Shown here: one piece after another, positions 1-63,602 of the stretch
Layout: each line of letters begins with the position of its first letter
Position numbering within the stretch: position 1 is the stretch's first letter
Origin: a virus
Length of the DNA: 63,602 nucleotides
Virus record (IMG/VR): IMGVR_UViG_3300046003_002370
Location: 1-63,602 of that record
Strand: one strand, 5' to 3'
Notes under the pieces: model-generated
Seen by the model: the letters and a program-made list of their open reading frames with translations, nothing else
Told to the model about the DNA's origin: nothing
Database searches by the model: none
Position numbers and translations under genes: made by a program

Positions 1-86
1 TTAAATATATAATTTCAGAAGCTCTACAATCAGCATTAGTAAAAGTTGATTTAGAACAATGGTTTAAACAATTTAAAAAGAAATAA
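1..86 (+). CDS. 3' end of a small gene split by the window edge
   Basis: These bases encode the last 28 residues of the protein that starts at 63281 on the other side of the circular junction; the text is identical to 63474-63559. The end ...EQWFKQFKKK is shared with the paralogue at 536-775. The function is unknown. Confidence 0.9.
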   Translation, partial: KYIISEALQSALVKVDLEQWFKQFKKK

Positions 87-126
87 AAAATAGAAATTAA
101 AAAAATATGAAAACAGCAGTAGAATT
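1..126. repeat. Terminal overlap, left copy
   Basis: Bases 1-126 are identical to 63474-63599, after which the last three bases of the window diverge. This is what a circular or circularly permuted genome looks like after linear assembly. It could also be a short physical terminal repeat, but the overlap begins and ends inside genes, which favours assembly overlap. Confidence 0.9.
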
Positions 127-301
127 CATTATCGAAGAAGTTGAATGTCGAAGATTTACGACAAAAGAACTTAGAGCTTCGTTTGAAGAAGCTAGGGAAA
201 TGGCTAAAGAAGATATGATTAGTTTTTTAAAATCAGTCTTTCAACAAGATGGTTTTGACTATGAAAAAGCGTACCAAGATTGGCAAGCGAAAAAGATATA
301 G
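107..301 (+). CDS. Small hypothetical protein (64 aa)
   Basis: Charged, probably helical protein with no recognised motif. It starts MKTAVEF, which resembles the start of the 62151 gene product (MKATVEF), but similarity does not extend further. The A-rich leader and compact spacing fit the surrounding series of small early genes. The start of this gene is repeated at the right end of the window, as expected for a circular map. Confidence 0.75.
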   Translation: MKTAVEFIIEEVECRRFTTKELRASFEEAREMAKEDMISFLKSVFQQDGFDYEKAYQDWQAKKI

Positions 302-331
302 TAATTATAATAACAATTTAAAAATAAAATT

Positions 332-532
332 ATGGGTTGGTCAAAAGTAAGTTTAGATTATAAAAAACCATTACGGTGGTGGTTGCATAAAATTTTATGT
401 GAATATGGGTGGTTATTGAGAAATAAAGACAATTCAGCTACTTATCATCATCATTTAAAAATGTGCTTTGAACTTGGGTTTAATCTTCGTGGAGAAAAAG
501 TTAAAGAAAATAATAGTAAAATTGATAATTAA
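332..532 (+). CDS. Small hypothetical protein (66 aa)
   Basis: Basic and aromatic-rich. The segment RWWLHKI (residues 15-21) recurs as YWWLHKI in the gene product at 7701, so the two may share a small fold. The 536 gene follows immediately. Function is unknown. Confidence 0.65.
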   Translation: MGWSKVSLDYKKPLRWWLHKILCEYGWLLRNKDNSATYHHHLKMCFELGFNLRGEKVKENNSKIDN

Positions 533-535
533 ATT

Positions 536-775
536 ATGAAAGAAACACTTGAAGAAGTTGCTCATAAAGCATTAATTGATTATGGTATTAAGTACAAAGG
601 TGAAAAAGTTAACATTTCAGAAGTTGAAAAACTTATGGTAAGTATGGCTAAATGGCAACAAGAAAGAAGTTATAGTGAGGAAGAAATATTAGATTTATTA
701 CAAAGTTTTGCTAATGAAGATTTTAGTAATGTAATAAACATTAAAAAATGGTTTGAACAATTTAAAAAGAAATAA
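536..775 (+). CDS. Small hypothetical protein, paralogue of the 63281 gene
   Basis: 79 residues. The middle and end (KWQQERSYSEEE and KKWFEQFKKK) match the protein encoded at 63281-63559, which lies just upstream across the circular junction. The two are tandem-type duplicates separated by two small genes. The DNA match around WQQERSYSE is also close, suggesting recent duplication. No function is recognised. Confidence 0.75.
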   Translation: MKETLEEVAHKALIDYGIKYKGEKVNISEVEKLMVSMAKWQQERSYSEEEILDLLQSFANEDFSNVINIKKWFEQFKKK

Positions 776-778
776 GAT

Positions 779-994
779 ATGAAAGAATTAGAAATATATA
801 CAAGAAAAGCAGTTTTTTGCTCTTTAAAAGAGTATGATTATATTGCAAAAGAGCATAGTTATGTTGAAATAACTGAATGGCGTAACGGAGAAGGTTTTGT
901 AATTGATGCTTACAATTATACTGATAGAACTATTTCTTTAACTTATGGTGAATTTGATTTAATTAAAAAACTTGTTAAACAACTACAAAAATAG
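779..994 (+). CDS. Small hypothetical protein (71 aa)
   Basis: It starts three bases after the preceding stop, so it is probably co-translated. The composition (several Tyr, segment EITEWRNGEGFVIDAY) suggests a small beta-rich fold. No family is recognised. Confidence 0.7.
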   Translation: MKELEIYTRKAVFCSLKEYDYIAKEHSYVEITEWRNGEGFVIDAYNYTDRTISLTYGEFDLIKKLVKQLQK

Positions 995-999
995 ATGGT

Positions 1000-1224
1000 A
1001 TGCCAGATATAACAATGTGCAGTGGTAAAAACTGCGAGATGAGAGAAATATGCTACAGATATACCGCTGAACCAAGTGAATTTAGCCAATCATATTTTTT
1101 AGATACCCCTAATGATGGGTTAGAATGTGAATATTTTTGGGATACTGGATGTAAATATTGTGGTTTAGCTAATGGTAATCACAAAATGAGTTGTCCAACA
1201 ATGAAAATACAGGTGTATTTATGA
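1000..1224 (+). CDS. Cysteine-rich small protein, probable zinc binder
   Basis: 74 residues with eight Cys in pairs: the N-terminal half has MCSGKNC, then EIC, and the C-terminal part has C-x5-DTGCKYCGL and a final SC. This fits one or two zinc sites. Similar Cys-rich early proteins are common in Bacteroidota phages; the role is unknown. The stop overlaps the ATG of the next gene (ATGA at 1221). Confidence 0.75.
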   Translation: MPDITMCSGKNCEMREICYRYTAEPSEFSQSYFLDTPNDGLECEYFWDTGCKYCGLANGNHKMSCPTMKIQVYL

Positions 1225-1343
1225 GTAGGATAAAAGACTTAGTAATGGATATGAATGAAAGAAATTCCGAAGGAAAAATAATTTATGAAACACTTGGCGA
1301 AACTTATGAAGTAGATATATGTGACACTAGCCAATTAATATAA
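1221..1343 (+). CDS. Very small hypothetical protein (40 aa)
   Basis: ATGA overlap with the preceding gene and a clean stop at 1341 support a real, translationally coupled gene. The product is acidic (starts MSRIKDLVMDMNER). No function is recognised. Confidence 0.6.
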   Translation: MSRIKDLVMDMNERNSEGKIIYETLGETYEVDICDTSQLI

Positions 1344-1357
1344 AAAATAGCAGGCTA

Positions 1358-1978
1358 ATGTCATACATTCGGAATATAGAATTTTTAAACAGAAGAAGAG
1401 TGATATATAAACGCGGTCCTATTAATGATAAACCAACACAGGAGTTTGAATGGGGGAGTTTCTACGAGACTGGAACTACTGAATGTTATGAACTATTCAG
1501 AAGCAAAGCTAAAATTCCCACATACAAATCCTTAAAGTGGCATCTATATGTTTTATGGTATCTTAACCCTTCATTAGATCAAAATGAATTTGAAAATATT
1601 GTAAGACATTTGTGTGATAAGTCAAATGGATTTATTACCTTTAACGTAAGCGAGCAGTTGCTACAAAGTATGATGTATGATGTATCTTTACAAGATCTAG
1701 AATCTCCTCCTCATAATAAGATTAGAAAGATTATCTTTAAGGATAATTGTAAACTAACATTAAGCGAGAAGTTATCTATAGTTGGCAAGATGATTGGTAA
1801 GACTAAGAAAGTTAACGAGTCTGACATTTACGATGCGATGCTATACACGAACGATCTTGGTAAAAAGATTACAATCAAAAGCTTAGCAGAGCACTTTGGT
1901 TGCACGATTAGAACGATACATCGTAATACGAGTAACGAATTAAAAAAAGAAAAAGAATTATTAAATCAAAATTTATGA
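1358..1978 (+). CDS. DNA-binding protein with C-terminal helix-turn-helix
   Basis: 206 residues. The C-terminal 45 residues (KKITIKSLAEHFGCTIRTI...) read as a helix-turn-helix with a typical A-x3-G turn. The N-terminal 140 residues, with several Trp, are unrecognised. It sits two small genes upstream of the sigma factor and overlaps the next gene by ATGA, so it is probably an early regulator. A replication-initiator role cannot be excluded. One copy of the GCTATACAC word lies inside it at 1840. Confidence 0.7.
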   Translation: MSYIRNIEFLNRRRVIYKRGPINDKPTQEFEWGSFYETGTTECYELFRSKAKIPTYKSLKWHLYVLWYLNPSLDQNEFENIVRHLCDKSNGFITFNVSEQLLQSMMYDVSLQDLESPPHNKIRKIIFKDNCKLTLSEKLSIVGKMIGKTKKVNESDIYDAMLYTNDLGKKITIKSLAEHFGCTIRTIHRNTSNELKKEKELLNQNL

Positions 1979-2151
1979 ATGTATTTGATGTTGAGGCAAT
2001 AGAAAAGCAAATAAAAATCAATCAGCAAATAGCAGATGAATTCGCTATTGGATTTGCAGAGTGGTGTTCCACTAAGACTATAATAGGGGCAGACACTCCT
2101 AAATTATATAAAGAACAATTAAAAATCTATAAAAAAGAAAAAGGATTATGA
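1975..2151 (+). CDS. Small hypothetical protein (58 aa)
   Basis: The start overlaps the preceding stop (ATGA) and the stop overlaps the next start in the same way. The segment EWCS and the end LYKEQLKIYKKEKGL resemble a small early protein found in many Bacteroidota phages. The function is unknown. Confidence 0.7.
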   Translation: MNVFDVEAIEKQIKINQQIADEFAIGFAEWCSTKTIIGADTPKLYKEQLKIYKKEKGL

Positions 2152-2288
2152 AAGACTTAATAAAAAAATGGTGGAACAGAGAATGGAGCAACTGGGAGTT
2201 TGACTATAAAAGTGAATGGAACTTTTATATTGTTCTAAAAAGAACCTCTAACGACGGATTAATCCAATTTAAAAAAATATTCAAATAA
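2148..2288 (+). CDS. Very small Trp-rich hypothetical protein (46 aa)
   Basis: Overlaps both neighbours: ATGA with the gene before and a one-base TAATG overlap with the sigma gene after. It has four Trp within its first 16 residues (KKWWNREWSNW). The overlaps imply translational coupling to the sigma factor. No family is recognised. Confidence 0.6.
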   Translation: MKDLIKKWWNREWSNWEFDYKSEWNFYIVLKRTSNDGLIQFKKIFK

Positions 2289-3052
2289 TGAAGAGTTACA
2301 ATATACAAAATTACATAAGGTACAAAGAAGATATTAAAGAATCAAATAAAGATAGCCTTGGTAATGACTTTGGATCCTATTCACGTGATAAACTAATTGT
2401 TAAGTTTTTACCGTTAGTAGAAAATATTGCAAAGAAGTTTTCAACCACTCAACAAGCGTCTGGTGTATTAGATATTATGGATCTTACGCAGCATGGATCT
2501 GTTGGATTAATACAAGCAATTGATAAAATTGAGTGGGATAAAATAAACAATTCTGACGATGCTGAAAAGACAATCAAATCATTTATATCCAAGCGCGTTA
2601 AAGGATCAATTAGAAGAGCTATAGACATCAATCGCGGCAGCATAAAGATTCCAGAACATAAGCTAAATGAAATTAGAAAAGATAACGGTGAAGACCATCT
2701 AATGGTAGCAATGTTTTTCAATTCAATATTCCTAAGCATCGACGAACAACTTGAAGATGAGGATAATGATAATATGCTTTATCAAATACCAGATAACTCT
2801 GAACCTTATAATTTAACTTTGTTAAATTTATATTTAACTAGTTTACTGAAAAAACATTTGAATGATAAAGAGTTTGAAGTATTGCGGTTAAGTTATGGAT
2901 TAGACTGTGATAAACACTCAGCTAACCAAATTGCAGAGCTATTAAATATAGAGGGAGCTAGTGCTTATGTAAGAGTTTCAGAGATAAAAAAACAAGCAAT
3001 TCAAAAACTAATTGACAACGTTGACCCTTCTCAAGTCCTTGATTACCTATAG
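2288..3052 (+). CDS. RNA polymerase sigma-70 family factor
   Basis: 254 residues. Residues 35-110 show a region-2-like core (VENIAKKF..., DLTQHGSVGLIQAIDKI), where the family's core-binding and -10 recognition helices lie. Residues about 190-250 form a region-4-like helix-turn-helix (LNDKEFEVLRLSYGLD..., SANQIAELLNI...YVRVSEIKKQAI) expected to read an upstream element. Recruiting host RNA polymerase to phage promoters is the likely role, because no phage RNA polymerase gene is visible. The natural target candidates are the 43-base repeated elements in this genome. The start overlaps the preceding stop by one base. Confidence 0.85.
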   Translation: MKSYNIQNYIRYKEDIKESNKDSLGNDFGSYSRDKLIVKFLPLVENIAKKFSTTQQASGVLDIMDLTQHGSVGLIQAIDKIEWDKINNSDDAEKTIKSFISKRVKGSIRRAIDINRGSIKIPEHKLNEIRKDNGEDHLMVAMFFNSIFLSIDEQLEDEDNDNMLYQIPDNSEPYNLTLLNLYLTSLLKKHLNDKEFEVLRLSYGLDCDKHSANQIAELLNIEGASAYVRVSEIKKQAIQKLIDNVDPSQVLDYL

Positions 3053-3074
3053 TTTAAACGTAAATGGACTACAA

Positions 3075-3100
3075 AATACGTAATTATAATAATATAAAAC
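3075..3100 (+). promoter_or_regulatory. Promoter-like element upstream of the ERF gene
   Basis: AATACGTAAT followed by an AATAATATAA tract, just before the ERF gene. It shares TACG and AATATAA with the 43-base elements and CGTAATTATA with the elements at 3761 and 7670. It is a degenerate member at best. Confidence 0.4.
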
Positions 3101-3121
3101 TTAAACAATTAAATCAAATAT

Positions 3122-3676
3122 ATGGAAGAAAAGCAAATGACGCTAAACGAAAAGTTAGCAATTATTCAAACAGAATTCAAATCTAAAAAGTCTAGATACA
3201 ATTCATTTGGCAAGTACAATTTTAGATCGGCAGAAGACATTTTAGAAGCGGTTAAACCTTTTTTACTAAGGCTTAATGTAACGGTTAATATAACAGAAAC
3301 ATTAATTACTAATAGCAATCATGGATTTCCAATTATAGAATCTATTGCTACAATATCAGACAACCTTGATCACATAAGCGCAACAGCAATTGTTGGTGTA
3401 GACTTAGATCAAAAAGGTATGCAAATGCCGCAGAAGTTTGGTTCAGCATCTAGTTATGGCAAAAAGTATGCTCTTGGTAATCTATTCTTAATCGACGATA
3501 CTCAAGATGCGGATCATGGCAAAGCAGAACCAGCACCTAAAACTAAAATCAAATTAGGTACTGACACTTACAAGAAAGCAGAATCGTATGTTAAGGATCA
3601 ATCAACGTTAGATGTAATACTAACTAAGTATGATGTAGACGCAGACGCTATTGAGGCTCTTAAAAAATTAATATAA
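3122..3676 (+). CDS. ERF-family single-strand annealing protein
   Basis: 184 residues. Residues 20-45 contain the ERF hallmark (FGKYNFRSAEDILEAVKPFL) and residues 105-130 the second conserved block (FGSASSYGKKYALGNLFL followed by DDTQDAD). The family anneals complementary single strands in phage recombination. The next full-length gene but one encodes a RecE-like exonuclease, giving the usual exonuclease/annealase pair. The C-terminal 45 residues are a separate helical segment. The length is typical of the family. Confidence 0.88.
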   Translation: MEEKQMTLNEKLAIIQTEFKSKKSRYNSFGKYNFRSAEDILEAVKPFLLRLNVTVNITETLITNSNHGFPIIESIATISDNLDHISATAIVGVDLDQKGMQMPQKFGSASSYGKKYALGNLFLIDDTQDADHGKAEPAPKTKIKLGTDTYKKAESYVKDQSTLDVILTKYDVDADAIEALKKLI

Positions 3677-3680
3677 CTAT

Positions 3681-3740
3681 ATGACTAAAGAGGAAATCTT
3701 AGAAAAATTAAAAGACGATCAGCATTATTATGGGGAATGA
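3681..3740 (+). pseudogene. Orphan N-terminal fragment of the exonuclease gene
   Basis: A 19-codon reading frame, MTKEEILEKLKDDQHYYGE then TGA. It aligns with the first 21 residues of the exonuclease starting at 4156 (MNEEDKQKYLELLKNDEHYYG), and the DNA matches at gcattattatgggg. It looks like the original 5' end of the exonuclease gene, displaced when the GIY-YIG gene was inserted, with the downstream copy carrying a replacement start. It could still be translated as a short peptide. Confidence 0.65.
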
Positions 3741-3760
3741 GTATCTTCCGTAAACATTTT

Positions 3761-3787
3761 TGTAAACGCGTAATTATATAAGTAGAC
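3761..3787 (+). promoter_or_regulatory. Second-class promoter-like element before the GIY-YIG gene
   Basis: TGTAAACGCGTAATTATATAAG is nearly identical to the element at 7670-7696, which also stands before a unit containing a GIY-YIG gene. It differs from the 43-base class by having AACGCGTAAT in place of the TACAGAC/TACGA block. It probably drives the inserted endonuclease gene. Confidence 0.5.
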
Positions 3788-3812
3788 AAGTAATACAAAT
3801 ACACTTATAATT

Positions 3813-4172
3813 ATGAAAACAGAAGAACAAAAATTAAAATGGAATGCTTATATGCGTGAATATAATAAAAAACTATATGATCCAGACAAAGAAAGTGAAA
3901 GGCAAAGAAAAAAATATTTGCTCGATTTAGATGGGTACTTTTACGTTTACTACTTACCGGAGGAACATTATGTAGGCATGACAAATTGTGTACATAAAAG
4001 AATTAAACATCACGATTCTTCCGGAAAAATAGTAAATGATTATGAAATATTAGCTAGATTTAAAAGGCAGGTTGATGCTCATTTATTTGAAACTAAGTTT
4101 CACGCTTTAGATTATAACGGGTTTTTTGTAGGAAATTATAATAAAATTAAAATGAATGAACGAGGAAGATAA
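3813..4172 (+). CDS. GIY-YIG family endonuclease, probably free-standing homing type
   Basis: 119 residues. The core FYVYYLPEEHYVGMT (residues 43-57) matches a compact GIY-YIG motif; basic residues RIKHH follow, and a later FETKFH carries the expected catalytic Glu. The first 40 residues are a charged extension. A close relative is encoded at 8135. Its position between an orphan 5' fragment and the repaired exonuclease gene fits a homing insertion. It overlaps the exonuclease start by 17 bases and has its own promoter-like element. Confidence 0.75.
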   Translation: MKTEEQKLKWNAYMREYNKKLYDPDKESERQRKKYLLDLDGYFYVYYLPEEHYVGMTNCVHKRIKHHDSSGKIVNDYEILARFKRQVDAHLFETKFHALDYNGFFVGNYNKIKMNERGR

Positions 4173-4899
4173 ACAAAAATATTTAGAGTTATTAAAAAAC
4201 GACGAGCATTATTATGGGGTTATAGGTCAGCAATTCTTAAGCAATTCAAACATATCTACGCTACTAAGTAATCCGTTATTGTTAAGAGCAAAGCAAGAAC
4301 CTAATGTTAACTTTGCTATTGGTGGTTACTTTCACACGTTAGTATTAGAGCCAGATAAATTAGAAAAGTATAAGATTATAGATGCTACAACACGTAACAC
4401 AAATAAGTACAAAGAGTTATCTAATGGTGAGATTTGTTTATTGCAGCATGAGGTAGACAAGATAGAATTAATGCGGGACAAAATGATGTCTAACAAAATA
4501 TGCGCTGGACTAATACAAGGTTTCAATGTAGACTATGAAGTTCCTGGTATTACAGAGATTAACACTGTAATGTGGAAAGGTAAAGCGGATATATTAAACC
4601 ATGATGAAGGACTGATTATAGATTTAAAAACAACGTCAGACATATCATCATTCCCATATTCAGCTAAGAAGTATAACTATGATAGTCAGGCTTACATATA
4701 TAAAAAGTTATTCGGATATGACTTAATATTTATGGCTATAGACAAACAAACAAATCAAATTGGTATCTTTGATTGTTCAGAAAACTTTTTAAGAAACGGA
4801 GAAGACAAAGTGTTAAGAGCTATTGATGCTTACACATTATTTTACAAAACCGAGGACTTTGACCCTCAACAACATTTATTAACTAAAACTTTAAATTAA
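4156..4899 (+). CDS. RecE-like PD-(D/E)XK exonuclease
   Basis: 247 residues. The family's nuclease core is visible: GGYFHTLVLEP (about residues 56-66), then GKADILN and IIDLKTT (about 139-157), followed by YDSQAYIYKKL. These fit the Asp...Asp-x-Lys catalytic set and the helix motif of phage exonuclease VIII-like enzymes. With the ERF protein upstream it would resect ends for strand annealing. The N-terminus overlaps the GIY-YIG gene and duplicates the orphan fragment at 3681. Confidence 0.85.
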   Translation: MNEEDKQKYLELLKNDEHYYGVIGQQFLSNSNISTLLSNPLLLRAKQEPNVNFAIGGYFHTLVLEPDKLEKYKIIDATTRNTNKYKELSNGEICLLQHEVDKIELMRDKMMSNKICAGLIQGFNVDYEVPGITEINTVMWKGKADILNHDEGLIIDLKTTSDISSFPYSAKKYNYDSQAYIYKKLFGYDLIFMAIDKQTNQIGIFDCSENFLRNGEDKVLRAIDAYTLFYKTEDFDPQQHLLTKTLN

Positions 4900-4907
4900 A
4901 TTAAATT

Positions 4908-5087
4908 ATGGCAAGAAAAACAATTGCAACAGTAAACATGAAAGTATGCGATGTAACAGGATTAACAAGACCTGAAACAGATTTCTATTCAAGACAATCG
5001 CATCTAAAATCAGTAGACAGATTAAGAGCAGCGTCAGGCGCTACTAAAGAACAGATCCAAAGATTCTATCAACAGTTGATCGCTTAG
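4908..5087 (+). CDS. Small basic hypothetical protein (59 aa)
   Basis: Starts MARKTIATVNMKVCDVTG and continues with RPETDFYSRQSHLKSVDRLRA. It is Lys/Arg-rich and probably binds nucleic acid. It sits between the recombination pair and the SSB-like gene, so a role in replication or recombination is possible but unproven. Its stop codon is followed at once by a canonical 43-base promoter element. Confidence 0.7.
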   Translation: MARKTIATVNMKVCDVTGLTRPETDFYSRQSHLKSVDRLRAASGATKEQIQRFYQQLIA

Positions 5088-5130
5088 TTACAGACACAAC
5101 ACGATGCATTATTGATAATAATAATGTAAC
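5088..5130 (+). promoter_or_regulatory. 43-base promoter element, copy 0
   Basis: TTACAGAC, then ACACGA, seven bases, TTGATAAT and finally ATGTAAC: the same geometry as the twelve copies at 55-62 kb. It is the only full copy in the left arm and lies 40 bases upstream of the SSB-like gene. Confidence 0.75.
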
Positions 5131-5170
5131 ACACAAACAATTAACCTTATAAATAAATTAAACGAGAATT

Positions 5171-5494
5171 ATGGCAAGTATTATTAAAGCAAGTATCAAC
5201 TTAAATGAAATTCCAAAGCACAAAATTATTGATGGCAAGAAAGGTAAGTACCTTCCAATTACAATTACTATCAATGACGAAGTAGATCAGTTTGGAAACC
5301 AAGGACCAGTGATGGTTGAACAATCAAAAGAAGAGCGTGAATCAAAAGCCGCTAAAGTCTACTTAGGAAATGTTAAAGTCGTATGGACAAACGGCACAAA
5401 TGTGGATGCAGCTCCACGACAAGATGCAGGACAATCGCCAGGCACAAACTATTCTAAGCCTGCGGCGGCGGTTGTTGATGATTTACCGTTTTAA
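5171..5494 (+). CDS. Small ssDNA-binding-like protein
   Basis: 107 residues. A short beta-rich N-terminal part (MASIIKASINLNEIP..., KYLPITITIND) is followed by a Gly/Pro/Ala linker and the acidic, aromatic end VVDDLPF. That tail is typical of single-strand DNA-binding proteins, where it docks partner proteins. It is shorter than standard SSB. Placement between recombination and helicase genes fits. The call rests on fold impression and tail. Confidence 0.65.
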   Translation: MASIIKASINLNEIPKHKIIDGKKGKYLPITITINDEVDQFGNQGPVMVEQSKEERESKAAKVYLGNVKVVWTNGTNVDAAPRQDAGQSPGTNYSKPAAAVVDDLPF

Positions 5495-5499
5495 TATAT

Positions 5500-5829
5500 A
5501 ACACAGAATGAAGTCTAGACAGCGAAAGCAGGATTTAGTTTGGACAGTGTTATAATTTACCAATGCTTGCTGTTAGGCTCGACATCTTTTAAAAAGGGTT
5601 TATATTAAGGTCGGCAAACCAGAAACCCTGCTCTTGTAAAAGCTCCGTAACTGATAACTCGGTAAGCTACAAGAAAGACCAAGGTTGGTATAAAGTGGCG
5701 TTAGGCGACACCACTGCAGTGGTTACAAATAAGAATCGCCTTTTATATAGTGTGGTTGCAAACTTTCGAGTCCAACTGCCCTATAACACACTGTAGTTAG
5801 TTAGACCCCATTTATTGGGGTTTTTCTAA
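5500..5829 (+). ncRNA. Structured non-coding RNA of about 330 nt, unknown class
   Basis: No reading frame fits this gap, but many helices do. ACAGTGTTATA at 5543 pairs with TATAACAC-ACTGT near 5782, closing a large domain. Inside are AGGGTTT/AAACCCT (5595/5622), CTTGTA/TACAAG enclosing AGCT/AGCT and CCG/CGG (5632-5672), AGGCGA/TCGCCT (5703/5736) and CCAC-TGCA-GTGG (5711-5722). It ends at an intrinsic terminator. By eye it matches neither tmRNA (no tag frame) nor group I introns nor 6S RNA. A weak likeness to the RNase P 3' core is not convincing. It is probably transcribed from the promoter at 5088. Confidence 0.7.
5801..5829 (+). terminator. Intrinsic terminator of the structured RNA
   Basis: TTAGACCCC and GGGGTTTTTCTAA form a strong hairpin with loop ATTTATT and a T-run. 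It separates the RNA from the primase-helicase gene. Confidence 0.85.
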
Positions 5830-5864
5830 CCACAATTAGTAACAATAAAAAATAAAAATAACCT

Positions 5865-7583
5865 ATGCAAATAGAGACAACCGAAATAAATGGTTTTTTA
5901 ATAGACACATTCAATCAATATGGTTTAGAAGAAGGTAAAGCTCAAGGTATTTGTCCATTATGTTCTCCTGATAGAAAACCTAAAAATGAAAAAGCAAAGT
6001 GCGCTTCATACGATTGGACACGTGGAATAGGAACATGCCACAACTGTAGCAAGCCTTTCCAATTACATACTTATAAAAGAAAAGGAGCAAGCGAAAAAGT
6101 ATACGTCAGACCTGAAGTTGCTATACACAATCCGCTTAGCGAAAAAGTTATTGAATGGTTTAAGGGTCGTGGTATATCTGAGCAAACATTAACTGATCTT
6201 AAAGTTACAGAAGGTTCAGAATACATGCCTCAAACGAGTAAGAATGAGAATGTAATCAAATTTAACTATTACATTGGTGATCAATTAATTAACATAAAAA
6301 GCAGAGATGGACGTAAAAACTTCAAACTACATAAAGGCGCTGAAAAAGTATTTTATAATATTAATAGCGTTGTTGGTTTTGAATACTGCATTATTGTTGA
6401 GGGTGAGATGGATGCGTTGGCATTACATGAGGCTGGCGTAACAAATGTTATATCTGTGCCAAATGGCGCAACATTGAATAGTAACAATTTAGAATATCTA
6501 GATAGTTGTATTGATTACTTTGATGATAAAGCAAAAATCATTATTGCTGTAGATTCTGATCCAGCAGGACAAGCATTACAATCTGAATTAGTTAGAAGAC
6601 TAGGATCAGAAACTTGTTATATTGCAACTTTTGATGATTGTAAAGACGCAAATGAATACTTAATTAAATATGGAAAAGAAGCTTTATCGCAAAGAATTTC
6701 AAGAGCCAAACCTGTACCGTTGGAGAACGTTACTACGTTTCGCGATATTGAAGACGAAGTTACAGATTTTGTTAGAAACGGGTTCAAACCAGGTTTCCAG
6801 GTTGGGCTTAATAATTTTGACAGTATTTTTTCTACGTACACTGGTCAGTTCATTACTGTTACCGGTATTCCTAGTTCTGGTAAGTCTGATTTTGTTGATC
6901 AGATGGTTATTGGATACAATGCTAATTACGGTTGGAAGACTGCTTATGCGTCGCCTGAGAATAGTCCTACGTATTTACATGCCCACAAGTTAATGCGTAA
7001 AACATGGCAAGGCATGCCAGGTGTAGAAGACATCAAAACTGATAAGTGGAATCAAGTAGCGGATCATGTTAATGATAATTATTTCTTTATTGACATGGAA
7101 CGTTACACATTAGATTCTGTACTGCGTAAAGGGGCTGAGCTAGTTAAACGTAAAGGTATTAAATGTCTTGTTATAGATCCATTTAACAAGGTTAGAGACA
7201 TGAATGCTGAATCAGCTGACGTTAATGCTTATACATTGGAATACTTGACTAAGATTGAAATCTTTGCTAAGAAGTACGATGTACTGGTAATGATTGTTGC
7301 ACACCCAACTAAAATGTATAAAGATAGTAGTGGTAAAATAGAAGAGCCAACTATGTATAACATTAAAGGTGGTGGCGAATGGTATGATGCTTCTTATCAT
7401 GGTCTATTAGTTCATAGAAACTATGAAGACAAAACTGTTAAAGTGAAAGTACTTAAATGTAAGTTCCAAAACTTAGGAGAGAATGGCGCAGAATGTCATT
7501 TCAAGTGGGATCCAGCTTCTGGTGGATTTATACCTCATGAAGTTGTTAATGCAGGTAATGATAAGATGCCATGGGAAAATTAA
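5865..7583 (+). CDS. Primase-helicase (T7 gp4 / DnaB-like)
   Basis: 572 residues in the T7-gp4 order. A zinc-binding primase start has Cys pairs at about residues 25-55 (CPLC and CHNC). A TOPRIM domain follows (IVEGEMDALALHEAG at about 177-191, AVDSDPAG at about 225). The RecA-like helicase has Walker A GIPSSGKSD near residue 335 and a Walker B strand CLVIDPFNK near 432. It would unwind DNA and lay primers at phage forks. No partner DNA polymerase gene is visible, so a host polymerase is probably used. One in-frame GCTATACAC word lies at 6120. Confidence 0.92.
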   Translation: MQIETTEINGFLIDTFNQYGLEEGKAQGICPLCSPDRKPKNEKAKCASYDWTRGIGTCHNCSKPFQLHTYKRKGASEKVYVRPEVAIHNPLSEKVIEWFKGRGISEQTLTDLKVTEGSEYMPQTSKNENVIKFNYYIGDQLINIKSRDGRKNFKLHKGAEKVFYNINSVVGFEYCIIVEGEMDALALHEAGVTNVISVPNGATLNSNNLEYLDSCIDYFDDKAKIIIAVDSDPAGQALQSELVRRLGSETCYIATFDDCKDANEYLIKYGKEALSQRISRAKPVPLENVTTFRDIEDEVTDFVRNGFKPGFQVGLNNFDSIFSTYTGQFITVTGIPSSGKSDFVDQMVIGYNANYGWKTAYASPENSPTYLHAHKLMRKTWQGMPGVEDIKTDKWNQVADHVNDNYFFIDMERYTLDSVLRKGAELVKRKGIKCLVIDPFNKVRDMNAESADVNAYTLEYLTKIEIFAKKYDVLVMIVAHPTKMYKDSSGKIEEPTMYNIKGGGEWYDASYHGLLVHRNYEDKTVKVKVLKCKFQNLGENGAECHFKWDPASGGFIPHEVVNAGNDKMPWEN

Positions 7584-7669
7584 GGCATATAATAAAATTA
7601 TTTTAAATTATAAATAGTTGATAATTAAGTATTAATGAAATAAAAGCTTACAGGCTTAGTAAGTTACAG

Positions 7670-7696
7670 TGTAAACGCGTAATAATATAAATATAA
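7670..7696 (+). promoter_or_regulatory. Second-class promoter-like element
   Basis: TGTAAACGCGTAATAATATAA and then ATATAACC, closely matching 3761-3787. It stands five bases before the start at 7701, so either the leader is very short or the element is upstream control for the following genes. The gap 7584-7700 contains nothing else that I recognise. Confidence 0.5.
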
Positions 7697-7700
7697 CCAA

Positions 7701-8132
7701 ATGGAAATAGATATGAATATAACGAGTTGGTCTAATAAAGACTTAGAAGCATTATGCGTGCCTGAAAATCATAAGATTACTTTTGATGGCTTTGAATACT
7801 GGTGGTTGCATAAAATACATGGTAACAAATGGGAATTGCATTATGTTGAAGGATTTAATGATTGGAAAAAGCCTTATAGTTGGCTTAAAGAATGGCTATA
7901 TAAATGGAGTAAAGAATTAAGCACTAGAAAAATAGAATCTTCATCAATGTATCTTAATAAAATGAAAGAATCTTTAGAGTCTACAAAACAAGTTATTGAA
8001 ATAAGTAACAATAAAAGATTAAAAACTAAAGATAAAATTAAAATGATACAAGAATTATTACCAGAAGAATCAATAACATTTATAGCAAATGTATTAAATA
8101 TAAGCAGGCAAGCAATACATAGACATTTATAA
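7701..8132 (+). CDS. Hypothetical protein with C-terminal HTH
   Basis: 143 residues. Residues 30-75 are Trp-rich (EYWWLHKI..., DWKKPYSWLKEWLYKW). The last 20 residues (TFIANVLNISRQAIHRHL) form a compact helix-turn-helix like those at the end of homing endonucleases. It directly precedes a GIY-YIG gene and shares a promoter class with the other GIY-YIG unit, so it may belong to the same mobile unit. Confidence 0.65.
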   Translation: MEIDMNITSWSNKDLEALCVPENHKITFDGFEYWWLHKIHGNKWELHYVEGFNDWKKPYSWLKEWLYKWSKELSTRKIESSSMYLNKMKESLESTKQVIEISNNKRLKTKDKIKMIQELLPEESITFIANVLNISRQAIHRHL

Positions 8133-8134
8133 TT

Positions 8135-8401
8135 ATGAAGACATCAGCAAAAATTTTACAACAAACAAAAGACTATCAAGAAAAAAGAGCAAACGATTAT
8201 CCAGGATATTCTGTTTATTATATTCCAGAAGAACATTATATCGGAATGAGTAGAAACGTATATTCAAGAATGATTAAACATAAACATCTTGGTAAAATAG
8301 TTGATGGTTGGGAAGTAATAGAATCATTTGATAACCCTATAAGAGCACATTTAATGGAAACACAGTTTCATTTAATGGGTTATAACGGATATAGGCCGTA
8401 A
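8135..8401 (+). CDS. GIY-YIG family endonuclease, second copy
   Basis: 88 residues. SVYYIPEEHYIGMS (residues 25-38) followed by RMIKHKH and METQFH matches the protein at 3813 along its whole core, with a shorter N-terminus. The catalytic Glu and basic cluster are present. It lies two bases after the HTH gene. No split neighbour is obvious; thymidylate-synthase-like genes, one of which lies just downstream, are frequent targets of such enzymes. Confidence 0.7.
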   Translation: MKTSAKILQQTKDYQEKRANDYPGYSVYYIPEEHYIGMSRNVYSRMIKHKHLGKIVDGWEVIESFDNPIRAHLMETQFHLMGYNGYRP

Positions 8402-8749
8402 ATGGGTAGTGGTTCAAAAAAGAAAGGCGAAATCACAATGGGTAATTACGCGCCTAAAGATAAAGAAAGAGAAGCTATGTATTGGTGTATACATAACAAT
8501 ATTTTTATATCTGCCCATGCTAAATCAACTACAGAATGGTATGTTACAATATGTATAAATGGTAATGCAAACAAAAGTCCAGAGGCCTATGAAAAAGTAA
8601 GTATATGGAAACAAATATATAAATATTACCTATACTATTATAACAAATATAATAACATACCTACAATAGTTGAAAAAGTAATAATAAAAACAGAACCTAT
8701 AAAACGGCAGCAAAAGCCAATTAGCGCCGATAATTTAAAACTATTTTAA
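8402..8749 (+). CDS. Hypothetical protein (115 aa)
   Basis: The ATG at 8402 follows the preceding stop directly; a second ATG at 8438 could be the true start, giving about 103 residues. It is rich in Tyr and Asn (KQIYKYYLYYYNKYN). No domain is recognised. It precedes the ThyA-like gene by one base and is probably cotranscribed with it. Confidence 0.6.
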   Translation: MGSGSKKKGEITMGNYAPKDKEREAMYWCIHNNIFISAHAKSTTEWYVTICINGNANKSPEAYEKVSIWKQIYKYYLYYYNKYNNIPTIVEKVIIKTEPIKRQQKPISADNLKLF

Positions 8750-8750
8750 T

Positions 8751-9521
8751 ATGATAGAAAGATATGAATCTCAATACAAAGTTTTATTATGGAAATGCTT
8801 AAGCGCTGGAGTACGTAGAAACGATCGTACTGGCGTTGGATCAAGATCTATATTCAATGCTTATTTAAAGATTGATCTTAAAGAATGTTTCCCTTTAATA
8901 ACAGGTAGAAAAATGTTTCAAAAAACTTTTGATACAGAATTTGAATGGTTTATGAATGGCGAAACTAACATACAAAGATTCAGAGATGCCGGCGTAAAGA
9001 TATGGAACGCTTGGGCTGATACTAATGGAGATCTTGGACCTGTGTATGGACATCAAATGCGCAATTTTAACGATCAAAATATAGATCAGATGCAAATGCT
9101 TATTAAAAATTTAATTGCTGATCCAGACAGCCGTAGACACATTATAAGTTTATGGAATCCTGCTCAATTAGATCAAATGCGACTACCACCTTGTTATCTG
9201 TACTTTCAGTTTTTTGTTGAAGGTGAAGATCTTAATATGTTCGTTGTGCAAAGATCAGGTGATATGTTTTTAGGAATACCTTATGACATTGCTTTATTCT
9301 CTAAAATACTTTTGTATGTAGCGGATAAAGTTGGTTTAAAAGCTAATCTACTAGAAGTTCAAATTGTCGATGCTCACGTCTATGAAAATCAGATTAACGC
9401 AATACACGAGTACTTTGAGCAAGAAAGTTTTGACGCTCCAAAATATACCTATAAAGAAGGCATATTAGAATTAATTGACTACAAACATGGTCCTAAAATA
9501 ACAGCGACAGTAGCTGTATAA
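8751..9521 (+). CDS. Thymidylate-synthase-fold enzyme with dCMP-type active site
   Basis: 256 residues, full length. The nucleophile lies in LPPCYLYFQF (Cys147). RRHIISLWNP supplies the phosphate-binding Arg pair, and GDLGPVYGHQMR and DAHVY are conserved. In thymidylate synthases the block around residue 177 reads LGLPFNIA, and that Asn selects dUMP. Here it reads LGIPYDIA, with Asp179. T4 dCMP hydroxymethylase has Asp at this position, and the same change in thymidylate synthase shifts it to dCMP. I therefore infer dCMP methyl- or hydroxymethyl-transfer, with ordinary dTMP synthesis as the alternative. MazG-like genes follow. Confidence 0.85.
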   Translation: MIERYESQYKVLLWKCLSAGVRRNDRTGVGSRSIFNAYLKIDLKECFPLITGRKMFQKTFDTEFEWFMNGETNIQRFRDAGVKIWNAWADTNGDLGPVYGHQMRNFNDQNIDQMQMLIKNLIADPDSRRHIISLWNPAQLDQMRLPPCYLYFQFFVEGEDLNMFVVQRSGDMFLGIPYDIALFSKILLYVADKVGLKANLLEVQIVDAHVYENQINAIHEYFEQESFDAPKYTYKEGILELIDYKHGPKITATVAV

Positions 9522-9530
9522 ATAAAAAAT

Positions 9531-10403
9531 ATGGAAAAAATAATGTATTATTTGTATCACATACCTGGTAAAAAGATTGGCGTAACACGTGATCTTAAAT
9601 ATAGATTAACGAAGCGACAAGGCTATCAGACTGACGAATACGAAGTAATAGATTCAAGTGAAGATATAGATTATATATCAAAGCAAGAATTATTACTTCA
9701 ACTTGTCTACGGTTATAAGGTAGACAAACAATCATATAAAAATTTAATCAATAAAAACAAAGATCAAATGAAATTAAATGTAACAGAACAGACAACAACA
9801 TTCCCGTGCCCATTGAGCAAGTTAAAAGGTAATTTGTTTGACAATTTAGGGTCACAAATTGAAACAAGTTTGGGCACTTGCACATTAACGCCGGCTATTG
9901 CTGAATGGATTGTATCAAATGCAAATATTTCAATGTTTAATACCGAAAGAACTTATGTGTACAATAAAGCGTTAAACCAGTTTGCTACAACGTTAGCTAA
10001 CAATGCAAGTAACAAAGTTGAAAGCAAAGCTAAGTTTAGCGATAATGTATACGATTCAATTAGACAATGGGCTGATGAGCGAGGTATATACAAGGACGGC
10101 GATTCTAAAACACAGTATATAAAACTACAAGAGGAAGCCGGCGAATTAGCTAGAGCTATATTAAAGAACAATAAAGTAGACCTTGTTGATGCTATTGGAG
10201 ACTGTGTTGTTGTATTAACTAATCTTGCAGCAATAAATGGATTAAAAATAGAAGACTGTATTCAGTCTGCTTATACTGAAATCAAGAATCGTAAAGGTAA
10301 AATGCAAAATGGTACATTTGTTAAGGAACAACCACAAACACAAAACGGCGTATTGCAAGGCTTTGGCGGAACATTAAATAAACACGTACAATCAACTTTA
10401 TAA
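9531..10403 (+). CDS. GIY-YIG-like / MazG-like NTP pyrophosphatase fusion
   Basis: 290 residues. Residues 1-70 resemble a GIY-YIG core (YYLYHIPGKKIGVTRDLKYRL). Residues about 75-165 are a linker of unknown fold. Residues about 175-265 carry the all-alpha NTP pyrophosphatase signature: QEEAGELARAIL near 200 and DAIGDCVVVLTNLA near 220, matching the ExxE...ExxD metal-binding pattern loosely. T4 dCTPase belongs to this superfamily, and such an enzyme would supply dCMP to the neighbouring ThyA-like enzyme. The GIY-YIG part may be inactive. Confidence 0.7.
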   Translation: MEKIMYYLYHIPGKKIGVTRDLKYRLTKRQGYQTDEYEVIDSSEDIDYISKQELLLQLVYGYKVDKQSYKNLINKNKDQMKLNVTEQTTTFPCPLSKLKGNLFDNLGSQIETSLGTCTLTPAIAEWIVSNANISMFNTERTYVYNKALNQFATTLANNASNKVESKAKFSDNVYDSIRQWADERGIYKDGDSKTQYIKLQEEAGELARAILKNNKVDLVDAIGDCVVVLTNLAAINGLKIEDCIQSAYTEIKNRKGKMQNGTFVKEQPQTQNGVLQGFGGTLNKHVQSTL

Positions 10404-10404
10404 T

Positions 10405-10674
10405 ATGAGAAAAAAAGAAATTGAGTTTAGAGATCCAGTAGTTGAGCGTGTTGTTAATAGTTTTGTATCAAGATCAAATGTTGGCTGGAAGAAGTATGGT
10501 ATAACATTAGATAGCGATCCTCAAGACGTACTAGTCTGGTTAAATCATTTACAAGAAGAGTTGATGGATGCTGTTTTGTATCTTCAAAAAGCTAAAGAAG
10601 TTTATGCGGACCAAGACAATATGTTGATTGATAACGGGCATCGTATCAACGTTACAATAGATGAAGAAGATTAG
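10405..10674 (+). CDS. MazG-like small nucleotide pyrophosphohydrolase family protein
   Basis: 89 residues. The pattern SNVGWKKYG...WLNHLQEELMDAVLYLQKA, with an EEL-x-DA helix, matches short phage proteins usually grouped with the all-alpha NTP pyrophosphatases. The nucleotide cleaved is not evident. It lies directly after the MazG fusion and overlaps the nuclease gene by 14 bases. Confidence 0.65.
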   Translation: MRKKEIEFRDPVVERVVNSFVSRSNVGWKKYGITLDSDPQDVLVWLNHLQEELMDAVLYLQKAKEVYADQDNMLIDNGHRINVTIDEED

Positions 10675-11107
10675 TAGAAAAAAAGGACCAGTAGTAGCTA
10701 AAAAGGTAATGTGCGACGGCATTGCCTTTGCTTCTGGGCTTGAAAAGTATATGTATCTTGCTTTAAAAGATAATAATATAACGGCACAATATGAATCACA
10801 CACTTTTGAATTGGTTAATAGTTTTGAATTTCAGAACGACTGCTTCGAGCGGCAAGGCAATGGCAAAGGGGATTTTTGTAATAGGGGCAATAAAAGAATA
10901 CTCAACCTAAAATACACTCCTGACTTTGTTGGCGTAGATTTTATTATTGAAACTAAAGGCAGAGCAAATGAATCATTCCCTATGCGCTGGAAACTATTTA
11001 AAAAATGGATGAAAGACAATAACGACACAAGAACACTATATAAACCTCAATCAAATCCAGAATGTTTAAAGACAGTAGAATTAATCCTGCGGAAGAGAAA
11101 CGCTTAG
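10661..11107 (+). CDS. Endonuclease-I-like / PD-(D/E)XK nuclease
   Basis: 148 residues. KYTPDFVGVDFIIETKGRA (about residues 87-105) holds the catalytic Asp...Glu-x-Lys of the T7 endonuclease I / Holliday-junction resolvase type, preceded by ASGLEKYMYLAL. The enzyme would cut branched DNA during recombination or host DNA breakdown. The first residues are basic. The start overlaps the preceding gene. Confidence 0.75.
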   Translation: MKKISRKKGPVVAKKVMCDGIAFASGLEKYMYLALKDNNITAQYESHTFELVNSFEFQNDCFERQGNGKGDFCNRGNKRILNLKYTPDFVGVDFIIETKGRANESFPMRWKLFKKWMKDNNDTRTLYKPQSNPECLKTVELILRKRNA

Positions 11108-11229
11108 CAAGGAAAAGATACGCGGAAAGACAAGTTGATAAATGGATTAAATGGTCTTTTTTAGTTAAAGGAAAAATTAAATTTAAAGAATTACTAGAAA
11201 TACAAAAAGAATATAAACTATATAATTAA
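11062..11229 (+). CDS. Small basic hypothetical protein (55 aa)
   Basis: The reading frame starts inside the 3' end of the nuclease gene (46-base overlap) and ends YKLYN. It is Lys/Arg-rich (EEKRLARKRYAERQ). The length of the overlap lowers confidence in the start, but the frame fills the gap and is protein-like. Confidence 0.55.
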   Translation: MFKDSRINPAEEKRLARKRYAERQVDKWIKWSFLVKGKIKFKELLEIQKEYKLYN

Positions 11230-11232
11230 ACT

Positions 11233-11397
11233 ATGAAAAACAAAAATTTAAAAGTGGAAGAACCAAAAGGATGGATATTATCAGTTGGTCTTTACCCAGG
11301 AATACTATTTGGCATAAGAACTTACGAGGAGCCAGAATTTAACACGCACGTTTTTTACTTACCATTCATTGACATTGCATTAGAAATAGACAAATAA
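11233..11397 (+). CDS. Small hypothetical protein (54 aa)
   Basis: GWILSVGLYPGILFGIRTYE followed by THVFYLPFIDIALEI is a compact pattern that recurs in small proteins of Bacteroidota phages near nucleotide genes. One hydrophobic stretch could associate with membrane, but the charge pattern suggests a small soluble beta fold. It ends four bases before the reductase gene. Confidence 0.7.
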   Translation: MKNKNLKVEEPKGWILSVGLYPGILFGIRTYEEPEFNTHVFYLPFIDIALEIDK

Positions 11398-11400
11398 TAT

Positions 11401-13269
11401 ATGAGCTTAACATTAGACAAACAGATTTTATCAGACATTACAGTATACACGAAGTATGCAAAATATTTACCAGTTAAAGAAAGAAGAGAAACCTGGAATG
11501 AATTAGTTACAAGGAACATGGAAATGCATACTACTAAGTTTCCACAATTAAAAGAATCAATTGAACAAATTTATAAGAACTTTGTATTTAATAAAAAAGT
11601 ATTACCGTCGATGCGAAGTCTGCAGTTCGGAGGCAAAGCGATCGAGCTTAATAACGCACGGATTTATAATTGCGCGTTTTTACCTATTGATAGCATACAT
11701 AGTTTTTCTGAGACTATGTTTCTATTGCTTGGCGGTACCGGTGTTGGATATTCGGTACAAAATCATCAAATTGAAAAGTTACCAGAAATTAGAAAACCTA
11801 ATTACGACCGTAAGAAAAGGTATGTAGTACAAGATTCTATTATTGGATGGGCCGATGCAATTAAGGTATTATTCAAATCTTATACTGGCGGTTTAACATC
11901 ACATATAGAATTTGATCTATCTGACATCAGACAAAAAGGAGCGCTATTAGTAACCGCTGGTGGTAAAGCACCTGGGCCAGAACCATTGCGTATCGCTTTA
12001 GTAAAGATAGAAGCTGTATTACGTAATAAGAAAGACAGGACCAAACTGATGGATATTGAGTGCCATGATATTCAATGCCACATTGCCGACTCAGTGTTAG
12101 CTGGCGGTATTAGAAGAGCAGCGATGATTTCACTATTTGATCTTGATAGTACCGCGATGCTTAATTGCAAAGCTGGTAATTGGTGGGAAGAAAATCCACA
12201 AAGAGGTAGATCAAATAACTCAGTTGTTTTGTTAAGGCATAAGATTGACAGAGAAACATTTGATAAAGTATGGGAGCGTATTGAAGCTTCAGGATCTGGT
12301 GAACCTGGTATATACCTTACTAATGACAAAGACTGGGGAACTAATCCTTGTTGTGAAATTGCTTTAAGGCCATATCAGTTTTGTAATTTAACTGAGATTA
12401 ATATGTCGGATATTGAAAGTCAAGAAGATTTTAATGCTAGATCATCGGCCGCCTCGTTCTTAGGTACATTGCAAGCATCGTACTCAGACTTTCATTACTT
12501 GCGTGATATATGGAGAAAGAACACTGAAAAAGATGCATTACTTGGCGTATCAATGACTGGTATTGCCTCTAAATCAAACTTAGAATTAAACTATGAAGAA
12601 GCTGCGAGCCATGTTAAACTCACTAATGTCGAGACCGCCAATGCTCTTGGTATTAACCCTGCTGCTAGGACCACCGCTGTTAAACCTGCAGGAACTACCA
12701 GTTTGGTCCTTGGTACTTCTTCTGGCATACACGCTTGGCACAATGATTATTATATTCGCAGAATGCGATTAGGTAAGAATGAAGCTATATATTCCTATCT
12801 TGCTATACACAATCCAGAATTGTTAGAAGATGAATATTTTAATCCAACATTGCAATCAGTAATTTCTGTGCCTCAAAAAGCTCCAGATGGCGCTATAACA
12901 AGATACGAGTCTACTTTGGATCTATTAGAAAGAGTTAAATTAATTTCTAGAGATTGGGTTAAGAAAGGTCATATTAAAGGTAACAATACACATAACGTAT
13001 CGTGTACCGTATCTGTTCGTGATGATGAATGGAAAGCTATTGGTGATTGGATGTGGGAGAATAAAGATTACTATAATGGATTATCTGTATTGCCATACCA
13101 TGGGGGAACATACAAACAAACACCATTTGAGGATTGTACTAAAGAAGTATACGAACAAATGATGTTAACGTTAAAAGATGTAGATTTATCTAAAGTTGTA
13201 GAAATACAAGATAATACAAACTTTGCTGATTCAGCAGCGTGTGGAGGAGGAAATTGTGAAATTGTATAA
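11401..13269 (+). CDS. nrdJ: Class II (B12-dependent) ribonucleotide reductase
   Basis: 622 residues. GGTGVGYSVQ, NPCCEIALRPYQFCNLTEIN (the family's NPC-x-E block plus the radical-site Cys) and VKPAGTTSLVLGTSSGIH are typical of monomeric adenosylcobalamin-dependent ribonucleoside-triphosphate reductase. The C-terminal ACGGGNCEIV gives the re-reduction Cys pair. No small radical subunit gene is nearby, as expected for class II. It would make dNTPs from host ribonucleotides and needs host cobalamin. NPCC replaces the commoner NPCG. One in-frame GCTATACAC lies at 12802. Confidence 0.9.
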   Translation: MSLTLDKQILSDITVYTKYAKYLPVKERRETWNELVTRNMEMHTTKFPQLKESIEQIYKNFVFNKKVLPSMRSLQFGGKAIELNNARIYNCAFLPIDSIHSFSETMFLLLGGTGVGYSVQNHQIEKLPEIRKPNYDRKKRYVVQDSIIGWADAIKVLFKSYTGGLTSHIEFDLSDIRQKGALLVTAGGKAPGPEPLRIALVKIEAVLRNKKDRTKLMDIECHDIQCHIADSVLAGGIRRAAMISLFDLDSTAMLNCKAGNWWEENPQRGRSNNSVVLLRHKIDRETFDKVWERIEASGSGEPGIYLTNDKDWGTNPCCEIALRPYQFCNLTEINMSDIESQEDFNARSSAASFLGTLQASYSDFHYLRDIWRKNTEKDALLGVSMTGIASKSNLELNYEEAASHVKLTNVETANALGINPAARTTAVKPAGTTSLVLGTSSGIHAWHNDYYIRRMRLGKNEAIYSYLAIHNPELLEDEYFNPTLQSVISVPQKAPDGAITRYESTLDLLERVKLISRDWVKKGHIKGNNTHNVSCTVSVRDDEWKAIGDWMWENKDYYNGLSVLPYHGGTYKQTPFEDCTKEVYEQMMLTLKDVDLSKVVEIQDNTNFADSAACGGGNCEIV

Positions 13270-13276
13270 ATAAATT

Positions 13277-13492
13277 ATGAAAGAACAAACATTAATAGAA
13301 ACGAAGAATAAAGTAGATGCTTTAATATTAGCAATGCGACAGATTACGCAACAAATAGATAATCTAAAAGATCTATCGGTAGGAACACTGGAAATACTTA
13401 AAAATATGCCAGGCTACCAAGATGCAGTCGACAAGCTAAAAGCAGATGTATTAACTAAGCGAGAAGAAAAAAAGCTGGAGCTAGTTGAATAA
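13277..13492 (+). CDS. Small coiled-coil protein (71 aa)
   Basis: Almost entirely heptad-like (IETKNKVDALILAMRQITQQIDNL). It is the last gene of the rightward block and ends just before the convergent terminator. The function is unknown. Confidence 0.7.
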   Translation: MKEQTLIETKNKVDALILAMRQITQQIDNLKDLSVGTLEILKNMPGYQDAVDKLKADVLTKREEKKLELVE

Positions 13493-13497
13493 ATTAA

Positions 13498-13534
13498 AAA
13501 AAGGGAGTTCTCATTACGAGGCTCCCTTTCTTTA
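13498..13534. terminator. Bidirectional terminator between the converging blocks
   Basis: AAAGGGAG and CTCCCTTT form an 8-bp stem with a 14-base loop. It has A-rich sequence on the left and T-rich on the right, so it can terminate both strands. It is placed exactly between the last rightward and last leftward genes. Confidence 0.85.
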
Positions 13535-13563
13535 TTAAGAACTTTTGAGTATGGTGCTCATTT

Positions 13564-16500
13564 TTATTGGTTCTTATTTTTTTCTACTCTGTCCCAAATC
13601 ATTTCTTTCTTAACAGCTGCTTTTTCTTTTGCAGTAGCCAACGAATCAATATATTCGTTCATTTGTTCATCAGTCATTTTATCAATTCTATTCGCTAATG
13701 CTTCTTTTTTAGCTATTCTGTCCTCAGCTGACTTAACATCACTTTCAAACTTCTTAGTTGTTTTAGCTTCTGCTTTTATTCTGTCCTCTTCTTCATTAAC
13801 AACTCCAACATCGTAAGGTTTCCAACCAAGACCTAACGCAAGTTTTTGCCAGGTTTTATTTCTTTCGTCTAACATTTCAGCTACGTTATTTGCTTTGTCA
13901 ACTAATCTATCTAATGGAAAGTTTGTAGTAGCCGCTGTAACTTTACCTGCAATATCATAAGCAGGAGAAGGATTAAATTTTCCGTCTTGCATTAGACTAA
14001 ACCCTCTTTCCTTAATAATATCCTTATCGTATTTAGAAGTGTTCCAAGCAGAGTTTAATTTAGACATTTTAGAACTTATAGGTGGAGAAATACCGGCTGC
14101 AGCAATAATAATTTTAGCAGACTCACCTTTGAATCCTTTTTCTTCTTGTTTTAAGTATTCTAAAATTGTATTTTTTACTGTCGAAACAACAGCTCCGTAT
14201 ATACCAGTACCTCTTAATATGGTGTCTAACATACTGTTTGCAATAGATATATATTTTTTGCCTGCTTTTTCTTTTTGCTTAGCTTTTTCTTTCTCATCTT
14301 CTGGCTCTTCCTCAAAAGCAACTGCAAATAATGCAGACTGTAAAGAAGAAAATATCATACTTTGTATAAATCCATAATACAAGATCTTTGAGATATGTGT
14401 CTTAGCGTCTCCACGTCCATTTATAAGGTCTCTACCAGCCTTTTTCATCAATCTATTATATTGCATAGGCGTATTGCCAAAAGCTAATATAAGACGTCCT
14501 ATTGAGCTCGCTTGTTGTTGAGATATTTTGCTAGGATCTGCTGATTGTTGTGATTCTTCCGATGTTGCTAAGAAATCTTTATATGCTGCGTCTTTTGCAT
14601 CACTCGCGGACATGCCTTGTTTCTCGTAAGTATTAATTCTATTCCTGTAGAATGTAGCTCCGCCTGAACAAATAGCAAAACTATCCGCCATTTGTGTTGG
14701 TGTGTAACCTACTTTTAATAGATATGCTAAAGCTGCCTTTACTTTATTCTTTGAACCTTCAACTGCGTTAGCTAGTTCAGCTTGATCAACATCGGATTTT
14801 AAGCCTGCTCTACGTTCTTTTAATGAATTTGAATTCCATAATTCAGAGAAGTCTTTCCAATATTGTGGTTGGTTAGCAAATGCTTTAGCCGCCATAGCCG
14901 GATTGTTATCTGACCAGTTTATAAAGTTTGTCGATGCAACTAATTGAAGTACAGCAGATCTTGTATTTAAGAACATTATCGCACCAGATGAATTATTCAC
15001 CCAACTAGCCCAAGCGCTTCCAATTTTATCTCCGGATGACCTGTTTGTTCCATTTTTCATTCTAAATAAGGAATCTTCTAATGCACCTCTAAAATCTGTA
15101 CCTCTTGCTGCTTCTATTTTATTTAAGTTTTCAGGTGAAAATATTGCATCTGCATTTTCAACAAACTCTCCTAATATTTGTTTTCTACCACCCTTCTCAG
15201 TAACATTATGCAAATCGGACACAATAGACTCTACATTCCAGTATTCTGTTGGTTTTATCCAACCTTCTAACTGTCCACTTGCAGCCGACAATTTGTTAGC
15301 AAAGTCAGTAAACGCAGGATCATTCTTTATAACATCAACTAGTTTATCAATTTCAGGTCTAGACAAGCCAGGAATTTCAACTCCATTAGTATCCCATAAG
15401 TAAACCCTTACAGCTTGATCGTATGTATTTGTTGTGCCTTCTATTATCTTTGTTAACTTTTTAGCCTCAACAGGGTGTTCCTTTTTTAAGTCTCTATATC
15501 CTTGTTTTATATTTGCTCTAATATTGTTTATTCTTGTAACTCCAGCAGCATAAGGTTTTAATAGATTGTCTTCAAAGAACTTCTTTTGTTCTTCTCCACG
15601 TGTTCCTTTACCCATGAAGTCATACAATAATCCAGCAAAATCCTCAGCAGATGGCGACATAAACACTCTAAACTTGCCTTTACCAGCGCCTATTGTTCTA
15701 GCTGTAATATCTGAGAATTGCTCGTTTACACCAATACCTCTTGTCTCTTCTAATATTTTGTTAAACTCTGTAGATAAAGCTTTACTAAACTGAATTCCAG
15801 ATACATCAGCGACTTTAGTTAAAGGTATAATTTCATACCTACCCTTGCTACTTTTAACTTCTTTGTCAAGCAGCAAATTATAGGTAGAAGCATCAGAAAG
15901 CTTGCTTGCAACATCTTTATTTCTAATTTTAGCTAAAGACAATGGAACTAATTTTGATGTTGAGTTAAATTCTATATAGTCTTTATTATTTATTATTTCT
16001 TCAAGAACACGAGGCATTATATTTATCATAGCGTCTTCATGTTCTACAGTATATTCCGGCTCAATTAAAAGTTTTTCGTAATATTCATTCTTATTGTTTT
16101 CAATTTTTTTACCATTCTCTAAAATAAGGTTTCCTTTTTTGTCTGTTTTATATTTATACTTATTAGTTACTTTATTTAGTCTTTCTTGTTTTTCTACTTC
16201 TGGTAATGTATTTAAAAACTTATCAATAGTCCTTATTGCTGTCGGCGTTAAATTTCCCTTTTTATTTCTAGGCAATTTTCTTAGAATGTTACCTTCCTTA
16301 TTTTTTTTATCAACAACAATGCCAACCATTGCGGACAATGAGCGTATCCCACTAGCAATATTGTTATTACCCGCAAACATTGTATAAACAGTACCTATAC
16401 GAGTGTTTCTTTCTGTTTTTGATATTCCATTTTCATTAACCCATTCTTTAGTTATATTAAAAAATAATTCTGCTTTTAACTTATTTATTTCATTAAATTT

Positions 16501-19500
16501 TGAAAGTTCTTTTCCGGCTTTTTCTATAGAAGAGGAATTATTAGGGTCAATTAATATAGTATTTTTTACATTAGTTTGCTTTGTAGGATTAATGCTAGTA
16601 TACTTACCATCTTTGCCTAAAGCTTTTTCTAAAGTATTAATTTTTTTAATTATTCCTTTACTAGTATCACTTAGGTCTAATTCACTATTGCCTTTGGCTA
16701 ACAAACTATTAATATTATCAGCGGACAAAGACTTTTTAATGCTTATTACCTCAGGGCTGTCAGGCGCTAATATATTTCCTTCTTTGCTAATTACCTTTTT
16801 AAATAAATTTTTTACCCAATCAACTCCAGAAGAGTCAGTTCTATATTGGCTAGCCCTAAGTCCAGCTAATAATCCTTTATCAAAAGTTAATTCTATAGGA
16901 AGCATTTTAAGTAGTCCTTCTCTACTTTTAATATAAGATGATAATGCTTCATTATCAAAATTTTGGTAACCAACGGCATTATTAGCTAAAGGCATTGGAG
17001 ATTCTATTCCAAAAATTCCCATAACATTATCTAATAACCCCCTATATGTATTGGTGTCGGTGTTCATTGTTTCAGAACTACCGCTAAAGTTAAAATCACC
17101 ATCAATTATAGCTTGTTTTTTTATACCCTCTGAAAACTGTATTAAAGAAGCTCCAGCTTTTAAATCCGCCGCTTGTTCAAGTGTTTGAACAGCCTCCATT
17201 CTCACAGCTGTATTAGACGCTATCTTACCATACAAACGAATCATAGCTAATATAGTTTGAGAACGAGGATCCTGTCCTCCAAAAGGTTCAAATGATCCAT
17301 CTTTATTTATACCAAACGCGTTTAAAAATTCTTCTTGAGTTATATTCTTTTTTAATTGAAATGGAATTAACCCAGCTCCTTTACCTAATCTTTCTTTTTG
17401 GTCATAAAAAAGTTGTTGCAATTTTCTTGGAATACTAAGTCCTGTGCCTATCAAAATATCACTAGCGGGCATACCTTCTAGTATAGCTCCCTCAGGCAAT
17501 AACTTTATTAATTTGGTTCTATTGTCATATATTATTTTTTGAATAACTGGTATTTCTGGAGTTGCTAAATTTGCTTTTGCATCAGTAACTTTACGTACGG
17601 TTGTGCCAAAAAACTTGGCAGTAACCTCTGGGGCTAAGTCATTTAATTTTGCAAAAGTCAAACTTCCTAATTCAGATGCGGTCATGGCGTCTATCTTTTC
17701 TTTAACAGAAGCATTGTATTCTTGACCTAATTCGGCACCCATCATATCGATTGGGTTTATCAAATTGGCTTGCCTATCCTCTTCATCTCTAATTTCATCA
17801 AGCGTAGAGTCAAAAGAATAATCATCTTCCATATCATAGGCCGGAGAACCGCTATCGTCCATTATTTCTTTAGAAAATTTTTCAGAAAGAATTCTTTTGG
17901 ATGCTGCAATAGCTCGCATTGGTAGGTACTTATTTATATAAGCTGCTAATGGAACACCCGCCTTCGGGTCATAGCTTTTTATTAAGTCATATAACCCCCC
18001 TGAACCTGTCTCAAGTTCGTCTGTTAGCAATTGCTTATCAAATCCCGGGGCGTCTCTTCTTTTATCTACTAATTTAGATGTTATAGGTCCAAATTGTTTT
18101 ATAATATCAAAAGCGCCTTCGATGCCTTTTTCATCATAAATTTGCTGTACCTTATTAGACGCAACTGCTCCTTTATTATTTTCTATAATTTTAACATCTT
18201 CTGCTTCCTCTTCGCTTACTTTTTCCTTAATACTTTCTTTTGGTTTTTCTGTTTTCGGCGTTTCTTGTGGAGCTTTTTTAATTTCAATTTGTAGTTTACG
18301 TTCAATATTGCCTTTTTGAGCTTTATAATCAGCTTCTTCCATATCACCATAGCCTTCATCATATTCCACCTCTAAGTTAGCTAGCTCTTTTTTAAGTTCG
18401 TCAACTTTGGAAAATTCAACACCAGCGTCTATACCACTAGCTATTCCAGAATATTCTTTTGTCATGGATTCCAATTCCGCTAACTTTATAGCCCCAGATT
18501 TTTTACCAGATTCAATATCTGATAGTGTCAATGTACCAGTTGAAATCTTTTTACCAAGTCCTACTACGAAGTTGTACATATCATTTTCGCCTTTAAAATC
18601 AAAAGCTGTTATATCTGGATGTGTTTTCTGAACCATTGATCCAAACAGTCCAGCTAGCCCTTTATATTTTTTACTTTTTTCCGCAAAGGTTATATCTCCT
18701 TTTGACACAAGTTCTAAAAATCTAGAAATAACTTCAGTAGCTTTAAGATCGCCATTTTCATTTCTTTCCGTAGAATTTACTAATTGTTTGTATAGGTTCT
18801 TATCTAACTTTTTAGTAGTTAAAAGTAATTGTTTCGCTATTGGAGTAAAAGCTTTTGGATTTGATTTTAATAAAAGGTTGGCAGCATAATGTCCTACCTC
18901 ATGCGTAGCTATCTGAGACCGTCCATTAGACAACATATTTTCTTTGACTAGTATTTGTCCTGTCGTATCGTTATTAAATCCATCCGCCCCCTCTCTTATT
19001 CCATCTATAGCTGTTTTTTGGTCTATTTCGCTTAACCCAGATTTAGTTTTTATATATTCAATAGCTTCATTTTTGGTTTCAAAAGCTTTTATTCTAGCTC
19101 CTTCTACTTTACTTGCATTATTAATATTTATATCTATCTCTTGTTTTAGGTACAAATCGAAAGCGGCTTTTTGAATTTTTTCAGTTGATGGCTTAATATC
19201 TCCCTCTAAACCGACACCTTCCGCGGCTTGCTCAAGCAGATCGTCATACCTATCAGGCTTAGAATATTTTAGTAACTTAAATCTAGATACATCGCTAGAC
19301 ATGCTGGATGGACTTAATGCGTCTTGTTTTATAGCTTCCAGTTTGTTGAATTCAACCCTTAAGTCTTCTATTATAAGATCCTTATTTTCAGTCGATATAT
19401 TTTTATCATCTAATATCTCTTTAGCCTCATTTTGTAGGCTAGCTTTTTTACCTTCTATAGAAATAATAGCCTCGGCAACACCGGCTCTTAATGTGTTGTT

Positions 19501-21921
19501 TATTAACTTTTGCTGCTTCTCTATAGCTGTATTCTGCTCAATTTCCTTTTTTTCCATTAAAGAACCAAGAGCTTTTTTTTCTTCAGTACTTGTTGCTAAT
19601 TCAAATTTTTTTCCTAGTTCATTAAGCTCTTTGCCTAATGTCCTTATTTCATTTTTAGAATTATAATCAGAAAATGCAGACAAATATAACCCTTTTGTAT
19701 ATGGAGTACCCGACATAACCATACCCATACCAAACCCTGAGAAACCTGCATGTGCGGCATTTTCCATTACTGGACGTCCATCTATTAAATTCTGTGTCAT
19801 TGTAGTGCCGACTTCACCCGCGCTCTCTAAGAATTGATCAAACACAAAGCCCGGAGTTTTACTTTTAAAATATGCTTTCATGCTATTATCAATAACGTCC
19901 GGCCCTCCCGCTCTGCCAAGAGAAACCTTTGCTCTCTTTAATATTGGTATAGTTGTCAATGCAGAAAACCCAGCTTCCGCTCCCCCATATCCAATTGATT
20001 TTAACCAAAGTTCTGTTTTAGAATAATTAGCTTCTCCTGCTGCCATTTCCGTCTGCATATCAGCCATTTTAGATCCAGCTGAAGTTACCCCAACCATAGC
20101 CGTGGCTGCTCCCCCGGAAAGGACCATAGCTGTTATTATAGGTATTTGTGAAGTAAGTTCTTGAGCAGCAAATTTACCAAAATTAGAACCGTTATCAAAA
20201 GCATCTTCAAAAGACACGTCTCTAGTGTATGAATTTCTAATATCAGTAACCGCATTTGTGTAATTAACAGCCCATTTGTCCATTCTCTCTGATGCAGTTT
20301 CTGCATCTTTGCCATATATCATTTTTGATACCTCATCTCCTGCGTAAGTAAAAGGAGTCAACACGTCTAATACTTTACCTGTAAAGTAAGCTCCGCCAAC
20401 GGCTAAATCACTTAATCCTGTACCAACTGTAGTTAAATATTTTTCAGATAAATCATAGTTTTTAGCGGCTGCTGTGGAGAATATATCTGAATCTTCTAAC
20501 TTTTTTAAGTTTTCATTCTGCTCTTTAAAAGCGTTGATAGCATACGAACTATTAAGTTTATATTGTTCTTCTAGTTTGTTATACGCATTCAAAAACCCCT
20601 TATTTACTTGTTGCCCGTTTTTTAAAGTTACTATTTCTGAATCTAAAGGATCAAAAGTAATACCAACGTTAGCAAATTTACGAACTATAGCTGTTAATTC
20701 CGTGTCGCTTTTAGGAACTCCCTTAAATATATCGGCACAATCAACGGCTAAGTTGTTTATATTAATTGCTTTATTTTCAGCTATTTTTAATTTAGTTGTT
20801 GATTTATTTTGGGTATCTACGGCTTGTTTATTAGCTAATAAAGACCCGACGTATAGACTGGACTGCATAGATGGATCATTTTCTATAATTTTTTCTGCAA
20901 CGTCCGCTTTTTTATCAGTAATAGCCCTATTTTTTAATAAATCTCGGGTCAATCTTTCTGTTTCCAGCCCTAATTCTTCCTTTGATATATTTGGATTTCT
21001 TTTTAGTATTCTTAGTTTTGATTCTCTTAATTCTTTTTCGTAAGGCTTAATTATTGTAGTAGTGTACCCCGCTCCTCCCATAGCTATTTGGCCAGTTGCA
21101 GCCATTGAAACTTTCTGTTCTTTTTTAGGAACAAATAAATCGGGATTATCAAATTCTTCGTCCACCTGAGCTTGGAACTCAGGGGTTATTGCTTTTGCTA
21201 CTTGCTTATTGTAATTTAATTTTGTAATATCTTGTAGATATTTATTTTTAGATAAATCTTTAGCTTTTATGTTCTTATTAAAAAAATCTTTAAGTATATC
21301 CGCATTCTTATTTGCTATTTCAGGGCGTTCCTTTGCGTTAGCATTTAAGACACCGACATCAAATTGTAACACGTCAGATTCTATTTTTTTACCAGTAGTT
21401 GGATCAGTATACACGGCTTTTACTGCGTCAAAAACATTTGATATATCACCCCCTAATGAGGTTGTTTCTTCAAAAGTCAAATTAGGTATACCGGCATATA
21501 GCTTTTTAAGGAACTCGGACCCTTCCTCCTCCTCCATTGCAAAAGCAGTTTTATTTGCTTTTTCGGTTCTTAATGATGAAGTTAAATAATCACCAACACT
21601 ACCTTTTTCAATAACAACAGGCTCGTATTCCCTTTCTATTGGACCAATTGTAATTGATCCTTTATCCAGCTTTTTTATATTATCTAATATAGCGTCTTTT
21701 TTCCTAGGTGTAGCTGCCTTCATTTTTTCAACACCTAGTATATCTAATTCAGGAGTTGTTGGAAATGCACTTTTTTGCTCAATAGGTTTTGCTTTAACCT
21801 TTTTAGGAGCTAATTTTTTTTCTTTGATATAATCATCAATAGAAACCTCTGCCTTATCGGCAGCGGCTTGTATCTGTTCTTCTGTATAATCTAATCCATT
21901 AGGGTGTGTATATACCGGCAT
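13564..21921 (-). CDS. Giant virion protein (polyvalent/ejection protein, 2785 aa)
   Basis: Last and longest gene of the leftward block. ATHEVGHYAANLL near residue 1005 is a zinc-peptidase HExxH motif. AGVPLAAYINKYLPMRAIAASKRIL near 1325 and the C-terminal block SQQQASSIGRLILAFGNTPM near 2465 recur in large polyvalent proteins of phages. Before the lysine-rich end are hydrophobic stretches (GFIQSMIFSSLQSALFAVAF). No phage RNA-polymerase catalytic motif is visible, unlike giant proteins of N4 or crAss-like phages. It is probably packed in the head and ejected with DNA. The N-terminal DYTEEQIQAAADKAEVSIDDY looks like a small helical domain. Confidence 0.75.
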   Translation of the reverse strand: MPVYTHPNGLDYTEEQIQAAADKAEVSIDDYIKEKKLAPKKVKAKPIEQKSAFPTTPELDILGVEKMKAATPRKKDAILDNIKKLDKGSITIGPIEREYEPVVIEKGSVGDYLTSSLRTEKANKTAFAMEEEEGSEFLKKLYAGIPNLTFEETTSLGGDISNVFDAVKAVYTDPTTGKKIESDVLQFDVGVLNANAKERPEIANKNADILKDFFNKNIKAKDLSKNKYLQDITKLNYNKQVAKAITPEFQAQVDEEFDNPDLFVPKKEQKVSMAATGQIAMGGAGYTTTIIKPYEKELRESKLRILKRNPNISKEELGLETERLTRDLLKNRAITDKKADVAEKIIENDPSMQSSLYVGSLLANKQAVDTQNKSTTKLKIAENKAININNLAVDCADIFKGVPKSDTELTAIVRKFANVGITFDPLDSEIVTLKNGQQVNKGFLNAYNKLEEQYKLNSSYAINAFKEQNENLKKLEDSDIFSTAAAKNYDLSEKYLTTVGTGLSDLAVGGAYFTGKVLDVLTPFTYAGDEVSKMIYGKDAETASERMDKWAVNYTNAVTDIRNSYTRDVSFEDAFDNGSNFGKFAAQELTSQIPIITAMVLSGGAATAMVGVTSAGSKMADMQTEMAAGEANYSKTELWLKSIGYGGAEAGFSALTTIPILKRAKVSLGRAGGPDVIDNSMKAYFKSKTPGFVFDQFLESAGEVGTTMTQNLIDGRPVMENAAHAGFSGFGMGMVMSGTPYTKGLYLSAFSDYNSKNEIRTLGKELNELGKKFELATSTEEKKALGSLMEKKEIEQNTAIEKQQKLINNTLRAGVAEAIISIEGKKASLQNEAKEILDDKNISTENKDLIIEDLRVEFNKLEAIKQDALSPSSMSSDVSRFKLLKYSKPDRYDDLLEQAAEGVGLEGDIKPSTEKIQKAAFDLYLKQEIDININNASKVEGARIKAFETKNEAIEYIKTKSGLSEIDQKTAIDGIREGADGFNNDTTGQILVKENMLSNGRSQIATHEVGHYAANLLLKSNPKAFTPIAKQLLLTTKKLDKNLYKQLVNSTERNENGDLKATEVISRFLELVSKGDITFAEKSKKYKGLAGLFGSMVQKTHPDITAFDFKGENDMYNFVVGLGKKISTGTLTLSDIESGKKSGAIKLAELESMTKEYSGIASGIDAGVEFSKVDELKKELANLEVEYDEGYGDMEEADYKAQKGNIERKLQIEIKKAPQETPKTEKPKESIKEKVSEEEAEDVKIIENNKGAVASNKVQQIYDEKGIEGAFDIIKQFGPITSKLVDKRRDAPGFDKQLLTDELETGSGGLYDLIKSYDPKAGVPLAAYINKYLPMRAIAASKRILSEKFSKEIMDDSGSPAYDMEDDYSFDSTLDEIRDEEDRQANLINPIDMMGAELGQEYNASVKEKIDAMTASELGSLTFAKLNDLAPEVTAKFFGTTVRKVTDAKANLATPEIPVIQKIIYDNRTKLIKLLPEGAILEGMPASDILIGTGLSIPRKLQQLFYDQKERLGKGAGLIPFQLKKNITQEEFLNAFGINKDGSFEPFGGQDPRSQTILAMIRLYGKIASNTAVRMEAVQTLEQAADLKAGASLIQFSEGIKKQAIIDGDFNFSGSSETMNTDTNTYRGLLDNVMGIFGIESPMPLANNAVGYQNFDNEALSSYIKSREGLLKMLPIELTFDKGLLAGLRASQYRTDSSGVDWVKNLFKKVISKEGNILAPDSPEVISIKKSLSADNINSLLAKGNSELDLSDTSKGIIKKINTLEKALGKDGKYTSINPTKQTNVKNTILIDPNNSSSIEKAGKELSKFNEINKLKAELFFNITKEWVNENGISKTERNTRIGTVYTMFAGNNNIASGIRSLSAMVGIVVDKKNKEGNILRKLPRNKKGNLTPTAIRTIDKFLNTLPEVEKQERLNKVTNKYKYKTDKKGNLILENGKKIENNKNEYYEKLLIEPEYTVEHEDAMINIMPRVLEEIINNKDYIEFNSTSKLVPLSLAKIRNKDVASKLSDASTYNLLLDKEVKSSKGRYEIIPLTKVADVSGIQFSKALSTEFNKILEETRGIGVNEQFSDITARTIGAGKGKFRVFMSPSAEDFAGLLYDFMGKGTRGEEQKKFFEDNLLKPYAAGVTRINNIRANIKQGYRDLKKEHPVEAKKLTKIIEGTTNTYDQAVRVYLWDTNGVEIPGLSRPEIDKLVDVIKNDPAFTDFANKLSAASGQLEGWIKPTEYWNVESIVSDLHNVTEKGGRKQILGEFVENADAIFSPENLNKIEAARGTDFRGALEDSLFRMKNGTNRSSGDKIGSAWASWVNNSSGAIMFLNTRSAVLQLVASTNFINWSDNNPAMAAKAFANQPQYWKDFSELWNSNSLKERRAGLKSDVDQAELANAVEGSKNKVKAALAYLLKVGYTPTQMADSFAICSGGATFYRNRINTYEKQGMSASDAKDAAYKDFLATSEESQQSADPSKISQQQASSIGRLILAFGNTPMQYNRLMKKAGRDLINGRGDAKTHISKILYYGFIQSMIFSSLQSALFAVAFEEEPEDEKEKAKQKEKAGKKYISIANSMLDTILRGTGIYGAVVSTVKNTILEYLKQEEKGFKGESAKIIIAAAGISPPISSKMSKLNSAWNTSKYDKDIIKERGFSLMQDGKFNPSPAYDIAGKVTAATTNFPLDRLVDKANNVAEMLDERNKTWQKLALGLGWKPYDVGVVNEEEDRIKAEAKTTKKFESDVKSAEDRIAKKEALANRIDKMTDEQMNEYIDSLATAKEKAAVKKEMIWDRVEKNKNQ

Positions 21922-21942
21922 ATTTTTTACTTTCTATTATAA

Positions 21943-23412
21943 TTATAATTTTTTTGTATTCTCAATAACAACATCTCTATCTTCAGGTATGAATTTTTTC
22001 ACGCCTCCGACTCTAGTCTCTTGCATATAACCCCAACCCTTTGTTTTATCGTACATATAAGTAAGCCCGTTTGTACCTTTTATAGTACCCTCTTTTTTGC
22101 CTTCTATATTAGCTATATTCTTAGTTACTCTTTCGTTATACGCTACTGTTTTAGCTGCTGAAACCGATCCTGCAGCAGCCCTTGGTTTTGTTGGCTTTAC
22201 ATATTTTTCAACTGTCATGTCTGCGCTACCTTTTGCATCTTTCATAGGATAGGCTTCTTGACGAAATTGCATTGACACCAAATATTTTGCGTAAGCTTTA
22301 TTAACTACATCTTTATCTATTTGTGAAACATCATCAATATCCGCTACAGCTTTAGATCCCTTTGGAGCATAAGGAAGTAGTACATCATTATATAACATAG
22401 CTAATCCTCTTGGATCAGTTTTCATCATACCAACAACTTTAGCGCCAACTTGTGTACGCAATTCTTCGCTTTTTTCTACTATAGTATCTAGATTTGGTTT
22501 AAATAACCTGTATTTATTAGTCGTTAAAGGATTACCTTTCTGATCTGTAGACCCAATTTCTTCTTCTACTATTACCTCCCCGTAGCCAGCTTTCAATGCT
22601 TCTTGTATATTAATACCTCCTGTTAATGAAGCTCTACCATCTTTATCCGCTTTAGTTTCAAAGATGTTTGGCACAGTTAATTTTATGGCTTCTAAATCCG
22701 ATGTTACATCAGGGATTGTGTACATTCCATCTGGATATGTTTTGTTTTGTAATTGCAGTGCTTTATAATTAAATCTCGTACTACCTTTCTGCCCATTAAC
22801 ATCTTCGTAGTCAATAGCCATATTTGCGTCTGAGAAGTCTCTATTTGTTAGATCAATGCGCGTATTTGTTTTCTTTGTTCCTTGTTGAGATAATATACTA
22901 CCAGTTTTTACGTATTCGTCGTAATTTGTTTTTTGCGATTCATTTAAACCAACACCAGAATATCGTCCTCCAAGTACTCCAACTCCTTTTGAGTTAGAAT
23001 CTTTATATGCTTCACCAAACATACTAGTTTCTCCTAAGAAATCTTTAGGAACATTCAAACTATTATTAACCATAGTCGTGTATTCGCCTATCTTGTAGGA
23101 CATATCTCTACCAGTGCCTTTTGCTATTTCAGCAGCTAAAGCGGATATAGGTTGCACAGTTTGGTTCATTGTGTACTGTAGGTCCAATGTGTTGTCAACA
23201 CCCCCTAGTTTACTAAAGTTTGTAGCGTAAGTTAGCATTTGACTATTAGCTTTTTCTTGAGCAGCTTCGTCTTTTTTCTTTTGTTCTTCTTGTAATTTTC
23301 TTCTGCTTTCAAGAATAGAAACACCCGCGCTACCTACCGACGCTATTGCACTCCTTAAGTATTGCCCTGACTGTGTGTCTATTGCTATTTCTGGATTTGT
23401 ATATGCTCCCAT
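21943..23412 (-). CDS. Internal virion (ejection) protein
   Basis: 489 residues. It begins GAYTNPEIAIDTQSGQYLRS, followed by a Lys/Glu/Gln-rich coiled coil (residues 37-55) and a long mixed region. It sits between the 260-residue Ala/Gln-rich protein and the giant protein, where podoviruses encode the proteins ejected before DNA. No enzymatic motif is recognised. It starts one base from the stop of the upstream gene. Confidence 0.65.
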   Translation of the reverse strand: MGAYTNPEIAIDTQSGQYLRSAIASVGSAGVSILESRRKLQEEQKKKDEAAQEKANSQMLTYATNFSKLGGVDNTLDLQYTMNQTVQPISALAAEIAKGTGRDMSYKIGEYTTMVNNSLNVPKDFLGETSMFGEAYKDSNSKGVGVLGGRYSGVGLNESQKTNYDEYVKTGSILSQQGTKKTNTRIDLTNRDFSDANMAIDYEDVNGQKGSTRFNYKALQLQNKTYPDGMYTIPDVTSDLEAIKLTVPNIFETKADKDGRASLTGGINIQEALKAGYGEVIVEEEIGSTDQKGNPLTTNKYRLFKPNLDTIVEKSEELRTQVGAKVVGMMKTDPRGLAMLYNDVLLPYAPKGSKAVADIDDVSQIDKDVVNKAYAKYLVSMQFRQEAYPMKDAKGSADMTVEKYVKPTKPRAAAGSVSAAKTVAYNERVTKNIANIEGKKEGTIKGTNGLTYMYDKTKGWGYMQETRVGGVKKFIPEDRDVVIENTKKL

Positions 23413-24195
23413 TTAGTTTATTTTATAATTTGATGCTTTAAAAGTATTTGAGTAGTCCTTACCAGAAGTTCCGGTAGTTGCTGTTTTTGCGCTAGCAGCG
23501 GCAGCACCAATTCCAGCAACAGCGCTAACACCAGCGCCTATAGCTCCCATAAAATCAGCTTGAGCCTGGGTTTGTTGGGCTTGCGCTCCGCTTAATTGTC
23601 CTGCAACACGATCCATTTTTTGCATTTCTCTACCCTCTCTTGCTTGGTATACAAATTGAGAACCGGCTGTTTCAGCAGCTTGAGTACGTTGCCCCTCTGA
23701 CATTTGTATATCCTGAAGTCTTTGGGCTTGTTGCATTTGGACTTGTTCCATTTGTTGTTGACCCTGAGCTTTCATTTTTTCATTATTAGCTTCTTGTTGT
23801 TCTATATCAGCGGTAACACCTTGTTTAGATTTAAGTGCAGCCATTGCTAATGCGGTTGCTCCACCGGCGCCCGCTCCAGTTTCTCTTAATGCATCTAATG
23901 TATTTGCTAAAGCTTGGTCGGTTTGTTCAATTTGCATAGTGGTAGCAGCCGTAGCTACACCTAGATTTGCATAAGGATTACTTACCATACTAGATAAATC
24001 TTTAGCCATTGTGCTTAGATCCTTTACATTAGCGTAAGGATTGACTATAGCTTGTCTTGTTGCTTCTAAATGATTTAATTCTTTTGTTAATTGGTCAGCC
24101 TTCCTTCTAGCTGCTCTTTCTTTTTTCTTTGCTCCAAAAGCTCCAATAACAGAACCTAATATTCCAATTCCTCCGCTTATAGCTTCTACTAACAT
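23413..24195 (-). CDS. Internal virion protein, gp14-like
   Basis: 260 residues. A hydrophobic Gly-rich N-terminus (GGIGILGSVIGAFG) is followed by a long Gln/Ala/Met coiled coil (QQQMEQVQMQQAQRLQ near residue 150) and a hydrophobic segment (GAIGAGVSAVAGIGAAAASA near 222). This organisation resembles T7 gp14-type ejected proteins that help form a channel across the envelope. The function is inferred from composition and position. Confidence 0.65.
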   Translation of the reverse strand: MLVEAISGGIGILGSVIGAFGAKKKERAARRKADQLTKELNHLEATRQAIVNPYANVKDLSTMAKDLSSMVSNPYANLGVATAATTMQIEQTDQALANTLDALRETGAGAGGATALAMAALKSKQGVTADIEQQEANNEKMKAQGQQQMEQVQMQQAQRLQDIQMSEGQRTQAAETAGSQFVYQAREGREMQKMDRVAGQLSGAQAQQTQAQADFMGAIGAGVSAVAGIGAAAASAKTATTGTSGKDYSNTFKASNYKIN

Positions 24196-24270
24196 AGTAT
24201 TATTTTTTTTATATATTCATTAAGTTTTATTATTCTTGCTTAATTTAATTTGATTATCCATTTATTATAT

Positions 24271-25725
24271 TTAATAGGATGAGTTTACGTAATTTGATGA
24301 TACTGCAAACAATTCTTTTTTGCCTTGGTAAGTGTTAGGCTCGCTACTATCAACGGTGCTCATTGTTACAGTTGCCCAAAATCCATCAACGCCAGACATA
24401 CTTTGTCCCCACAGTATTTCACCAGGTTGAGCCGGACTAATATTCATTACATTACCAAAATATTTATTTTCTTTCTTTTTAAAGTTATTTAAAAATAATT
24501 GATTTTGTAAAGCTGATAATGTGGTTATTGTGCTTGTAATGGTTGCTTTTGCTATTGATAATCCAATATCACTATCGGTGATTATTGAATCCATTGTCCA
24601 ATCTGGACTTCCCTCGTAGTTTATTGTCTTAAAAGTTTTTACCTCTGATACGCTAGGATTAAGAACTAACTTTACTGTCGATGCATACGTTACCCCGTAA
24701 AAAGTACTTCTCTTATTATTAGTAAGTTGGTAGTGTTGCCATATAGCTCCATCTTTTATGGAATAAAAATTATTACGCAGACTTAGTGTAAAAGTTGGCT
24801 TATAAGTATAGAAACTAGTCCAGCCCAACGCGTCCTCATTGAAGCTTAATGTTTTGTAAAGTGAATCAATATTAGCGTAAGGAGTTAATACTGCTCTAGG
24901 ATCATTGTATGTGCTCACAGGCTGTATAGATACAGTATAGTTTTGAGAATGTTGATCCAATCCGCCAACTATTTTACTAGATGGAGTTGTTGCGTTTAAT
25001 TGATCTCTAAAAAAGTCAGTTAAACCATTACTTGATATTTCTGTAATTCCATCTTGAGACAATCTTAAAGCTACATTTCTATCTTTATCAGTAAAATACT
25101 TTCTATACCCGTAAGTTGCAAATGATTCTGGATTACGACTTATTCCATAATTCCCGCCGTATGGTACTATTTGACCTATTACAACGGTACTAGATGTAAC
25201 AGAACCCTCTCCTTCTGCAGAATAAATAGCAGACTTATCTATAAGTGCTCTACTGACTTTTGCTTCTTGAAATACGGTTAGATTTGTATCTTCTGCAAAT
25301 AACTTTTGAATAGACCCATTTGATGGATCCAGGCTTTTGGTTATTACATCAGCTACAGAGAACTCGTTTGTTTTGTTTATCCCGGTTCTAGAGTTGAATA
25401 CTCCTGAGTAAATTAAAGAACTGGACCTATGTTGTTGCACTGGAGTATCTTCTACTATATAAGCTTTAACACCTAGATCTGTAATAGTATTATTATAACC
25501 TCCTCTAATCCTAGCTTCTTCGATATACCAATCATCTGCAGGAACTGTACTTATAGGTTCCACAGTTACTGTTTCACCATCTAAGTATGTATAATACTTA
25601 GGTAAATTAGCCGGCAACGCGGGATCATTGAACACTACCGGGTTTTCACCCGATAATGTTACCAAATTCCGCACTTTTTTTAACCAAAATGAATTAAAAT
25701 ATTTAATTTCTAGTATTGCTGCCAT
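24271..25725 (-). CDS. Tail tube/nozzle or stabilisation protein
   Basis: 484 residues, beta-rich. The segment YGISRNPESFATYGYRKYF followed by DKDRNVALRLS looks like one blade of a propeller-type tail protein. A similar dRNxALRLS pattern is known from tail stabilisation proteins of crAss-like phages. It follows the 1224-residue tail protein in transcription order. Assignment is by context and fold impression. Confidence 0.65.
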   Translation of the reverse strand: MAAILEIKYFNSFWLKKVRNLVTLSGENPVVFNDPALPANLPKYYTYLDGETVTVEPISTVPADDWYIEEARIRGGYNNTITDLGVKAYIVEDTPVQQHRSSSLIYSGVFNSRTGINKTNEFSVADVITKSLDPSNGSIQKLFAEDTNLTVFQEAKVSRALIDKSAIYSAEGEGSVTSSTVVIGQIVPYGGNYGISRNPESFATYGYRKYFTDKDRNVALRLSQDGITEISSNGLTDFFRDQLNATTPSSKIVGGLDQHSQNYTVSIQPVSTYNDPRAVLTPYANIDSLYKTLSFNEDALGWTSFYTYKPTFTLSLRNNFYSIKDGAIWQHYQLTNNKRSTFYGVTYASTVKLVLNPSVSEVKTFKTINYEGSPDWTMDSIITDSDIGLSIAKATITSTITTLSALQNQLFLNNFKKKENKYFGNVMNISPAQPGEILWGQSMSGVDGFWATVTMSTVDSSEPNTYQGKKELFAVSSNYVNSSY

Positions 25726-25770
25726 ATATTGATTATCACTTATTTATTAATTGATTTACCGTATAATAGT

Positions 25771-28700
25771 TTACGAGCAAGTAGCTCCATCTGTTGATAA
25801 TATTATATCTAACGTTGGACCTCCCAATAAATCTAGTTCAAAAAATGTTACAGTTCCAAACTCAGTCGGCAGACATTCTATAAAAGCGCCATTACGAAAA
25901 AGTGTTACCCCCGTAGGGTCTACAGCGCTTGTATAAACTAAAATAGTGCTAGCTGTATCCTCTGGTATATCATAAGTACCCGCCTTTGTTGTATCTGAAT
26001 ACACAGGCCAATCGAAACCGGGGTTCAGGGTAACTTCGTTATCATTTACATAGACGCTAGATATAGCCGTAGGTCCTACCTGAGTCATGGTCTGCATAAA
26101 TATATTTCCTCCAGTAGATGAATTTGGTATTATTTGTATATTAAAATCTAACCCACCAGTTAAAGGTTCTCCAGGTATAAAACTACCATCAGCTAGTCTA
26201 GCGTCATAAAATGTTACAGATAAATTGTAAAGCCCCAAAGCCCTAGCAGAATCCACTGTTTGTGATATTACGCCTGTTACGGGGTTAATAGCAAATGGAG
26301 TTGGAGTTGGAACTAATCCCGAATCTGGTCCTGTTATGCTATCTATAACAAAATAAATTTGAGCACCTTTGTTGGTAAACCCTCCGTTAACAGTGTTAAT
26401 TAATTGGCCAACAAAATCTTCCTCTTGAAGGACCTCAAACAAGGTGGGCACTGGCGACATAGACGGCTCAACGTTCTCCAACGCTCCTACAGTTATTAAT
26501 GTATTAGTAAGTATTCCTTCAGGTGTAGTTAGACTCACCCCGAAAGAAAATGTAAATACATCCTTAATTGAACTGCCTTTAAGATACGTAAAAGCTTCGT
26601 TTATTCTTATTCTTATTTCGCCGCTTGGCGCTTGTACATAACTAAACTTAGCCGTTACATCACTACCGTTACCATCTATAACTGAAAAGCTAGTTACTAT
26701 TGCTGTGGGTAAAGGCACTGGTCCCGGCGATGTTATAAAGAAAGCGGGTGTAACAAATCTACTATTTGGCTCTCCTGCTATAGTACCAGTTCCCGCAGGA
26801 TCTTGGTGCTCTTTCTGCGAATATGTAAAGTCACTAAACCCAACTGGCCCTTCAAAACCAGTCAATGCTTGCTCGTTTAAATCCGATATTAACCCTACTG
26901 TTGAAGTTTCCCAATATATATTTAATAACGACTCAACCGGCTTAGTCTCGTAAATAGATAGGACGGGGCGCATCGTTGTTGTAGTTACACCTATAGGGTT
27001 ATTTGCATTAGATGTTGATATTCTTGCTATTATAGGTTGTGTATCTATTTGGTATAAGTTTAATTGACCATTAGCCCCTAAGGAAGAATATGTCATATTC
27101 AAGTCATTGGCATTAGCTATAGTGCTAGCTACATCAAATAATCTACCTGGATAGTACTGTATATTAGTAGTGCCGGTATTGTTTTCAACCCTTCCGTATA
27201 ATAATACAGAACTTCTATATTGTTTTTGGTCTGGCCCAACTTCAGTTAAATCTCTAGGAATCTTATTTATATTGTCGTTTAATAATACAATATGTGCAGT
27301 TTTATTAACCTCTCCTGAAGGGAATGCCCCTGTCTCCGGTAGTGGGTCAGATTGTTCTGGATAGTTGTTTAGCATGCCAGGCAAATAGCAATTATAGTAG
27401 TCTTGTTCAAATTGTTTTACGACAACCTTGTAAGAATACCACCCTATTTCATTAATGGCATAAGCATATTTTATATCTGGAACAGCACCAGGGTTGTGGT
27501 TATACATACTATTTATAACTCCGTCAGTGGTAACAACATATGGGTCAAGCGCAGTTCCGGTTCCAGTCCTATCTATAACTTTTACGTAATCTACATTTCC
27601 ACCTCTTAAAGATGTTAAATCAGCAACGGGCGCAATATTATTGGCGGCATAGTCTGGATCCGTGTCTAAAGTAAAAGTATATAGGAATGGAGCTGTTGTG
27701 GTAAAACTTCCGGATATTATTGCAAAACCTAGGTTGCCATTAGCATTTGGAGCAGCATATAATCCTGGTTCGCCGGTGTTAAAATCGGGTTGTCCATTTA
27801 TACCTGATATTATTGGAGCGTTGACTGAAACTATTAAAGTGTCTCCAAACCATTCTAACATACCAGGTCCAGCTGATTTATATGGTGAATATACAGTCGA
27901 TCCTCCAAACCCTCCCTCAGCTTCACTCGTAACCGGAGATAATAATACAGAACTTTGGCGGCCGTATTTATCCGATAATATAAACCCAACTTGATAATTT
28001 CTGTTTTCTTTTAGTGTGTGATTTGGGTATTCAACAAAGGCGCTAGAACCATCTGTATAATCAATTTCTTTTTGAGCTACACCGATAGTATAACTTATAT
28101 TTAAAGGAGGTGTGTAAGTGTCTCTATAGTTACCATATATTACTCTATTACCAGCAGTCTCTTGAGCTAACGCTCTGGTTGGCACTTTATCGTACACCCT
28201 AACGGTTTGAGCTTCAGGTAATGTCTTGTAAGGTTTTCTAGACTGATAATTGTAAGTGAATACATTTATGTCCCCTTCATCACCTGGTAAAGCATTTTGA
28301 GCTATAACAATTGATTCTAATACCTTAATAGTAGTTTGGTCAGATTCTTTATATAATACATCTATTTCTGTTATTTTATAAGAATCACCAATATTGTTGT
28401 AAGTGTCTGGTAATGGTATAAGTAACTCAACATTTTGTACATTATTTTGCATGAAATTAAGTACCGTACTTCTATAAGCAGCATCTTCGTCTCCAGTAAC
28501 AAAAAATCCTTTTTGTTCTGGTATATATGCTATTTGTGTAAAAGGTGATACAATAGAATACTCACCATCTTCAAACTTAAATCTATAGCCAAATCTAACA
28601 TATCTAGATTGTAAATAATCAGGGTCTCCAGGCCAAGCGGGAGAAGCATTTTCCTGATTAGTCATTGTTGAAATTAAAAATATAAGTTCATCACCAGCAG

Positions 28701-29445
28701 TTATAGTTCCAGGAGTTGGATTTGTATCTATGGTAATTAATGTACCAGCTATTGTCTTTATAAAAGTATAATTTGAACCATCTAAATCCGGCCCTATAAC
28801 AGTCATTCCAACCTCTAGTCCAGTTGCATCATCTACAGTAAATGTAGTTGTTGTGGGGGTTGTTACTACTGTAGCTTTTACAGTTTTTACTAAACTAATA
28901 ACTTCATACGGATTATACTTAGCAACAGATATTTGTACTTCTGAAGTATAGTGACCACCCGGAGCTAATGCTACATTTATTTTTCTAGGTTGATTTCTAT
29001 CGTCAGTCCAGAACAATAAATCCTCTATAATATTTACACCGTATATAGGATTCTTTTTTGAAAAATTTAAAAAACTACCTGTTACTAACGGTATATACGG
29101 AGTTGTTGCTCCAACGGTATACATATATATTGCGCAGAAGCTAGTAGATGGAGCTAATACTCCTAATTCACTATCGTTATCTGTTAGGAATACTATAATA
29201 CGATTTTTATTACTATCTACTAAATATCCAATAGAGTCAAGATTAGGTTTATTTAAAGAGACTCTCAAATTTGTATTTTCTAATAATACATTCCCGGATA
29301 TATTCTCCAGCGCTCCAATATCATTGTCTTCTGACTTACCCGTTATAACATTATAAGCCTCACGATATTGTCCATTTGGCAGGATTCTATCGTCAAGATC
29401 TAAATTCATTTTAGCCTGTAAAAAAGTATTTTTAACTTCAGCCAT
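25771..29445 (-). CDS. Large tail protein (tail tubular/stabilisation type, 1224 aa)
   Basis: The N-terminal 130 residues (FLQAKMNLDLDDRILPNGQY..., LENISGN, GVNIIEDLLFWTDDRNQPRK) show the repeated-strand, propeller-like pattern of podoviral tail tube B / stabilisation proteins. The middle carries beta-sandwich insertions, and the C-terminus reads like a carbohydrate-binding or Ig-like module. It lies between the connector-like gene and the second tail protein, so it is probably the tail hub or nozzle. Confidence 0.7.
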   Translation of the reverse strand: MAEVKNTFLQAKMNLDLDDRILPNGQYREAYNVITGKSEDNDIGALENISGNVLLENTNLRVSLNKPNLDSIGYLVDSNKNRIIVFLTDNDSELGVLAPSTSFCAIYMYTVGATTPYIPLVTGSFLNFSKKNPIYGVNIIEDLLFWTDDRNQPRKINVALAPGGHYTSEVQISVAKYNPYEVISLVKTVKATVVTTPTTTTFTVDDATGLEVGMTVIGPDLDGSNYTFIKTIAGTLITIDTNPTPGTITAGDELIFLISTMTNQENASPAWPGDPDYLQSRYVRFGYRFKFEDGEYSIVSPFTQIAYIPEQKGFFVTGDEDAAYRSTVLNFMQNNVQNVELLIPLPDTYNNIGDSYKITEIDVLYKESDQTTIKVLESIVIAQNALPGDEGDINVFTYNYQSRKPYKTLPEAQTVRVYDKVPTRALAQETAGNRVIYGNYRDTYTPPLNISYTIGVAQKEIDYTDGSSAFVEYPNHTLKENRNYQVGFILSDKYGRQSSVLLSPVTSEAEGGFGGSTVYSPYKSAGPGMLEWFGDTLIVSVNAPIISGINGQPDFNTGEPGLYAAPNANGNLGFAIISGSFTTTAPFLYTFTLDTDPDYAANNIAPVADLTSLRGGNVDYVKVIDRTGTGTALDPYVVTTDGVINSMYNHNPGAVPDIKYAYAINEIGWYSYKVVVKQFEQDYYNCYLPGMLNNYPEQSDPLPETGAFPSGEVNKTAHIVLLNDNINKIPRDLTEVGPDQKQYRSSVLLYGRVENNTGTTNIQYYPGRLFDVASTIANANDLNMTYSSLGANGQLNLYQIDTQPIIARISTSNANNPIGVTTTTMRPVLSIYETKPVESLLNIYWETSTVGLISDLNEQALTGFEGPVGFSDFTYSQKEHQDPAGTGTIAGEPNSRFVTPAFFITSPGPVPLPTAIVTSFSVIDGNGSDVTAKFSYVQAPSGEIRIRINEAFTYLKGSSIKDVFTFSFGVSLTTPEGILTNTLITVGALENVEPSMSPVPTLFEVLQEEDFVGQLINTVNGGFTNKGAQIYFVIDSITGPDSGLVPTPTPFAINPVTGVISQTVDSARALGLYNLSVTFYDARLADGSFIPGEPLTGGLDFNIQIIPNSSTGGNIFMQTMTQVGPTAISSVYVNDNEVTLNPGFDWPVYSDTTKAGTYDIPEDTASTILVYTSAVDPTGVTLFRNGAFIECLPTEFGTVTFFELDLLGGPTLDIILSTDGATCS

Positions 29446-29449
29446 TTAG

Positions 29450-30694
29450 TTAGTGTTTTATCCATTTAGATTGTCCTCTTAATACTTGAGTTATCTCTTC
29501 AAGTTTTATATTAGATAATCTTATTTTGGTATTTCTTAATTTAGCACTTCTTTCTTGTTTTAATCTTTGAACAAGATATTCAGGTTGGTTTACACGACTT
29601 GCGATGATAGCGTGTAGGATATGCGCATACATTGCTTCCTCAGCCATCTTAGGAACTCTGGTGTCTCTATCATAAGCTAATCCATCAGATACATATTCTA
29701 ATACAATAAGTAGACCTACAAGTTGACTAGAAAAAGACATTTTACCTTCTCTATCGTTTATTGTAAACCAACCATTCATATTTGCATATTGCGGATCCAT
29801 TCCGTATCTTCTTTCGTATCCCCAATAACTACCTGTTCCCCAATCAGAACCCCACCAATCTAACGATGCATTGTAATCTAGCGTTGTGTAATATCCATCA
29901 ATCAAAGTGCTATTTGCGGTTGCCCACCGTTCTTCTGTTATTGGCGTTCCTTCTACGTTATCATTAAAGTTATCCTGAGTAGGTATACCCTTGTTATCTT
30001 GAACTGGATTTTCGTATGGGTTTATAGTTAAGTTGTTTGCCGGGTAAATAGGATGTTTAATACCTAAATTATCAATCCAGGCTACTTTAACATAGTTAAC
30101 GTAATCTTGTGGCAATATAACACTCAATGAAGGTGGTATAGTTAGTTCTTGTGATTTAATACTTTTTAATGTATCGTAACTGAATTCTTGCAATCCGCGT
30201 TTAGCGTGAAACATTACATCAGTTCTTTTTACATCGGGTATTAATTTGCCTACTCCGACATAAGCAACTATAAAGTTATTTATAATATCATCTAGGGTAA
30301 TATAAGCATATCCACCATAATTATCTTCTACAGTATTACCATAAGCTTCTCTATCACCGTACTCTCCACCTGTTAGTGTTTTTAACTGGACTACTATATT
30401 AGAACCTTGAGCAATTGAACCTGTTATGGTTATAGTATTTTTTACTACCGTATATGGCAATATATACTCTTCATAAACCGCTCCATTTTGGATTGGCGTA
30501 CTCAAGTATAATTTAAAATTATTTAAAGCATAATTTATATTCTGCGGATCATAACTACCAAATACTAAATCAGTATTAAATGTAAATGTCCATGATTTCC
30601 CAATAGCCGTTGCCGAACTATCATAAAAACCTTGTGCTCCAGCGTAATATTGTCTATTTGTTTCGGTAACTAAACCTCCGTTTGGAAATGGCAT
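29450..30694 (-). CDS. Head-tail connector / tail tube A-like protein
   Basis: 414 residues. The central ITLDDIINNFIVAYVGVGK then KRTDVMFHAKRGLQEFSYDTL is a helical adaptor-type signature (FhAKRGLQEF). The C-terminal half has a long helical segment (EEAMYAHILHAIIASRVNQP). Position after the 312-residue protein fits the ring/connector region. The N-terminal 140 residues look like an added beta domain. Confidence 0.65.
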   Translation of the reverse strand: MPFPNGGLVTETNRQYYAGAQGFYDSSATAIGKSWTFTFNTDLVFGSYDPQNINYALNNFKLYLSTPIQNGAVYEEYILPYTVVKNTITITGSIAQGSNIVVQLKTLTGGEYGDREAYGNTVEDNYGGYAYITLDDIINNFIVAYVGVGKLIPDVKRTDVMFHAKRGLQEFSYDTLKSIKSQELTIPPSLSVILPQDYVNYVKVAWIDNLGIKHPIYPANNLTINPYENPVQDNKGIPTQDNFNDNVEGTPITEERWATANSTLIDGYYTTLDYNASLDWWGSDWGTGSYWGYERRYGMDPQYANMNGWFTINDREGKMSFSSQLVGLLIVLEYVSDGLAYDRDTRVPKMAEEAMYAHILHAIIASRVNQPEYLVQRLKQERSAKLRNTKIRLSNIKLEEITQVLRGQSKWIKH

Positions 30695-30700
30695 ATTTTA

Positions 30701-31639
30701 TTAGCTTTTTGAATTAATTTGTTCTTGTTGAATTTGTTGAGCAGCAACCTGTACTATTTCAGGGTCATTGACTATAACTCCAGAGTAAAGTAATACCCTT
30801 GTTATAACATTTGTTTGTTCAGTTAATGATAACTCAAATGAAGTTGATGAACTTGGATCGTATACATAAGTATAATTGGAAAGAGCTGTTGCCGTGAAAT
30901 TCCATATTACATCTTTAGGTTTTCTAACATAAGATACTGATATACCCGTGTCTATTGATGTAGGATACAATATTAAATGAGAATCTTCATATAAATATAC
31001 AGGATATTTTAATGTAGGTTTTGTTAATGGTGATTTATTTATGTACAACAAATCGTTTCTTTGTATTCTCTGTACTTCTATTTCATCATTGTATATTACA
31101 GTTCCTAATCTATAAAAGTCATTAACGTCAACTGTAATAACCAATTGGATAGCACCACCTGGATTTGAGGTTAAATATATAGTTTGGCCTATTATACTAT
31201 AGAAACTTGGTGGTTGCAATGTGTCAATAACACCCGTTCTTATGTATACCTTAACAATACCGTTCTGTAGTTGAGCTTGTGTTAATGTTGAAAAGTAATA
31301 AGATTGCACACCAGCTGTAGTAGTAATTAGTTCGCTAAATGCACTTAATCCTGAAGATGTTGGTAGTATGGCAATGTTTGAACCCAAGGTTTGGGTACAA
31401 TTGTCTACCGTTTTAAATACAGACATTTCACCATCTATATTTTTTATACGATCAGCATATTCGCTATCGTTATCTGGCACTCGTAATTGTTGATTAAGTC
31501 CTTCAAAATATTCATTGAATATTTCTAATTGAACTTGAGTCGCCGTTTTATTAAATTCGTCAGGGGTTAAGTAACCTCGCTGTTCTTTATTAAGTATTAA
31601 TAAAACTGTTTTATAAACTGTATCTACATTTATGGCCAT
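30701..31639 (-). CDS. Ring/connector-type structural protein
   Basis: 312 residues. It begins VDTVYKTVLLILNKEQRGYLTP followed by DEFNKTATQVQLEIFNEYFE, a helical N-terminus found in head-tail ring proteins of Bacteroidota podoviruses; the rest is beta-rich. A hairpin terminator separates it from the upstream 255-residue gene. Confidence 0.65.
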   Translation of the reverse strand: MAINVDTVYKTVLLILNKEQRGYLTPDEFNKTATQVQLEIFNEYFEGLNQQLRVPDNDSEYADRIKNIDGEMSVFKTVDNCTQTLGSNIAILPTSSGLSAFSELITTTAGVQSYYFSTLTQAQLQNGIVKVYIRTGVIDTLQPPSFYSIIGQTIYLTSNPGGAIQLVITVDVNDFYRLGTVIYNDEIEVQRIQRNDLLYINKSPLTKPTLKYPVYLYEDSHLILYPTSIDTGISVSYVRKPKDVIWNFTATALSNYTYVYDPSSSTSFELSLTEQTNVITRVLLYSGVIVNDPEIVQVAAQQIQQEQINSKS

Positions 31640-31666
31640 TTTATTCTTTTATTAGTTTATACTAAA

Positions 31667-31689
31667 TAAGCCACCAAATAGATGGCTTA
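31667..31689 (-). terminator. Hairpin between two structural genes
   Basis: TAAGCCA and TGGCTTA form a 7-bp stem; on the minus strand it is followed by a T-containing tract. It probably gives partial termination after the capsid-region transcript. Confidence 0.6.
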
Positions 31690-31713
31690 CCTAATATAAA
31701 GTATAATTACACG

Positions 31714-32481
31714 TTATTTCAATTTTTTCTCAATTGACTTAAAGATTTCTACACCTTCGTCTGTCTTGAAGAATGCTGCCATTGCTGAATATGGATTCTC
31801 ATCAAATGGTACAGTCATTAATTTTTTATCATTTGTTGCCCACGTAAAAGTACGTTGATCTTGGGATAATCTTATGATGTTCGCTTCGCATGCTTTGATA
31901 GCAAAATTACGAAGTTGTACGTTTTCGTCATTAGCTAGTTCTAAGAACAAATCTGGATTTCTCTTAGCAAATAGTAATAAATCTCTTTTTATCTCCTTAG
32001 AAGTCATCTTAGACGCTCTAGATCCAATCTCAACTCGCAATATAGCTTCCGCTTGATCAATGTCAATTGTAGAAGCAGCCGTCATAGCTTGTAATTGTAA
32101 TTCTAAGTCATCAAGTTCACTTACGGCTTCCATAATTGCATCAAACTCGTAGTACTTGTTGTTTAGCATTGGATGGTAAAGCGATAATATTTTTTGTAAA
32201 TTTTGTTTTTCTTTTGGAACGGTTAATACTCCCTCTCTAAACACGATGTGTCCCAAGGTTGCGGTCCCTTTTTGAGCACTAACAAAAGGACTGCTCATAT
32301 TGGTTGCGTATCTTAATTCTTCTTGGTCACCAGTCTCGCTATTAGTCCATAACAACGGAAATCTTTGAGAATGTCTCGCAGCTATTGTGTATGTTAATGG
32401 GTTGTGATTTCCTTTTAATAAGTACGTTCTATCTTTTATCTCCCAAGCAGGAGTTACTTCATTTATTTTTTTTACTGACAT
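31714..32481 (-). CDS. Head-associated structural protein
   Basis: 255 residues. The N-terminus includes NPLTYTIAARHSQRFPLLWTN and the second half is helical, with ASKMTSKEIKRDLLLFAKRN. It lies immediately after the major capsid gene, separated by a terminator. A minor head or connector protein is likely; the fold is not recognised. Confidence 0.6.
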   Translation of the reverse strand: MSVKKINEVTPAWEIKDRTYLLKGNHNPLTYTIAARHSQRFPLLWTNSETGDQEELRYATNMSSPFVSAQKGTATLGHIVFREGVLTVPKEKQNLQKILSLYHPMLNNKYYEFDAIMEAVSELDDLELQLQAMTAASTIDIDQAEAILRVEIGSRASKMTSKEIKRDLLLFAKRNPDLFLELANDENVQLRNFAIKACEANIIRLSQDQRTFTWATNDKKLMTVPFDENPYSAMAAFFKTDEGVEIFKSIEKKLK

Positions 32482-32516
32482 AATATAATATAATTAATTT
32501 TTTTTATTTAAAAAGC

Positions 32517-32553
32517 AAAAATTGCCCCTGTCAGTTCAACAAGGGCAAAATTT
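32517..32553 (-). terminator. Terminator downstream of the major capsid gene
   Basis: On the minus strand TTTGCCCTTGT and ACAGGGGCAA pair around a 7-base loop and are followed by TTTTTGCTTTTT. A strong terminator just after the capsid gene is a common way to set high capsid expression relative to the genes that follow. Confidence 0.8.
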
Positions 32554-32569
32554 ACATATTGTAATCTAA

Positions 32570-34018
32570 CTAGACTACTGAAGTAAACAACACAAAGTTG
32601 TTAGCTCCTTGCACACATAAACATCTTTCAGACAAGAAGTTTACCTCCATTGCATCAAGGTCAGAAGTGTAAGCTCCTCCAACAGATCCAGTTACCCAAG
32701 ATTTCATTCTTCTATCGTCGGCTTGAGCAGCTCTGTAGCGAACGTGTAAGAATGGTCTACGGATATTTGTACCTAAGATTTGGTCGTATACAGTAGATGT
32801 TCCAGCTGGAACCAAAACTCCATCAATACCAGAATTAGCAACGCCTCCACGAGTAGAAGCATCATTCAAGTATTTCCAATCAGTTTTGTAAAAATCATAA
32901 GATCCTCTACGGAAACCAGAGAAACCAAGGTTAAGCGCCATTTCAGATGAGTTTTCAAACAAACCATAAGCAACACCACCGGCAGCCCCAGAAGATAATG
33001 CAGCAAGCATATCATCAAATTCAAGGGATGTTTCACGGTTTAAGAATAACATGTTTTCTTCAATAGCTCCTTGAGTATCTAAGTTTTTCAAGATTGAATC
33101 AAACTCAGCCAAACCACCAGCGGCTGTAAAGTTGTTCTGAACATTACCTCTGCTTTGAACAGCAGCAAATAAACCTTCAGTACCTTTTTTACCAGCAGAT
33201 GCAGCAGCAGAACCAGTAGAAGCTAATTCGCCTTCTACAACAGACATTTCAAGATAGTCTTCAAAACGCAATCTTGTTTCAGATTCTGCTTTCAAATACC
33301 AGTAGTATCCAGAAGCACCTTCTTCAGTAGCAATTTCTACCCATCCGATCTGAGCTGTATCAGATCCATTAACTACATATTTATTACGGATAATAATAGG
33401 AGAATTAGAAAATTGAGTAAATGAAGGCGTAATACTTTGATAGTTATCACCTGCTAAAGTAGAGCCTTTTGCATATTCAGAACCATAAACAAAAATCTTC
33501 ACATTACCAGCAACCTCAGTAATTCCAGCGGCAGCTAAAGTAGCAGCAGTATAAGGAGCAACTGTAAGAGCTCCCGTAGTTACGTTACTAGCAGTAACCA
33601 AAGCTTTTACTTCCACGCCTGTAGTAGGGTTTAAAATAACAATTGTTTGGTTGATAGAAATAACGTTAGCAATATAATCAGCTGGGTTAGCCGGAGTCAA
33701 TGCTACTGGAATTGTAATAATATTAGCTGCATCATCAGTTACAACTACTCCGTTGTAAGCAATATGCAATCTATTTTGTTCAGACCAGATAACTTGGTCA
33801 GATGTCATTGGCATTTCTGCTCCTACCATACGCAAGAATCCAGAAAGAGTTCTGTTTCCGTAACGCTCTACTTCTTGTTCGTAGATTTCAGGTAAATATT
33901 GTTGTGCAAAAGAAGAAAACTCAGGATTAGTTGGATCCGTAAAGTTTAAGTAATTGGTATCTAATGCTTGTTGTTTCTGTGAAGGCTTAATGCTTCCGAA
34001 CGTTGGTGTAATCGCCAT
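32570..34018 (-). CDS. Major capsid protein
   Basis: 482 residues. The pattern and position (after portal and scaffold) fit an HK97-fold capsid protein of the crAss-like/podovirus kind. It has an N-terminal arm (FTDPTNPEFSSFAQQYLPEI), helical spine segments such as EARLRFEDYLEM-like text near residue 245, and an Ala-rich region. MRSWV-type C-terminal strands end in CLCVQGANNFVLFTSVV. Codon use is more GC-rich than its neighbours, as expected for the most highly expressed gene. No cleavage site is evident. Confidence 0.8.
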   Translation of the reverse strand: MAITPTFGSIKPSQKQQALDTNYLNFTDPTNPEFSSFAQQYLPEIYEQEVERYGNRTLSGFLRMVGAEMPMTSDQVIWSEQNRLHIAYNGVVVTDDAANIITIPVALTPANPADYIANVISINQTIVILNPTTGVEVKALVTASNVTTGALTVAPYTAATLAAAGITEVAGNVKIFVYGSEYAKGSTLAGDNYQSITPSFTQFSNSPIIIRNKYVVNGSDTAQIGWVEIATEEGASGYYWYLKAESETRLRFEDYLEMSVVEGELASTGSAAASAGKKGTEGLFAAVQSRGNVQNNFTAAGGLAEFDSILKNLDTQGAIEENMLFLNRETSLEFDDMLAALSSGAAGGVAYGLFENSSEMALNLGFSGFRRGSYDFYKTDWKYLNDASTRGGVANSGIDGVLVPAGTSTVYDQILGTNIRRPFLHVRYRAAQADDRRMKSWVTGSVGGAYTSDLDAMEVNFLSERCLCVQGANNFVLFTSVV

Positions 34019-34037
34019 AATTTTTAGCTTTTAATTT

Positions 34038-35234
34038 TTAGTGTCTTTTTTGAATTCTAAGTTTTGAGGTATCTACCCCGTTTATTGCTCTTACTTTAAA
34101 TCCACCAATATTCAAATTACTAGCATTTTGTCTAGGTTCAGTTGAAATATTATTTGATTTTGCAACTACTTCTTTTAGAGCGTCGGCTTTACCCTGCTCG
34201 TAAAAGTGTTTAGCCAAAGAGTCGGCATTGTCTGCTGCGTAAATCGCTTTATGATAACCTTTAACATCTGTTACTTGACCATCTTTATCTAAGAACTTCT
34301 TAATTAGGTTAGTGATGTTTGATTGTTTATCAGCAACTACTTCTGGATTAGAAACCCCATACCTAAAACTTTTTTCGCCTAAATTGAAATCAAAACCTTT
34401 GAAATCTTGAGAGAAAAATTGTTTAGTGTTGGTTTTAAATCCTTCATGTTGTTGTTCAACAGACTCTTGCTCCGCGTTATATCGATTAAAAAAATCCATA
34501 GCTTTTTGTTGATCCTTGTTTACCGACGGTCTCAACTTGATCTCGTCATAGTATTTACTTTTGGTATCTTCTAAAAACACTTTGGCTTTATTAACCTCTT
34601 CCTTGAAAGCAAGCTTTTTTCTTTTTATATCTCTATCATCATCTAAGTCCTCATCATAACTAAAGTTTTCTTCCATTATAAATTGGATCTCTTCAGCATC
34701 TAAATGTGGTCTAGATTTTCTATAGTATTCTCTTAACAGTATATCTGGCGAAGCAGATGAGTAATCCGCATTCAAGCGAACGTAGTCTTCTACCGTTCCG
34801 CCAGTTTCTTCCATAAATGTAACTAACTTTTCGATGTTCTCGGGAAGCGCTCTGCCACTATTCTTTTCTGCAGCAATTGCATTAGTAGTTTCCTCAATTA
34901 AAGTATTTACTTGAGTTTGTACTTCCGCATTTGGAATCTCTGTAATAGTGTTTGTTACTTCTTCGTTTTGGCTTTCAATGGCAACGTTTTTATTGACTTC
35001 GTTTCCTGTGCCCACTTCTTGCAATCCCACTTCGGGCTGTTTTGGGTCCAACACGCTTTCATTTGTGCTTTGTTCTTGAACGGCATTTTCCTGTGGTTTA
35101 TTAGTTAAATCTACTTTTGTTACTTCTTGAGCTGTGGTAATTTTTGTTATCGCAGGTTCATTACCTAACTTTTTCATTGCAGGTTTTCTTTTCTGCATTT
35201 TAAAAGTTCCTTCTTGTGCTGTGTTTTCTGACAT
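34038..35234 (-). CDS. Probable scaffold protein
   Basis: 398 residues, highly charged, low in aromatic residues, Gln/Asn/Glu-rich through residue 140, then helical. The C-terminus is basic (GVDTSKLRIQKRH), as in scaffolds that touch capsid through a basic tail. It lies between portal and major capsid genes. No protease motif is visible, so this is assignment by position and composition. Confidence 0.7.
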   Translation of the reverse strand: MSENTAQEGTFKMQKRKPAMKKLGNEPAITKITTAQEVTKVDLTNKPQENAVQEQSTNESVLDPKQPEVGLQEVGTGNEVNKNVAIESQNEEVTNTITEIPNAEVQTQVNTLIEETTNAIAAEKNSGRALPENIEKLVTFMEETGGTVEDYVRLNADYSSASPDILLREYYRKSRPHLDAEEIQFIMEENFSYDEDLDDDRDIKRKKLAFKEEVNKAKVFLEDTKSKYYDEIKLRPSVNKDQQKAMDFFNRYNAEQESVEQQHEGFKTNTKQFFSQDFKGFDFNLGEKSFRYGVSNPEVVADKQSNITNLIKKFLDKDGQVTDVKGYHKAIYAADNADSLAKHFYEQGKADALKEVVAKSNNISTEPRQNASNLNIGGFKVRAINGVDTSKLRIQKRH

Positions 35235-35265
35235 GATATAATATTATAAAATTGGTTATTATTAT

Positions 35266-37677
35266 TTATCCAAATAATCCGGTACCTAAACTACTTAAGT
35301 TATCAAAATCTGATTCAAAATCTTTTGGTGCAGAATCATTTTTCTTTTGATCTATTAATTGGCTTTGTTGTGTACCTTGCATTTTTGTTCTAGCATCTTT
35401 ACGATCTTCAATTGCTTTTATTTTTTGATTTTGCGATTGAGCATCTATACCTGCTATTTGTAATTTGTAATTAAATTCGTCTGCCATTAATTGTTTCTTA
35501 ACGGCTAACTCCTCGTGTAATCTTTGTATTTCAAAGTTTGCTTTTGCTTGCTCAATTTGAATCTGTGTTTGGGCTAGAGCTTGCTGCTTTTGTACCTCTG
35601 CCATAGCTGCATCTTGAGCGGCTTGAGTATTAAGCTGCGACTGCTGTTGCATCATTGCTTGCTGAGCCTGTTGCGCTTGTTCAGCTTTTTTCTTACGTCT
35701 ATATTTTAACGATTGATTAGCTAACTTTAAATTTTTAATCTGTCTAAGGTCAATAGCATCGTCTAAATCAATTCCTCCTGATTGCAAAGCTATTTGTATG
35801 TTCTGTTCTAATTGTGCCTTTTCTTCTTCGTCCGGCTCCAACTCTAAAAATATACCAAAATCATGCAAGTTCAATTGTTCTAATTCTCTTAACGTTTCGG
35901 CATTAAATATAGATATACTTTGTTTTAAAGCTTGAGCAGTTAACGGAAACTTTAATGCGTCCGCAACTCTTAAGGATATATTCTCACATAGTCTTAATGT
36001 AATGAATTGACTAGATTGGTTTATATGCTTAGTTGCTGTGTTAGACGCGTTAGCAGCCATCTTTTGTAACCCAACTAATGAATCTTTTTCCGGCATACTT
36101 CCATCTCTAGCTTCGTTCAACCCAGTTACGTCTCTTATCATTTGTAAATAATACTGATACGTAGAGATCAATGATTGTATTTTAGCCCCACCTGCCGATG
36201 TTTGTAATTCTTGAATTGGCACCTTTGCTGGATTACCTGAGCCGTCTTGCGTCATGGATCTACCAACAATACTACCGGTTTGGAAATACATATTCAATGC
36301 TTCTGCCGCGTTATAATTTGTACCATTACCTAAATCAACTTCAGCTAATCCATCAACATCAACAAAAACTCCATCAGGTACCATTCTTGATAGCACTTGT
36401 TGTAATTTTAAATGTGTCAACTGAATCATATCCGCAAAACCAGTAATTCTACCTACCGTAGACTCTATAACTCCTTTGTACATTCTAGGAGCACAGACAA
36501 CATAATTCATTTCAACTTTAGTCGTGTCCGCATACGGGCGTGTCATATTCTCTGACAATTCCCATTTAAGCATTTTCTTATGACCTAATATTTTTGCTCC
36601 AGTATATAATACCTCTATTGATCTTGAGATAGTAGTAAAGTTATCATTTACAGGTGGATTAAATGTATCCGGTTTTTGCAATGCTTTTTCAAGTCCGGTA
36701 TCGGTTTGTTTGATCTTGAATACTTGGGTTGTATAAGTTTTGTATTCAAAATATAAAACTTGTACATTAGAACCTTTATAATCCTGTCCATTCCAATTGT
36801 TAAGATAATTTCTATCTCCTGGGTATTTTTCTATTTCTAATAGATCCTCATCGGTTAGATTAGGAAATTCTTTTTTTAATTCTTCAAGACTAATAGATTT
36901 CGCCTCCCCAATGTAATATAAATCCTCAAAGTTTGGATCCTCAGTATAAGAATATACTAAGTTTGCTGGATCTACATATTCTACTTTAATGCCCTCGGCT
37001 TTAGTAAAATTTGTTTTACCTGCGGCAATACCTATTGTAACTAAATCGTAGTTTAATCTTCTACTAATGAGTTCGTATTTATTACGGTCCAGCACATTGT
37101 TTATAACTTCCTCCTCAGCTATTTCAACAGACTCTTTATAATCTAATTGTAATCTAAGCTGTAATTCATCATCATCTTGAGGCAAAGAAGCAGGATCAAC
37201 TGTACTAAATAAGTTGACACCATATTGTTCTTTAACCTGGGAAAAGTATGCTTTGTTTTGCATATCACGGATCATTCCTTGTGCAAAAGCGGTTTTCTTA
37301 TTTATAGACTCAGGATCCTGTGCAAAAGCATTAATTTCAAATACTTTGTCAGAAATACCATTAACCATAATATCAACAAACTTTGGTATTACGGGTACAA
37401 TCTTCCAATCTAAATTTAAGTAAGATAAATCTCCATTAATTGAAAATTCATCTTTATATTTTTTTATAGATTGTTCACCTCTAGCATACAACCTTAATGT
37501 ATTAAATTTATTCCAGTTGGATCCCCATCGGTTACCAGCACCATACCCAGATTTATTACCTGAAAACCATTCATTTTCAATAGCTCTTCCAACGGCTTCA
37601 CCGTATTCTAAACTTTGTTTTACTTCATCAGGTACAACCTGACTTGGAAAAGAACTATTAGTATTAGTATAAATCAT
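35266..37677 (-). CDS. Portal protein
   Basis: 803 residues. A portal-type core is followed by a long C-terminal Gln/Ala-rich coiled coil (residues 670-770, for example AEQAQQAQQAMMQQQSQ). The middle part LTHLKLQQVLSRMVPDGVFV then YLQMIRDVTGLNEARDG matches the family's helix and hinge region. It follows the terminase gene with adjacent stop and start. It forms the dodecameric ring through which DNA enters. Length fits crAss-like portals. Confidence 0.8.
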   Translation of the reverse strand: MIYTNTNSSFPSQVVPDEVKQSLEYGEAVGRAIENEWFSGNKSGYGAGNRWGSNWNKFNTLRLYARGEQSIKKYKDEFSINGDLSYLNLDWKIVPVIPKFVDIMVNGISDKVFEINAFAQDPESINKKTAFAQGMIRDMQNKAYFSQVKEQYGVNLFSTVDPASLPQDDDELQLRLQLDYKESVEIAEEEVINNVLDRNKYELISRRLNYDLVTIGIAAGKTNFTKAEGIKVEYVDPANLVYSYTEDPNFEDLYYIGEAKSISLEELKKEFPNLTDEDLLEIEKYPGDRNYLNNWNGQDYKGSNVQVLYFEYKTYTTQVFKIKQTDTGLEKALQKPDTFNPPVNDNFTTISRSIEVLYTGAKILGHKKMLKWELSENMTRPYADTTKVEMNYVVCAPRMYKGVIESTVGRITGFADMIQLTHLKLQQVLSRMVPDGVFVDVDGLAEVDLGNGTNYNAAEALNMYFQTGSIVGRSMTQDGSGNPAKVPIQELQTSAGGAKIQSLISTYQYYLQMIRDVTGLNEARDGSMPEKDSLVGLQKMAANASNTATKHINQSSQFITLRLCENISLRVADALKFPLTAQALKQSISIFNAETLRELEQLNLHDFGIFLELEPDEEEKAQLEQNIQIALQSGGIDLDDAIDLRQIKNLKLANQSLKYRRKKKAEQAQQAQQAMMQQQSQLNTQAAQDAAMAEVQKQQALAQTQIQIEQAKANFEIQRLHEELAVKKQLMADEFNYKLQIAGIDAQSQNQKIKAIEDRKDARTKMQGTQQSQLIDQKKNDSAPKDFESDFDNLSSLGTGLFG

Positions 37678-39900
37678 TTATTTTATTATTTGTGAATTAT
37701 CTCCTGAATTATTATATTTTCTAAAATTTAAAGGTTTAGTATCCTTCATAAATTTTGCCGTCGGTGTATACAAATGCCTATTACAAGCCATAATAGCTAA
37801 CCCAGAACTTATCGATGCATCATGTTTGGTTCTATTGTTTATATCAAACTTCGCCCAATCATTTAGTGTATTTTGAAAATACAGAGTACCATAACTTTCA
37901 CCATTATAACCAACGTTTCTATCGATATAAGACTCTATTGCTGATGCGTGAGCTTGCTTAATATCCTCACTAGAGTTCGGTATTCCACCTATTTCTTTTT
38001 CGCTTACTGACAAATTATTCCAAACCTTATCGGGTCTGTTCATTGAAAATCCTCTGTAACCTCTTCTTTTGAAATGAAATAGCAATCTAGGTTTATTATT
38101 TTCTGCTAATATCGGCATGCCATAAAATACACAAGCCATTAACACATCTTCAAAAAATATCTCAGCTGTCTGAGGTCTTGCAATATATTCTAAAAAGAAA
38201 TGGTTTGGAGGAACGTCTTCCATTGAAAACTTAGTTAATCCATGTAATGCGCCATTCGATCCTTTGCCATCAACTGTTCCTGATATATCATAGCTATCAC
38301 AACCAAAAGCTCCACAGTGTTCATTACCTGGAAATTGTATTCCATCCTTTATTATTACGCGGTTTTGCAAGTGTTTAGGCGGAACCCAAGATATTAAAAA
38401 CCTACCATCTTTATTTGGATAAAAATCCACAACTGTGTCTTGCACTCCATTAGCCCATTGAAAACTGCCTCTTGTTAATACATTGGTGTTTTTCAGGTCG
38501 GCATTGTAATCTATTTGTTCGTATATTTTTGTAAGATTGAACAAAGATTGCTTTGCTTCATCTCTAAATGCGTGTTGTTCTGTTCTTGGGAATTGGCGAT
38601 AATATTCATTTAATCCATCAGGATCTGATTTTAAACCATCAACCTCATTTTGCCAGTGTTCAATAACGCCGTAATCTATTAAATTCTTATCAACACCTAA
38701 TATAGGTTTTGCTGGGGTATCAAATACTGGTATACCATATATATCAATAAAACCTTCATAAGACCATTCCATTGGTATAAATAAACTGTATAAACCTGAA
38801 CTTGTTTGTCCATTTAAGTTTCGCTTATTTACATTGGAATTGTAGTATAATTTCATAAAGTTGTCTCCTCCTTTACTTAGCGCGTTTGATGTTGAACCCA
38901 TCATACACTTACCAATAATTCTACTACCTAATCGTAAACAAGTTTTAGTAACTCGCCAGTTGTTTAATATATTATCTGGTCGTTCCCATTTTCCACTCTC
39001 ATCATGAGCAAGCATTTTAAGTTTCTCACCATCATAAGAGTTATCTCCTGTATTCTTCCAGTCAATTGTTGTATCAAGACCTTCTAATTCCTCTAGCTTT
39101 TCATTACTATCTAATTTCTTTCTAGTGAATTTTGAAGCTGGTATACGATATGCAATCTCTGTTTTTGGACGATCCATACCATCTTGTATAGGTCTAAAAA
39201 AGAAAGGGTAGTTAACGGATATTGGAACAACCTTGTCTGTAAACATTTTTTTAGCATCCGCCCCTGACTTTGATAATATACCAAAACGGGCATCGCTAGA
39301 TATAGTTGCTTGGTTTACAAGTTCTGCAGAAGACATAAATGAAAATCCAGAACGTCTATTTTTTAAATAACACATTCCGTATGATCTTTCGTCCGCTTTA
39401 CAAGCTTCCCAAAATATAAAAAACAATCTATTTGATTCTCTAAAATCTGCAACTCCAACATCTATCTTGCTCCATTGCAAGTACATATAGTGCGTACCGG
39501 TTATATAAGTAGGTTTTCCATTGTTGTAGAACGAATAACCTTCTTCCCTATACTTAAATTCGTTGTCAATATAATCATACCACCTATCTTTAAAATGGTC
39601 TGGTTTATCGTTCCAATCGAATACATTATTTATTTTACTTAACTCTTTTGGATATTCTAATTGTTCCCAAAATTGTTCTTCTTTAACGTTTGATCTTTTA
39701 TGAGAGTCTTCAATTAACGGTAACGCTATCTTTAAACCTTGAATTTCAAGTACTTCACCAATCTTTCCAGTTTTACTAATAACAACCATATCATGGTCTT
39801 TATTATACCCATACTTCCATTTTTTAAGACGATTACTTTGCTTAACCACGCTAGGTTTAACATAATCGTTTATTACTTTATATAAAGACTGTTCGTACAT
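37678..39900 (-). CDS. Terminase large subunit
   Basis: 740 residues. The ATPase start is YLKNRRSGFSFMSS (179-192), a Walker-A-like segment in which the canonical G-x4-GK(S/T) is replaced by NRRSGFS; such altered P-loops occur in terminases of Bacteroidota phages. The C-terminal nuclease half has HCGAFGCDSYDISG near residue 520, with the first catalytic Asp. FRDEAKQSLFN and the C-terminal region fit the linker and nuclease domains. It packages DNA through the portal encoded next. Confidence 0.8.
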   Translation of the reverse strand: MYEQSLYKVINDYVKPSVVKQSNRLKKWKYGYNKDHDMVVISKTGKIGEVLEIQGLKIALPLIEDSHKRSNVKEEQFWEQLEYPKELSKINNVFDWNDKPDHFKDRWYDYIDNEFKYREEGYSFYNNGKPTYITGTHYMYLQWSKIDVGVADFRESNRLFFIFWEACKADERSYGMCYLKNRRSGFSFMSSAELVNQATISSDARFGILSKSGADAKKMFTDKVVPISVNYPFFFRPIQDGMDRPKTEIAYRIPASKFTRKKLDSNEKLEELEGLDTTIDWKNTGDNSYDGEKLKMLAHDESGKWERPDNILNNWRVTKTCLRLGSRIIGKCMMGSTSNALSKGGDNFMKLYYNSNVNKRNLNGQTSSGLYSLFIPMEWSYEGFIDIYGIPVFDTPAKPILGVDKNLIDYGVIEHWQNEVDGLKSDPDGLNEYYRQFPRTEQHAFRDEAKQSLFNLTKIYEQIDYNADLKNTNVLTRGSFQWANGVQDTVVDFYPNKDGRFLISWVPPKHLQNRVIIKDGIQFPGNEHCGAFGCDSYDISGTVDGKGSNGALHGLTKFSMEDVPPNHFFLEYIARPQTAEIFFEDVLMACVFYGMPILAENNKPRLLFHFKRRGYRGFSMNRPDKVWNNLSVSEKEIGGIPNSSEDIKQAHASAIESYIDRNVGYNGESYGTLYFQNTLNDWAKFDINNRTKHDASISSGLAIMACNRHLYTPTAKFMKDTKPLNFRKYNNSGDNSQIIK

Positions 39901-40175
39901 TACTTAGATCTCCCTTCTGCAAAACCTTTAAATGACTTTATAGTTGAATCTATAGGTTTTTCTTCAAGTAGTTCAGCTTCTAAATTAATCCTGTTTAGAA
40001 TTTCAAAAGCATCGAATATTGCAAGTTTTTTTGTGGCGGCAGCATTCTTAAGTTTATCGGCAGACAAATCGTCGTCGCCGTTATCTAAGATAGCTTCTTC
40101 AGCAACTTTTATTAATTCAAGAACTGCTTTGTGACCAGCTTGGATTATACTCTGTTTCGTTTCCTTTATATTCAT
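39900..40175 (-). CDS. Probable terminase small subunit
   Basis: 91 residues, helical, directly upstream of the large subunit and overlapping it by one base. DDLSADKLKNAAATKKLAIF followed by DAFEILNRI resembles small subunits of related phages. The first 20 residues overlap the preceding gene by 59 bases, so a later start is possible. DNA recognition by the N-terminal helices is inferred. Confidence 0.65.
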   Translation of the reverse strand: MNIKETKQSIIQAGHKAVLELIKVAEEAILDNGDDDLSADKLKNAAATKKLAIFDAFEILNRINLEAELLEEKPIDSTIKSFKGFAEGRSK

Positions 40176-40728
40176 ATTTAATTACAATATCATTTGATTT
40201 CATACAATATAACCTCTGATTATCTATAATAAATTCAAACTCGCCAAATGGAGTATAACCTATTAGATCACCAGGGTTGATTTCAAGCTTGTTTAAGGAC
40301 TCATTGCTATATTTTAGTATTCCAATAAGCCTTTGTTCTTTGTCTAGCTTAAAATGATCCATATTCTTTATTGGTTTAACAAAACACCTGTCTCCGAATG
40401 CTTTCCAACTTCCGTAATCACCATACATGTATATTTGATCCAAGTCTACAAAAAACAAATCTTCCATAAAATATGAACGACTATTTTTTTGTAATCCTTT
40501 AACATCATAGAATCTTCTAAATACATTGTGGTGAATTATTATTTTATCACCAACTTTTATATTAGTATTAAATGCAAGTGGTATTGCCACAACTTCCGCT
40601 GTGTTATTAACTGATTTAAAACTTTCTATTCTGGTATTCAGTATTAATTCTTGACCTTCTACACTTATGGTATTATCGTATCTTTTACCTACTGGTTTTA
40701 CTATAAAACTAGAAAGGGCTCTCATCAA
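40117..40728 (-). CDS. Beta-rich protein, possibly GroES-like fold
   Basis: 203 residues. IKVGDKIIIHHNVFRRF near residue 55, FVKPIKN near 115 and INPGDLIGYTPFGEFEFII near 148 repeat the GD-(x)-(I/L/V) turn seen in Cpn10-like barrels, suggesting one or two GroES-like domains. A true GroES is encoded separately at 46186. It could be a dedicated co-chaperonin or merely a similar barrel. It overlaps the terminase small subunit gene. Confidence 0.45.
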   Translation of the reverse strand: MMRALSSFIVKPVGKRYDNTISVEGQELILNTRIESFKSVNNTAEVVAIPLAFNTNIKVGDKIIIHHNVFRRFYDVKGLQKNSRSYFMEDLFFVDLDQIYMYGDYGSWKAFGDRCFVKPIKNMDHFKLDKEQRLIGILKYSNESLNKLEINPGDLIGYTPFGEFEFIIDNQRLYCMKSNDIVIKYEYKGNETEYNPSWSQSSS

Positions 40729-40952
40729 TATTCTAAATCGTATTCGACTGATATTGCCATATTGGAATTAAATTTTTTCCAGGGCATTACTTCATCGCTT
40801 TTTGTAATATATATATTGTAAGAGTTGTCTTCTTCCTCAAAAAGTATATGGGAGATTTCATGTCCCCCGTATACTAGTTGATTTATAGAATAGTGCATTG
40901 CATCATTTTTGTAGTCTGATCCAATACTAATTTTTCTAATTATCTTTGACAT
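40725..40952 (-). CDS. Hypothetical protein (75 aa)
   Basis: Translated from ATG at 40952 (MSKIIRKISIGSDY); an upstream ATG at 41009 would lie deep inside the preceding gene, so the internal start is preferred. The overlap with the preceding stop is 17 bases and with the next start 4 bases. The middle (YGGHEISHILFEEED) is acidic. No function is recognised. Confidence 0.65.
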   Translation of the reverse strand: MSKIIRKISIGSDYKNDAMHYSINQLVYGGHEISHILFEEEDNSYNIYITKSDEVMPWKKFNSNMAISVEYDLEY

Positions 40953-41193
40953 CCTCTTTTTCAATTTTCGCATATTCGCCAGTCTCAAGATTAATAGAGA
41001 TAGCGCCATATATTGATTCTAATTCTTTTTTGAATTCCTCTGCAATTTTGTTAACTTCCGCTAGATTATGTAGTAGACCATGCTTTTGTGATTCCAGTAT
41101 TCCAATGTTAGTTAAAATACTTTGCAATTCTTTTTGTTGCCCAACTAATTTTGTTAATTGCTCTTCTGAAATGTAACTTGTTGTATTCTCCAT
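40936..41193 (-). CDS. Small coiled-coil protein (85 aa)
   Basis: Residues 8-65 are a continuous heptad-like helix (QLTKLVGQQKELQSILTNIG...). The end INLETGEYAKIEKED is a pattern recurring in small virion-block proteins of Bacteroidota phages. No assigned role. Confidence 0.7.
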   Translation of the reverse strand: MENTTSYISEEQLTKLVGQQKELQSILTNIGILESQKHGLLHNLAEVNKIAEEFKKELESIYGAISINLETGEYAKIEKEDVKDN

Positions 41194-41225
41194 TTTTTAT
41201 TTAATTTAATTGTTTATTTATTTAA

Positions 41226-41594
41226 TTACTTGTTTTCCGGTACAATTACTGATAATGGTATGTTAACAGGGCCATCAGCATTTGGGTTGTAACCTGCAAA
41301 TGAATGCACTGCTTCAACAGGGAAAACCTCATTAGAACCAAAGTCAATATCTTGGATACACATTACATCGTAAAACACACCGTTGTAATAAATAGGTTCT
41401 ATAATTACATTTCCTTGCTCATCATAAGTCCCCGGTACTTCAGCAATTTTTCCTATTTCAACAACTGCTTGAACGCCTTCTCTATAAACTAATGAAGTAA
41501 CTTCTTTAAATATAACCTCAATATAAACTTCTTTAGCTAATAAATCAGCTACTGCAGTTTCTTTATCTGTGTAATTTAATTTTATTATATTCAT
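41226..41594 (-). CDS. Hypothetical protein downstream of a tail fibre
   Basis: 122 residues, acidic and beta-rich; FYDVMCIQDIDFG near residue 75. The start overlaps the fibre stop by one base, so the two are coupled. Small genes directly after a fibre often encode its assembly chaperone, but no chaperone motif is visible. Confidence 0.6.
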   Translation of the reverse strand: MNIIKLNYTDKETAVADLLAKEVYIEVIFKEVTSLVYREGVQAVVEIGKIAEVPGTYDEQGNVIIEPIYYNGVFYDVMCIQDIDFGSNEVFPVEAVHSFAGYNPNADGPVNIPLSVIVPENK

Positions 41595-43483
41595 TATAGC
41601 GTTGTTAAATTAATACATTCTTGGTCTGTTAGATACTCTTTAAAGAAAACTGTTGATTTGTTTAGTAAAAAAGTATTTGTTGTATTTTCATAAAGTAATT
41701 TACTTAAACCGCCAAAAACAAAACCATTTGAAGTTTGAATTAAAACACCATTTAGATATGTTTTAATACCAGTTGCATTATATTGAATTGCTAATTTATA
41801 GGTATCTCCTAAATTTAAAGATGATATACTTCCAAGAATTGCAGTAGTTATATAATTAAAACCAACTATTAAATCAAGATAAACATTATTATTTATGTTA
41901 TATGCTTGAATTCTGTTAGATGAATCATCAGTTAATATTGTAAATAATCCAATTCCTTGATTTACATTTTTAACATTAACTATATTCTCAAAGTAAAAAA
42001 CCCCCTCTGTTTGCCCTATTAAACTACTTATTCCCGTTTTAGAAATAACATCAGCGTTTCTTGTTACGGCTGTTCCATTAGTTAAAATAGACGAAGTATC
42101 ATAACTTCCAACCTCCATTTGTTTGTGAGCAAATAAAATTCCACTTGTTCCATCTCCTGAATAATTAGCAGTTGTATTATTATTTCTTATAATAATCCAT
42201 CTACCTGTATTCAAAATAAAAAGAATATTTATGCTACAAATATACCAACCATTTCCTAATGAAGTAATTGACGGAGTATATCCAATATCAGAGCCTGATA
42301 TTGTTCCGTTTGATAAATTAAAAATAATATTTGAACCTGAAAGTCCACCACCATCACCAAGTGATAAAAAATTATATCCGTCTGCTTTAACAACAACCCA
42401 AAATCTACCTGCTGCCGAATAATTTGCACTTAAAAGAGGTCTATGTTGACCGAGTGTTGCCGAAGGTATTACCTTTTGAACAGTTGAAAAAGTATAGGGA
42501 TTTGAAGTGGTAACAGTTGACGTTGTTACACCTCCACTATTATTTAAAATCCAATCCGAAAATGTTTGAGAAGTTGTATCTAAGTTCGTTCTCTGTGGCT
42601 CCACCAAAAGTGACGGACAACTTCCGTTTGTGTAATCAATACGAGGTATATTTAAACGTGTTGTAGTAGGGAAATATTCTGTTGCTGTTGAGCCATTAGT
42701 AAGTTGACCTCCAAAAACATATCCACCACTTGTACCATTACCCGCAAAAGTTATGCTTGTTGACGGTGCAAAAGAAACAAGAGGTTGTGTTGAAGTTCCA
42801 ACAGATGAAAATGAATATGAAACTAAATACCAACCATTTGATAATGCAGTTATTGCTCCACCTGTTCCACTTATTATTGTTCCGCTTGATAAATTAAACC
42901 ATATTCCCTGACTTGTTGCAACATTTTCAACACGACAATTTGTATATCCATTTGCTTTTACAAAAAAAGACATTACATAAGGATGTCCTGCTACTGTTGT
43001 ACCACTTGCAAACGCAAAATGTGCTGCATTATTTGTGTTTGGTGTAAATGTTTGTGCATTAACCAATCCATTTAAAGGATTTGCAATACTATTTAAAGTA
43101 ATAGTTGTATTTGATTTTGTCCAACTTGTTTGAGTTAAATCATTGGAATAAGTAATTAAATTTCTCGGTACTTCTTCAATCAATCCTGCACTATTAACTC
43201 TTGTTGCTGTTGTAGCACGAACTACATCCATATCACCTAATGTAGTATTAGGGATTACATCATATAATATTCCTTCAGTATAAGCATTAGGTGTAACAAT
43301 AAGAGAAGCATTATCTAATAATCCAATTGCATTTAACTCTTCTAACGTGGTATCTAAACAAGGTCCAGCTTCAAATATACTATTTGGGTATGACAATACT
43401 CTAGCCTTAAAATTAGCAATAATATTATTAGCTACGCTATATAAAGCTTTTGCCCACCCTATTCCAATACCTATATTTATCAT
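41594..43483 (-). CDS. Tail fibre / receptor-binding protein with lectin-like modules
   Basis: 629 residues. Residues about 110-270 (RNLITYSNDL...) and about 285-445 (RTNLDTTSQTFSDW...) are two copies of a carbohydrate-binding-like module, each ending ADGTSG or GNGTSG then GGQL or HKQMEVG. Residues about 455-629 resemble a LamG/concanavalin domain (FTILTDDSSNRIQAY, TYKLAIQYNATGIKTYLNG). It probably binds host surface glycans. The N-terminal 50 residues may join it to the tail. Confidence 0.75.
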   Translation of the reverse strand: MINIGIGIGWAKALYSVANNIIANFKARVLSYPNSIFEAGPCLDTTLEELNAIGLLDNASLIVTPNAYTEGILYDVIPNTTLGDMDVVRATTATRVNSAGLIEEVPRNLITYSNDLTQTSWTKSNTTITLNSIANPLNGLVNAQTFTPNTNNAAHFAFASGTTVAGHPYVMSFFVKANGYTNCRVENVATSQGIWFNLSSGTIISGTGGAITALSNGWYLVSYSFSSVGTSTQPLVSFAPSTSITFAGNGTSGGYVFGGQLTNGSTATEYFPTTTRLNIPRIDYTNGSCPSLLVEPQRTNLDTTSQTFSDWILNNSGGVTTSTVTTSNPYTFSTVQKVIPSATLGQHRPLLSANYSAAGRFWVVVKADGYNFLSLGDGGGLSGSNIIFNLSNGTISGSDIGYTPSITSLGNGWYICSINILFILNTGRWIIIRNNNTTANYSGDGTSGILFAHKQMEVGSYDTSSILTNGTAVTRNADVISKTGISSLIGQTEGVFYFENIVNVKNVNQGIGLFTILTDDSSNRIQAYNINNNVYLDLIVGFNYITTAILGSISSLNLGDTYKLAIQYNATGIKTYLNGVLIQTSNGFVFGGLSKLLYENTTNTFLLNKSTVFFKEYLTDQECINLTTL

Positions 43484-43484
43484 A

Positions 43485-43751
43485 TTAGTATACTAATAAA
43501 ATATTTGCTACAGAAACATTAGTTGCCGATGTAATTTTAGAAACAATAACTGGTAAAAATGTACCACTCGTTAATCCCGAAAATGTTACATCTGTAGTAT
43601 TGCCAACTGGTCTTACTGTTATTGTAGTATTAAGCAATGGATCAACTACTGCTCCAATATATATAGCCGCAGAATTAATACCTGTTAATGGCAAACTAGC
43701 CACCGTTCCAACAATGGTTGCAAAATCTGGTTGATTTCCGTATTGTCCCAT
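43485..43751 (-). CDS. Small beta-rich protein, possibly tail-tip/spike
   Basis: 88 residues with alternating hydrophobic strands (NTTITVRPVGNTTDVTFSGL) and no charge clusters. Located one base upstream of the fibre gene. Such small proteins are common beside fibres in Bacteroidota phages. The role is not established. Confidence 0.65.
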   Translation of the reverse strand: MGQYGNQPDFATIVGTVASLPLTGINSAAIYIGAVVDPLLNTTITVRPVGNTTDVTFSGLTSGTFLPVIVSKITSATNVSVANILLVY

Positions 43752-43770
43752 AATTTATTTAATTTTTATA

Positions 43771-44148
43771 TTACTTAACTGCTTTACCTGTTGCTTGTCT
43801 AGATTTTAGAAAATTAAGATTTTCTTCTCTTCTAGCCTTAGTATCACCTTTTTTAGCTTCGTACTCTTTTCGCATACTACCTTCTTGTTTGGTACCAATT
43901 TGCGCTCTTGATATTTCTTTTTTATCTCCTCCTCTAAGGATTAACATATTACCAACTTTATCAAGTGTTTTTTCATAACCACCTTTACTCTCAGTATTTG
44001 GCAATGCAGATGTTTTTGGAGTATATCCAATTTGCTCCCCTGTTTTTTTATTTACCTTATCATCTTCGCCGTTTTGCCTCAATGGAGAAGGAAGTCCATT
44101 ACCTGTTTTTGCACTATTGCCTCTACCTGGGGTTTGTTTATAAGCCAT
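43771..44148 (-). CDS. Basic hypothetical protein (125 aa)
   Basis: Lys/Arg/Gly-rich and largely disordered in appearance. It starts AYKQTPGRGNSAKTGNGLP and later SMRKEYEAKKGDTKARREEN. It could be a DNA-associated virion component like other basic proteins in this block. Unrecognised. Confidence 0.65.
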   Translation of the reverse strand: MAYKQTPGRGNSAKTGNGLPSPLRQNGEDDKVNKKTGEQIGYTPKTSALPNTESKGGYEKTLDKVGNMLILRGGDKKEISRAQIGTKQEGSMRKEYEAKKGDTKARREENLNFLKSRQATGKAVK

Positions 44149-44179
44149 TTTATTTTTTTTTATCGGTTAGTTTTATTTA

Positions 44180-44539
44180 TTATTTTGTTTTAGTATATAT
44201 TAGCACACCGGCACTGTCACCGGACACAACACAACGTAATGTTTTTTTATCAATAAATGTATATACATTTTCTGTTACCCAATTATTTCGTAAAAATATT
44301 TGTTTAATAAAAATAGAATTGTATCTTACTTTTAATGTGATAATGCGTAGAGGCAAACCTGATGTGCTACTTATCTCTTGAACCTGCAATTTATTATTAA
44401 TATCTTTCCAAAAAAACAATTGTGTAGATTCTTCGTCTGGTTGCCAGTAACCAATTAAGTCATTAGTATTAATCTTTTGTTGCGAAAAAATAGTTAGACT
44501 AAATATTAAAAGCGTAGCAATTGAAAGTAATTTTTTCAT
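44180..44539 (-). CDS. Secreted protein with Sec signal peptide
   Basis: 119 residues. MKKLLSIATLLIFSLTIFSQ is a clean signal peptide with a likely cleavage after FSQ. The mature part (LIGYWQPDEESTQLFFW...) is a small beta fold resembling lipocalin-like secreted proteins of Bacteroidota. A periplasmic role during infection, such as lysis timing or superinfection exclusion, is plausible but unproven. It may derive from a host gene. Confidence 0.7.
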   Translation of the reverse strand: MKKLLSIATLLIFSLTIFSQQKINTNDLIGYWQPDEESTQLFFWKDINNKLQVQEISSTSGLPLRIITLKVRYNSIFIKQIFLRNNWVTENVYTFIDKKTLRCVVSGDSAGVLIYTKTK

Positions 44540-44583
44540 AATTAAATAATATTAGATTTATATAATACTATTATTACGTACTG

Positions 44584-44898
44584 TTATTGCTTTTTATACG
44601 CTTCTTTTTCCCATGGTAAATTCTTTGCTCCTTCTTCCATAGATGCTCTAGAATATTTTTTACCTTTCCACGTTACGTGTGTATCATTATACCCTAAATC
44701 ACCTCTTCGCATTTGGTTCACATGAACTTTTTCGTGAGATATTGTTTTACTTTTTTTAAGTTCTAAAGGAGAAACGTTTTTGTTTACTAGTATAGTCCCG
44801 TTTGACTGTGCCATACCCATAACGTTATCTTCCATATCTACCTGATAAACAGGCGTATTGTCTACATTATACGGAAATCCTTTTAACTTAAAAGCCAT
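44584..44898 (-). CDS. Small putative zinc metalloprotease-like protein
   Basis: 104 residues with ISHEKVHVNQMRRGDLGYND near residue 53. HEKVH fits the HExxH zinc signature, followed by a possible third ligand Glu in EEGAKNLPWEKEAY. Similar short proteins occur near tail genes of Bacteroidota phages. It may process virion proteins or cell-envelope proteins. The catalytic role is inferred from the motif only. Confidence 0.6.
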   Translation of the reverse strand: MAFKLKGFPYNVDNTPVYQVDMEDNVMGMAQSNGTILVNKNVSPLELKKSKTISHEKVHVNQMRRGDLGYNDTHVTWKGKKYSRASMEEGAKNLPWEKEAYKKQ

Positions 44899-44899
44899 T

Positions 44900-45268
44900 T
44901 TAGCATTTTTTCATTTTAGTAGGACTCTTTTTCATTTTAGTAGGACTCTTTTTCATTTGGACAGGAGACGAAGCTTCAGGGGATTCAGTTGCTGGAGCAA
45001 CCGGCTTTGCTTCTGGCTTAGCGGCTGGCGTTGATGGTTTACTAGCGGGTGCTGTTGGTTCCCCAGCAGGCGCAGGACTTTTCTTTTTAGCAGATGAGAC
45101 AGCTTTGCTTATAAGCCCGACTCCACTAGTCTGTTTAGCAACTTTGCCTACAGCTTTAGCAGCTTTCGATATAACTTTTCCTAATTTTAATTTTAAAGGA
45201 CTACCTTTTACAGAAACGTTAACTTGTTTTTTAACTCCTGATTGTACTACTGGTTTTTTATTTTTCAT
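44900..45268 (-). CDS. Lys/Pro/Ala-rich protein with C-terminal tandem repeat
   Basis: 122 residues. A basic N-terminal half with ALGKVISKAAKAVGKVAKQT-like text is followed by an Ala-Pro-Thr linker and the repeated end KKSPTKM in tandem. It is probably a DNA-condensing or virion-linked protein. The repeat number may vary between isolates. Confidence 0.65.
   Translation of the reverse strand: MKNKKPVVQSGVKKQVNVSVKGSPLKLKLGKVISKAAKAVGKVAKQTSGVGLISKAVSSAKKKSPAPAGEPTAPASKPSTPAAKPEAKPVAPATESPEASSPVQMKKSPTKMKKSPTKMKKC
44903..44957 (-). repeat. Tandem repeat in the 3' end of the Lys-rich gene
   Basis: A 21-base unit containing TAGTAGGACTC and TTTTTCATTT (plus-strand reading) occurs twice with a partial third, encoding the repeated KKSPTKM. 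Confidence 0.8.
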
Positions 45269-45272
45269 AATG

Positions 45273-45494
45273 TTATATTTTAGATTTTACTCTTTGTGTT
45301 ATTGGTAATCCGTTTGGTTGTATGCAATCATCAAATCGTAGTTTGATACCATTTTTGCCTGAGCTACTTCCTTTTCCTTTAGGATAACCCGTGGAATCAA
45401 ATGGCCCGTCCCATATTGCATTGGCTCCAACCCCGGACATTTTAGCCTCTCTATCAAGTGGATGTGTTGGGTGAACTTTAGATTTTACGTCCAT
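45273..45494 (-). CDS. Hypothetical protein (73 aa)
   Basis: Gly/Lys/Ser-rich with VHPTHPLDREAKMSG at the start and RFDDCIQPNGLPITQR near the end. Probably a small structural or DNA-associated component like its neighbours. No family is recognised. Confidence 0.6.
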   Translation of the reverse strand: MDVKSKVHPTHPLDREAKMSGVGANAIWDGPFDSTGYPKGKGSSSGKNGIKLRFDDCIQPNGLPITQRVKSKI

Positions 45495-45515
45495 AGTGTA
45501 TTTTTGTTATTATTA

Positions 45516-45749
45516 TTAAAAAGTAGTTGGTACTGCTTGTGCAGGGTATTGTGGAACAACACCTGTTTGCATTGGATTAATGTTTTGACCCATAGATTGA
45601 TCTGCCATTCCAACAGTTCTATTAAACGTATTCGGCACTTGAGCACCGTATACTCCTTGGATTGCATTCATGTTTGAAAATGCATTTGGGTTAATTGCGT
45701 TTGGTTGCAATTGATTTGGATTAACCTGATTTTGAGTAGGTGTTATCAT
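45516..45749 (-). CDS. Low-complexity Asn/Gln/Pro protein (77 aa)
   Basis: Asn, Gln, Pro and Val make up most of the sequence (PTQNQVNPNQLQPNAINPNA) and there is almost no charge. Overlaps the preceding gene by four bases. Possibly a disordered virion linker. Function unknown. Confidence 0.6.
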   Translation of the reverse strand: MITPTQNQVNPNQLQPNAINPNAFSNMNAIQGVYGAQVPNTFNRTVGMADQSMGQNINPMQTGVVPQYPAQAVPTTF

Positions 45750-46189
45750 TGTCGTTTATCTTTATTTACGTTACTTATTGCTGTTTGCAAAACTATATCT
45801 GTATATGTTTTACCTGTCATTATATTATTCCTATAACTAGTTGGTATATCTTCTTTACCAAGCATTATACGATACATTTTACTAATCAGTTGTTTACACT
45901 TGAATGAAACTTTGTATATGTGATATTTCTGGGTTGTATGGTTTCTTTCCCGCCATACTACTATCCATCCTTCTTTTAATAACTTGTTCCAGCGTTTATT
46001 GTCCCAACTATAAGCGTACGTACCTATTTTATAATCCTGTTTGGTAAACAGATCCATGCAATCAAAATATATGAGTAATTCTAAATCTGAATCTGTAAGG
46101 TCATTATTTCTGCAAGCCCAACGTCTTATTATACGATAATGTTTAAGTAAGCCAAGTTCTTTAATGTCAATAGCTTCTAATCGTTTCAT
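45746..46189 (-). CDS. Hypothetical protein with winged-helix-like pattern
   Basis: 147 residues. LGLLKHYRIIRRWACRNNDL then TDSDLELLIYFDCMDLF and WNKLLKEGWIVVWRER match the helix order of a winged-helix domain, including a wing-like hairpin (TTQKYHIYKVS). It overlaps the GroES gene by four bases. It might regulate late transcription, but the DNA-binding role is inferred. Confidence 0.6.
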   Translation of the reverse strand: MKRLEAIDIKELGLLKHYRIIRRWACRNNDLTDSDLELLIYFDCMDLFTKQDYKIGTYAYSWDNKRWNKLLKEGWIVVWRERNHTTQKYHIYKVSFKCKQLISKMYRIMLGKEDIPTSYRNNIMTGKTYTDIVLQTAISNVNKDKRQ

Positions 46190-46446
46190 AATATTACGAC
46201 GATGTCCTGTAATTTAATAACTGTATATTTATTCCCATTAAGTTCTATACCATGCCCAGCCGCTTTATCGTAAAGTATTTTATCGCCTACTTTAACAACC
46301 TCTACGCTATCACTTATTGAAACTACTATAGCTTCTTTATATCTTATATTTTCTTTATCCTTGTCTGCTAATAATAATCCACCTTTAGTTTTTTCTATAG
46401 TTAACTTTGCTGGCATTATAATTATATTATTACCTATTGCCTTCAT
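46186..46446 (-). CDS. groES: GroES co-chaperonin
   Basis: 86 residues. The mobile-loop region has GGLLLAD, equivalent to the GGIVL contact in bacterial GroES. The family's KVGDKILYDKAAGHGIELNG barrel end and final LQDIVVIL are present. It overlaps GroEL by 17 bases and would cap the phage GroEL ring. Slightly shorter than bacterial GroES. Confidence 0.88.
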   Translation of the reverse strand: MKAIGNNIIIMPAKLTIEKTKGGLLLADKDKENIRYKEAIVVSISDSVEVVKVGDKILYDKAAGHGIELNGNKYTVIKLQDIVVIL

Positions 46447-47992
46447 TTGCTCTTAGATTATTTATTACACAATCCGTTGACAATATGGTAATCGCTACTG
46501 ATGCAGCATTTCTTAATGCACTCTTAGTTACTAATAGAGGATCAATAATACCGTGTTCAATCATATTAACCGTTTTACCAGTTATTACGTTTATTCCAAA
46601 ACCAGTTTTAGCTAACACATTAGCATCCACTTCTTCGATACCGGCATTTGCCAATATGACATTGAAAGGAGCCCTAATAGCAATTAGTAATATCTCTTCA
46701 CCTATAGAGTTTGAATTTATATTATAAGAAGCATCTAACAAGGCAATTCCCCCTCCTGGCACAATACCTTCTTTTATTGCAGCCTTTGTGGCACAAATAG
46801 CATCTTCAACTCTGTCTGCTTTTTCTTTTAATTCAACCTCCGAATTAGCTCCTACTTTTACAACTGCTACTTTTGCAGATAACCTAGCTAATCTTCTCTC
46901 TAGTCTAATTACTTCTCCGGGGGCTTTCGTTTCAATTAACTGAGCTTTTATACTATCAATTAATTCTAGTACCTCTGTGTTTGATTCATCAACTTGTAAT
47001 ATGGTTTCTGCGTCGGTTGTAATACTTTTTAAACAAGTTCCTAAATGTTCAACGGATATTAAATCCATATCATCTCCAAGATCTTCGTTTATTATAGTTG
47101 CACCTGTTAATATTGCTAAGTCGTTTAATGTATCTTTTTTATTGATACCGTACGTTGGAGCGTTAATAACATTTACTTTTATATTTCCTTTTACTTTATT
47201 CATTGCCAACGCTGAAAGAACTGTTTGTTCTAAGTCACCAATTATTAGCAATGATTTTTTATTAGTTATTACGTATTCTAATACTGATTGAATTTGTCTT
47301 ATAGTTTCTACTGGAGATTCTAAAATCAATATCAAAGGGTTTTCTAATTCCGCCGTCTTTTTTAACGGGTCTGTAATAAAGCTAGAGTTAACTAATCCTT
47401 TATCATATTGTACACCCTCAATTATTTCTATTTCGGTTTCTTCTGCAGTTGATGATTCCATCATAACTACCCCATTATCACCAACAGCTCTAAAAGCATC
47501 GGCAATAATCTTACCTAGTACTTTGTCATTATTAGTTGAGATAGTAGCAACGTTGTCAATCATATCCCCGCTCACTTCAATCGCAATTGATTCTAGGTAT
47601 TCTATAACCTTATTAACAGCATCTTCAATACCTTTCTTAAGTTCTCTAGAATTAGTGTTATCTTGTACTTTGTAAGCTTCTGCTAGAATAGCTCTAGTCA
47701 ATACTGTTGCTGTAGTGGTGCCATCACCAGCTTCTTCAACTGTATTCCTAGCAGCTTCCTTAAGAAGTCTAGCTCCCATATTTTCTACAGGATCCAATAA
47801 GATTATACTGTTTGCTACAGTAACGCCGTCTTTTGTAATAATAGGTCTACCCATATTATCTTCAAGCATTACACATTTCCCACCAGCGCCTAAGGTTGAA
47901 CTTACGGCATCGGTCAGTTTATTTATTCCTTCAAACACTTTGTCCCTGGCTTCTTTACCAAAACTTAAGTGCTTAACAATTGCATCTGACAT
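46430..47992 (-). CDS. groEL: GroEL chaperonin
   Basis: 520 residues with all landmark blocks: GAGGKCVMLED and ITKDGVTVANSI near the start, AGDGTTTATVL (ATP binding) near residue 85, apical YDKGLVNSSFI near 195, and KEGIVPGGGIALL near 405. It lacks the Gly-Gly-Met tail and is about 25 residues shorter than bacterial GroEL. With the downstream GroES it should form a working folding pair, probably for capsid or fibre proteins. It was probably acquired from a bacterium. Confidence 0.95.
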   Translation of the reverse strand: MSDAIVKHLSFGKEARDKVFEGINKLTDAVSSTLGAGGKCVMLEDNMGRPIITKDGVTVANSIILLDPVENMGARLLKEAARNTVEEAGDGTTTATVLTRAILAEAYKVQDNTNSRELKKGIEDAVNKVIEYLESIAIEVSGDMIDNVATISTNNDKVLGKIIADAFRAVGDNGVVMMESSTAEETEIEIIEGVQYDKGLVNSSFITDPLKKTAELENPLILILESPVETIRQIQSVLEYVITNKKSLLIIGDLEQTVLSALAMNKVKGNIKVNVINAPTYGINKKDTLNDLAILTGATIINEDLGDDMDLISVEHLGTCLKSITTDAETILQVDESNTEVLELIDSIKAQLIETKAPGEVIRLERRLARLSAKVAVVKVGANSEVELKEKADRVEDAICATKAAIKEGIVPGGGIALLDASYNINSNSIGEEILLIAIRAPFNVILANAGIEEVDANVLAKTGFGINVITGKTVNMIEHGIIDPLLVTKSALRNAASVAITILSTDCVINNLRANEGNR

Positions 47993-48046
47993 AATTTTAT
48001 TTAATTTGATTTGTATAGTTTATATATTACATATTTTATCGCTATT

Positions 48047-48514
48047 TTACAATATAAACGGAAATTGCCTTTTCAAATACTTGCATAAAGCAAATACTAC
48101 TATTATAAATAATATAAACAAAAGGTAAGAAAAATAATTTACTTCTTTCTTGACTTCCTTATTTAGAACTTCTTCTTTAATTTCTTTTTTTAAAGCAACT
48201 TTCTTCTCCGTGTTTACTACAACTTTTGTTTTTGTAGTGTCTACTGTATTTTTGTTTGACTGTTTTGATTTTATAACTGTATTGATATATTCTTTACCAT
48301 CTATTACCATTGGTTTTAAACTATCTAATGGTTTGTACTCTAATTCACTAATTGACTCCTTTATAAACACGTTAGTTTCTTTTGTGTATGTTCCGTCAAC
48401 TTTAACTGTAGATACGCTATCAATCTTAACTTCGTTATCAATTTTATTAACAACTACTTTTCTAGAAGAGCAAGATGATAATAGTATTATAAATAATATA
48501 AATATTTTTTTCAT
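48047..48514 (-). CDS. Candidate u-spanin (lipoprotein with C-terminal membrane segment)
   Basis: 155 residues. MKKIFILFIILLSSCSS has a lipobox (LSSC) for outer-membrane anchoring. The middle is a charged, Lys/Thr/Val-rich rod. FSYLLFILFIIVVFALCKYL near residue 130 is a transmembrane helix. A lipobox plus a C-terminal inner-membrane helix in one protein is the layout of unimolecular spanins, which fuse the two membranes at lysis. It lies next to the lysozyme gene. Confidence 0.75.
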   Translation of the reverse strand: MKKIFILFIILLSSCSSRKVVVNKIDNEVKIDSVSTVKVDGTYTKETNVFIKESISELEYKPLDSLKPMVIDGKEYINTVIKSKQSNKNTVDTTKTKVVVNTEKKVALKKEIKEEVLNKEVKKEVNYFSYLLFILFIIVVFALCKYLKRQFPFIL

Positions 48515-48527
48515 TTTATTAAATTCT

Positions 48528-48974
48528 TTATGAGAAGTAATTCTCTTGTTCTTTGTTTCGCCTATTAGTTAATCCTTTCACAACCTCGCCTTTAGCTTTA
48601 TTCCATTTTAAAAATTCAGTTTTAATACTAGGATCATTCGGATTTATATTTACTTTTTTTAATAATGTTGAACTAGCAAAACTACCCGTGCCTATGTTAT
48701 AAGCAAATGATACTAAAGAATTAAATTGATTCTGTGTAACAGTTTTCTTTAAATACCTGTTGACAGACAATGCAAACCTATCCGCAATTTCTTTAAACAT
48801 AGTAAAAGCAACTTCTTTAGTAATAGGTTTATCCAGCATAGTAACACGTTTTCCATCGCTATAGTAAGTATTACCATATCCAATAGTTGGTATTCTAGCA
48901 CTGCATAGGTATGGTTTTAATTTTAAACCTTCAAAACCTATAATCAATAAATAACCATCATCATTTAGTTTCAT
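48528..48974 (-). CDS. Endolysin, GH24 lysozyme
   Basis: 148 residues. LIIGFEGLKLKPYL gives the catalytic Glu, followed by IPTIGYGNTYY, the expected core of T4/lambdoid-type lysozymes. The middle NQFNSLVSFAYNIGTGSF and the end WNKAKGEVVKGLTNRRNKE are diagnostic. It has no signal peptide, so it needs a holin. The start overlaps the 54-residue membrane protein by 14 bases. Confidence 0.92.
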   Translation of the reverse strand: MKLNDDGYLLIIGFEGLKLKPYLCSARIPTIGYGNTYYSDGKRVTMLDKPITKEVAFTMFKEIADRFALSVNRYLKKTVTQNQFNSLVSFAYNIGTGSFASSTLLKKVNINPNDPSIKTEFLKWNKAKGEVVKGLTNRRNKEQENYFS

Positions 48975-49125
48975 TTTTTCTTTTTTTAAACCAGTCTATT
49001 ATCTTAATGCCAGTATATATTATAGAAAGCAATAACAAAAAAACCTTTAAATTTGCTTCAACTTTACTTAACGATATTATAAATACACTTGTGTTTAATA
49101 AATAAATCTTTAAATTATCAATCAT
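48961..49125 (-). CDS. Small membrane protein, candidate holin
   Basis: 54 residues, overlapped by genes on both sides. ATGA couples it to the upstream gene, and its last 14 bases overlap the lysozyme start. One hydrophobic helix (LKVFLLLLSIIYTGIKIIDWF) ends in a basic tail KKRKNETK. Its position immediately before the lysozyme and its size suit a holin or antiholin. Confidence 0.65.
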   Translation of the reverse strand: MIDNLKIYLLNTSVFIISLSKVEANLKVFLLLLSIIYTGIKIIDWFKKRKNETK

Positions 49126-49304
49126 TTTTTTAATCGTTCAACTATATTAGTAATACCTTCAATTCCAATGTATGCTGTAGCAATAATGACCCAATCATAG
49201 GAGGTCAATGTTCCAAAAAATAAACCGCAACAAGCTATAATAAATACTAATAATTTACGTGAAATCCACTTACTTAAAATTAAATCAAACTGTTCCTTAC
49301 TCAT
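49122..49304 (-). CDS. Small two-helix membrane protein, candidate holin
   Basis: 60 residues with two hydrophobic helices (LLVFIIACCGLFFGTLTSY and WVIIATAYIGIEGITNIV) and a basic end. It is ATGA-coupled to the genes on both sides. Possibly holin; the division of labour with the 54- and 76-residue neighbours is unclear. Confidence 0.65.
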   Translation of the reverse strand: MSKEQFDLILSKWISRKLLVFIIACCGLFFGTLTSYDWVIIATAYIGIEGITNIVERLKK

Positions 49305-49534
49305 TATATAACATCTTTTAAAATTAATATTATAGCTGGAATTATTGTAGCTATTAAATCTTTTACATCAAATCCTTTATAAGAGTATTCGTCGTAACAC
49401 TCTTTTCCTAAAGCAAGCAGATACACAATACTAAATGATGCGTATGCGTTGAGAAATAGATTTAATAGAATATATATTGTAAAGCCATAAATAAAATGAT
49501 TTGCTTTGTCCTGTGGTATTATTGGTATTTTCAT
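49304..49534 (-). CDS. Small membrane protein of the lysis region
   Basis: 76 residues. PQDKANHFIYGFTIYILLNL starts a first hydrophobic helix, then KECYDEY, then a second helix (LIATIIPAIILILKDVI). The DKxxHFxxG pattern is found in small membrane proteins of Bacteroidota phages and bacteria of unknown role. It begins three bases beyond a fibre-like fragment. Confidence 0.6.
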   Translation of the reverse strand: MKIPIIPQDKANHFIYGFTIYILLNLFLNAYASFSIVYLLALGKECYDEYSYKGFDVKDLIATIIPAIILILKDVI

Positions 49535-49536
49535 AA

Positions 49537-49563
49537 TTAATTATATACTCTTATTTCTATTGG
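49537..49563 (-). repeat. 27-base fibre-end repeat, copy 1
   Basis: TTAATTATATACTC followed by TTATTTCTATTGG on the plus strand; copies 2 and 3 are at 49989-50015 and 52700-52726. It encodes the shared IEIRVYN end. Confidence 0.85.
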
Positions 49564-49623
49564 GGTATTTTGTAATTCATAATCAAATGGGTTACCATTT
49601 GTAAGTAAATATAAGTTTTTATT
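49537..49623 (-). pseudogene. Orphan C-terminal tail-fibre module fragment
   Basis: 28 codons open from a stop at 49624: NKNLYLLTNG, then NPFDYELQNTPIEIRVYN and a stop. The last seven residues and the underlying DNA match the ends of the two fibre-type genes at 49989 and 52700. No gene start is present, so this is a remnant or a spare 3' cassette left by exchange. The gap 49624-49684 holds nothing else. Confidence 0.75.
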
Positions 49624-49684
49624 TTATACAATGAAATAGTTGTAAGATTTTATATTGCATAATATAGCATAACTGAAAATTATT

Positions 49685-49969
49685 TTATTCTCTTTCTAGG
49701 CCAAGGTTTTCTAACACGATATTCTCTATGTACTCGTTGTCACTTCCCCAGTCTGCGTACTGCTCTGGAGTTATTGGAGAATTTCCATCCGCTAAATTTT
49801 TAATAGTTTCTGTCTCTTGCTCTTCCTCATTAATTACAACAGTGATGTTCACTAATTGATAGTAAGTTGAGCAATCTACTGCGCTTGTCTGAAATGGCAT
49901 AACTCTAATACTGATTCCGTTTGCCTCTTGCGCTGGATACCCTACTGGTATCGGTTTAATTCTAATCAT
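49685..49969 (-). CDS. Small hypothetical protein after the main fibre
   Basis: 94 residues. IRIKPIPVGYPAQEANGISIR then beta-strand text (YYQLVNITVVINEEEQE) and an acidic end. A common partner of fibre genes in Bacteroidota phages, perhaps a chaperone or baseplate part. Function unknown. Confidence 0.65.
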   Translation of the reverse strand: MIRIKPIPVGYPAQEANGISIRVMPFQTSAVDCSTYYQLVNITVVINEEEQETETIKNLADGNSPITPEQYADWGSDNEYIENIVLENLGLERE

Positions 49970-49988
49970 TTTGTTTTTATTTTTATTA

Positions 49989-50015
49989 TTAATTATATAC
50001 TCTGATTTCTATTGA
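49989..50015 (-). repeat. 27-base fibre-end repeat, copy 2
   Basis: Same word as copies 1 and 3 with slight changes (CTCTGATTTCTATTG). It lies at the 3' end of the 899-residue fibre gene. Confidence 0.8.
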
Positions 50016-52688
50016 TGCGTTACTAATTTCTCCATCATTTCCTGCGTTAATTATAATGGAATCATTAGAATTTCTAGTGCTTGAGACTAGGTAATTAAAA
50101 AAGCCATTTGATATAGATATATATGTTTTGGCAGCAGTAAACGCTCCAGTAAGAGTTCCTAAATAACTACCTATACCGATTCTGCTCCAAAAAACAGTAC
50201 CTATGGTATTTTCTAAAATAGTTATTGATGGTGGAGCTGTTGATATCTGTGATATTAAAGCTGTATAAACTTTGTATTTTCTTAAATCGGAAACTCTCTC
50301 AACAGCTCCAGTGCTTATATTCCTAGTTAAAATATCATAAGTTCCTGCGCTTGTTGATGGCGTTGCTGATAATTTTAAAGCTGTTCCAATAATTGAACCA
50401 TTAACCTGTAGTTTATCTACTCCGTTGTCTGTAGTTGTGTTTATTAAGACGTTTCCGCTCAATCTAGTTGTAAGTATTGAAGTGTTACCAATTACTACAG
50501 TGTTTGTACCTAGACCTATTGCATCACGCCCTATTACTATTGAATTTGAATTTGTTCCTAATAGTGTTTGTGCATTATTACCTATAGCTACATTATAATT
50601 ACCAGTGGTATTGTTAACAAGAGCATCTTTACCTAAAGCTACATTATTTAACCCCGAAGTATTTGCTATCATAGCTCCATTTCCTACTGCTGTATTTCGA
50701 TTTCCAGTAAGATTTACTTTTAAAGCGTCTTTTCCAATAGCTGTATTTTCATAAGCTGTTGTGTTTGCATTTAATGCAAAATAACCAAAAGCAGTATTAT
50801 TGTAACCTGACGTATTATCTTGTAAAGCAAAACTACCTACTGCAGTGTTCTGAATTGCTAATGCAGATGAGTTATTATACAATGTATTAATTCCAACTCC
50901 AACATTACTTGCTGCTAATCCATTAAGGTATCCTGAATTTTCTCCAATAAATGTATTGTTAGCTCCTGAAACATTAAATTTTAGAGCATTAGTTCCAATT
51001 GCTGTATTTCCAACTATATTTCCAGTACCTTTTCCAATTGTCAATGTGCTTACCTGCAAATCTCTAACAAAAGTCTTGGAGCCATCAATAGACTGTGCAA
51101 TATTTGTAATTAATCCTCTTGAAATTCCTATTTCCGCATTAGGTATATTAAATGTATGGGTATCAAGTGTACTATTAATATTAAAATCTACTCCTGAAGT
51201 TCCAACAGCTAAATACTGAGTATTTGCAGTTAAGCCATTTAACGAAGTAACCCCTCCTGAAAATGTAGTAATGATTTCACATAAATGACTATCTTCAGTA
51301 TGTAATTTAGCTGTTCTACCACCTGAATTATTAACTATATAAACTCTAATAGCAAGTCTATCTGTAACTAATAACGGTGTTGTAGGTACTGCTAAAGATG
51401 TTAAATATAAATCAATTGCTGTTCCTCCACTTATTGTTTCAGGAACTAGAGAGCTTGATGCAATACTTGTAAATACAGCACCATTATATTTTAAAAGTTC
51501 AACATAAAACTTAGGACTTCCTCCGTTTGAAGACATTGAAAAAAACATTTCAAAGTTCCACACTCCACCTGGTATCTCAAGTCTATTCGGATTACCTACA
51601 TCTGTTAAGAACTGTGATATTAATCCATTACCTGTTAAACTAAAATCAGTACCGACTCCCATTACCGCATCATTATCCATTTGCTGATAACCAACAACAC
51701 TTGATGGTATACTACCATTCAAATAATAATTAACAGACGAGCCTCCGCCTCCTGTTGAAGGAAACGCAGCTAACTGTCCATCTCCTCTAATATATTGGGA
51801 GGCAGTCCCTAATGCTGTTACAGCAAGAGTGCCGTTTGAAGTTAAAGGGCTATTTGCTACATTAAATGCTAAAGGCATTGTTAACCCTACAGAAGTTAAT
51901 CCTTGAGTAGGTATATCACTAGTCAATGCTATTGTTCCTGATGCGTTAGGTAGTTGATAAACACTATTAGTATTTATATTATCAGCTCTAAAAGTTGCAG
52001 TATTTTCATTTGCTGTTAACCCTAGTTGTATATAAGGTAATCCATCTACATCAGTTGATATTGTTACAGCACCTGTCTCGTTATCCTGACTAGCAACTGA
52101 TATATACTTTTCTAATCCTATTACCTTTATACCAACATTAGTAGTCTCTCCTGCCGTTGTTACTTGTTGTAGTGTTGGTATAGTATCTGATCCTGTTGCA
52201 ATGGAGAAAGACGCCATATCGTAATATGCATCTTTTATTAATCCACCATTACCACCAATAAATTCCAATGTTAATTTATAGAAGTTTGGATCCGGTTGAA
52301 CCGCATAACTTACAATCTTATAATGCCCAAACTGGTTTATAGTACTTTGTTGTGATAATAGTATCTGCGTGTCTACTAGGTAGTCTAAAAATATATTTAC
52401 AAATTGACCGGAGCCATCTGTCTTACTAAGTATTAATTCTGTTATATCCTCAAATGGTTCTCCTTCTCCGCCGCCACCTTCAAATGACATAGTGCCGTTT
52501 CCTGGATTTATAACAACAAACTTCCATAACATTTGTCCTGCTATGGAAATCTTACCGTTTATATTTAAGTAATCGGCAACCGTTTGAGCAGTAAAGTTTA
52601 CAGTTTGTCTATTGGAGAATTTAGTTCCAATGAATACATCCGAATTTTTAATGTCAGTATCTCTTGTATAAGAGTTTATTATTGCCAT
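49989..52688 (-). CDS. Tail fibre with repeated beta-roll-type motifs
   Basis: 899 residues. A globular N-terminal part (1-340) and a sandwich-like domain (345-500) precede roughly seven imperfect repeats of NTAxGxxAL-x2-NTTG (about residues 560-760), like trimeric adhesin head repeats. The C-terminal module (KVYTALISQ...ENTIG... and the final IEIRVYN) is shared with the gene at 52700. It is the most likely host-range determinant and lies beside direct repeats. Confidence 0.8.
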   Translation of the reverse strand: MAIINSYTRDTDIKNSDVFIGTKFSNRQTVNFTAQTVADYLNINGKISIAGQMLWKFVVINPGNGTMSFEGGGGEGEPFEDITELILSKTDGSGQFVNIFLDYLVDTQILLSQQSTINQFGHYKIVSYAVQPDPNFYKLTLEFIGGNGGLIKDAYYDMASFSIATGSDTIPTLQQVTTAGETTNVGIKVIGLEKYISVASQDNETGAVTISTDVDGLPYIQLGLTANENTATFRADNINTNSVYQLPNASGTIALTSDIPTQGLTSVGLTMPLAFNVANSPLTSNGTLAVTALGTASQYIRGDGQLAAFPSTGGGGSSVNYYLNGSIPSSVVGYQQMDNDAVMGVGTDFSLTGNGLISQFLTDVGNPNRLEIPGGVWNFEMFFSMSSNGGSPKFYVELLKYNGAVFTSIASSSLVPETISGGTAIDLYLTSLAVPTTPLLVTDRLAIRVYIVNNSGGRTAKLHTEDSHLCEIITTFSGGVTSLNGLTANTQYLAVGTSGVDFNINSTLDTHTFNIPNAEIGISRGLITNIAQSIDGSKTFVRDLQVSTLTIGKGTGNIVGNTAIGTNALKFNVSGANNTFIGENSGYLNGLAASNVGVGINTLYNNSSALAIQNTAVGSFALQDNTSGYNNTAFGYFALNANTTAYENTAIGKDALKVNLTGNRNTAVGNGAMIANTSGLNNVALGKDALVNNTTGNYNVAIGNNAQTLLGTNSNSIVIGRDAIGLGTNTVVIGNTSILTTRLSGNVLINTTTDNGVDKLQVNGSIIGTALKLSATPSTSAGTYDILTRNISTGAVERVSDLRKYKVYTALISQISTAPPSITILENTIGTVFWSRIGIGSYLGTLTGAFTAAKTYISISNGFFNYLVSSTRNSNDSIIINAGNDGEISNASIEIRVYN
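50480..51010 (-). repeat. Coding repeats of the tail fibre
   Basis: About seven degenerate units of roughly 66-78 bases encoding NTAxGxxAL...NTTG. Units differ in sequence, so they are old. Such arrays can gain and lose units by slippage or recombination. Confidence 0.7.
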
Positions 52689-52699
52689 GATTTTTTTAT

Positions 52700-52726
52700 T
52701 TAATTATATACTCTTATTTCTATTGG
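52700..52726 (-). repeat. 27-base fibre-end repeat, copy 3
   Basis: TTAATTATATACTC followed by TTATTTCTATTGG on the plus strand; identical to copy 1 across 27 bases. Confidence 0.85.
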
Positions 52727-53203
52727 TACTCTTCCATTTGTTTGTAAATCTGCTCTTGTACCATTTAATAAAAATGGATTAAATGAGAAAACACTATCAA
52801 AAATACCCGTATAAGTTAAAAAAACAGGAACGCCACCACCATTAGAGCCATAACCAATAGAAACCCACGCTTTATCACTATTTATATCAGTAGGATTTGG
52901 TGCTGATAGTTTGTATTGTAATAGACCTTCATTTAATCTTGCCCAAGTAAGATTAAATCCTAATGTGTTTTCAGAAACAATACTTACGGGGGCATCTGTT
53001 CCAAATTGACTAATTACTGCTGTATACACTTTATATGGTCTTGAATCAGGCATACCCGCCTGAGCTAGGCTAACTATAGAACTTATTGTAAAGTTTTTTG
53101 TACTAGTTGGTTTACTGCCGCTTGGCTGTGGTACGTGTGTTCCTAACAACAAGTCTGTTTCTAGCACGGTCGTATTTACTGGGTAACTAATTATTTCTGC
53201 CAT
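52700..53203 (-). CDS. Short fibre-type protein with shared C-terminal module
   Basis: 167 residues. The N-terminal SYPVNTTVLETDLLLGTHV parallels the first residues of the 899-residue fibre (SYTRDTDIKNSDVFIGTKF). The second half (RPYKVYTAVISQF... ENTLGFNLTWARL ... VPIEIRVYN) is the same C-terminal module. It is therefore a deleted or minimal version of the large fibre, either a separate tail component or a recombination product. Confidence 0.75.
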   Translation of the reverse strand: MAEIISYPVNTTVLETDLLLGTHVPQPSGSKPTSTKNFTISSIVSLAQAGMPDSRPYKVYTAVISQFGTDAPVSIVSENTLGFNLTWARLNEGLLQYKLSAPNPTDINSDKAWVSIGYGSNGGGVPVFLTYTGIFDSVFSFNPFLLNGTRADLQTNGRVPIEIRVYN

Positions 53204-53205
53204 AG

Positions 53206-53349
53206 TTATTTCTTTGCTTTAGCTTTTATTTTCTTTTCTTCCTTTAGCATTGCCTGTGTAGGTTTTTTGCCAGATCCTTTATTTTCGCGGATGTTATCCC
53301 ATAGCCCACGCTTTGACGTGGATCCATCTTTTCTTTTTAACAGTTCCAT
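53206..53349 (-). CDS. Small basic protein (47 aa)
   Basis: MELLKRKDGSTSKRGLWDNI followed by RENKGSGKKPTQ and a Lys-rich end. A clean frame with a start overlapping the preceding gene by 13 bases. The RGLWDNI-x-(A/E)N-KGSGKKPT pattern recurs in very small virion-block proteins of marine and Bacteroidota phages. Role unknown, perhaps DNA-bound. Confidence 0.75.
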   Translation of the reverse strand: MELLKRKDGSTSKRGLWDNIRENKGSGKKPTQAMLKEEKKIKAKAKK

Positions 53350-53738
53350 TTGTCTAATGCTAGTTTTTTTCTTGTTGGTTCACCATTTGGTTTTTTCATT
53401 GCCCCCGGCATACCAGACATTCTAGCACAGAAAGATTTGCGTCGTTTAGCGTCTTTGCTACCGGCTTTTAATTCCGATGGTTTTTTTGTCACAGCTGTTT
53501 GCAGCTTTGAACCCGGGTTTTCTCTTCTATAGCTTGCAACGCCTTTAGCGTTTAATCCGCCTTTAGGGTCTTTACCTTCTTTACGTGTCCAAGCTGCTGT
53601 TTTCTTTAATGGCGAATCACACCCATATCCTGAGCCAGATCCAATCCACAAGCCTTTGTTTCCACTATCCCCCAATCCTTGAGGGCCTATGCCTTTCATT
53701 TTCATCCTATTTCTTTTTAGTTCTATTGGTCGATGCAT
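53337..53738 (-). CDS. Basic DUF6321-like protein
   Basis: 133 residues. KGGLNAKGVASYRRENPGS followed by DAKRRKSFCARMSGMPGAMK and a final LALDKWNC. This order matches a basic domain seen in many phages near structural genes (DUF6321 as I recall it). Two conserved Cys and many Lys/Arg suggest DNA contact. The function is unknown. Overlaps the preceding gene by 32 bases. Confidence 0.75.
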   Translation of the reverse strand: MHRPIELKRNRMKMKGIGPQGLGDSGNKGLWIGSGSGYGCDSPLKKTAAWTRKEGKDPKGGLNAKGVASYRRENPGSKLQTAVTKKPSELKAGSKDAKRRKSFCARMSGMPGAMKKPNGEPTRKKLALDKWNC

Positions 53739-53967
53739 TGTAAGTGAAACTACTTGCCGGTTTACCCGTTGCTTTTGAAGCTCTGTCTTTAGCTCGTTCT
53801 TCCGCAGTCATATTGTTTCGTTTCTTACCCTCTGCTGTTAATGTTTTACCATCTGCTTTAAGTTGTCCTCTATCCTTCAGAATACCAATAGCCATCTCTC
53901 TACTACCTACCTGAGCAGCCAACCTATTTATCAGTTGCCCTTTACCCATAAACTTCTGCGTGGCCAT
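53707..53967 (-). CDS. Small basic hypothetical protein (86 aa)
   Basis: MGKGQLINRLAAQVGSREMAIGI and GILKDRGQLKADGKTLT look like a helical N-terminal domain, with a basic disordered end (SASTNRTKKK-type). It overlaps the genes before (one base) and after (32 bases). Possibly packaged in the virion. Confidence 0.7.
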   Translation of the reverse strand: MATQKFMGKGQLINRLAAQVGSREMAIGILKDRGQLKADGKTLTAEGKKRNNMTAEERAKDRASKATGKPASSFTYNASTNRTKKK

Positions 53968-54722
53968 TAGTCTTTTATTTTATAGTTCTTACCACTCTCT
54001 TTCTTTGTACCCTCACCCTCATTGCCTCTATTCTGTTTCACAGATTCAAACCTACCATCTTCATGGTCGTAATCTTTACCTTTGTTACCAGGGTTTTTAC
54101 GATGCATCCTTTGTGAGTGTGCTTTCTTAGTTCTCCTATCGTCGGATTTAGCATAAGCTAGATCTCTAGCAGCTTTTTTTTTAGCGGCTAAAGGAGATAG
54201 TCTTTGTTTCTGTAAAGGTGATTCCCCTTTCATTTCCGTCATTCTCTCTTTCCTGGTAGCAGCACTCATTCCTGAGGTGCCATACTTTTCAATATTCTTT
54301 TCTAAGTTTTTTTCAGAAGATAAACTACCAATAAAATTATTAACTATATCTTTACCTGCTTCTACAACCCCACTTACAATACCGTGATCAGAATTAAAAC
54401 CACCTACTTCATGGGCAACTCCTAATAAATTAGAACCAACAACACCAATAGCATTCCCCACAACACCTCCACCTAACTTAGCAGATATACCTTTTCTAGT
54501 GTACATACCACCAGCCGCATGGCCCATCTTATCTGAGTCAACCCAATTACCTTTATTCTTGTTAGTATATTTCTCTCTACTACTAGAAGCTTTACCAACT
54601 GGGTTACCTAATGCTCTATTAACACCCGCTTCCATTGTATCAACAGAAGAATAAAAAGGCTGCATGTTTCTGCGGTAAGTATCTATAGGTTTTTCTGATT
54701 GCGATCTTAGTTTAAACGGCAT
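53967..54722 (-). CDS. First gene of the leftward block, hypothetical (251 aa)
   Basis: Residues 60-130 form a Gly-rich amphipathic stretch (GHAAGGMYTRKGISAKLGGGVVG... AIGVVGSNLLGVAHEVGGF), and the C-terminal 80 residues are basic (KKKAARDLAYAKSDDRRTKKA). The central part resembles small membrane-interacting domains. Downstream of the divergent regulatory region, so probably the first late gene. Function unknown. Confidence 0.7.
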   Translation of the reverse strand: MPFKLRSQSEKPIDTYRRNMQPFYSSVDTMEAGVNRALGNPVGKASSSREKYTNKNKGNWVDSDKMGHAAGGMYTRKGISAKLGGGVVGNAIGVVGSNLLGVAHEVGGFNSDHGIVSGVVEAGKDIVNNFIGSLSSEKNLEKNIEKYGTSGMSAATRKERMTEMKGESPLQKQRLSPLAAKKKAARDLAYAKSDDRRTKKAHSQRMHRKNPGNKGKDYDHEDGRFESVKQNRGNEGEGTKKESGKNYKIKD

Positions 54723-54777
54723 AGTATTATTATTTGGTATAGTTTCTTAATTACGTACATCGAGTGAATCTTACAGC

Positions 54778-54820
54778 GTGACGTTAGCCTACTACTATAT
54801 ATATAACTACCTAATGTCAC
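54778..54820. repeat. Hairpin element TGACGTTAGCC, copy 1
   Basis: GTGACGTTAGCCTA ... CTAATGTCACAC forms an imperfect hairpin with GTGAC/GTCAC at its base. A closely related hairpin stands at 56679-56723. Could be a terminator or a protein-binding site. Confidence 0.6.
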
Positions 54821-55180
54821 ACTTGTTGTAAAAAAAAATATTGTAAAAAATTTTTTGTAACATATAAATAAGTAAAATGTTATAGCGTTATTTCTACGCT
54901 GCGCCGTATAAAAGGAAATCCGTTTCGTTTACCCCATGGGGGTTCAATCTGGTGATCCGGTTCGAAGGGTCGGGGCCGGCGTCCGTAAACCGTACGATAC
55001 TTTCGGGATTCTGGCTGGTACTATCGCAGCTGCTGTGCCGTGTACGCTGGCGTGTATCTGTGCGTGTGTGTGCCGTGTGTCTCCCGTGTTGTACGATAAT
55101 GTGAAACGAATACGAATACCAGGCAACGTGTAATACGATACGATACGCGGAGCGTAGCGACGCGCTTGTGCGTATAGCAT

Positions 55181-55223
55181 TTACAGACCTGGTACGGATG
55201 GTGATTGATAATATATATGTAAC
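55181..55223 (+). promoter_or_regulatory. 43-base promoter element, copy 1
   Basis: TTACAGAC, GTACGG, seven bases, TTGATAAT, then ATGTAAC. Drives the 55238 gene. Confidence 0.75.
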
Positions 55224-55237
55224 AAATAAATAACAAT

Positions 55238-55420
55238 ATGAAAAGACTTAGTGATTTACATCCTCAGACCAGACTGGATCTGATAGAGGAAACCAGATGG
55301 CAATATGGACAGGAGTGGGTAGCTACCTGCATAAAGTATGACTTCCACATATCTTGTATGTGTGACTGGAGTAAGACCAGGCAAGGAGGCGAGTACTGGT
55401 GCTCGGTTGACTGGAGTTAA
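55238..55420 (+). CDS. Small Trp/Cys hypothetical protein (60 aa)
   Basis: LSDLHPQTRLDLIEETRWQY then CIKYDFHISCMCDWSKTR; four Cys and six Trp. First gene of the rightward block. It begins 15 bases after promoter copy 1. The Cys could bind zinc. Function unknown. Confidence 0.7.
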   Translation: MKRLSDLHPQTRLDLIEETRWQYGQEWVATCIKYDFHISCMCDWSKTRQGGEYWCSVDWS

Positions 55421-55432
55421 CATAACCTGATC

Positions 55433-55457
55433 AGGTCCCGGAAACGGGATCTCTTTT
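55433..55457 (+). terminator. Terminator after the first rightward gene
   Basis: TCCCG-GAAA-CGGGA with TCTCTTTT following. The GNRA loop and the T-rich end fit an intrinsic terminator. The segment 55458-55524 is GC-rich and contains a reversed GCTATACAC. Confidence 0.75.
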
Positions 55458-55513
55458 ACTCTGCTTCATGCGGAATTGGCAGGGCGGAGCATGCGAGCTT
55501 GCGAGCATCGCTC

Positions 55514-55522
55514 GTGTATAGC
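55514..55522 (-). repeat. GCTATACAC word, only reversed copy
   Basis: GTGTATAGC on the plus strand, three bases before promoter copy 2. Confidence 0.8.
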
Positions 55523-55524
55523 AC

Positions 55525-55567
55525 TTACAGACTCAGTACGAATGGTATTTGATAATATATATGAATC
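55525..55567 (+). promoter_or_regulatory. 43-base promoter element, copy 2
   Basis: TTACAGAC, AGTACGA, seven bases, TTGATAAT; the end is ATGAATC rather than ATGTAAC. No gene of more than eight codons lies between it and copy 3, so the two may act in tandem. Confidence 0.7.
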
Positions 55568-55603
55568 AAATGAATAACAACAAACTTAATAAAAAATAAA
55601 TAC

Positions 55604-55646
55604 TTACAAACTTAATACGAAGTGAAATTGATAATATAAGTGTAAC
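55604..55646 (+). promoter_or_regulatory. 43-base promoter element, copy 3
   Basis: TTACAAAC, AATACGA, seven bases, TTGATAAT, GTGTAAC. Precedes the 55674 gene. Confidence 0.75.
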
Positions 55647-55673
55647 AAATAATAACTAATAAATAAATAAAAT

Positions 55674-55820
55674 ATGAAAAACTTAAATGAAATTAAAAGT
55701 AGGTTAGTTGATCGTGGATCTTTTGACTTAACCTTAGATCAAGAATTCTCTGGACTAACTAGAGAAGAACAAAATTCAGTCCGGGACTATGTTAGATTTT
55801 ATCTCCTCATGGAATCATAA
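55674..55820 (+). CDS. Small hypothetical protein (48 aa)
   Basis: MKNLNEIKSRLVDRGSFDLT continuing with LDQEFSGLTREEQNSVRDYV; acidic, helical. It sits alone between promoter copies 3 and 4, which supports it as a monocistronic gene. Function unknown. Confidence 0.7.
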   Translation: MKNLNEIKSRLVDRGSFDLTLDQEFSGLTREEQNSVRDYVRFYLLMES

Positions 55821-55834
55821 AATGCTATACAAAC

Positions 55835-55877
55835 TTACAGACTTAATACGACTAGTAATTGATAATATAAATGTAAT
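55835..55877 (+). promoter_or_regulatory. 43-base promoter element, copy 4
   Basis: TTACAGAC, AATACGA, seven bases, TTGATAAT, ATGTAAT. A near-match of the GCTATACAC word (GCTATACAA) lies 12 bases upstream. Confidence 0.75.
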
Positions 55878-55903
55878 TAAATAACAAACTAAATATAAAT
55901 AAA

Positions 55904-56314
55904 ATGAACAAATTTAAAAAAGAAGTTGAAGTAGTAGAAGTAGTTGAAGTAACTAAAACTAACAAAGAATTGATCGCTGAAGCCATATCTAAGCTTAGTC
56001 CAGAAGAACTAGCCTTAATATATCCGCCGATGGAACGAGCTAACTTTGTAGTCAGAAAGTCTTGGCTAGGTCGTGGACAAATCATAAGTTTTGTCAACAA
56101 CAAAAATCAAAGAATAACTTATAGTCACGACGAAGTCTTGAAAATAATGTTACCTAAGTTATCAATAATGCCATGTTGGATCAAACGTGAGTACTGGTCA
56201 CAATCAACTGACTTACCAAGTAATGTTAGGAATACAAGTGCGGTCTTGAGTGTTGAACAATTGATCGACGAAACTTCCAAAGAGTTTCAAGATGCTGAGG
56301 CAAGTCTAACATAG
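55904..56314 (+). CDS. Hypothetical protein (136 aa)
   Basis: An N-terminal acidic Val-Glu repeat (EVEVVEVVEVTK) precedes a compact domain (KLSPEELALIYPPMERANF, SWLGRGQIISFVNNK) and an acidic end. Single-gene unit between promoters 4 and 5. No family is recognised. Confidence 0.7.
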   Translation: MNKFKKEVEVVEVVEVTKTNKELIAEAISKLSPEELALIYPPMERANFVVRKSWLGRGQIISFVNNKNQRITYSHDEVLKIMLPKLSIMPCWIKREYWSQSTDLPSNVRNTSAVLSVEQLIDETSKEFQDAEASLT

Positions 56315-56338
56315 ACTGCTTCGGCTCCCCTCGAGGAT

Positions 56339-56347
56339 GCTATACAC
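56339..56347 (+). repeat. GCTATACAC word, intergenic
   Basis: Three bases before promoter copy 5, after a GC-rich stretch (CTTCGGCTCCCC and CGAGGAT). Confidence 0.8.
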
Positions 56348-56349
56348 TT

Positions 56350-56392
56350 TTACAGACAGAATACGAAGTATAAATGATAATATAAATGTAAC
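56350..56392 (+). promoter_or_regulatory. 43-base promoter element, copy 5
   Basis: TTACAGAC, AATACGA, seven bases, ATGATAAT, ATGTAAC. Precedes the 56407 gene by 14 bases. Confidence 0.75.
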
Positions 56393-56406
56393 TAAAAACA
56401 AATAAT

Positions 56407-56583
56407 ATGAAAGAACTAATCAAATACGCTACTGAAATGGCTAGACAATATCCACACAAGTTGGATGAAATAAATGATCTGCTAAGCCTGTGTCATTCTG
56501 AGATCGAAGAAGGCGGATCTGAGACCCACGAAATAGAGTTATGTGCTGAAGATATTAAACAAATATGTGAAGATGATGAATAA
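56407..56583 (+). CDS. Small acidic hypothetical protein (58 aa)
   Basis: MKELIKYATEMARQYPHKLD and later CHSEIEEGGSETHEIELCAE; helical and strongly acidic at the end. Overlaps the next small gene by 11 bases. Function unknown. Confidence 0.7.
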   Translation: MKELIKYATEMARQYPHKLDEINDLLSLCHSEIEEGGSETHEIELCAEDIKQICEDDE

Positions 56584-56674
56584 AGAACAATTAACCAACC
56601 TGATCGCTTTTGTGAGCCTACTGGTAGCTTACGGAATAATAATGTATTACCTAGGAGCTATAAACGGTTTTTAA
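56573..56674 (+). CDS. Tiny membrane protein (33 aa)
   Basis: MMNKEQLTNLIAFVSLLVAY followed by GIIMYYLGAINGF is a single transmembrane helix. The start overlaps the preceding gene. Short single-helix proteins are frequent in phage early arms; the target is unknown. Confidence 0.6.
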   Translation: MMNKEQLTNLIAFVSLLVAYGIIMYYLGAINGF

Positions 56675-56678
56675 AAAC

Positions 56679-56723
56679 AGTGACGTTAGCCTATTATTTC
56701 TAGTTTAATAGGCTACTGTCACA
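56679..56723 (+). repeat. Hairpin element TGACGTTAGCC, copy 2
   Basis: AGTGACGTTAGCCTATTA pairs with TAATAGGCTA...GTCAC; near-perfect stem with loop TTTCTAGT. The tail CACACTTTT gives terminator character. Related to 54778-54820. Sequence 56724-56820 carries two GCTATACAC words and a T-run (CCTTTTTTTTT) but no gene. Confidence 0.8.
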
Positions 56724-56753
56724 CTTTTATACGGTTCCTTTTTTTTTAGCGGT

Positions 56754-56762
56754 GCTATACAC
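56754..56762 (+). repeat. GCTATACAC word, intergenic
   Basis: GTGCTATACACGG in the gene-free stretch 56675-56906. Confidence 0.8.
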
Positions 56763-56821
56763 GGCCTGACCCTGCAATAAAGTCGGAAGAGTAGACTCCG
56801 TCCTACCTATATTTTAGCTAT

Positions 56822-56830
56822 GCTATACAC
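56822..56830 (+). repeat. GCTATACAC word, intergenic
   Basis: ATGCTATACACTTTT, 28 bases before promoter copy 6. Confidence 0.8.
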
Positions 56831-56849
56831 TTTTCTCCATCGATCACCC

Positions 56850-56892
56850 TTACAGACTAAATACGATGCCATTTTGATAATAAATATGAATC
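56850..56892 (+). promoter_or_regulatory. 43-base promoter element, copy 6
   Basis: TTACAGAC, AATACGA, seven bases, TTGATAAT; the last part is diverged (ATATGAATC). Confidence 0.7.
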
Positions 56893-56906
56893 TAAAAACA
56901 AATAAC

Positions 56907-57182
56907 ATGAAGTACATTAAAGTTCAAAGCGAAGAAATTATCTTTAGTCATGAAAATGACCGCTATATCCTAATTAAGAAAGAAAATGACAAGATTATTG
57001 GGTTAAACTTCTGTCAAGGCGACGATTTTGATTACTTCGTTGAGCACTACATGGAAATTGATCACGACCTAACTAACTTCTATCATGTGGTAAGTAAGTT
57101 TATCGATCTACCTAACGAATATGACTTGATAAATGAGGTAATCTGGGCTTGGTTTCGGTATAAAAACCCCTGGTGTTCGTAG
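56907..57182 (+). CDS. Hypothetical protein (91 aa)
   Basis: The start at 56907 (MKYIKVQSEEIIFSHENDRY) is preferred over an upstream ATG at 56820, because that one lies upstream of promoter copy 6 and the GCTATACAC word. Acidic (CQGDDFDYFVEHYMEIDHDL). Function unknown. It ends TAG and is followed by a hairpin (AACCCC/GGGGTT). Confidence 0.7.
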   Translation: MKYIKVQSEEIIFSHENDRYILIKKENDKIIGLNFCQGDDFDYFVEHYMEIDHDLTNFYHVVSKFIDLPNEYDLINEVIWAWFRYKNPWCS

Positions 57183-57216
57183 TCCGAAAGCCTTGTAAAC
57201 AAAGGAGTTCGGGGTT
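57165..57216 (+). terminator. Possible terminator hairpin after the 56907 gene
   Basis: AACCCC at 57165 and GGGGTT at 57211 close a branched hairpin with an inner CCTT/AAGG. A TATC-rich tract follows. No strong T-run, so attenuation rather than full termination is possible. Confidence 0.45.
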
Positions 57217-57258
57217 ATACCTATCTATCTTTTAAAACTAATAAATAATCAACCACCC

Positions 57259-57301
57259 TTACAAACTTAACACGATGTGGTTTTGATAATATAAATGTAA
57301 C
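57259..57301 (+). promoter_or_regulatory. 43-base promoter element, copy 7
   Basis: TTACAAAC, ACACGA, seven bases, TTGATAAT, ATGTAAC. Precedes the 57320 frame by 18 bases. Confidence 0.75.
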
Positions 57302-57319
57302 AAATAAAAACTTATACTT

Positions 57320-57568
57320 ATGGAAAATCATTTTGGAATTAGCGTGGAAGAATATTGGTGGAAAACTTTCACTAGCGAGGCTATGGACTCAACAACTACA
57401 AGTACTTATGCTCCGTTGAGCGAACCGTGGTATACGAAAACGATCGAGTAATATCACCTTGTAAACTTAACTTATGAAGAGTTAATTAATAGACTGGGTT
57501 AAAACGATCAAACTAGTTATTACCGTGACAATGAAATTATGGTAGAAATGGGTCAAATAAATGAATAG
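57320..57568 (+). CDS. Gene whose frame passes through two TAA codons (82-codon frame)
   Basis: The first 43 codons (MENHFGISVEEYWWKTFTSE and on to PWYTKTIE) end at TAA 57449. The same frame continues as YHLVNLTYEELINRLG, a second TAA (57500), NDQTSYYRDNEIMVEMGQIN and ends at TAG 57566. The text after each TAA reads like protein and fills an otherwise empty gap before 57592. Either a stop-containing pseudogene, or TAA is read as an amino acid here; see the tRNA-like gene at 61405. Confidence 0.55.
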
Positions 57569-57591
57569 TAAACAATAAAAACAAAGAAATT

Positions 57592-57777
57592 ATGAAAGAA
57601 TACGAAGTAGAAGTGTGTGAAACACTCATAAGAATAGTAACCGTTGAAGCAATGAATGTGGAGGATGCGATTAAATTTGTAAAGTATGACTATAACAACG
57701 CTGAGTTAGTATTGGATAGCGATGATTTCTTTGATGTAGATTTTAATGTAGTAAATAATGATACCACAATAAAATAG
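57592..57777 (+). CDS. DpnD/PcfM-like small protein
   Basis: 61 residues. MKEYEVEVCETLIRIVTVEA with AMNVEDAIKFVKYDYNNAEL and VLDSDDFFDVDF matches the small DpnD/PcfM family, whose function is unknown. Downstream of the 57320 frame and without its own promoter element, so probably cotranscribed with it. Confidence 0.7.
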   Translation: MKEYEVEVCETLIRIVTVEAMNVEDAIKFVKYDYNNAELVLDSDDFFDVDFNVVNNDTTIK

Positions 57778-57786
57778 AAGATTAAT

Positions 57787-57829
57787 TTACAGACAAGACA
57801 CGATACCTAATTGATAATATAAATGTAAC
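57787..57829 (+). promoter_or_regulatory. 43-base promoter element, copy 8
   Basis: TTACAGAC, AGACACGA, seven bases, TTGATAAT, ATGTAAC. Precedes the 57847 gene. Confidence 0.75.
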
Positions 57830-57846
57830 AAATAAACAAAAATAAA

Positions 57847-58074
57847 ATGACTAGAAAAGAGTGGTTTGATAACCAAACACCGGAGCTACAAGAAAAGTTC
57901 AAATACAATTGTAATACCATAAATGATGAGCCATGCTTTGATTACTGGATTACTAATGATAACGGTACGGAAGGATTAGGCGGTGCGTTTATATTCCACA
58001 AATCTAGGGAAGGACACACATTTTGGTATGAACTTAATAACCAACTAGAATCAATTCAAAAAAATGGAAAGTGA
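57847..58074 (+). CDS. Small hypothetical protein (75 aa)
   Basis: MTRKEWFDNQTPELQEKFKY with CFDYWITNDNGTEGLGGAF. It is acidic and aromatic. It overlaps the next gene by 11 bases. No family recognised. Confidence 0.7.
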   Translation: MTRKEWFDNQTPELQEKFKYNCNTINDEPCFDYWITNDNGTEGLGGAFIFHKSREGHTFWYELNNQLESIQKNGK

Positions 58075-58168
58075 TTGTTGTGGAGCATACACCAGTATGC
58101 CAGAGTACGGGTTATGCCCTGATTGCATGGAACATTGTGAATTTATAGACTACGAAGATGAAGAATAA
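58064..58168 (+). CDS. Small zinc-ribbon-like protein (34 aa)
   Basis: Six Cys... two pairs lie in DCCGAY and CPDCMEHC, spaced as in a zinc ribbon, with an acidic tail DYEDEE. Overlaps genes on both sides. Such tiny zinc proteins are common in phage early arms. Confidence 0.65.
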   Translation: MESDCCGAYTSMPEYGLCPDCMEHCEFIDYEDEE

Positions 58169-58376
58169 TATGGATATAACCGAATACACTCGATCAATAA
58201 GCGACGCTAATCAACGTATGTTCAAAGCAAAGTACGGACTAACGGAGTTTCATTCCGATAATGAAAGTAGAGTAAAACTATGGCTGCAACAAATGATAGC
58301 TAAGGAACAAGAAGAAAATAAACTAGACTCAATGGTGTCATTCACCGACAGTATTGGTGGTCTTGATAAGGATTAA
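58158..58376 (+). CDS. Small hypothetical protein (72 aa)
   Basis: ATG at 58158 (MKNNMDITEYTRSI) or 58170 (MDITEYTRSI). The end DSMVSFTDSIGGLDKD is acidic. It ends just before promoter copy 9. Function unknown. Confidence 0.65.
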   Translation: MKNNMDITEYTRSISDANQRMFKAKYGLTEFHSDNESRVKLWLQQMIAKEQEENKLDSMVSFTDSIGGLDKD

Positions 58377-58379
58377 CCT

Positions 58380-58422
58380 ATACAGACACAATACGATTTT
58401 GAATTGATAATATATGTGTAAC
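58380..58422 (+). promoter_or_regulatory. 43-base promoter element, copy 9
   Basis: ATACAGAC, AATACGA, seven bases, TTGATAAT, GTGTAAC. Precedes the 58439 gene. Confidence 0.75.
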
Positions 58423-58438
58423 AAACAAATACAAATTT

Positions 58439-58615
58439 ATGAAAACTATTAAAAAATTAAAGACTAGAGAATTGATTGTTGACGGCGTGCTATACACACC
58501 TTATATGATCGGCGAATTGCCACCAAGTTTTGGCTACAAATTATCAACAGACCGTGAGGCTGAAGGAAAATCAGAATGGTTTAATTACAAAGGTTTAACA
58601 TATTTAAAAAAGTAA
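58439..58615 (+). CDS. Small hypothetical protein (58 aa)
   Basis: MKTIKKLKTRELIVDGVLYT and later FGYKLSTDREAEGKSEWFNY; small beta-rich basic protein. A GCTATACAC word lies inside it at 58489 in a different frame from the other coding copies. Function unknown. Confidence 0.7.
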   Translation: MKTIKKLKTRELIVDGVLYTPYMIGELPPSFGYKLSTDREAEGKSEWFNYKGLTYLKK

Positions 58616-58618
58616 AAG

Positions 58619-58903
58619 ATGAAAAAAATACTAAAAAGGTTAGATTTCGAAGAAGTAACTGAGGTTACTTATATTACCGACAGCAGCATAGTAGCTATTA
58701 AATGGAGCAATAAAAAAGTATCTGTTGTAGTACAGTGTCCTGATGAATTATTTTATGGTTGCGATGGTTATCTTAGTTCGCTTAGTTCCTGGAGTAGAAA
58801 ATCTAAGAAGGAATATGTTGAGTCTGCTCTTGACCAGTTGGGTGTTAAAGCTTTTGAATTTAACTCTTATAAAGAATTATACGAATGGTTAGCAACACAG
58901 TAA
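58619..58903 (+). CDS. Small hypothetical protein (94 aa)
   Basis: Mixed alpha/beta with VAIKWSNKKVSVVVQCPDEL near the middle and an amphipathic helical end (SYKELYEWLATQ). Follows the preceding gene by three bases and overlaps the next by 19. No family recognised. Confidence 0.7.
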   Translation: MKKILKRLDFEEVTEVTYITDSSIVAIKWSNKKVSVVVQCPDELFYGCDGYLSSLSSWSRKSKKEYVESALDQLGVKAFEFNSYKELYEWLATQ

Positions 58904-59046
58904 TATCAGACGAAGAAAAGTTTTCAAAGTGGATGATCGAAGTAGTTAAGAGCGTCCACTATGCAAACAACGACGACATGGCAAATGTCTATAACCGAGT
59001 AATAGATAACAACAACCGCTTAATAATCGCTTATGGAACTCTCTGA
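58885..59046 (+). CDS. Small hypothetical protein (53 aa)
   Basis: MVSNTVISDEEKFSKWMIEV then HYANNDDMANVYNRV. Overlaps the genes before (19 bases) and after (14 bases). Acidic, helical. Function unknown. Confidence 0.6.
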   Translation: MVSNTVISDEEKFSKWMIEVVKSVHYANNDDMANVYNRVIDNNNRLIIAYGTL

Positions 59047-59269
59047 ACTAAAAAGTAAATGGATCAAAATGCGTAATAGTAAAATTCCACTTAATATCCA
59101 GTTTATACACGAATATGCTATACACAAAGGTATGGTTGTAACACCTGAAATAATAAGTGTTGTTGCACAGTTTTATCCAGCGGACCTAATGACAGAGCAC
59201 TTCGATCGGGAGTTTGATTTAACAAGAGTATACGATAAAAATAATAACTTTATAAAAATAGTAGAGTAA
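59033..59269 (+). CDS. Small hypothetical protein (78 aa)
   Basis: MELSELKSKWIKMRNSKIPL with IQFIHEYAIHKGMVVTPEI and a Phe-Asp-rich end. An in-frame GCTATACAC encodes AIH at 59117. It shares one base with the next gene (TAATG). No family recognised. Confidence 0.65.
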   Translation: MELSELKSKWIKMRNSKIPLNIQFIHEYAIHKGMVVTPEIISVVAQFYPADLMTEHFDREFDLTRVYDKNNNFIKIVE

Positions 59270-59523
59270 TGACAAAACAATTAGAATTACCTAAATGGTT
59301 TCAAGGTCAAACATATCCTTGCGGTGACGAAGTAACTAATCCATTCAGTGGTGAAAGTTGCGTGTTAAACAACTTAGAATTAAGCATGTACGATTTTATT
59401 ATGGGGTGTAACTATCTAATGGAACGTGGTAAAGGATCGTCAAAAATGGTCGGTGAGTTTCACAAAGGATTAACATGGTTCAGGAAAGCAAACCCCATAG
59501 CGTACATGACGCTGCTAGATTAG
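59269..59523 (+). CDS. Small conserved-looking phage protein (84 aa)
   Basis: PYCGDE-type start (KWFQGQTYPCGDEVTNPFSG) with CVLNNLELSMYDFIMGCNYL and a final FRKANPIAYMTLLD. I recall similar short proteins from marine phages; function unknown. The order of a Gly-Lys loop (RGKGSSKMVGEFHKGLTWF) suggests a small globular domain. Confidence 0.65.
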   Translation: MTKQLELPKWFQGQTYPCGDEVTNPFSGESCVLNNLELSMYDFIMGCNYLMERGKGSSKMVGEFHKGLTWFRKANPIAYMTLLD

Positions 59524-59524
59524 T

Positions 59525-59567
59525 CTACAGACACAATACGAAATGATGTTGATAATATAAATGTAAC
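59525..59567 (+). promoter_or_regulatory. 43-base promoter element, copy 10
   Basis: CTACAGAC, AATACGA, seven bases, TTGATAAT, ATGTAAC. Precedes the 59584 gene. Confidence 0.8.
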
Positions 59568-59583
59568 AAATAAATAATATACA

Positions 59584-60189
59584 ATGAAATTACTTACACA
59601 AAACAGCAAACTGAAAAAAACTAGTAAAGCCTTAAATCTTAGAGTATTTAACTTTGGCATTCCAGCTTATAAATCGGTAACAGGTAAACTAACTTGTCCG
59701 TTTGCTGATGAGTGTATAAAGTTTTGTTATGCCCGCAAGGGTGCCTATATATGGGGTAATGTAAAACCTGCATTTGAGAGTCGATATGAGTTATCTAAAT
59801 CGCCTTTGTTTGTTGAGGAGATGAATAAAGAAATCAAAAGAGTACGCGCTGATTATGTCAGAGTACACGATTCCGGTGATTATTATAGTACTGAGTACTT
59901 GAATAAATGGTTGGAGATTGCTATACACAATCCCGATGTCAGGTTTTACAGTTACACTAACTGCGTTGAAATGCTTAAAAATGCCGATCTACCGGATAAT
60001 TACGATATTATATTCAGTGATTCTGGTAAACAAAAGCACTTGATCGATCAAACAGTTGATCGTCACACAAGAATATTCAGTAATAGTGCTGACTTAATTA
60101 AGTTTGGCTACAAAGATACAAGTGAAATTGATCTTTACGCTACTAAATGGTTTAATGATACAATAAAAGTAGGTTTAATAATACATTAA
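59584..60189 (+). CDS. Gp88-like protein
   Basis: 201 residues. CPFADECIKFCYARKGAY near residue 38 gives three Cys in the C-x(6)-C-x(3)-CY pattern, followed by VRVHDSGDYYSTEYLNKWLE and FYSYTNCVEML. This order matches the mycobacteriophage gp88-like family of unknown function, which is suspected to bind a metal or Fe-S cofactor. An in-frame GCTATACAC encodes AIH at 59920. Confidence 0.75.
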   Translation: MKLLTQNSKLKKTSKALNLRVFNFGIPAYKSVTGKLTCPFADECIKFCYARKGAYIWGNVKPAFESRYELSKSPLFVEEMNKEIKRVRADYVRVHDSGDYYSTEYLNKWLEIAIHNPDVRFYSYTNCVEMLKNADLPDNYDIIFSDSGKQKHLIDQTVDRHTRIFSNSADLIKFGYKDTSEIDLYATKWFNDTIKVGLIIH

Positions 60190-60192
60190 GAT

Positions 60193-60360
60193 ATGACACC
60201 AAAAGAAAAAGCAGAGGAATTAGTAATTGAAATGAAAATAGATTATACAGTGCCTTATATTGTGGCCCAACAATGCGCATTAATAGCAGTTGATGAATTG
60301 ATAAAAGAAACTGGTAAAAAATATTGGTATGATGTTAAACGAGAAATAAAGGAATTATGA
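60193..60360 (+). CDS. Small hypothetical protein (55 aa)
   Basis: MTPKEKAEELVIEMKIDYTV then VAQQCALIAVDELIKETGKK is a pattern common to small proteins of Bacteroidota phages. Overlaps the next gene by ATGA. Function unknown. Confidence 0.75.
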   Translation: MTPKEKAEELVIEMKIDYTVPYIVAQQCALIAVDELIKETGKKYWYDVKREIKEL

Positions 60361-60641
60361 GTACAACATTTGGAATATTAAGAATTGAAGTCGATCACGA
60401 TAAATTAGTAGACGAAGACGGCGAACTATTAGAATATATATCTGAAAATATATTTGAACCTATATTTTTTAGATCGATGAACAACTGCAGATGGCTAAAT
60501 AGTATTGCCAGGCATATAAGTGATGATACTAAAGTGTATGCTTTAGATAATTCGGCGCAAGGCGTATATACAATTAAGGATTTGAAAGATCTTTTAGAAC
60601 GAGACAAGCAGTCTTACAGACACAATACGATTAACAATTGA
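60357..60641 (+). CDS. Hypothetical protein (94 aa)
   Basis: MSTTFGILRIEVDHDKLVDE, then ISENIFEPIFFRSMNNCRWL and HISDDTKVYALDNSAQGVYT: a small alpha/beta protein. Its 3' end overlaps promoter copy 11, so regulation is nested in coding sequence. Function unknown. Confidence 0.7.
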   Translation: MSTTFGILRIEVDHDKLVDEDGELLEYISENIFEPIFFRSMNNCRWLNSIARHISDDTKVYALDNSAQGVYTIKDLKDLLERDKQSYRHNTINN

Positions 60642-60656
60642 TAATATAAATGTAAC
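60614..60656 (+). promoter_or_regulatory. 43-base promoter element, copy 11
   Basis: TTACAGAC, AATACGA, seven bases, TTGATAAT, ATGTAAC; lies partly in the 3' end of the 60357 gene. Precedes the 60675 gene. Confidence 0.8.
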
Positions 60657-60674
60657 CAATTAAATATAAACAAA

Positions 60675-61052
60675 ATGAAAGAATTAGTAAACAATATTTT
60701 TGACAAAGAAATCACATCAGCATTAGATGGTTTCCCAAGTGTGTATTCAAAAGATGATTTGATTTGCGTAGTAAACCGTATTCGTCTTGAAATAAACGAG
60801 TTAGAGCAGCCAAAGCCTGAGCTTGATAAAGCATTATTGAGGAAGGCAATTGAAGAAGCGGTAGCTCAATTTACTAGACAGTTAGAACGTAATGACAATG
60901 AGTACATTGATTACGGCAGCGCGGAGTTCAATATTGAATATAATAATGTGCTTAACCTAGAGAGCATTGATCTTAATATAGATAATGTTACAGATTCGCT
61001 TGAGGGTACATTAGAAGAAGTATTCTACGAAATTTTAGATATAAAAGAATAA
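60675..61052 (+). CDS. Hypothetical protein (125 aa)
   Basis: Strongly acidic, helical. Text such as DDLICVVNRIRLEINELEQP near residue 29 and DLNIDNVTDSLEGTLEEVFY at the end. No family recognised. Directly downstream of promoter copy 11. Confidence 0.65.
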   Translation: MKELVNNIFDKEITSALDGFPSVYSKDDLICVVNRIRLEINELEQPKPELDKALLRKAIEEAVAQFTRQLERNDNEYIDYGSAEFNIEYNNVLNLESIDLNIDNVTDSLEGTLEEVFYEILDIKE

Positions 61053-61073
61053 TTAACAATTAAATTAAATATT

Positions 61074-61301
61074 ATGACAAATGTAAATTTAGCGGAAACG
61101 CTACAGGTTGAAAGTAGTGCTATCTTTGAAGTAACTTACTATCCAAACGTCGAAAGATTATTTGTGTTCTTTAAGAACGGTAGAGAGTATGAGTACTTAA
61201 ATGTTCCTAATCATGTTATGAGCGGCTTAAGAGACGCATCGTCTAAAGGTAAATTCCTTAACAAGTATGTATTAGCTCAATACCGCTTTAAAAAAGTATA
61301 A
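61074..61301 (+). CDS. KTSC-domain protein
   Basis: 75 residues. VESSAIFEVTYYPNVERLFV then FFKNGREYEYLNVPNHVMSG and SKGKFLNKYVLAQYRFK match the KTSC domain (usual length about 60-70) in order. The domain occurs fused to lysyl-tRNA synthetase and alone in phages, where its role is unknown. The neighbouring tRNA-like gene makes a tRNA link worth noting. Confidence 0.8.
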   Translation: MTNVNLAETLQVESSAIFEVTYYPNVERLFVFFKNGREYEYLNVPNHVMSGLRDASSKGKFLNKYVLAQYRFKKV

Positions 61302-61304
61302 GTT

Positions 61305-61313
61305 GCTATACAC
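61305..61313 (+). repeat. GCTATACAC word, intergenic
   Basis: Four bases after the KTSC gene stop, upstream of the tRNA-like gene. Confidence 0.8.
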
Positions 61314-61404
61314 GCCGACTCAGGGTGCAGTGAGTTCGTTAAACAAGAACTGTACAAATAGCTAAGCTGTGTAAAGCGGTTGACGATTAATCAATTAGAA
61401 GCTA

Positions 61405-61473
61405 AGTCAGGTGGCAGATTGGTATGTATTGGATTTTAATCCTAACAAGCAGGTTCGAATCCTGCCCTGACTA
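61405..61473 (+). tRNA. tRNA-like gene, best anticodon reading UUA
   Basis: Acceptor AGTCAGG/CCTGACT (7 bp) with discriminator A; T arm GCAGG-TTCGAAT-CCTGC (5 bp, canonical loop); D arm short (GCA/TGT, 8-base loop with GG). Anticodon arm TTGGA-TTTTAAT-CCTAA has an A-C mismatch at the loop end, a G-U pair and a 3-base variable loop, giving anticodon UUA, complementary to the TAA stop codon. Alternative: a 6-base loop in a GGA/TCC stem, a damaged lysine (UUU) tRNA. No CCA is encoded. It is 69 nt, slightly short. Confidence 0.75.
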
Positions 61474-61487
61474 CTAAATTTAACATC

Positions 61488-61649
61488 ATGAGTAGAACAG
61501 TAAAACAACAGTACAGAAAGTCAAGAAGATTTGATAGATCTTGTAGGAATAGTGGATCATGCTCTTATTGCAGAGGCAATAGATTACACAGTTCTAACAC
61601 AAGACTACAAGCATCGTCTTACAGACTAAACACGAACAATGATCGATAA
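61488..61649 (+). CDS. Small Cys-rich basic protein (53 aa)
   Basis: MSRTVKQQYRKSRRFDRSCR and NSGSCSYCRGNRLHSSNTR; three Cys in an RSC-x6-C-x2-C order and a basic N-terminus suit a small zinc/nucleic-acid binder. Its last codons lie inside promoter copy 12. The arrangement with two Cys pairs is common in phage small proteins. Confidence 0.6.
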   Translation: MSRTVKQQYRKSRRFDRSCRNSGSCSYCRGNRLHSSNTRLQASSYRLNTNNDR

Positions 61650-61661
61650 TATTAATGTAAC
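61619..61661 (+). promoter_or_regulatory. 43-base promoter element, copy 12
   Basis: TTACAGAC, ACACGA, seven bases, TCGATAAT, ATGTAAC. Overlaps the end of the 61488 gene. Precedes the 61676 gene. Confidence 0.75.
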
Positions 61662-61675
61662 TAAAACAAATCAAT

Positions 61676-62173
61676 ATGAATATATTTTATTTAGACAAAG
61701 ACCCTGATAAAGCAGCTTCAATGATGTACAATAAGCACGTTGTAAAAATGATCTTAGAATCCGCACAGTTATTATGTACTGCACATATTATGTTAGATGG
61801 CGATGATGCTGATGTACCATACAAAATGACTCACAAAAATCATCCGTCAGCTATATGGGCGCGTGAGTCTGCGGATAATTATGCATGGTTATACTTCCAC
61901 ATGCTAGCGCTTGGCGAAGAGTATACTAAACGTTATGGTAAAAAACATTTAACTATAACAAAGTGTGAAGAATGTTTAGGCAATATACCAGGTGGTATGT
62001 TAAACTTAGGTTCAACACCAATGCCTCAATGCATGCCTGATGAATACAAAGTTCCTGGTGATAGTGTAACAGCTTACTGGAATTATTACGAAGCTGAAAA
62101 AATTAAAGTACGAAATAGTAACGAAGAAATAAGAACAAGACCTAAGCAATATGAAAGCAACAGTAGAATTTAA
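61676..62173 (+). CDS. Pyrimidine-dimer glycosylase-like phage protein
   Basis: 165 residues. MNIFYLDKDPDKAASMMYNK then HVVKMILESAQLLCTAH, with HKNHPSAIWARESADNYAWL, matches the conserved N-terminal block of the T4 endonuclease V-like (Pyr_excise) family in order. Catalysis as in T4 would need a terminal amine; the start Met-Asn here differs from T4, so activity is uncertain. It may instead be a conserved DNA-repair-related phage protein. Confidence 0.65.
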   Translation: MNIFYLDKDPDKAASMMYNKHVVKMILESAQLLCTAHIMLDGDDADVPYKMTHKNHPSAIWARESADNYAWLYFHMLALGEEYTKRYGKKHLTITKCEECLGNIPGGMLNLGSTPMPQCMPDEYKVPGDSVTAYWNYYEAEKIKVRNSNEEIRTRPKQYESNSRI

Positions 62174-62393
62174 TTTACCAGAAGATAGTTATGATTATGC
62201 TATACACAATATGGCATCTGATCTGGCAGGTTTATTGTGGGAATTAACTCATAATGCAAAAAAGCAATGCGAGCAAGAAGTTGATAATATTGATCCTATT
62301 AATCAAAATATTTATGACGGCATAGACATAGTATTTGATAAAATAAACAAATTATTAACTGAATATAATATAGACCCAGATAAATTAGGATAA
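62151..62393 (+). CDS. Small hypothetical protein (80 aa)
   Basis: MKATVEFNLPEDSYDYAIHN with MASDLAGLLWELTHNAKKQC is a pattern known from many phages (function unknown). Its start overlaps the preceding gene by 23 bases. An in-frame GCTATACAC encodes AIH at 62199. Confidence 0.7.
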   Translation: MKATVEFNLPEDSYDYAIHNMASDLAGLLWELTHNAKKQCEQEVDNIDPINQNIYDGIDIVFDKINKLLTEYNIDPDKLG

Positions 62394-62394
62394 T

Positions 62395-62610
62395 ATGGAA
62401 AATGATGTTTTTGATAAAGATTATTTAAACGATTTAGCAAGTAATAAAGTTGGATCTAAATTGCAATGTTTATTGCGTGAGGATATGGCTAAGTATCTTG
62501 ATTTGGGCATAAACTGTGACACAGTAGAAGACATGATTGCATCACACAAAAGAGAAGTAAAAGTATGGAGTTATATATTCCAATTAATAGAACAAGATAA
62601 TAAATTATGA
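62395..62610 (+). CDS. Small hypothetical protein (71 aa)
   Basis: MENDVFDKDYLNDLASNKVG with QCLLREDMAKYLDLGINCD. Acidic helical protein. It overlaps the phosphoesterase start by 4 bases (ATGA-type). No family recognised. Confidence 0.65.
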   Translation: MENDVFDKDYLNDLASNKVGSKLQCLLREDMAKYLDLGINCDTVEDMIASHKREVKVWSYIFQLIEQDNKL

Positions 62611-63284
62611 AAATATGGCATATATCAGATACTCATACGTATCACGACTTACTAACTATTCCTCAAGGAATTGATATGGTAATACATTCTGGAGATTGTA
62701 GTAATCCTCGTGATCCATATACTAATGAACCAGAGGTTAGAGATTTTATTGATTGGTATAAAAAGTTACCTATCAAATATAAAATATATGTAGCGGGCAA
62801 TCATGATACAAGCATTGAAAAAGGTTTAATAAATAAAGTAGATTTTAAAGAAGAAAATATTGTATATTTAGAAAATGAATATGTAACTATTGAAGGTATT
62901 AAAATCTTTGGCTCACCTCATACGCCACAGTTTGGTCAATGGGCATTTATGAAAGGGCGCCCTAAGCTTGATAGATTCTGGAAACTTGCTATACACAAAC
63001 CTTGTGATATTATTGTTACTCACGGGCCTCCTAAAGGCGTTTTAGACAAGTCTTTCGATCGTGATGACAATATGGAATCTTGCGGGGATAAGTCTTTATT
63101 AAATTTAGTATTAGAGATGCAACCTGCTTATATGTGCTTTGGTCACATACACAACTGTAAAGATATTATTAATGCAGGAATGTTAAAGTTAAGTGCTTAT
63201 GATACGTGGTTTAGTAATGGATCAGTAGTAACTGATGGTAAATTTGGAAAATTAACTAGTAATGGTAATATATTTGAAATATGA
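62607..63284 (+). CDS. Calcineurin-like metallophosphoesterase
   Basis: 225 residues. The metal-binding blocks read ISDTH (near residue 6), HSGDCSNP (28), AGNHD (63), THGPP (139) and FGHIH (174), in the usual order for a two-metal phosphoesterase. The substrate cannot be told from sequence; phage relatives act on nucleotides or RNA/DNA ends. An in-frame GCTATACAC encodes AIH at 62988. It overlaps the next gene by four bases. Confidence 0.88.
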   Translation: MKIWHISDTHTYHDLLTIPQGIDMVIHSGDCSNPRDPYTNEPEVRDFIDWYKKLPIKYKIYVAGNHDTSIEKGLINKVDFKEENIVYLENEYVTIEGIKIFGSPHTPQFGQWAFMKGRPKLDRFWKLAIHKPCDIIVTHGPPKGVLDKSFDRDDNMESCGDKSLLNLVLEMQPAYMCFGHIHNCKDIINAGMLKLSAYDTWFSNGSVVTDGKFGKLTSNGNIFEI

Positions 63285-63559
63285 AAGAGGAAACTAAATG
63301 TTATTGCGGTCATACAACTTATTGTGACTGCGGGCCTGAAACACTTGAAGAAGCTGCTGAAAAAACTTACAAAAAATTATATGAAGGAGAACCTCTTACA
63401 CAAGATGTGCCAATTCATGCTTTTAAACAAGGTGCTAAATGGCAACAAGAAAGAAGTTATAGTGAAAAGGAAGTTAAATATATAATTTCAGAAGCTCTAC
63501 AATCAGCATTAGTAAAAGTTGATTTAGAACAATGGTTTAAACAATTTAAAAAGAAATAA
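63281..63559 (+). CDS. Small hypothetical protein with Cys-rich start (92 aa)
   Basis: CYCGHTTYCDCG at residues 7-18 (four Cys) precedes ETLEEAAEKTYKK and WQQERSYSEKE. The last part is the same as 1-86, across the circular junction, and is paralogous to the 536 gene. The Cys may bind zinc. Role unknown. Confidence 0.75.
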   Translation: MKEETKCYCGHTTYCDCGPETLEEAAEKTYKKLYEGEPLTQDVPIHAFKQGAKWQQERSYSEKEVKYIISEALQSALVKVDLEQWFKQFKKK

Positions 63560-63599
63560 AAAATAGAAATTAAAAAAATATGAAAACAGCAGTAGAATT
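63474..63599. repeat. Terminal overlap, right copy
   Basis: Identical to 1-126. The last three bases (TCC) do not match CAT at 127-129, as expected at an assembly end. Confidence 0.9.
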
Positions 63600-63602
63600 T
63601 CC

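Follow-up and report, generated by a model that had tools for sequence, protein, structure and literature searches.

Organization of the locus

The window analyzed here is the whole 63,602-nucleotide stretch of viral DNA, positions 1 to 63,602 of IMG/VR record IMGVR_UViG_3300046003_002370. Bases 1–126 recur at 63,474–63,599, identifying the contig as a circular map, and positions 55,181–63,602 and 1–13,269 thus form one rightward gene block. Small genes of unknown function come first in this block, followed by a gene for a helix-turn-helix (HTH) protein, a sigma factor gene, and genes for an Erf-like annealing protein, an exonuclease, and a primase-helicase; thymidylate synthase, MazG, and ribonucleotide reductase are encoded further along. 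The leftward block runs from 54,722 to 13,564 and encodes the terminase, portal, structural and tail proteins, GroEL, and a giant protein. The giant protein (2785 residues, 13,564–21,921, minus strand) is encoded last in the structural block and carries an HEVGH zincin-like motif; its positional counterparts in elemoB and phi38:1 are annotated as structural. The terminase is 65% identical to that of MW202828 and about 46% identical to those of the Flavobacterium elemo phages, and the terminases of Cellulophaga phages phi38:1 and phi18:3 are more distant than those of the elemo phages.

The initial annotation described thirteen 43-base promoter-like elements, and all thirteen are present on the plus strand and align without gaps across their full length. 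The first copy lies at 5088–5130, within the rightward block across the circular junction, with an inferred transcription start (+1) at G5126 and an open reading frame (ORF) at 5171. The others are clustered at 55,181–55,223 (+1 G55219, ORF 55,238), 55,525–55,567 and 55,604–55,646 (a tandem pair ahead of one 48-residue ORF at 55,674, with +1 of the second copy at G55642), 55,835–55,877 (G55873, ORF 55,904), 56,350–56,392 (G56388, ORF 56,407), 56,850–56,892 (G56888, ORF 56,907), 57,259–57,301 (G57297, 43-residue ORF at 57,320), 57,787–57,829 (G57825, ORF 57,847), 58,380–58,422 (G58418, ORF 58,439), 59,525–59,567 (G59563, ORF 59,584), 60,614–60,656 (G60652, ORF 60,675), and 61,619–61,661 (G61657, ORF 61,676). 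Almost all copies had been placed just before a gene on the same strand. An ORF does begin 19–45 nucleotides past the inferred +1, the exception being the upstream half of the tandem pair. Across the 13 copies, the 7-base gap proposed within the element always has the same length, with an almost random sequence. The flanking blocks show slight variation: TTACAGAC is exact in 9 of 13 copies, ACGA is present in 12 (ACGG at 55,181), TTGATAAT is exact in 11, and ATGTAAC is exact in 8. In the window, TTACA at one end and TGTAA at the other make up an imperfect dyad.

A position weight matrix built from the 13 copies was used to score all window positions on both strands. The copies score 48.9–58.6 bits, the next best position in the window scores 2.1 bits, and the maximum on shuffled sequence is 3.4 bits. 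These data show that the 13 copies are a discrete class. The minus strand, which holds the structural genes, has no copy in the window. This arrangement supports the view that the element would serve the early-type rightward block and not the late block, where "early" is taken from gene content and position. A search for late promoters returned enriched words that resemble terminators, together with a dyad element that has no Rfam match, and gave no clear late promoter.

Promoter anatomy and predicted start site

The consensus derived from 65 genomes is TTACAAACtAAATACGA-N7-TnGATAATATAAAT and contains 37.6 bits. Taking GATAAT as the −10 hexamer places +1 on motif base 39. The element would then consist of a TTACARAC block at about −38 to −31, a TAAATACGA block at −30 to −22, and an extended −10 sequence, TnGATAAT, at −14 to −7, with transcription predicted to start at the purine at position 39. 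Of 533 distinct sites from related viruses, 527 (99%) have A or G at base 39. When ORFs of at least 50 codons were considered, 23 of 269 sites had an ORF starting exactly at base 39, compared with two each at bases 37 and 41, even though base 37 has an ATG three times as often as base 39. A start codon at, not before, the inferred +1 would give leaderless messages. The spike of ORF starts at base 39 is evidence for the start site that does not depend on the −10 assignment. The conserved purine at +1, the ATG-at-+1 spike, and the leaders of 19–45 nucleotides together support the assignment of the 43-base elements as putative promoters.

No other column of the motif comes close to base −13 in being genome-specific (z = 36.6; the next column is 19.5), and this base behaves like a genome "dialect." Across genomes, the information content of the motif is about 38 bits, more than a sigma factor usually needs, and this weighs against the proposed reading by sigma.

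The sigma factor and the adjoining HTH protein

The gene at 2288–3052 (plus strand) encodes a 254-residue protein with region 2, a region 3.0-like segment, a finger-like segment, and region 4 of the sigma-70 family. Region 2 matches PHROG 351 at 2e-20 and Sigma70_r2 at 3.9e-5 (23.8 bits; cut-off 24). The HTH of region 4 matches Sigma70_r4 at 7e-4 (19.5 bits; cut-off 24.1), and this weak second domain was aligned to region 4 of SigA. Searches of PDB sequences returned sigma factors, with FliA (1rp3, 1.3e-6) among the best matches, and the fold matches sigma factors including sigma-28. Judged by sequence and fold, the protein is a true member of the sigma-70 family with regions 2 and 4 present.

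Residues Q437 and T440 of E. coli sigma read the T at −12. The phage segment FISKRVKGSIRRAIDINRGSIKIPEHK aligns by eye, and gap-free, to this E. coli stretch, and in that alignment the equivalents of Q437 and T440 are G and R. The motif has G at −12, and the substituted residues are in keeping with it. Base −13 was also considered. The raw pattern is striking and pairs R120 with a purine and K120 with a pyrimidine. Covariation of this base with sigma residues 118 and 120 is suggestive but was set aside as proof, since control proteins associate with the base to a similar degree whether or not phylogeny is corrected for, and phylogenetic regression of base −13 does not single out residues 118 and 120.

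The gene directly upstream of sigma (1358–1978, plus strand) encodes a 206-residue protein with a C-terminal HTH that has sub-threshold matches to HTH_11 and HTH_23. It is present in all 31 near-complete motif phages, where it adjoins sigma and often overlaps the sigma start. It was not found in four of five sigma-less relatives, and elemoB gave a weak match. Few specific contacts are made by sigma alone at −30 to −22, so a co-factor for this conserved block is plausible, and the HTH protein may be that co-factor.

Co-occurrence of the motif and sigma

The motif was found in at least 120 IMG/VR stretches, and sigma-bearing stretches in IMG/VR number over 500. In 51 long motif records nearly all sites lie on one strand, the reversed-pattern control gives a single match, and 43 of the records have a sigma homologue. 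The initial annotation had suggested a motif search in related genomes. Each of 30 further near-complete genomes carries the motif, with 2 to 22 sites that lie almost entirely on a single strand. A sigma homologue of about 250 residues is present in all 31 near-complete motif phages, split into two ORFs in two genomes (G010 and G035), and the late strand of these phages is essentially free of the motif.

The reverse search started from sigma and made no selection for the motif. The flanks of 71 of 80 loci picked by sigma alone contain it, with 389 sites on the sigma strand versus one on the other and none for the reversed matrix. Most of these sites (365/390) lie upstream of sigma. All except one (L308) of the nine loci without the motif have little sequence upstream of sigma. 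The motif stands directly ahead of the sigma gene in only 2 of 94 genomes. Sigma, the HTH protein, and the motif may be markers of one clade, in which case their co-occurrence would not come from independent events. The motif-bearing viruses are a large uncultivated group, mostly aquatic, that probably infects Bacteroidota, and copies of the nearly identical 43-base element precede many of their small early-type genes.

The initial annotation named the sigma at 2288 as the natural reader of the elements. Co-occurrence in both search directions and the match at −12 make it the best-supported candidate. The reader is almost certainly specified by the phage, to judge from the sequence comparisons, and is most likely this sigma.

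The host promoter code

The sigma-A promoter of Bacteroidota is TTTG, about 20 bases, and TAHHTTTG (PMC6847099). The element had been described as not matching this −33/−7 consensus, the code expected of the likely hosts, and it contains neither TTTG nor TAHHTTTG. The motif was searched in 397 Flavobacteriaceae genomes with up to one mismatch, and 13 matches were obtained versus 9 with the reversed-pattern control, which is chance level. Several of these matches come from genomes in which a copy was already known. The hosts with a motif copy have no detectable phage-type sigma homologue; only region-4 matches in frames of about 290 residues were found, and these are probably sigma-A.

The use of TAHHTTTG was compared between the sigma phages and five sigma-less relatives in which neither sigma nor the motif was found. 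Upstream of genes, the sigma-less relatives have 3, 9, 6, 7, and 7 occurrences where 0.5, 1.3, 0.9, 1.3, and 0.7 are expected. Three of the five also show raised counts in antisense, so the enrichment may be due in part to composition or divergent promoters. In contrast, there is no enrichment in the 31 sigma phages (30 observed versus 29.6 expected). Full host-type promoters in the motif phages are scattered and not ahead of genes. Sigma phages thus carry the motif whereas their sigma-less relatives carry the host code, which argues that the reader is not host-type. This comparison of relatives is the strongest evidence on the reader, and a host sigma was set aside on the basis of it and of the chance-level frequency in hosts. 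The sigma-bearing viruses seem to have abandoned the host promoter code.

A model for reading the elements

Computation shows the motif and its promoter geometry, the association of the motif with sigma and the HTH protein, its absence from hosts, and the loss of host-type promoter signals in phages that carry sigma. We infer from them sigma binding, a role for the HTH protein, early timing, and the origin of the first sigma. The elements would be phage promoters read by host core RNA polymerase carrying the phage sigma, probably with help from the HTH protein, and we give this reading a probability of about 0.78. The HTH protein would probably assist in reading the unusually long upstream block, and the elements would drive rightward transcription of many short early-type units. 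Lying downstream in the same block, the sigma gene would reinforce its own expression.

The first round of sigma expression needs an explanation because host-type promoters appear to be gone and the motif is rarely directly ahead of sigma. A full host promoter was found ahead of none of 109 sigma genes examined, and these genes share no common promoter. The rarity of the motif directly before sigma and the failure to find a host-type promoter for the first sigma both weigh against the model. Either the motif is weakly read by host polymerase, or there are unseen host promoters, or a specificity factor is borne by the virion. The last option leads to an alternative reader. A phage factor delivered with the virion, either the giant protein through a sigma-2-like domain or packaged sigma, could read the elements from the start of infection, when no host-type promoter seems available. 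The predicted fold of residues 1280–1352 of the giant protein (17,866–18,084, minus strand) is confident (pLDDT about 90), and nearly all of its best structural matches are sigma region 2 (VIA-align Z 6.5–7.4, rmsd about 2 over 61–66 residues). Most motif phages have a related segment in their giant proteins (24 giant ORFs), and related crAss-like phages inject RNA polymerase, as cited in PMC8375218. However, Z below 8 can reflect a common helical arrangement. The Foldseek E-values are 0.15 or worse, and a profile comparison gives no significant similarity between the segment and the phage sigma. Conservation of the segment is poor in part of the family, and a region 4 able to read the upstream blocks was not recognized in the giant protein. 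The sigma-2-like segment is a lead, not a result, and delivery of the reader by the virion is unlikely. The giant protein was also considered as an N4- or crAss-like polymerase, which the analysis does not support. A more complete departure from the host code can be imagined, in which the phage sigma and its HTH partner would drive all early transcription, a virion-delivered sigma or the sigma-2-like domain of the giant protein would start it in each infection, and no viral polymerase would be used. This version is doubtful; if true, it would be transcription independent of host sigma without a viral polymerase.

Phages phiEco32 and 7-11 use host sigma-70 for early genes and a phage sigma for middle and late genes (PMC8948821). 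By this precedent, the elements would be early promoters for unmodified host holoenzyme, with sigma-A or a host alternative sigma, and the phage sigma would be reserved for late genes. Some reader is needed for the first transcription of the sigma gene, and a few Flavobacteriaceae chromosomes carry one or two copies of the motif. Against these points, the motif is at chance level across the host family, lacks the sigma-A signals, and occurs in hosts that have no phage-type sigma homologue, and the late strand that the phage sigma would serve is essentially without it. We consider this scheme quite improbable.

The great length of the conserved stretch (−38 to −22), the imperfect TTACA/TGTAA dyad, and the conservation of the HTH gene with sigma would also fit operators that bind a phage regulator, here the HTH protein, and overlie ordinary promoters, with no sigma-specific class. 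The TGTAA end is not conserved in many relatives, where the −10 and +1 sequences are, and the element contains no host-like −10, making operators of this kind very unlikely. Promoters for a phage-encoded RNA polymerase, whether single-subunit or a crAss-like virion enzyme, would resemble the elements in their strong conservation up to +1, but the likelihood is slight: no polymerase was found among the larger window proteins with PHROGs and Pfam, and a catalytic-motif scan gave only sporadic, non-orthologous DxDGD-type motifs.

Relation to known systems

Reading by the phage sigma with the HTH protein has partial parallels elsewhere. T4 middle promoters combine a MotA box with a sigma-70 −10. 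The elements would resemble them in having a −10 plus a factor-type block near −30 with no normal −35; in such a scheme, the conserved −30 to −22 block would be a candidate activator box and the co-conserved HTH protein a candidate for the required activator. The difference is that a phage sigma is also present. Promoters for sigma-28/FliA have the −10 sequence GCCGATAA and the −35 sequence TAAAGTTT. The GATAA core and the G at −12 are shared, and region 2.4 of the phage sigma resembles the RIRGA pattern of FliA, but the upstream block differs from TAAAGTTT and the protein is not FliA.

The sigma-70-like factors phiEco32 gp36 and 7-11 gp47 (PMC8948821) come from podovirus-type phages and steer host RNA polymerase to a promoter consensus specific to the phage, and the system proposed here would resemble theirs. 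These phages likewise have opposed early and late blocks, with sigma outside the late structural block. Unlike in phiEco32 and 7-11, the motif here is confined to the early-type strand, the late block lacks it, and host-type promoters seem to have disappeared. The consensus in 7-11 is GTAAtg-(16)-aCTA (PMC8948821), compared with several blocks and about 38 bits here. The crAss-like phage phi14:2, whose early transcription is attributed to an injected polymerase in work cited in PMC8375218, has a distantly related structural module, a dense early gene block, and a giant last structural protein. It differs in that no polymerase was detected here among the larger window proteins, and a free sigma and a sigma-2-like giant-protein segment are found.

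A search of open PubMed Central papers did not turn up the motif string in any phage context. Phage sigmas with their own promoters are known; what appears new is a code for the early-type block in viruses that have apparently abandoned host-type promoters. For a large group of viruses that are still uncultivated, the analysis supplies a promoter code together with a likely reader and a probable co-factor, and it would make transcription units predictable from sequence in metagenomic phages. It also points to promoter/sigma pairs that would be orthogonal and that differ naturally in their dialect at base −13, and it raises the question of how transcription starts in a phage without visible host-type promoters. 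As a side reading, a few host defence-type genes may carry the same promoter and would then be switched on by the phage sigma.

A conserved dyad at the early/late divergence

A conserved dyad, GTGACATTAGCC ... GGCTATTGTCAC, is about 44 bases long and gave 39 matches in a regular expression search, distributed over 23 of the 31 related phage genomes. In the window the expression matches on both strands at 54778-54820. The dyad is often located in the divergent gap that separates the early-type (rightward) and late (leftward) gene blocks, near the first promoter element, and it often encloses TATATAGTA when read on the late strand. The dyad has no entry in Rfam. It is possibly a late promoter, an operator, a terminator or an origin.

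Surroundings of the promoter copies and variant phage genes

Several promoter copies in the window have the word TGCTATAC, in one orientation or the other, immediately upstream (for example, at 55171-55180 and 56336-56349); this word is perhaps a terminator arm belonging to the preceding unit. A tRNA gene (61405-61473) lies between promoter copies 12 and 13. Among the relatives, one phage, G015, has two sigma genes (L208 3695-4447 and L211 4909-5661), each accompanied by its own helix-turn-helix (HTH) gene, and the sigma open reading frame is in two pieces in two genomes, G010 and G035. In the structural block of the window, the giant protein (13564-21921) had no match in Pfam or PHROG; it carries a zincin-like metalloprotease motif, HEVGH, at residue 1007.

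Promoter copies on host chromosomes

Chromosomal copies of the phage promoter are rare. Two are found in Eudoraea sp. NZ_CANLGX010000005 (L135 4824 and 6022), 1.2 kb apart and with different 7-base gap sequences; each lies 5' of a gene of unknown function, with AbiH and a C5-methylase adjoining. Copies are also present at host loci L141 (6627) and L131 (324). Outside Eudoraea, one chromosomal copy has a Swt1-like HEPN gene about 1 kb away, and one has a TerB-like gene downstream. The chromosomal copies could mark defence genes that the phage sigma switches on, but they could equally be chance occurrences. Separately, a host element, TACARACYAAATACGAGAG-N-TGGATAATAG, lies 5' of secreted-protein genes in several Flavobacteriaceae MAGs (loci L122, L126, L132 and L137), and it has a core in common with the phage promoter.
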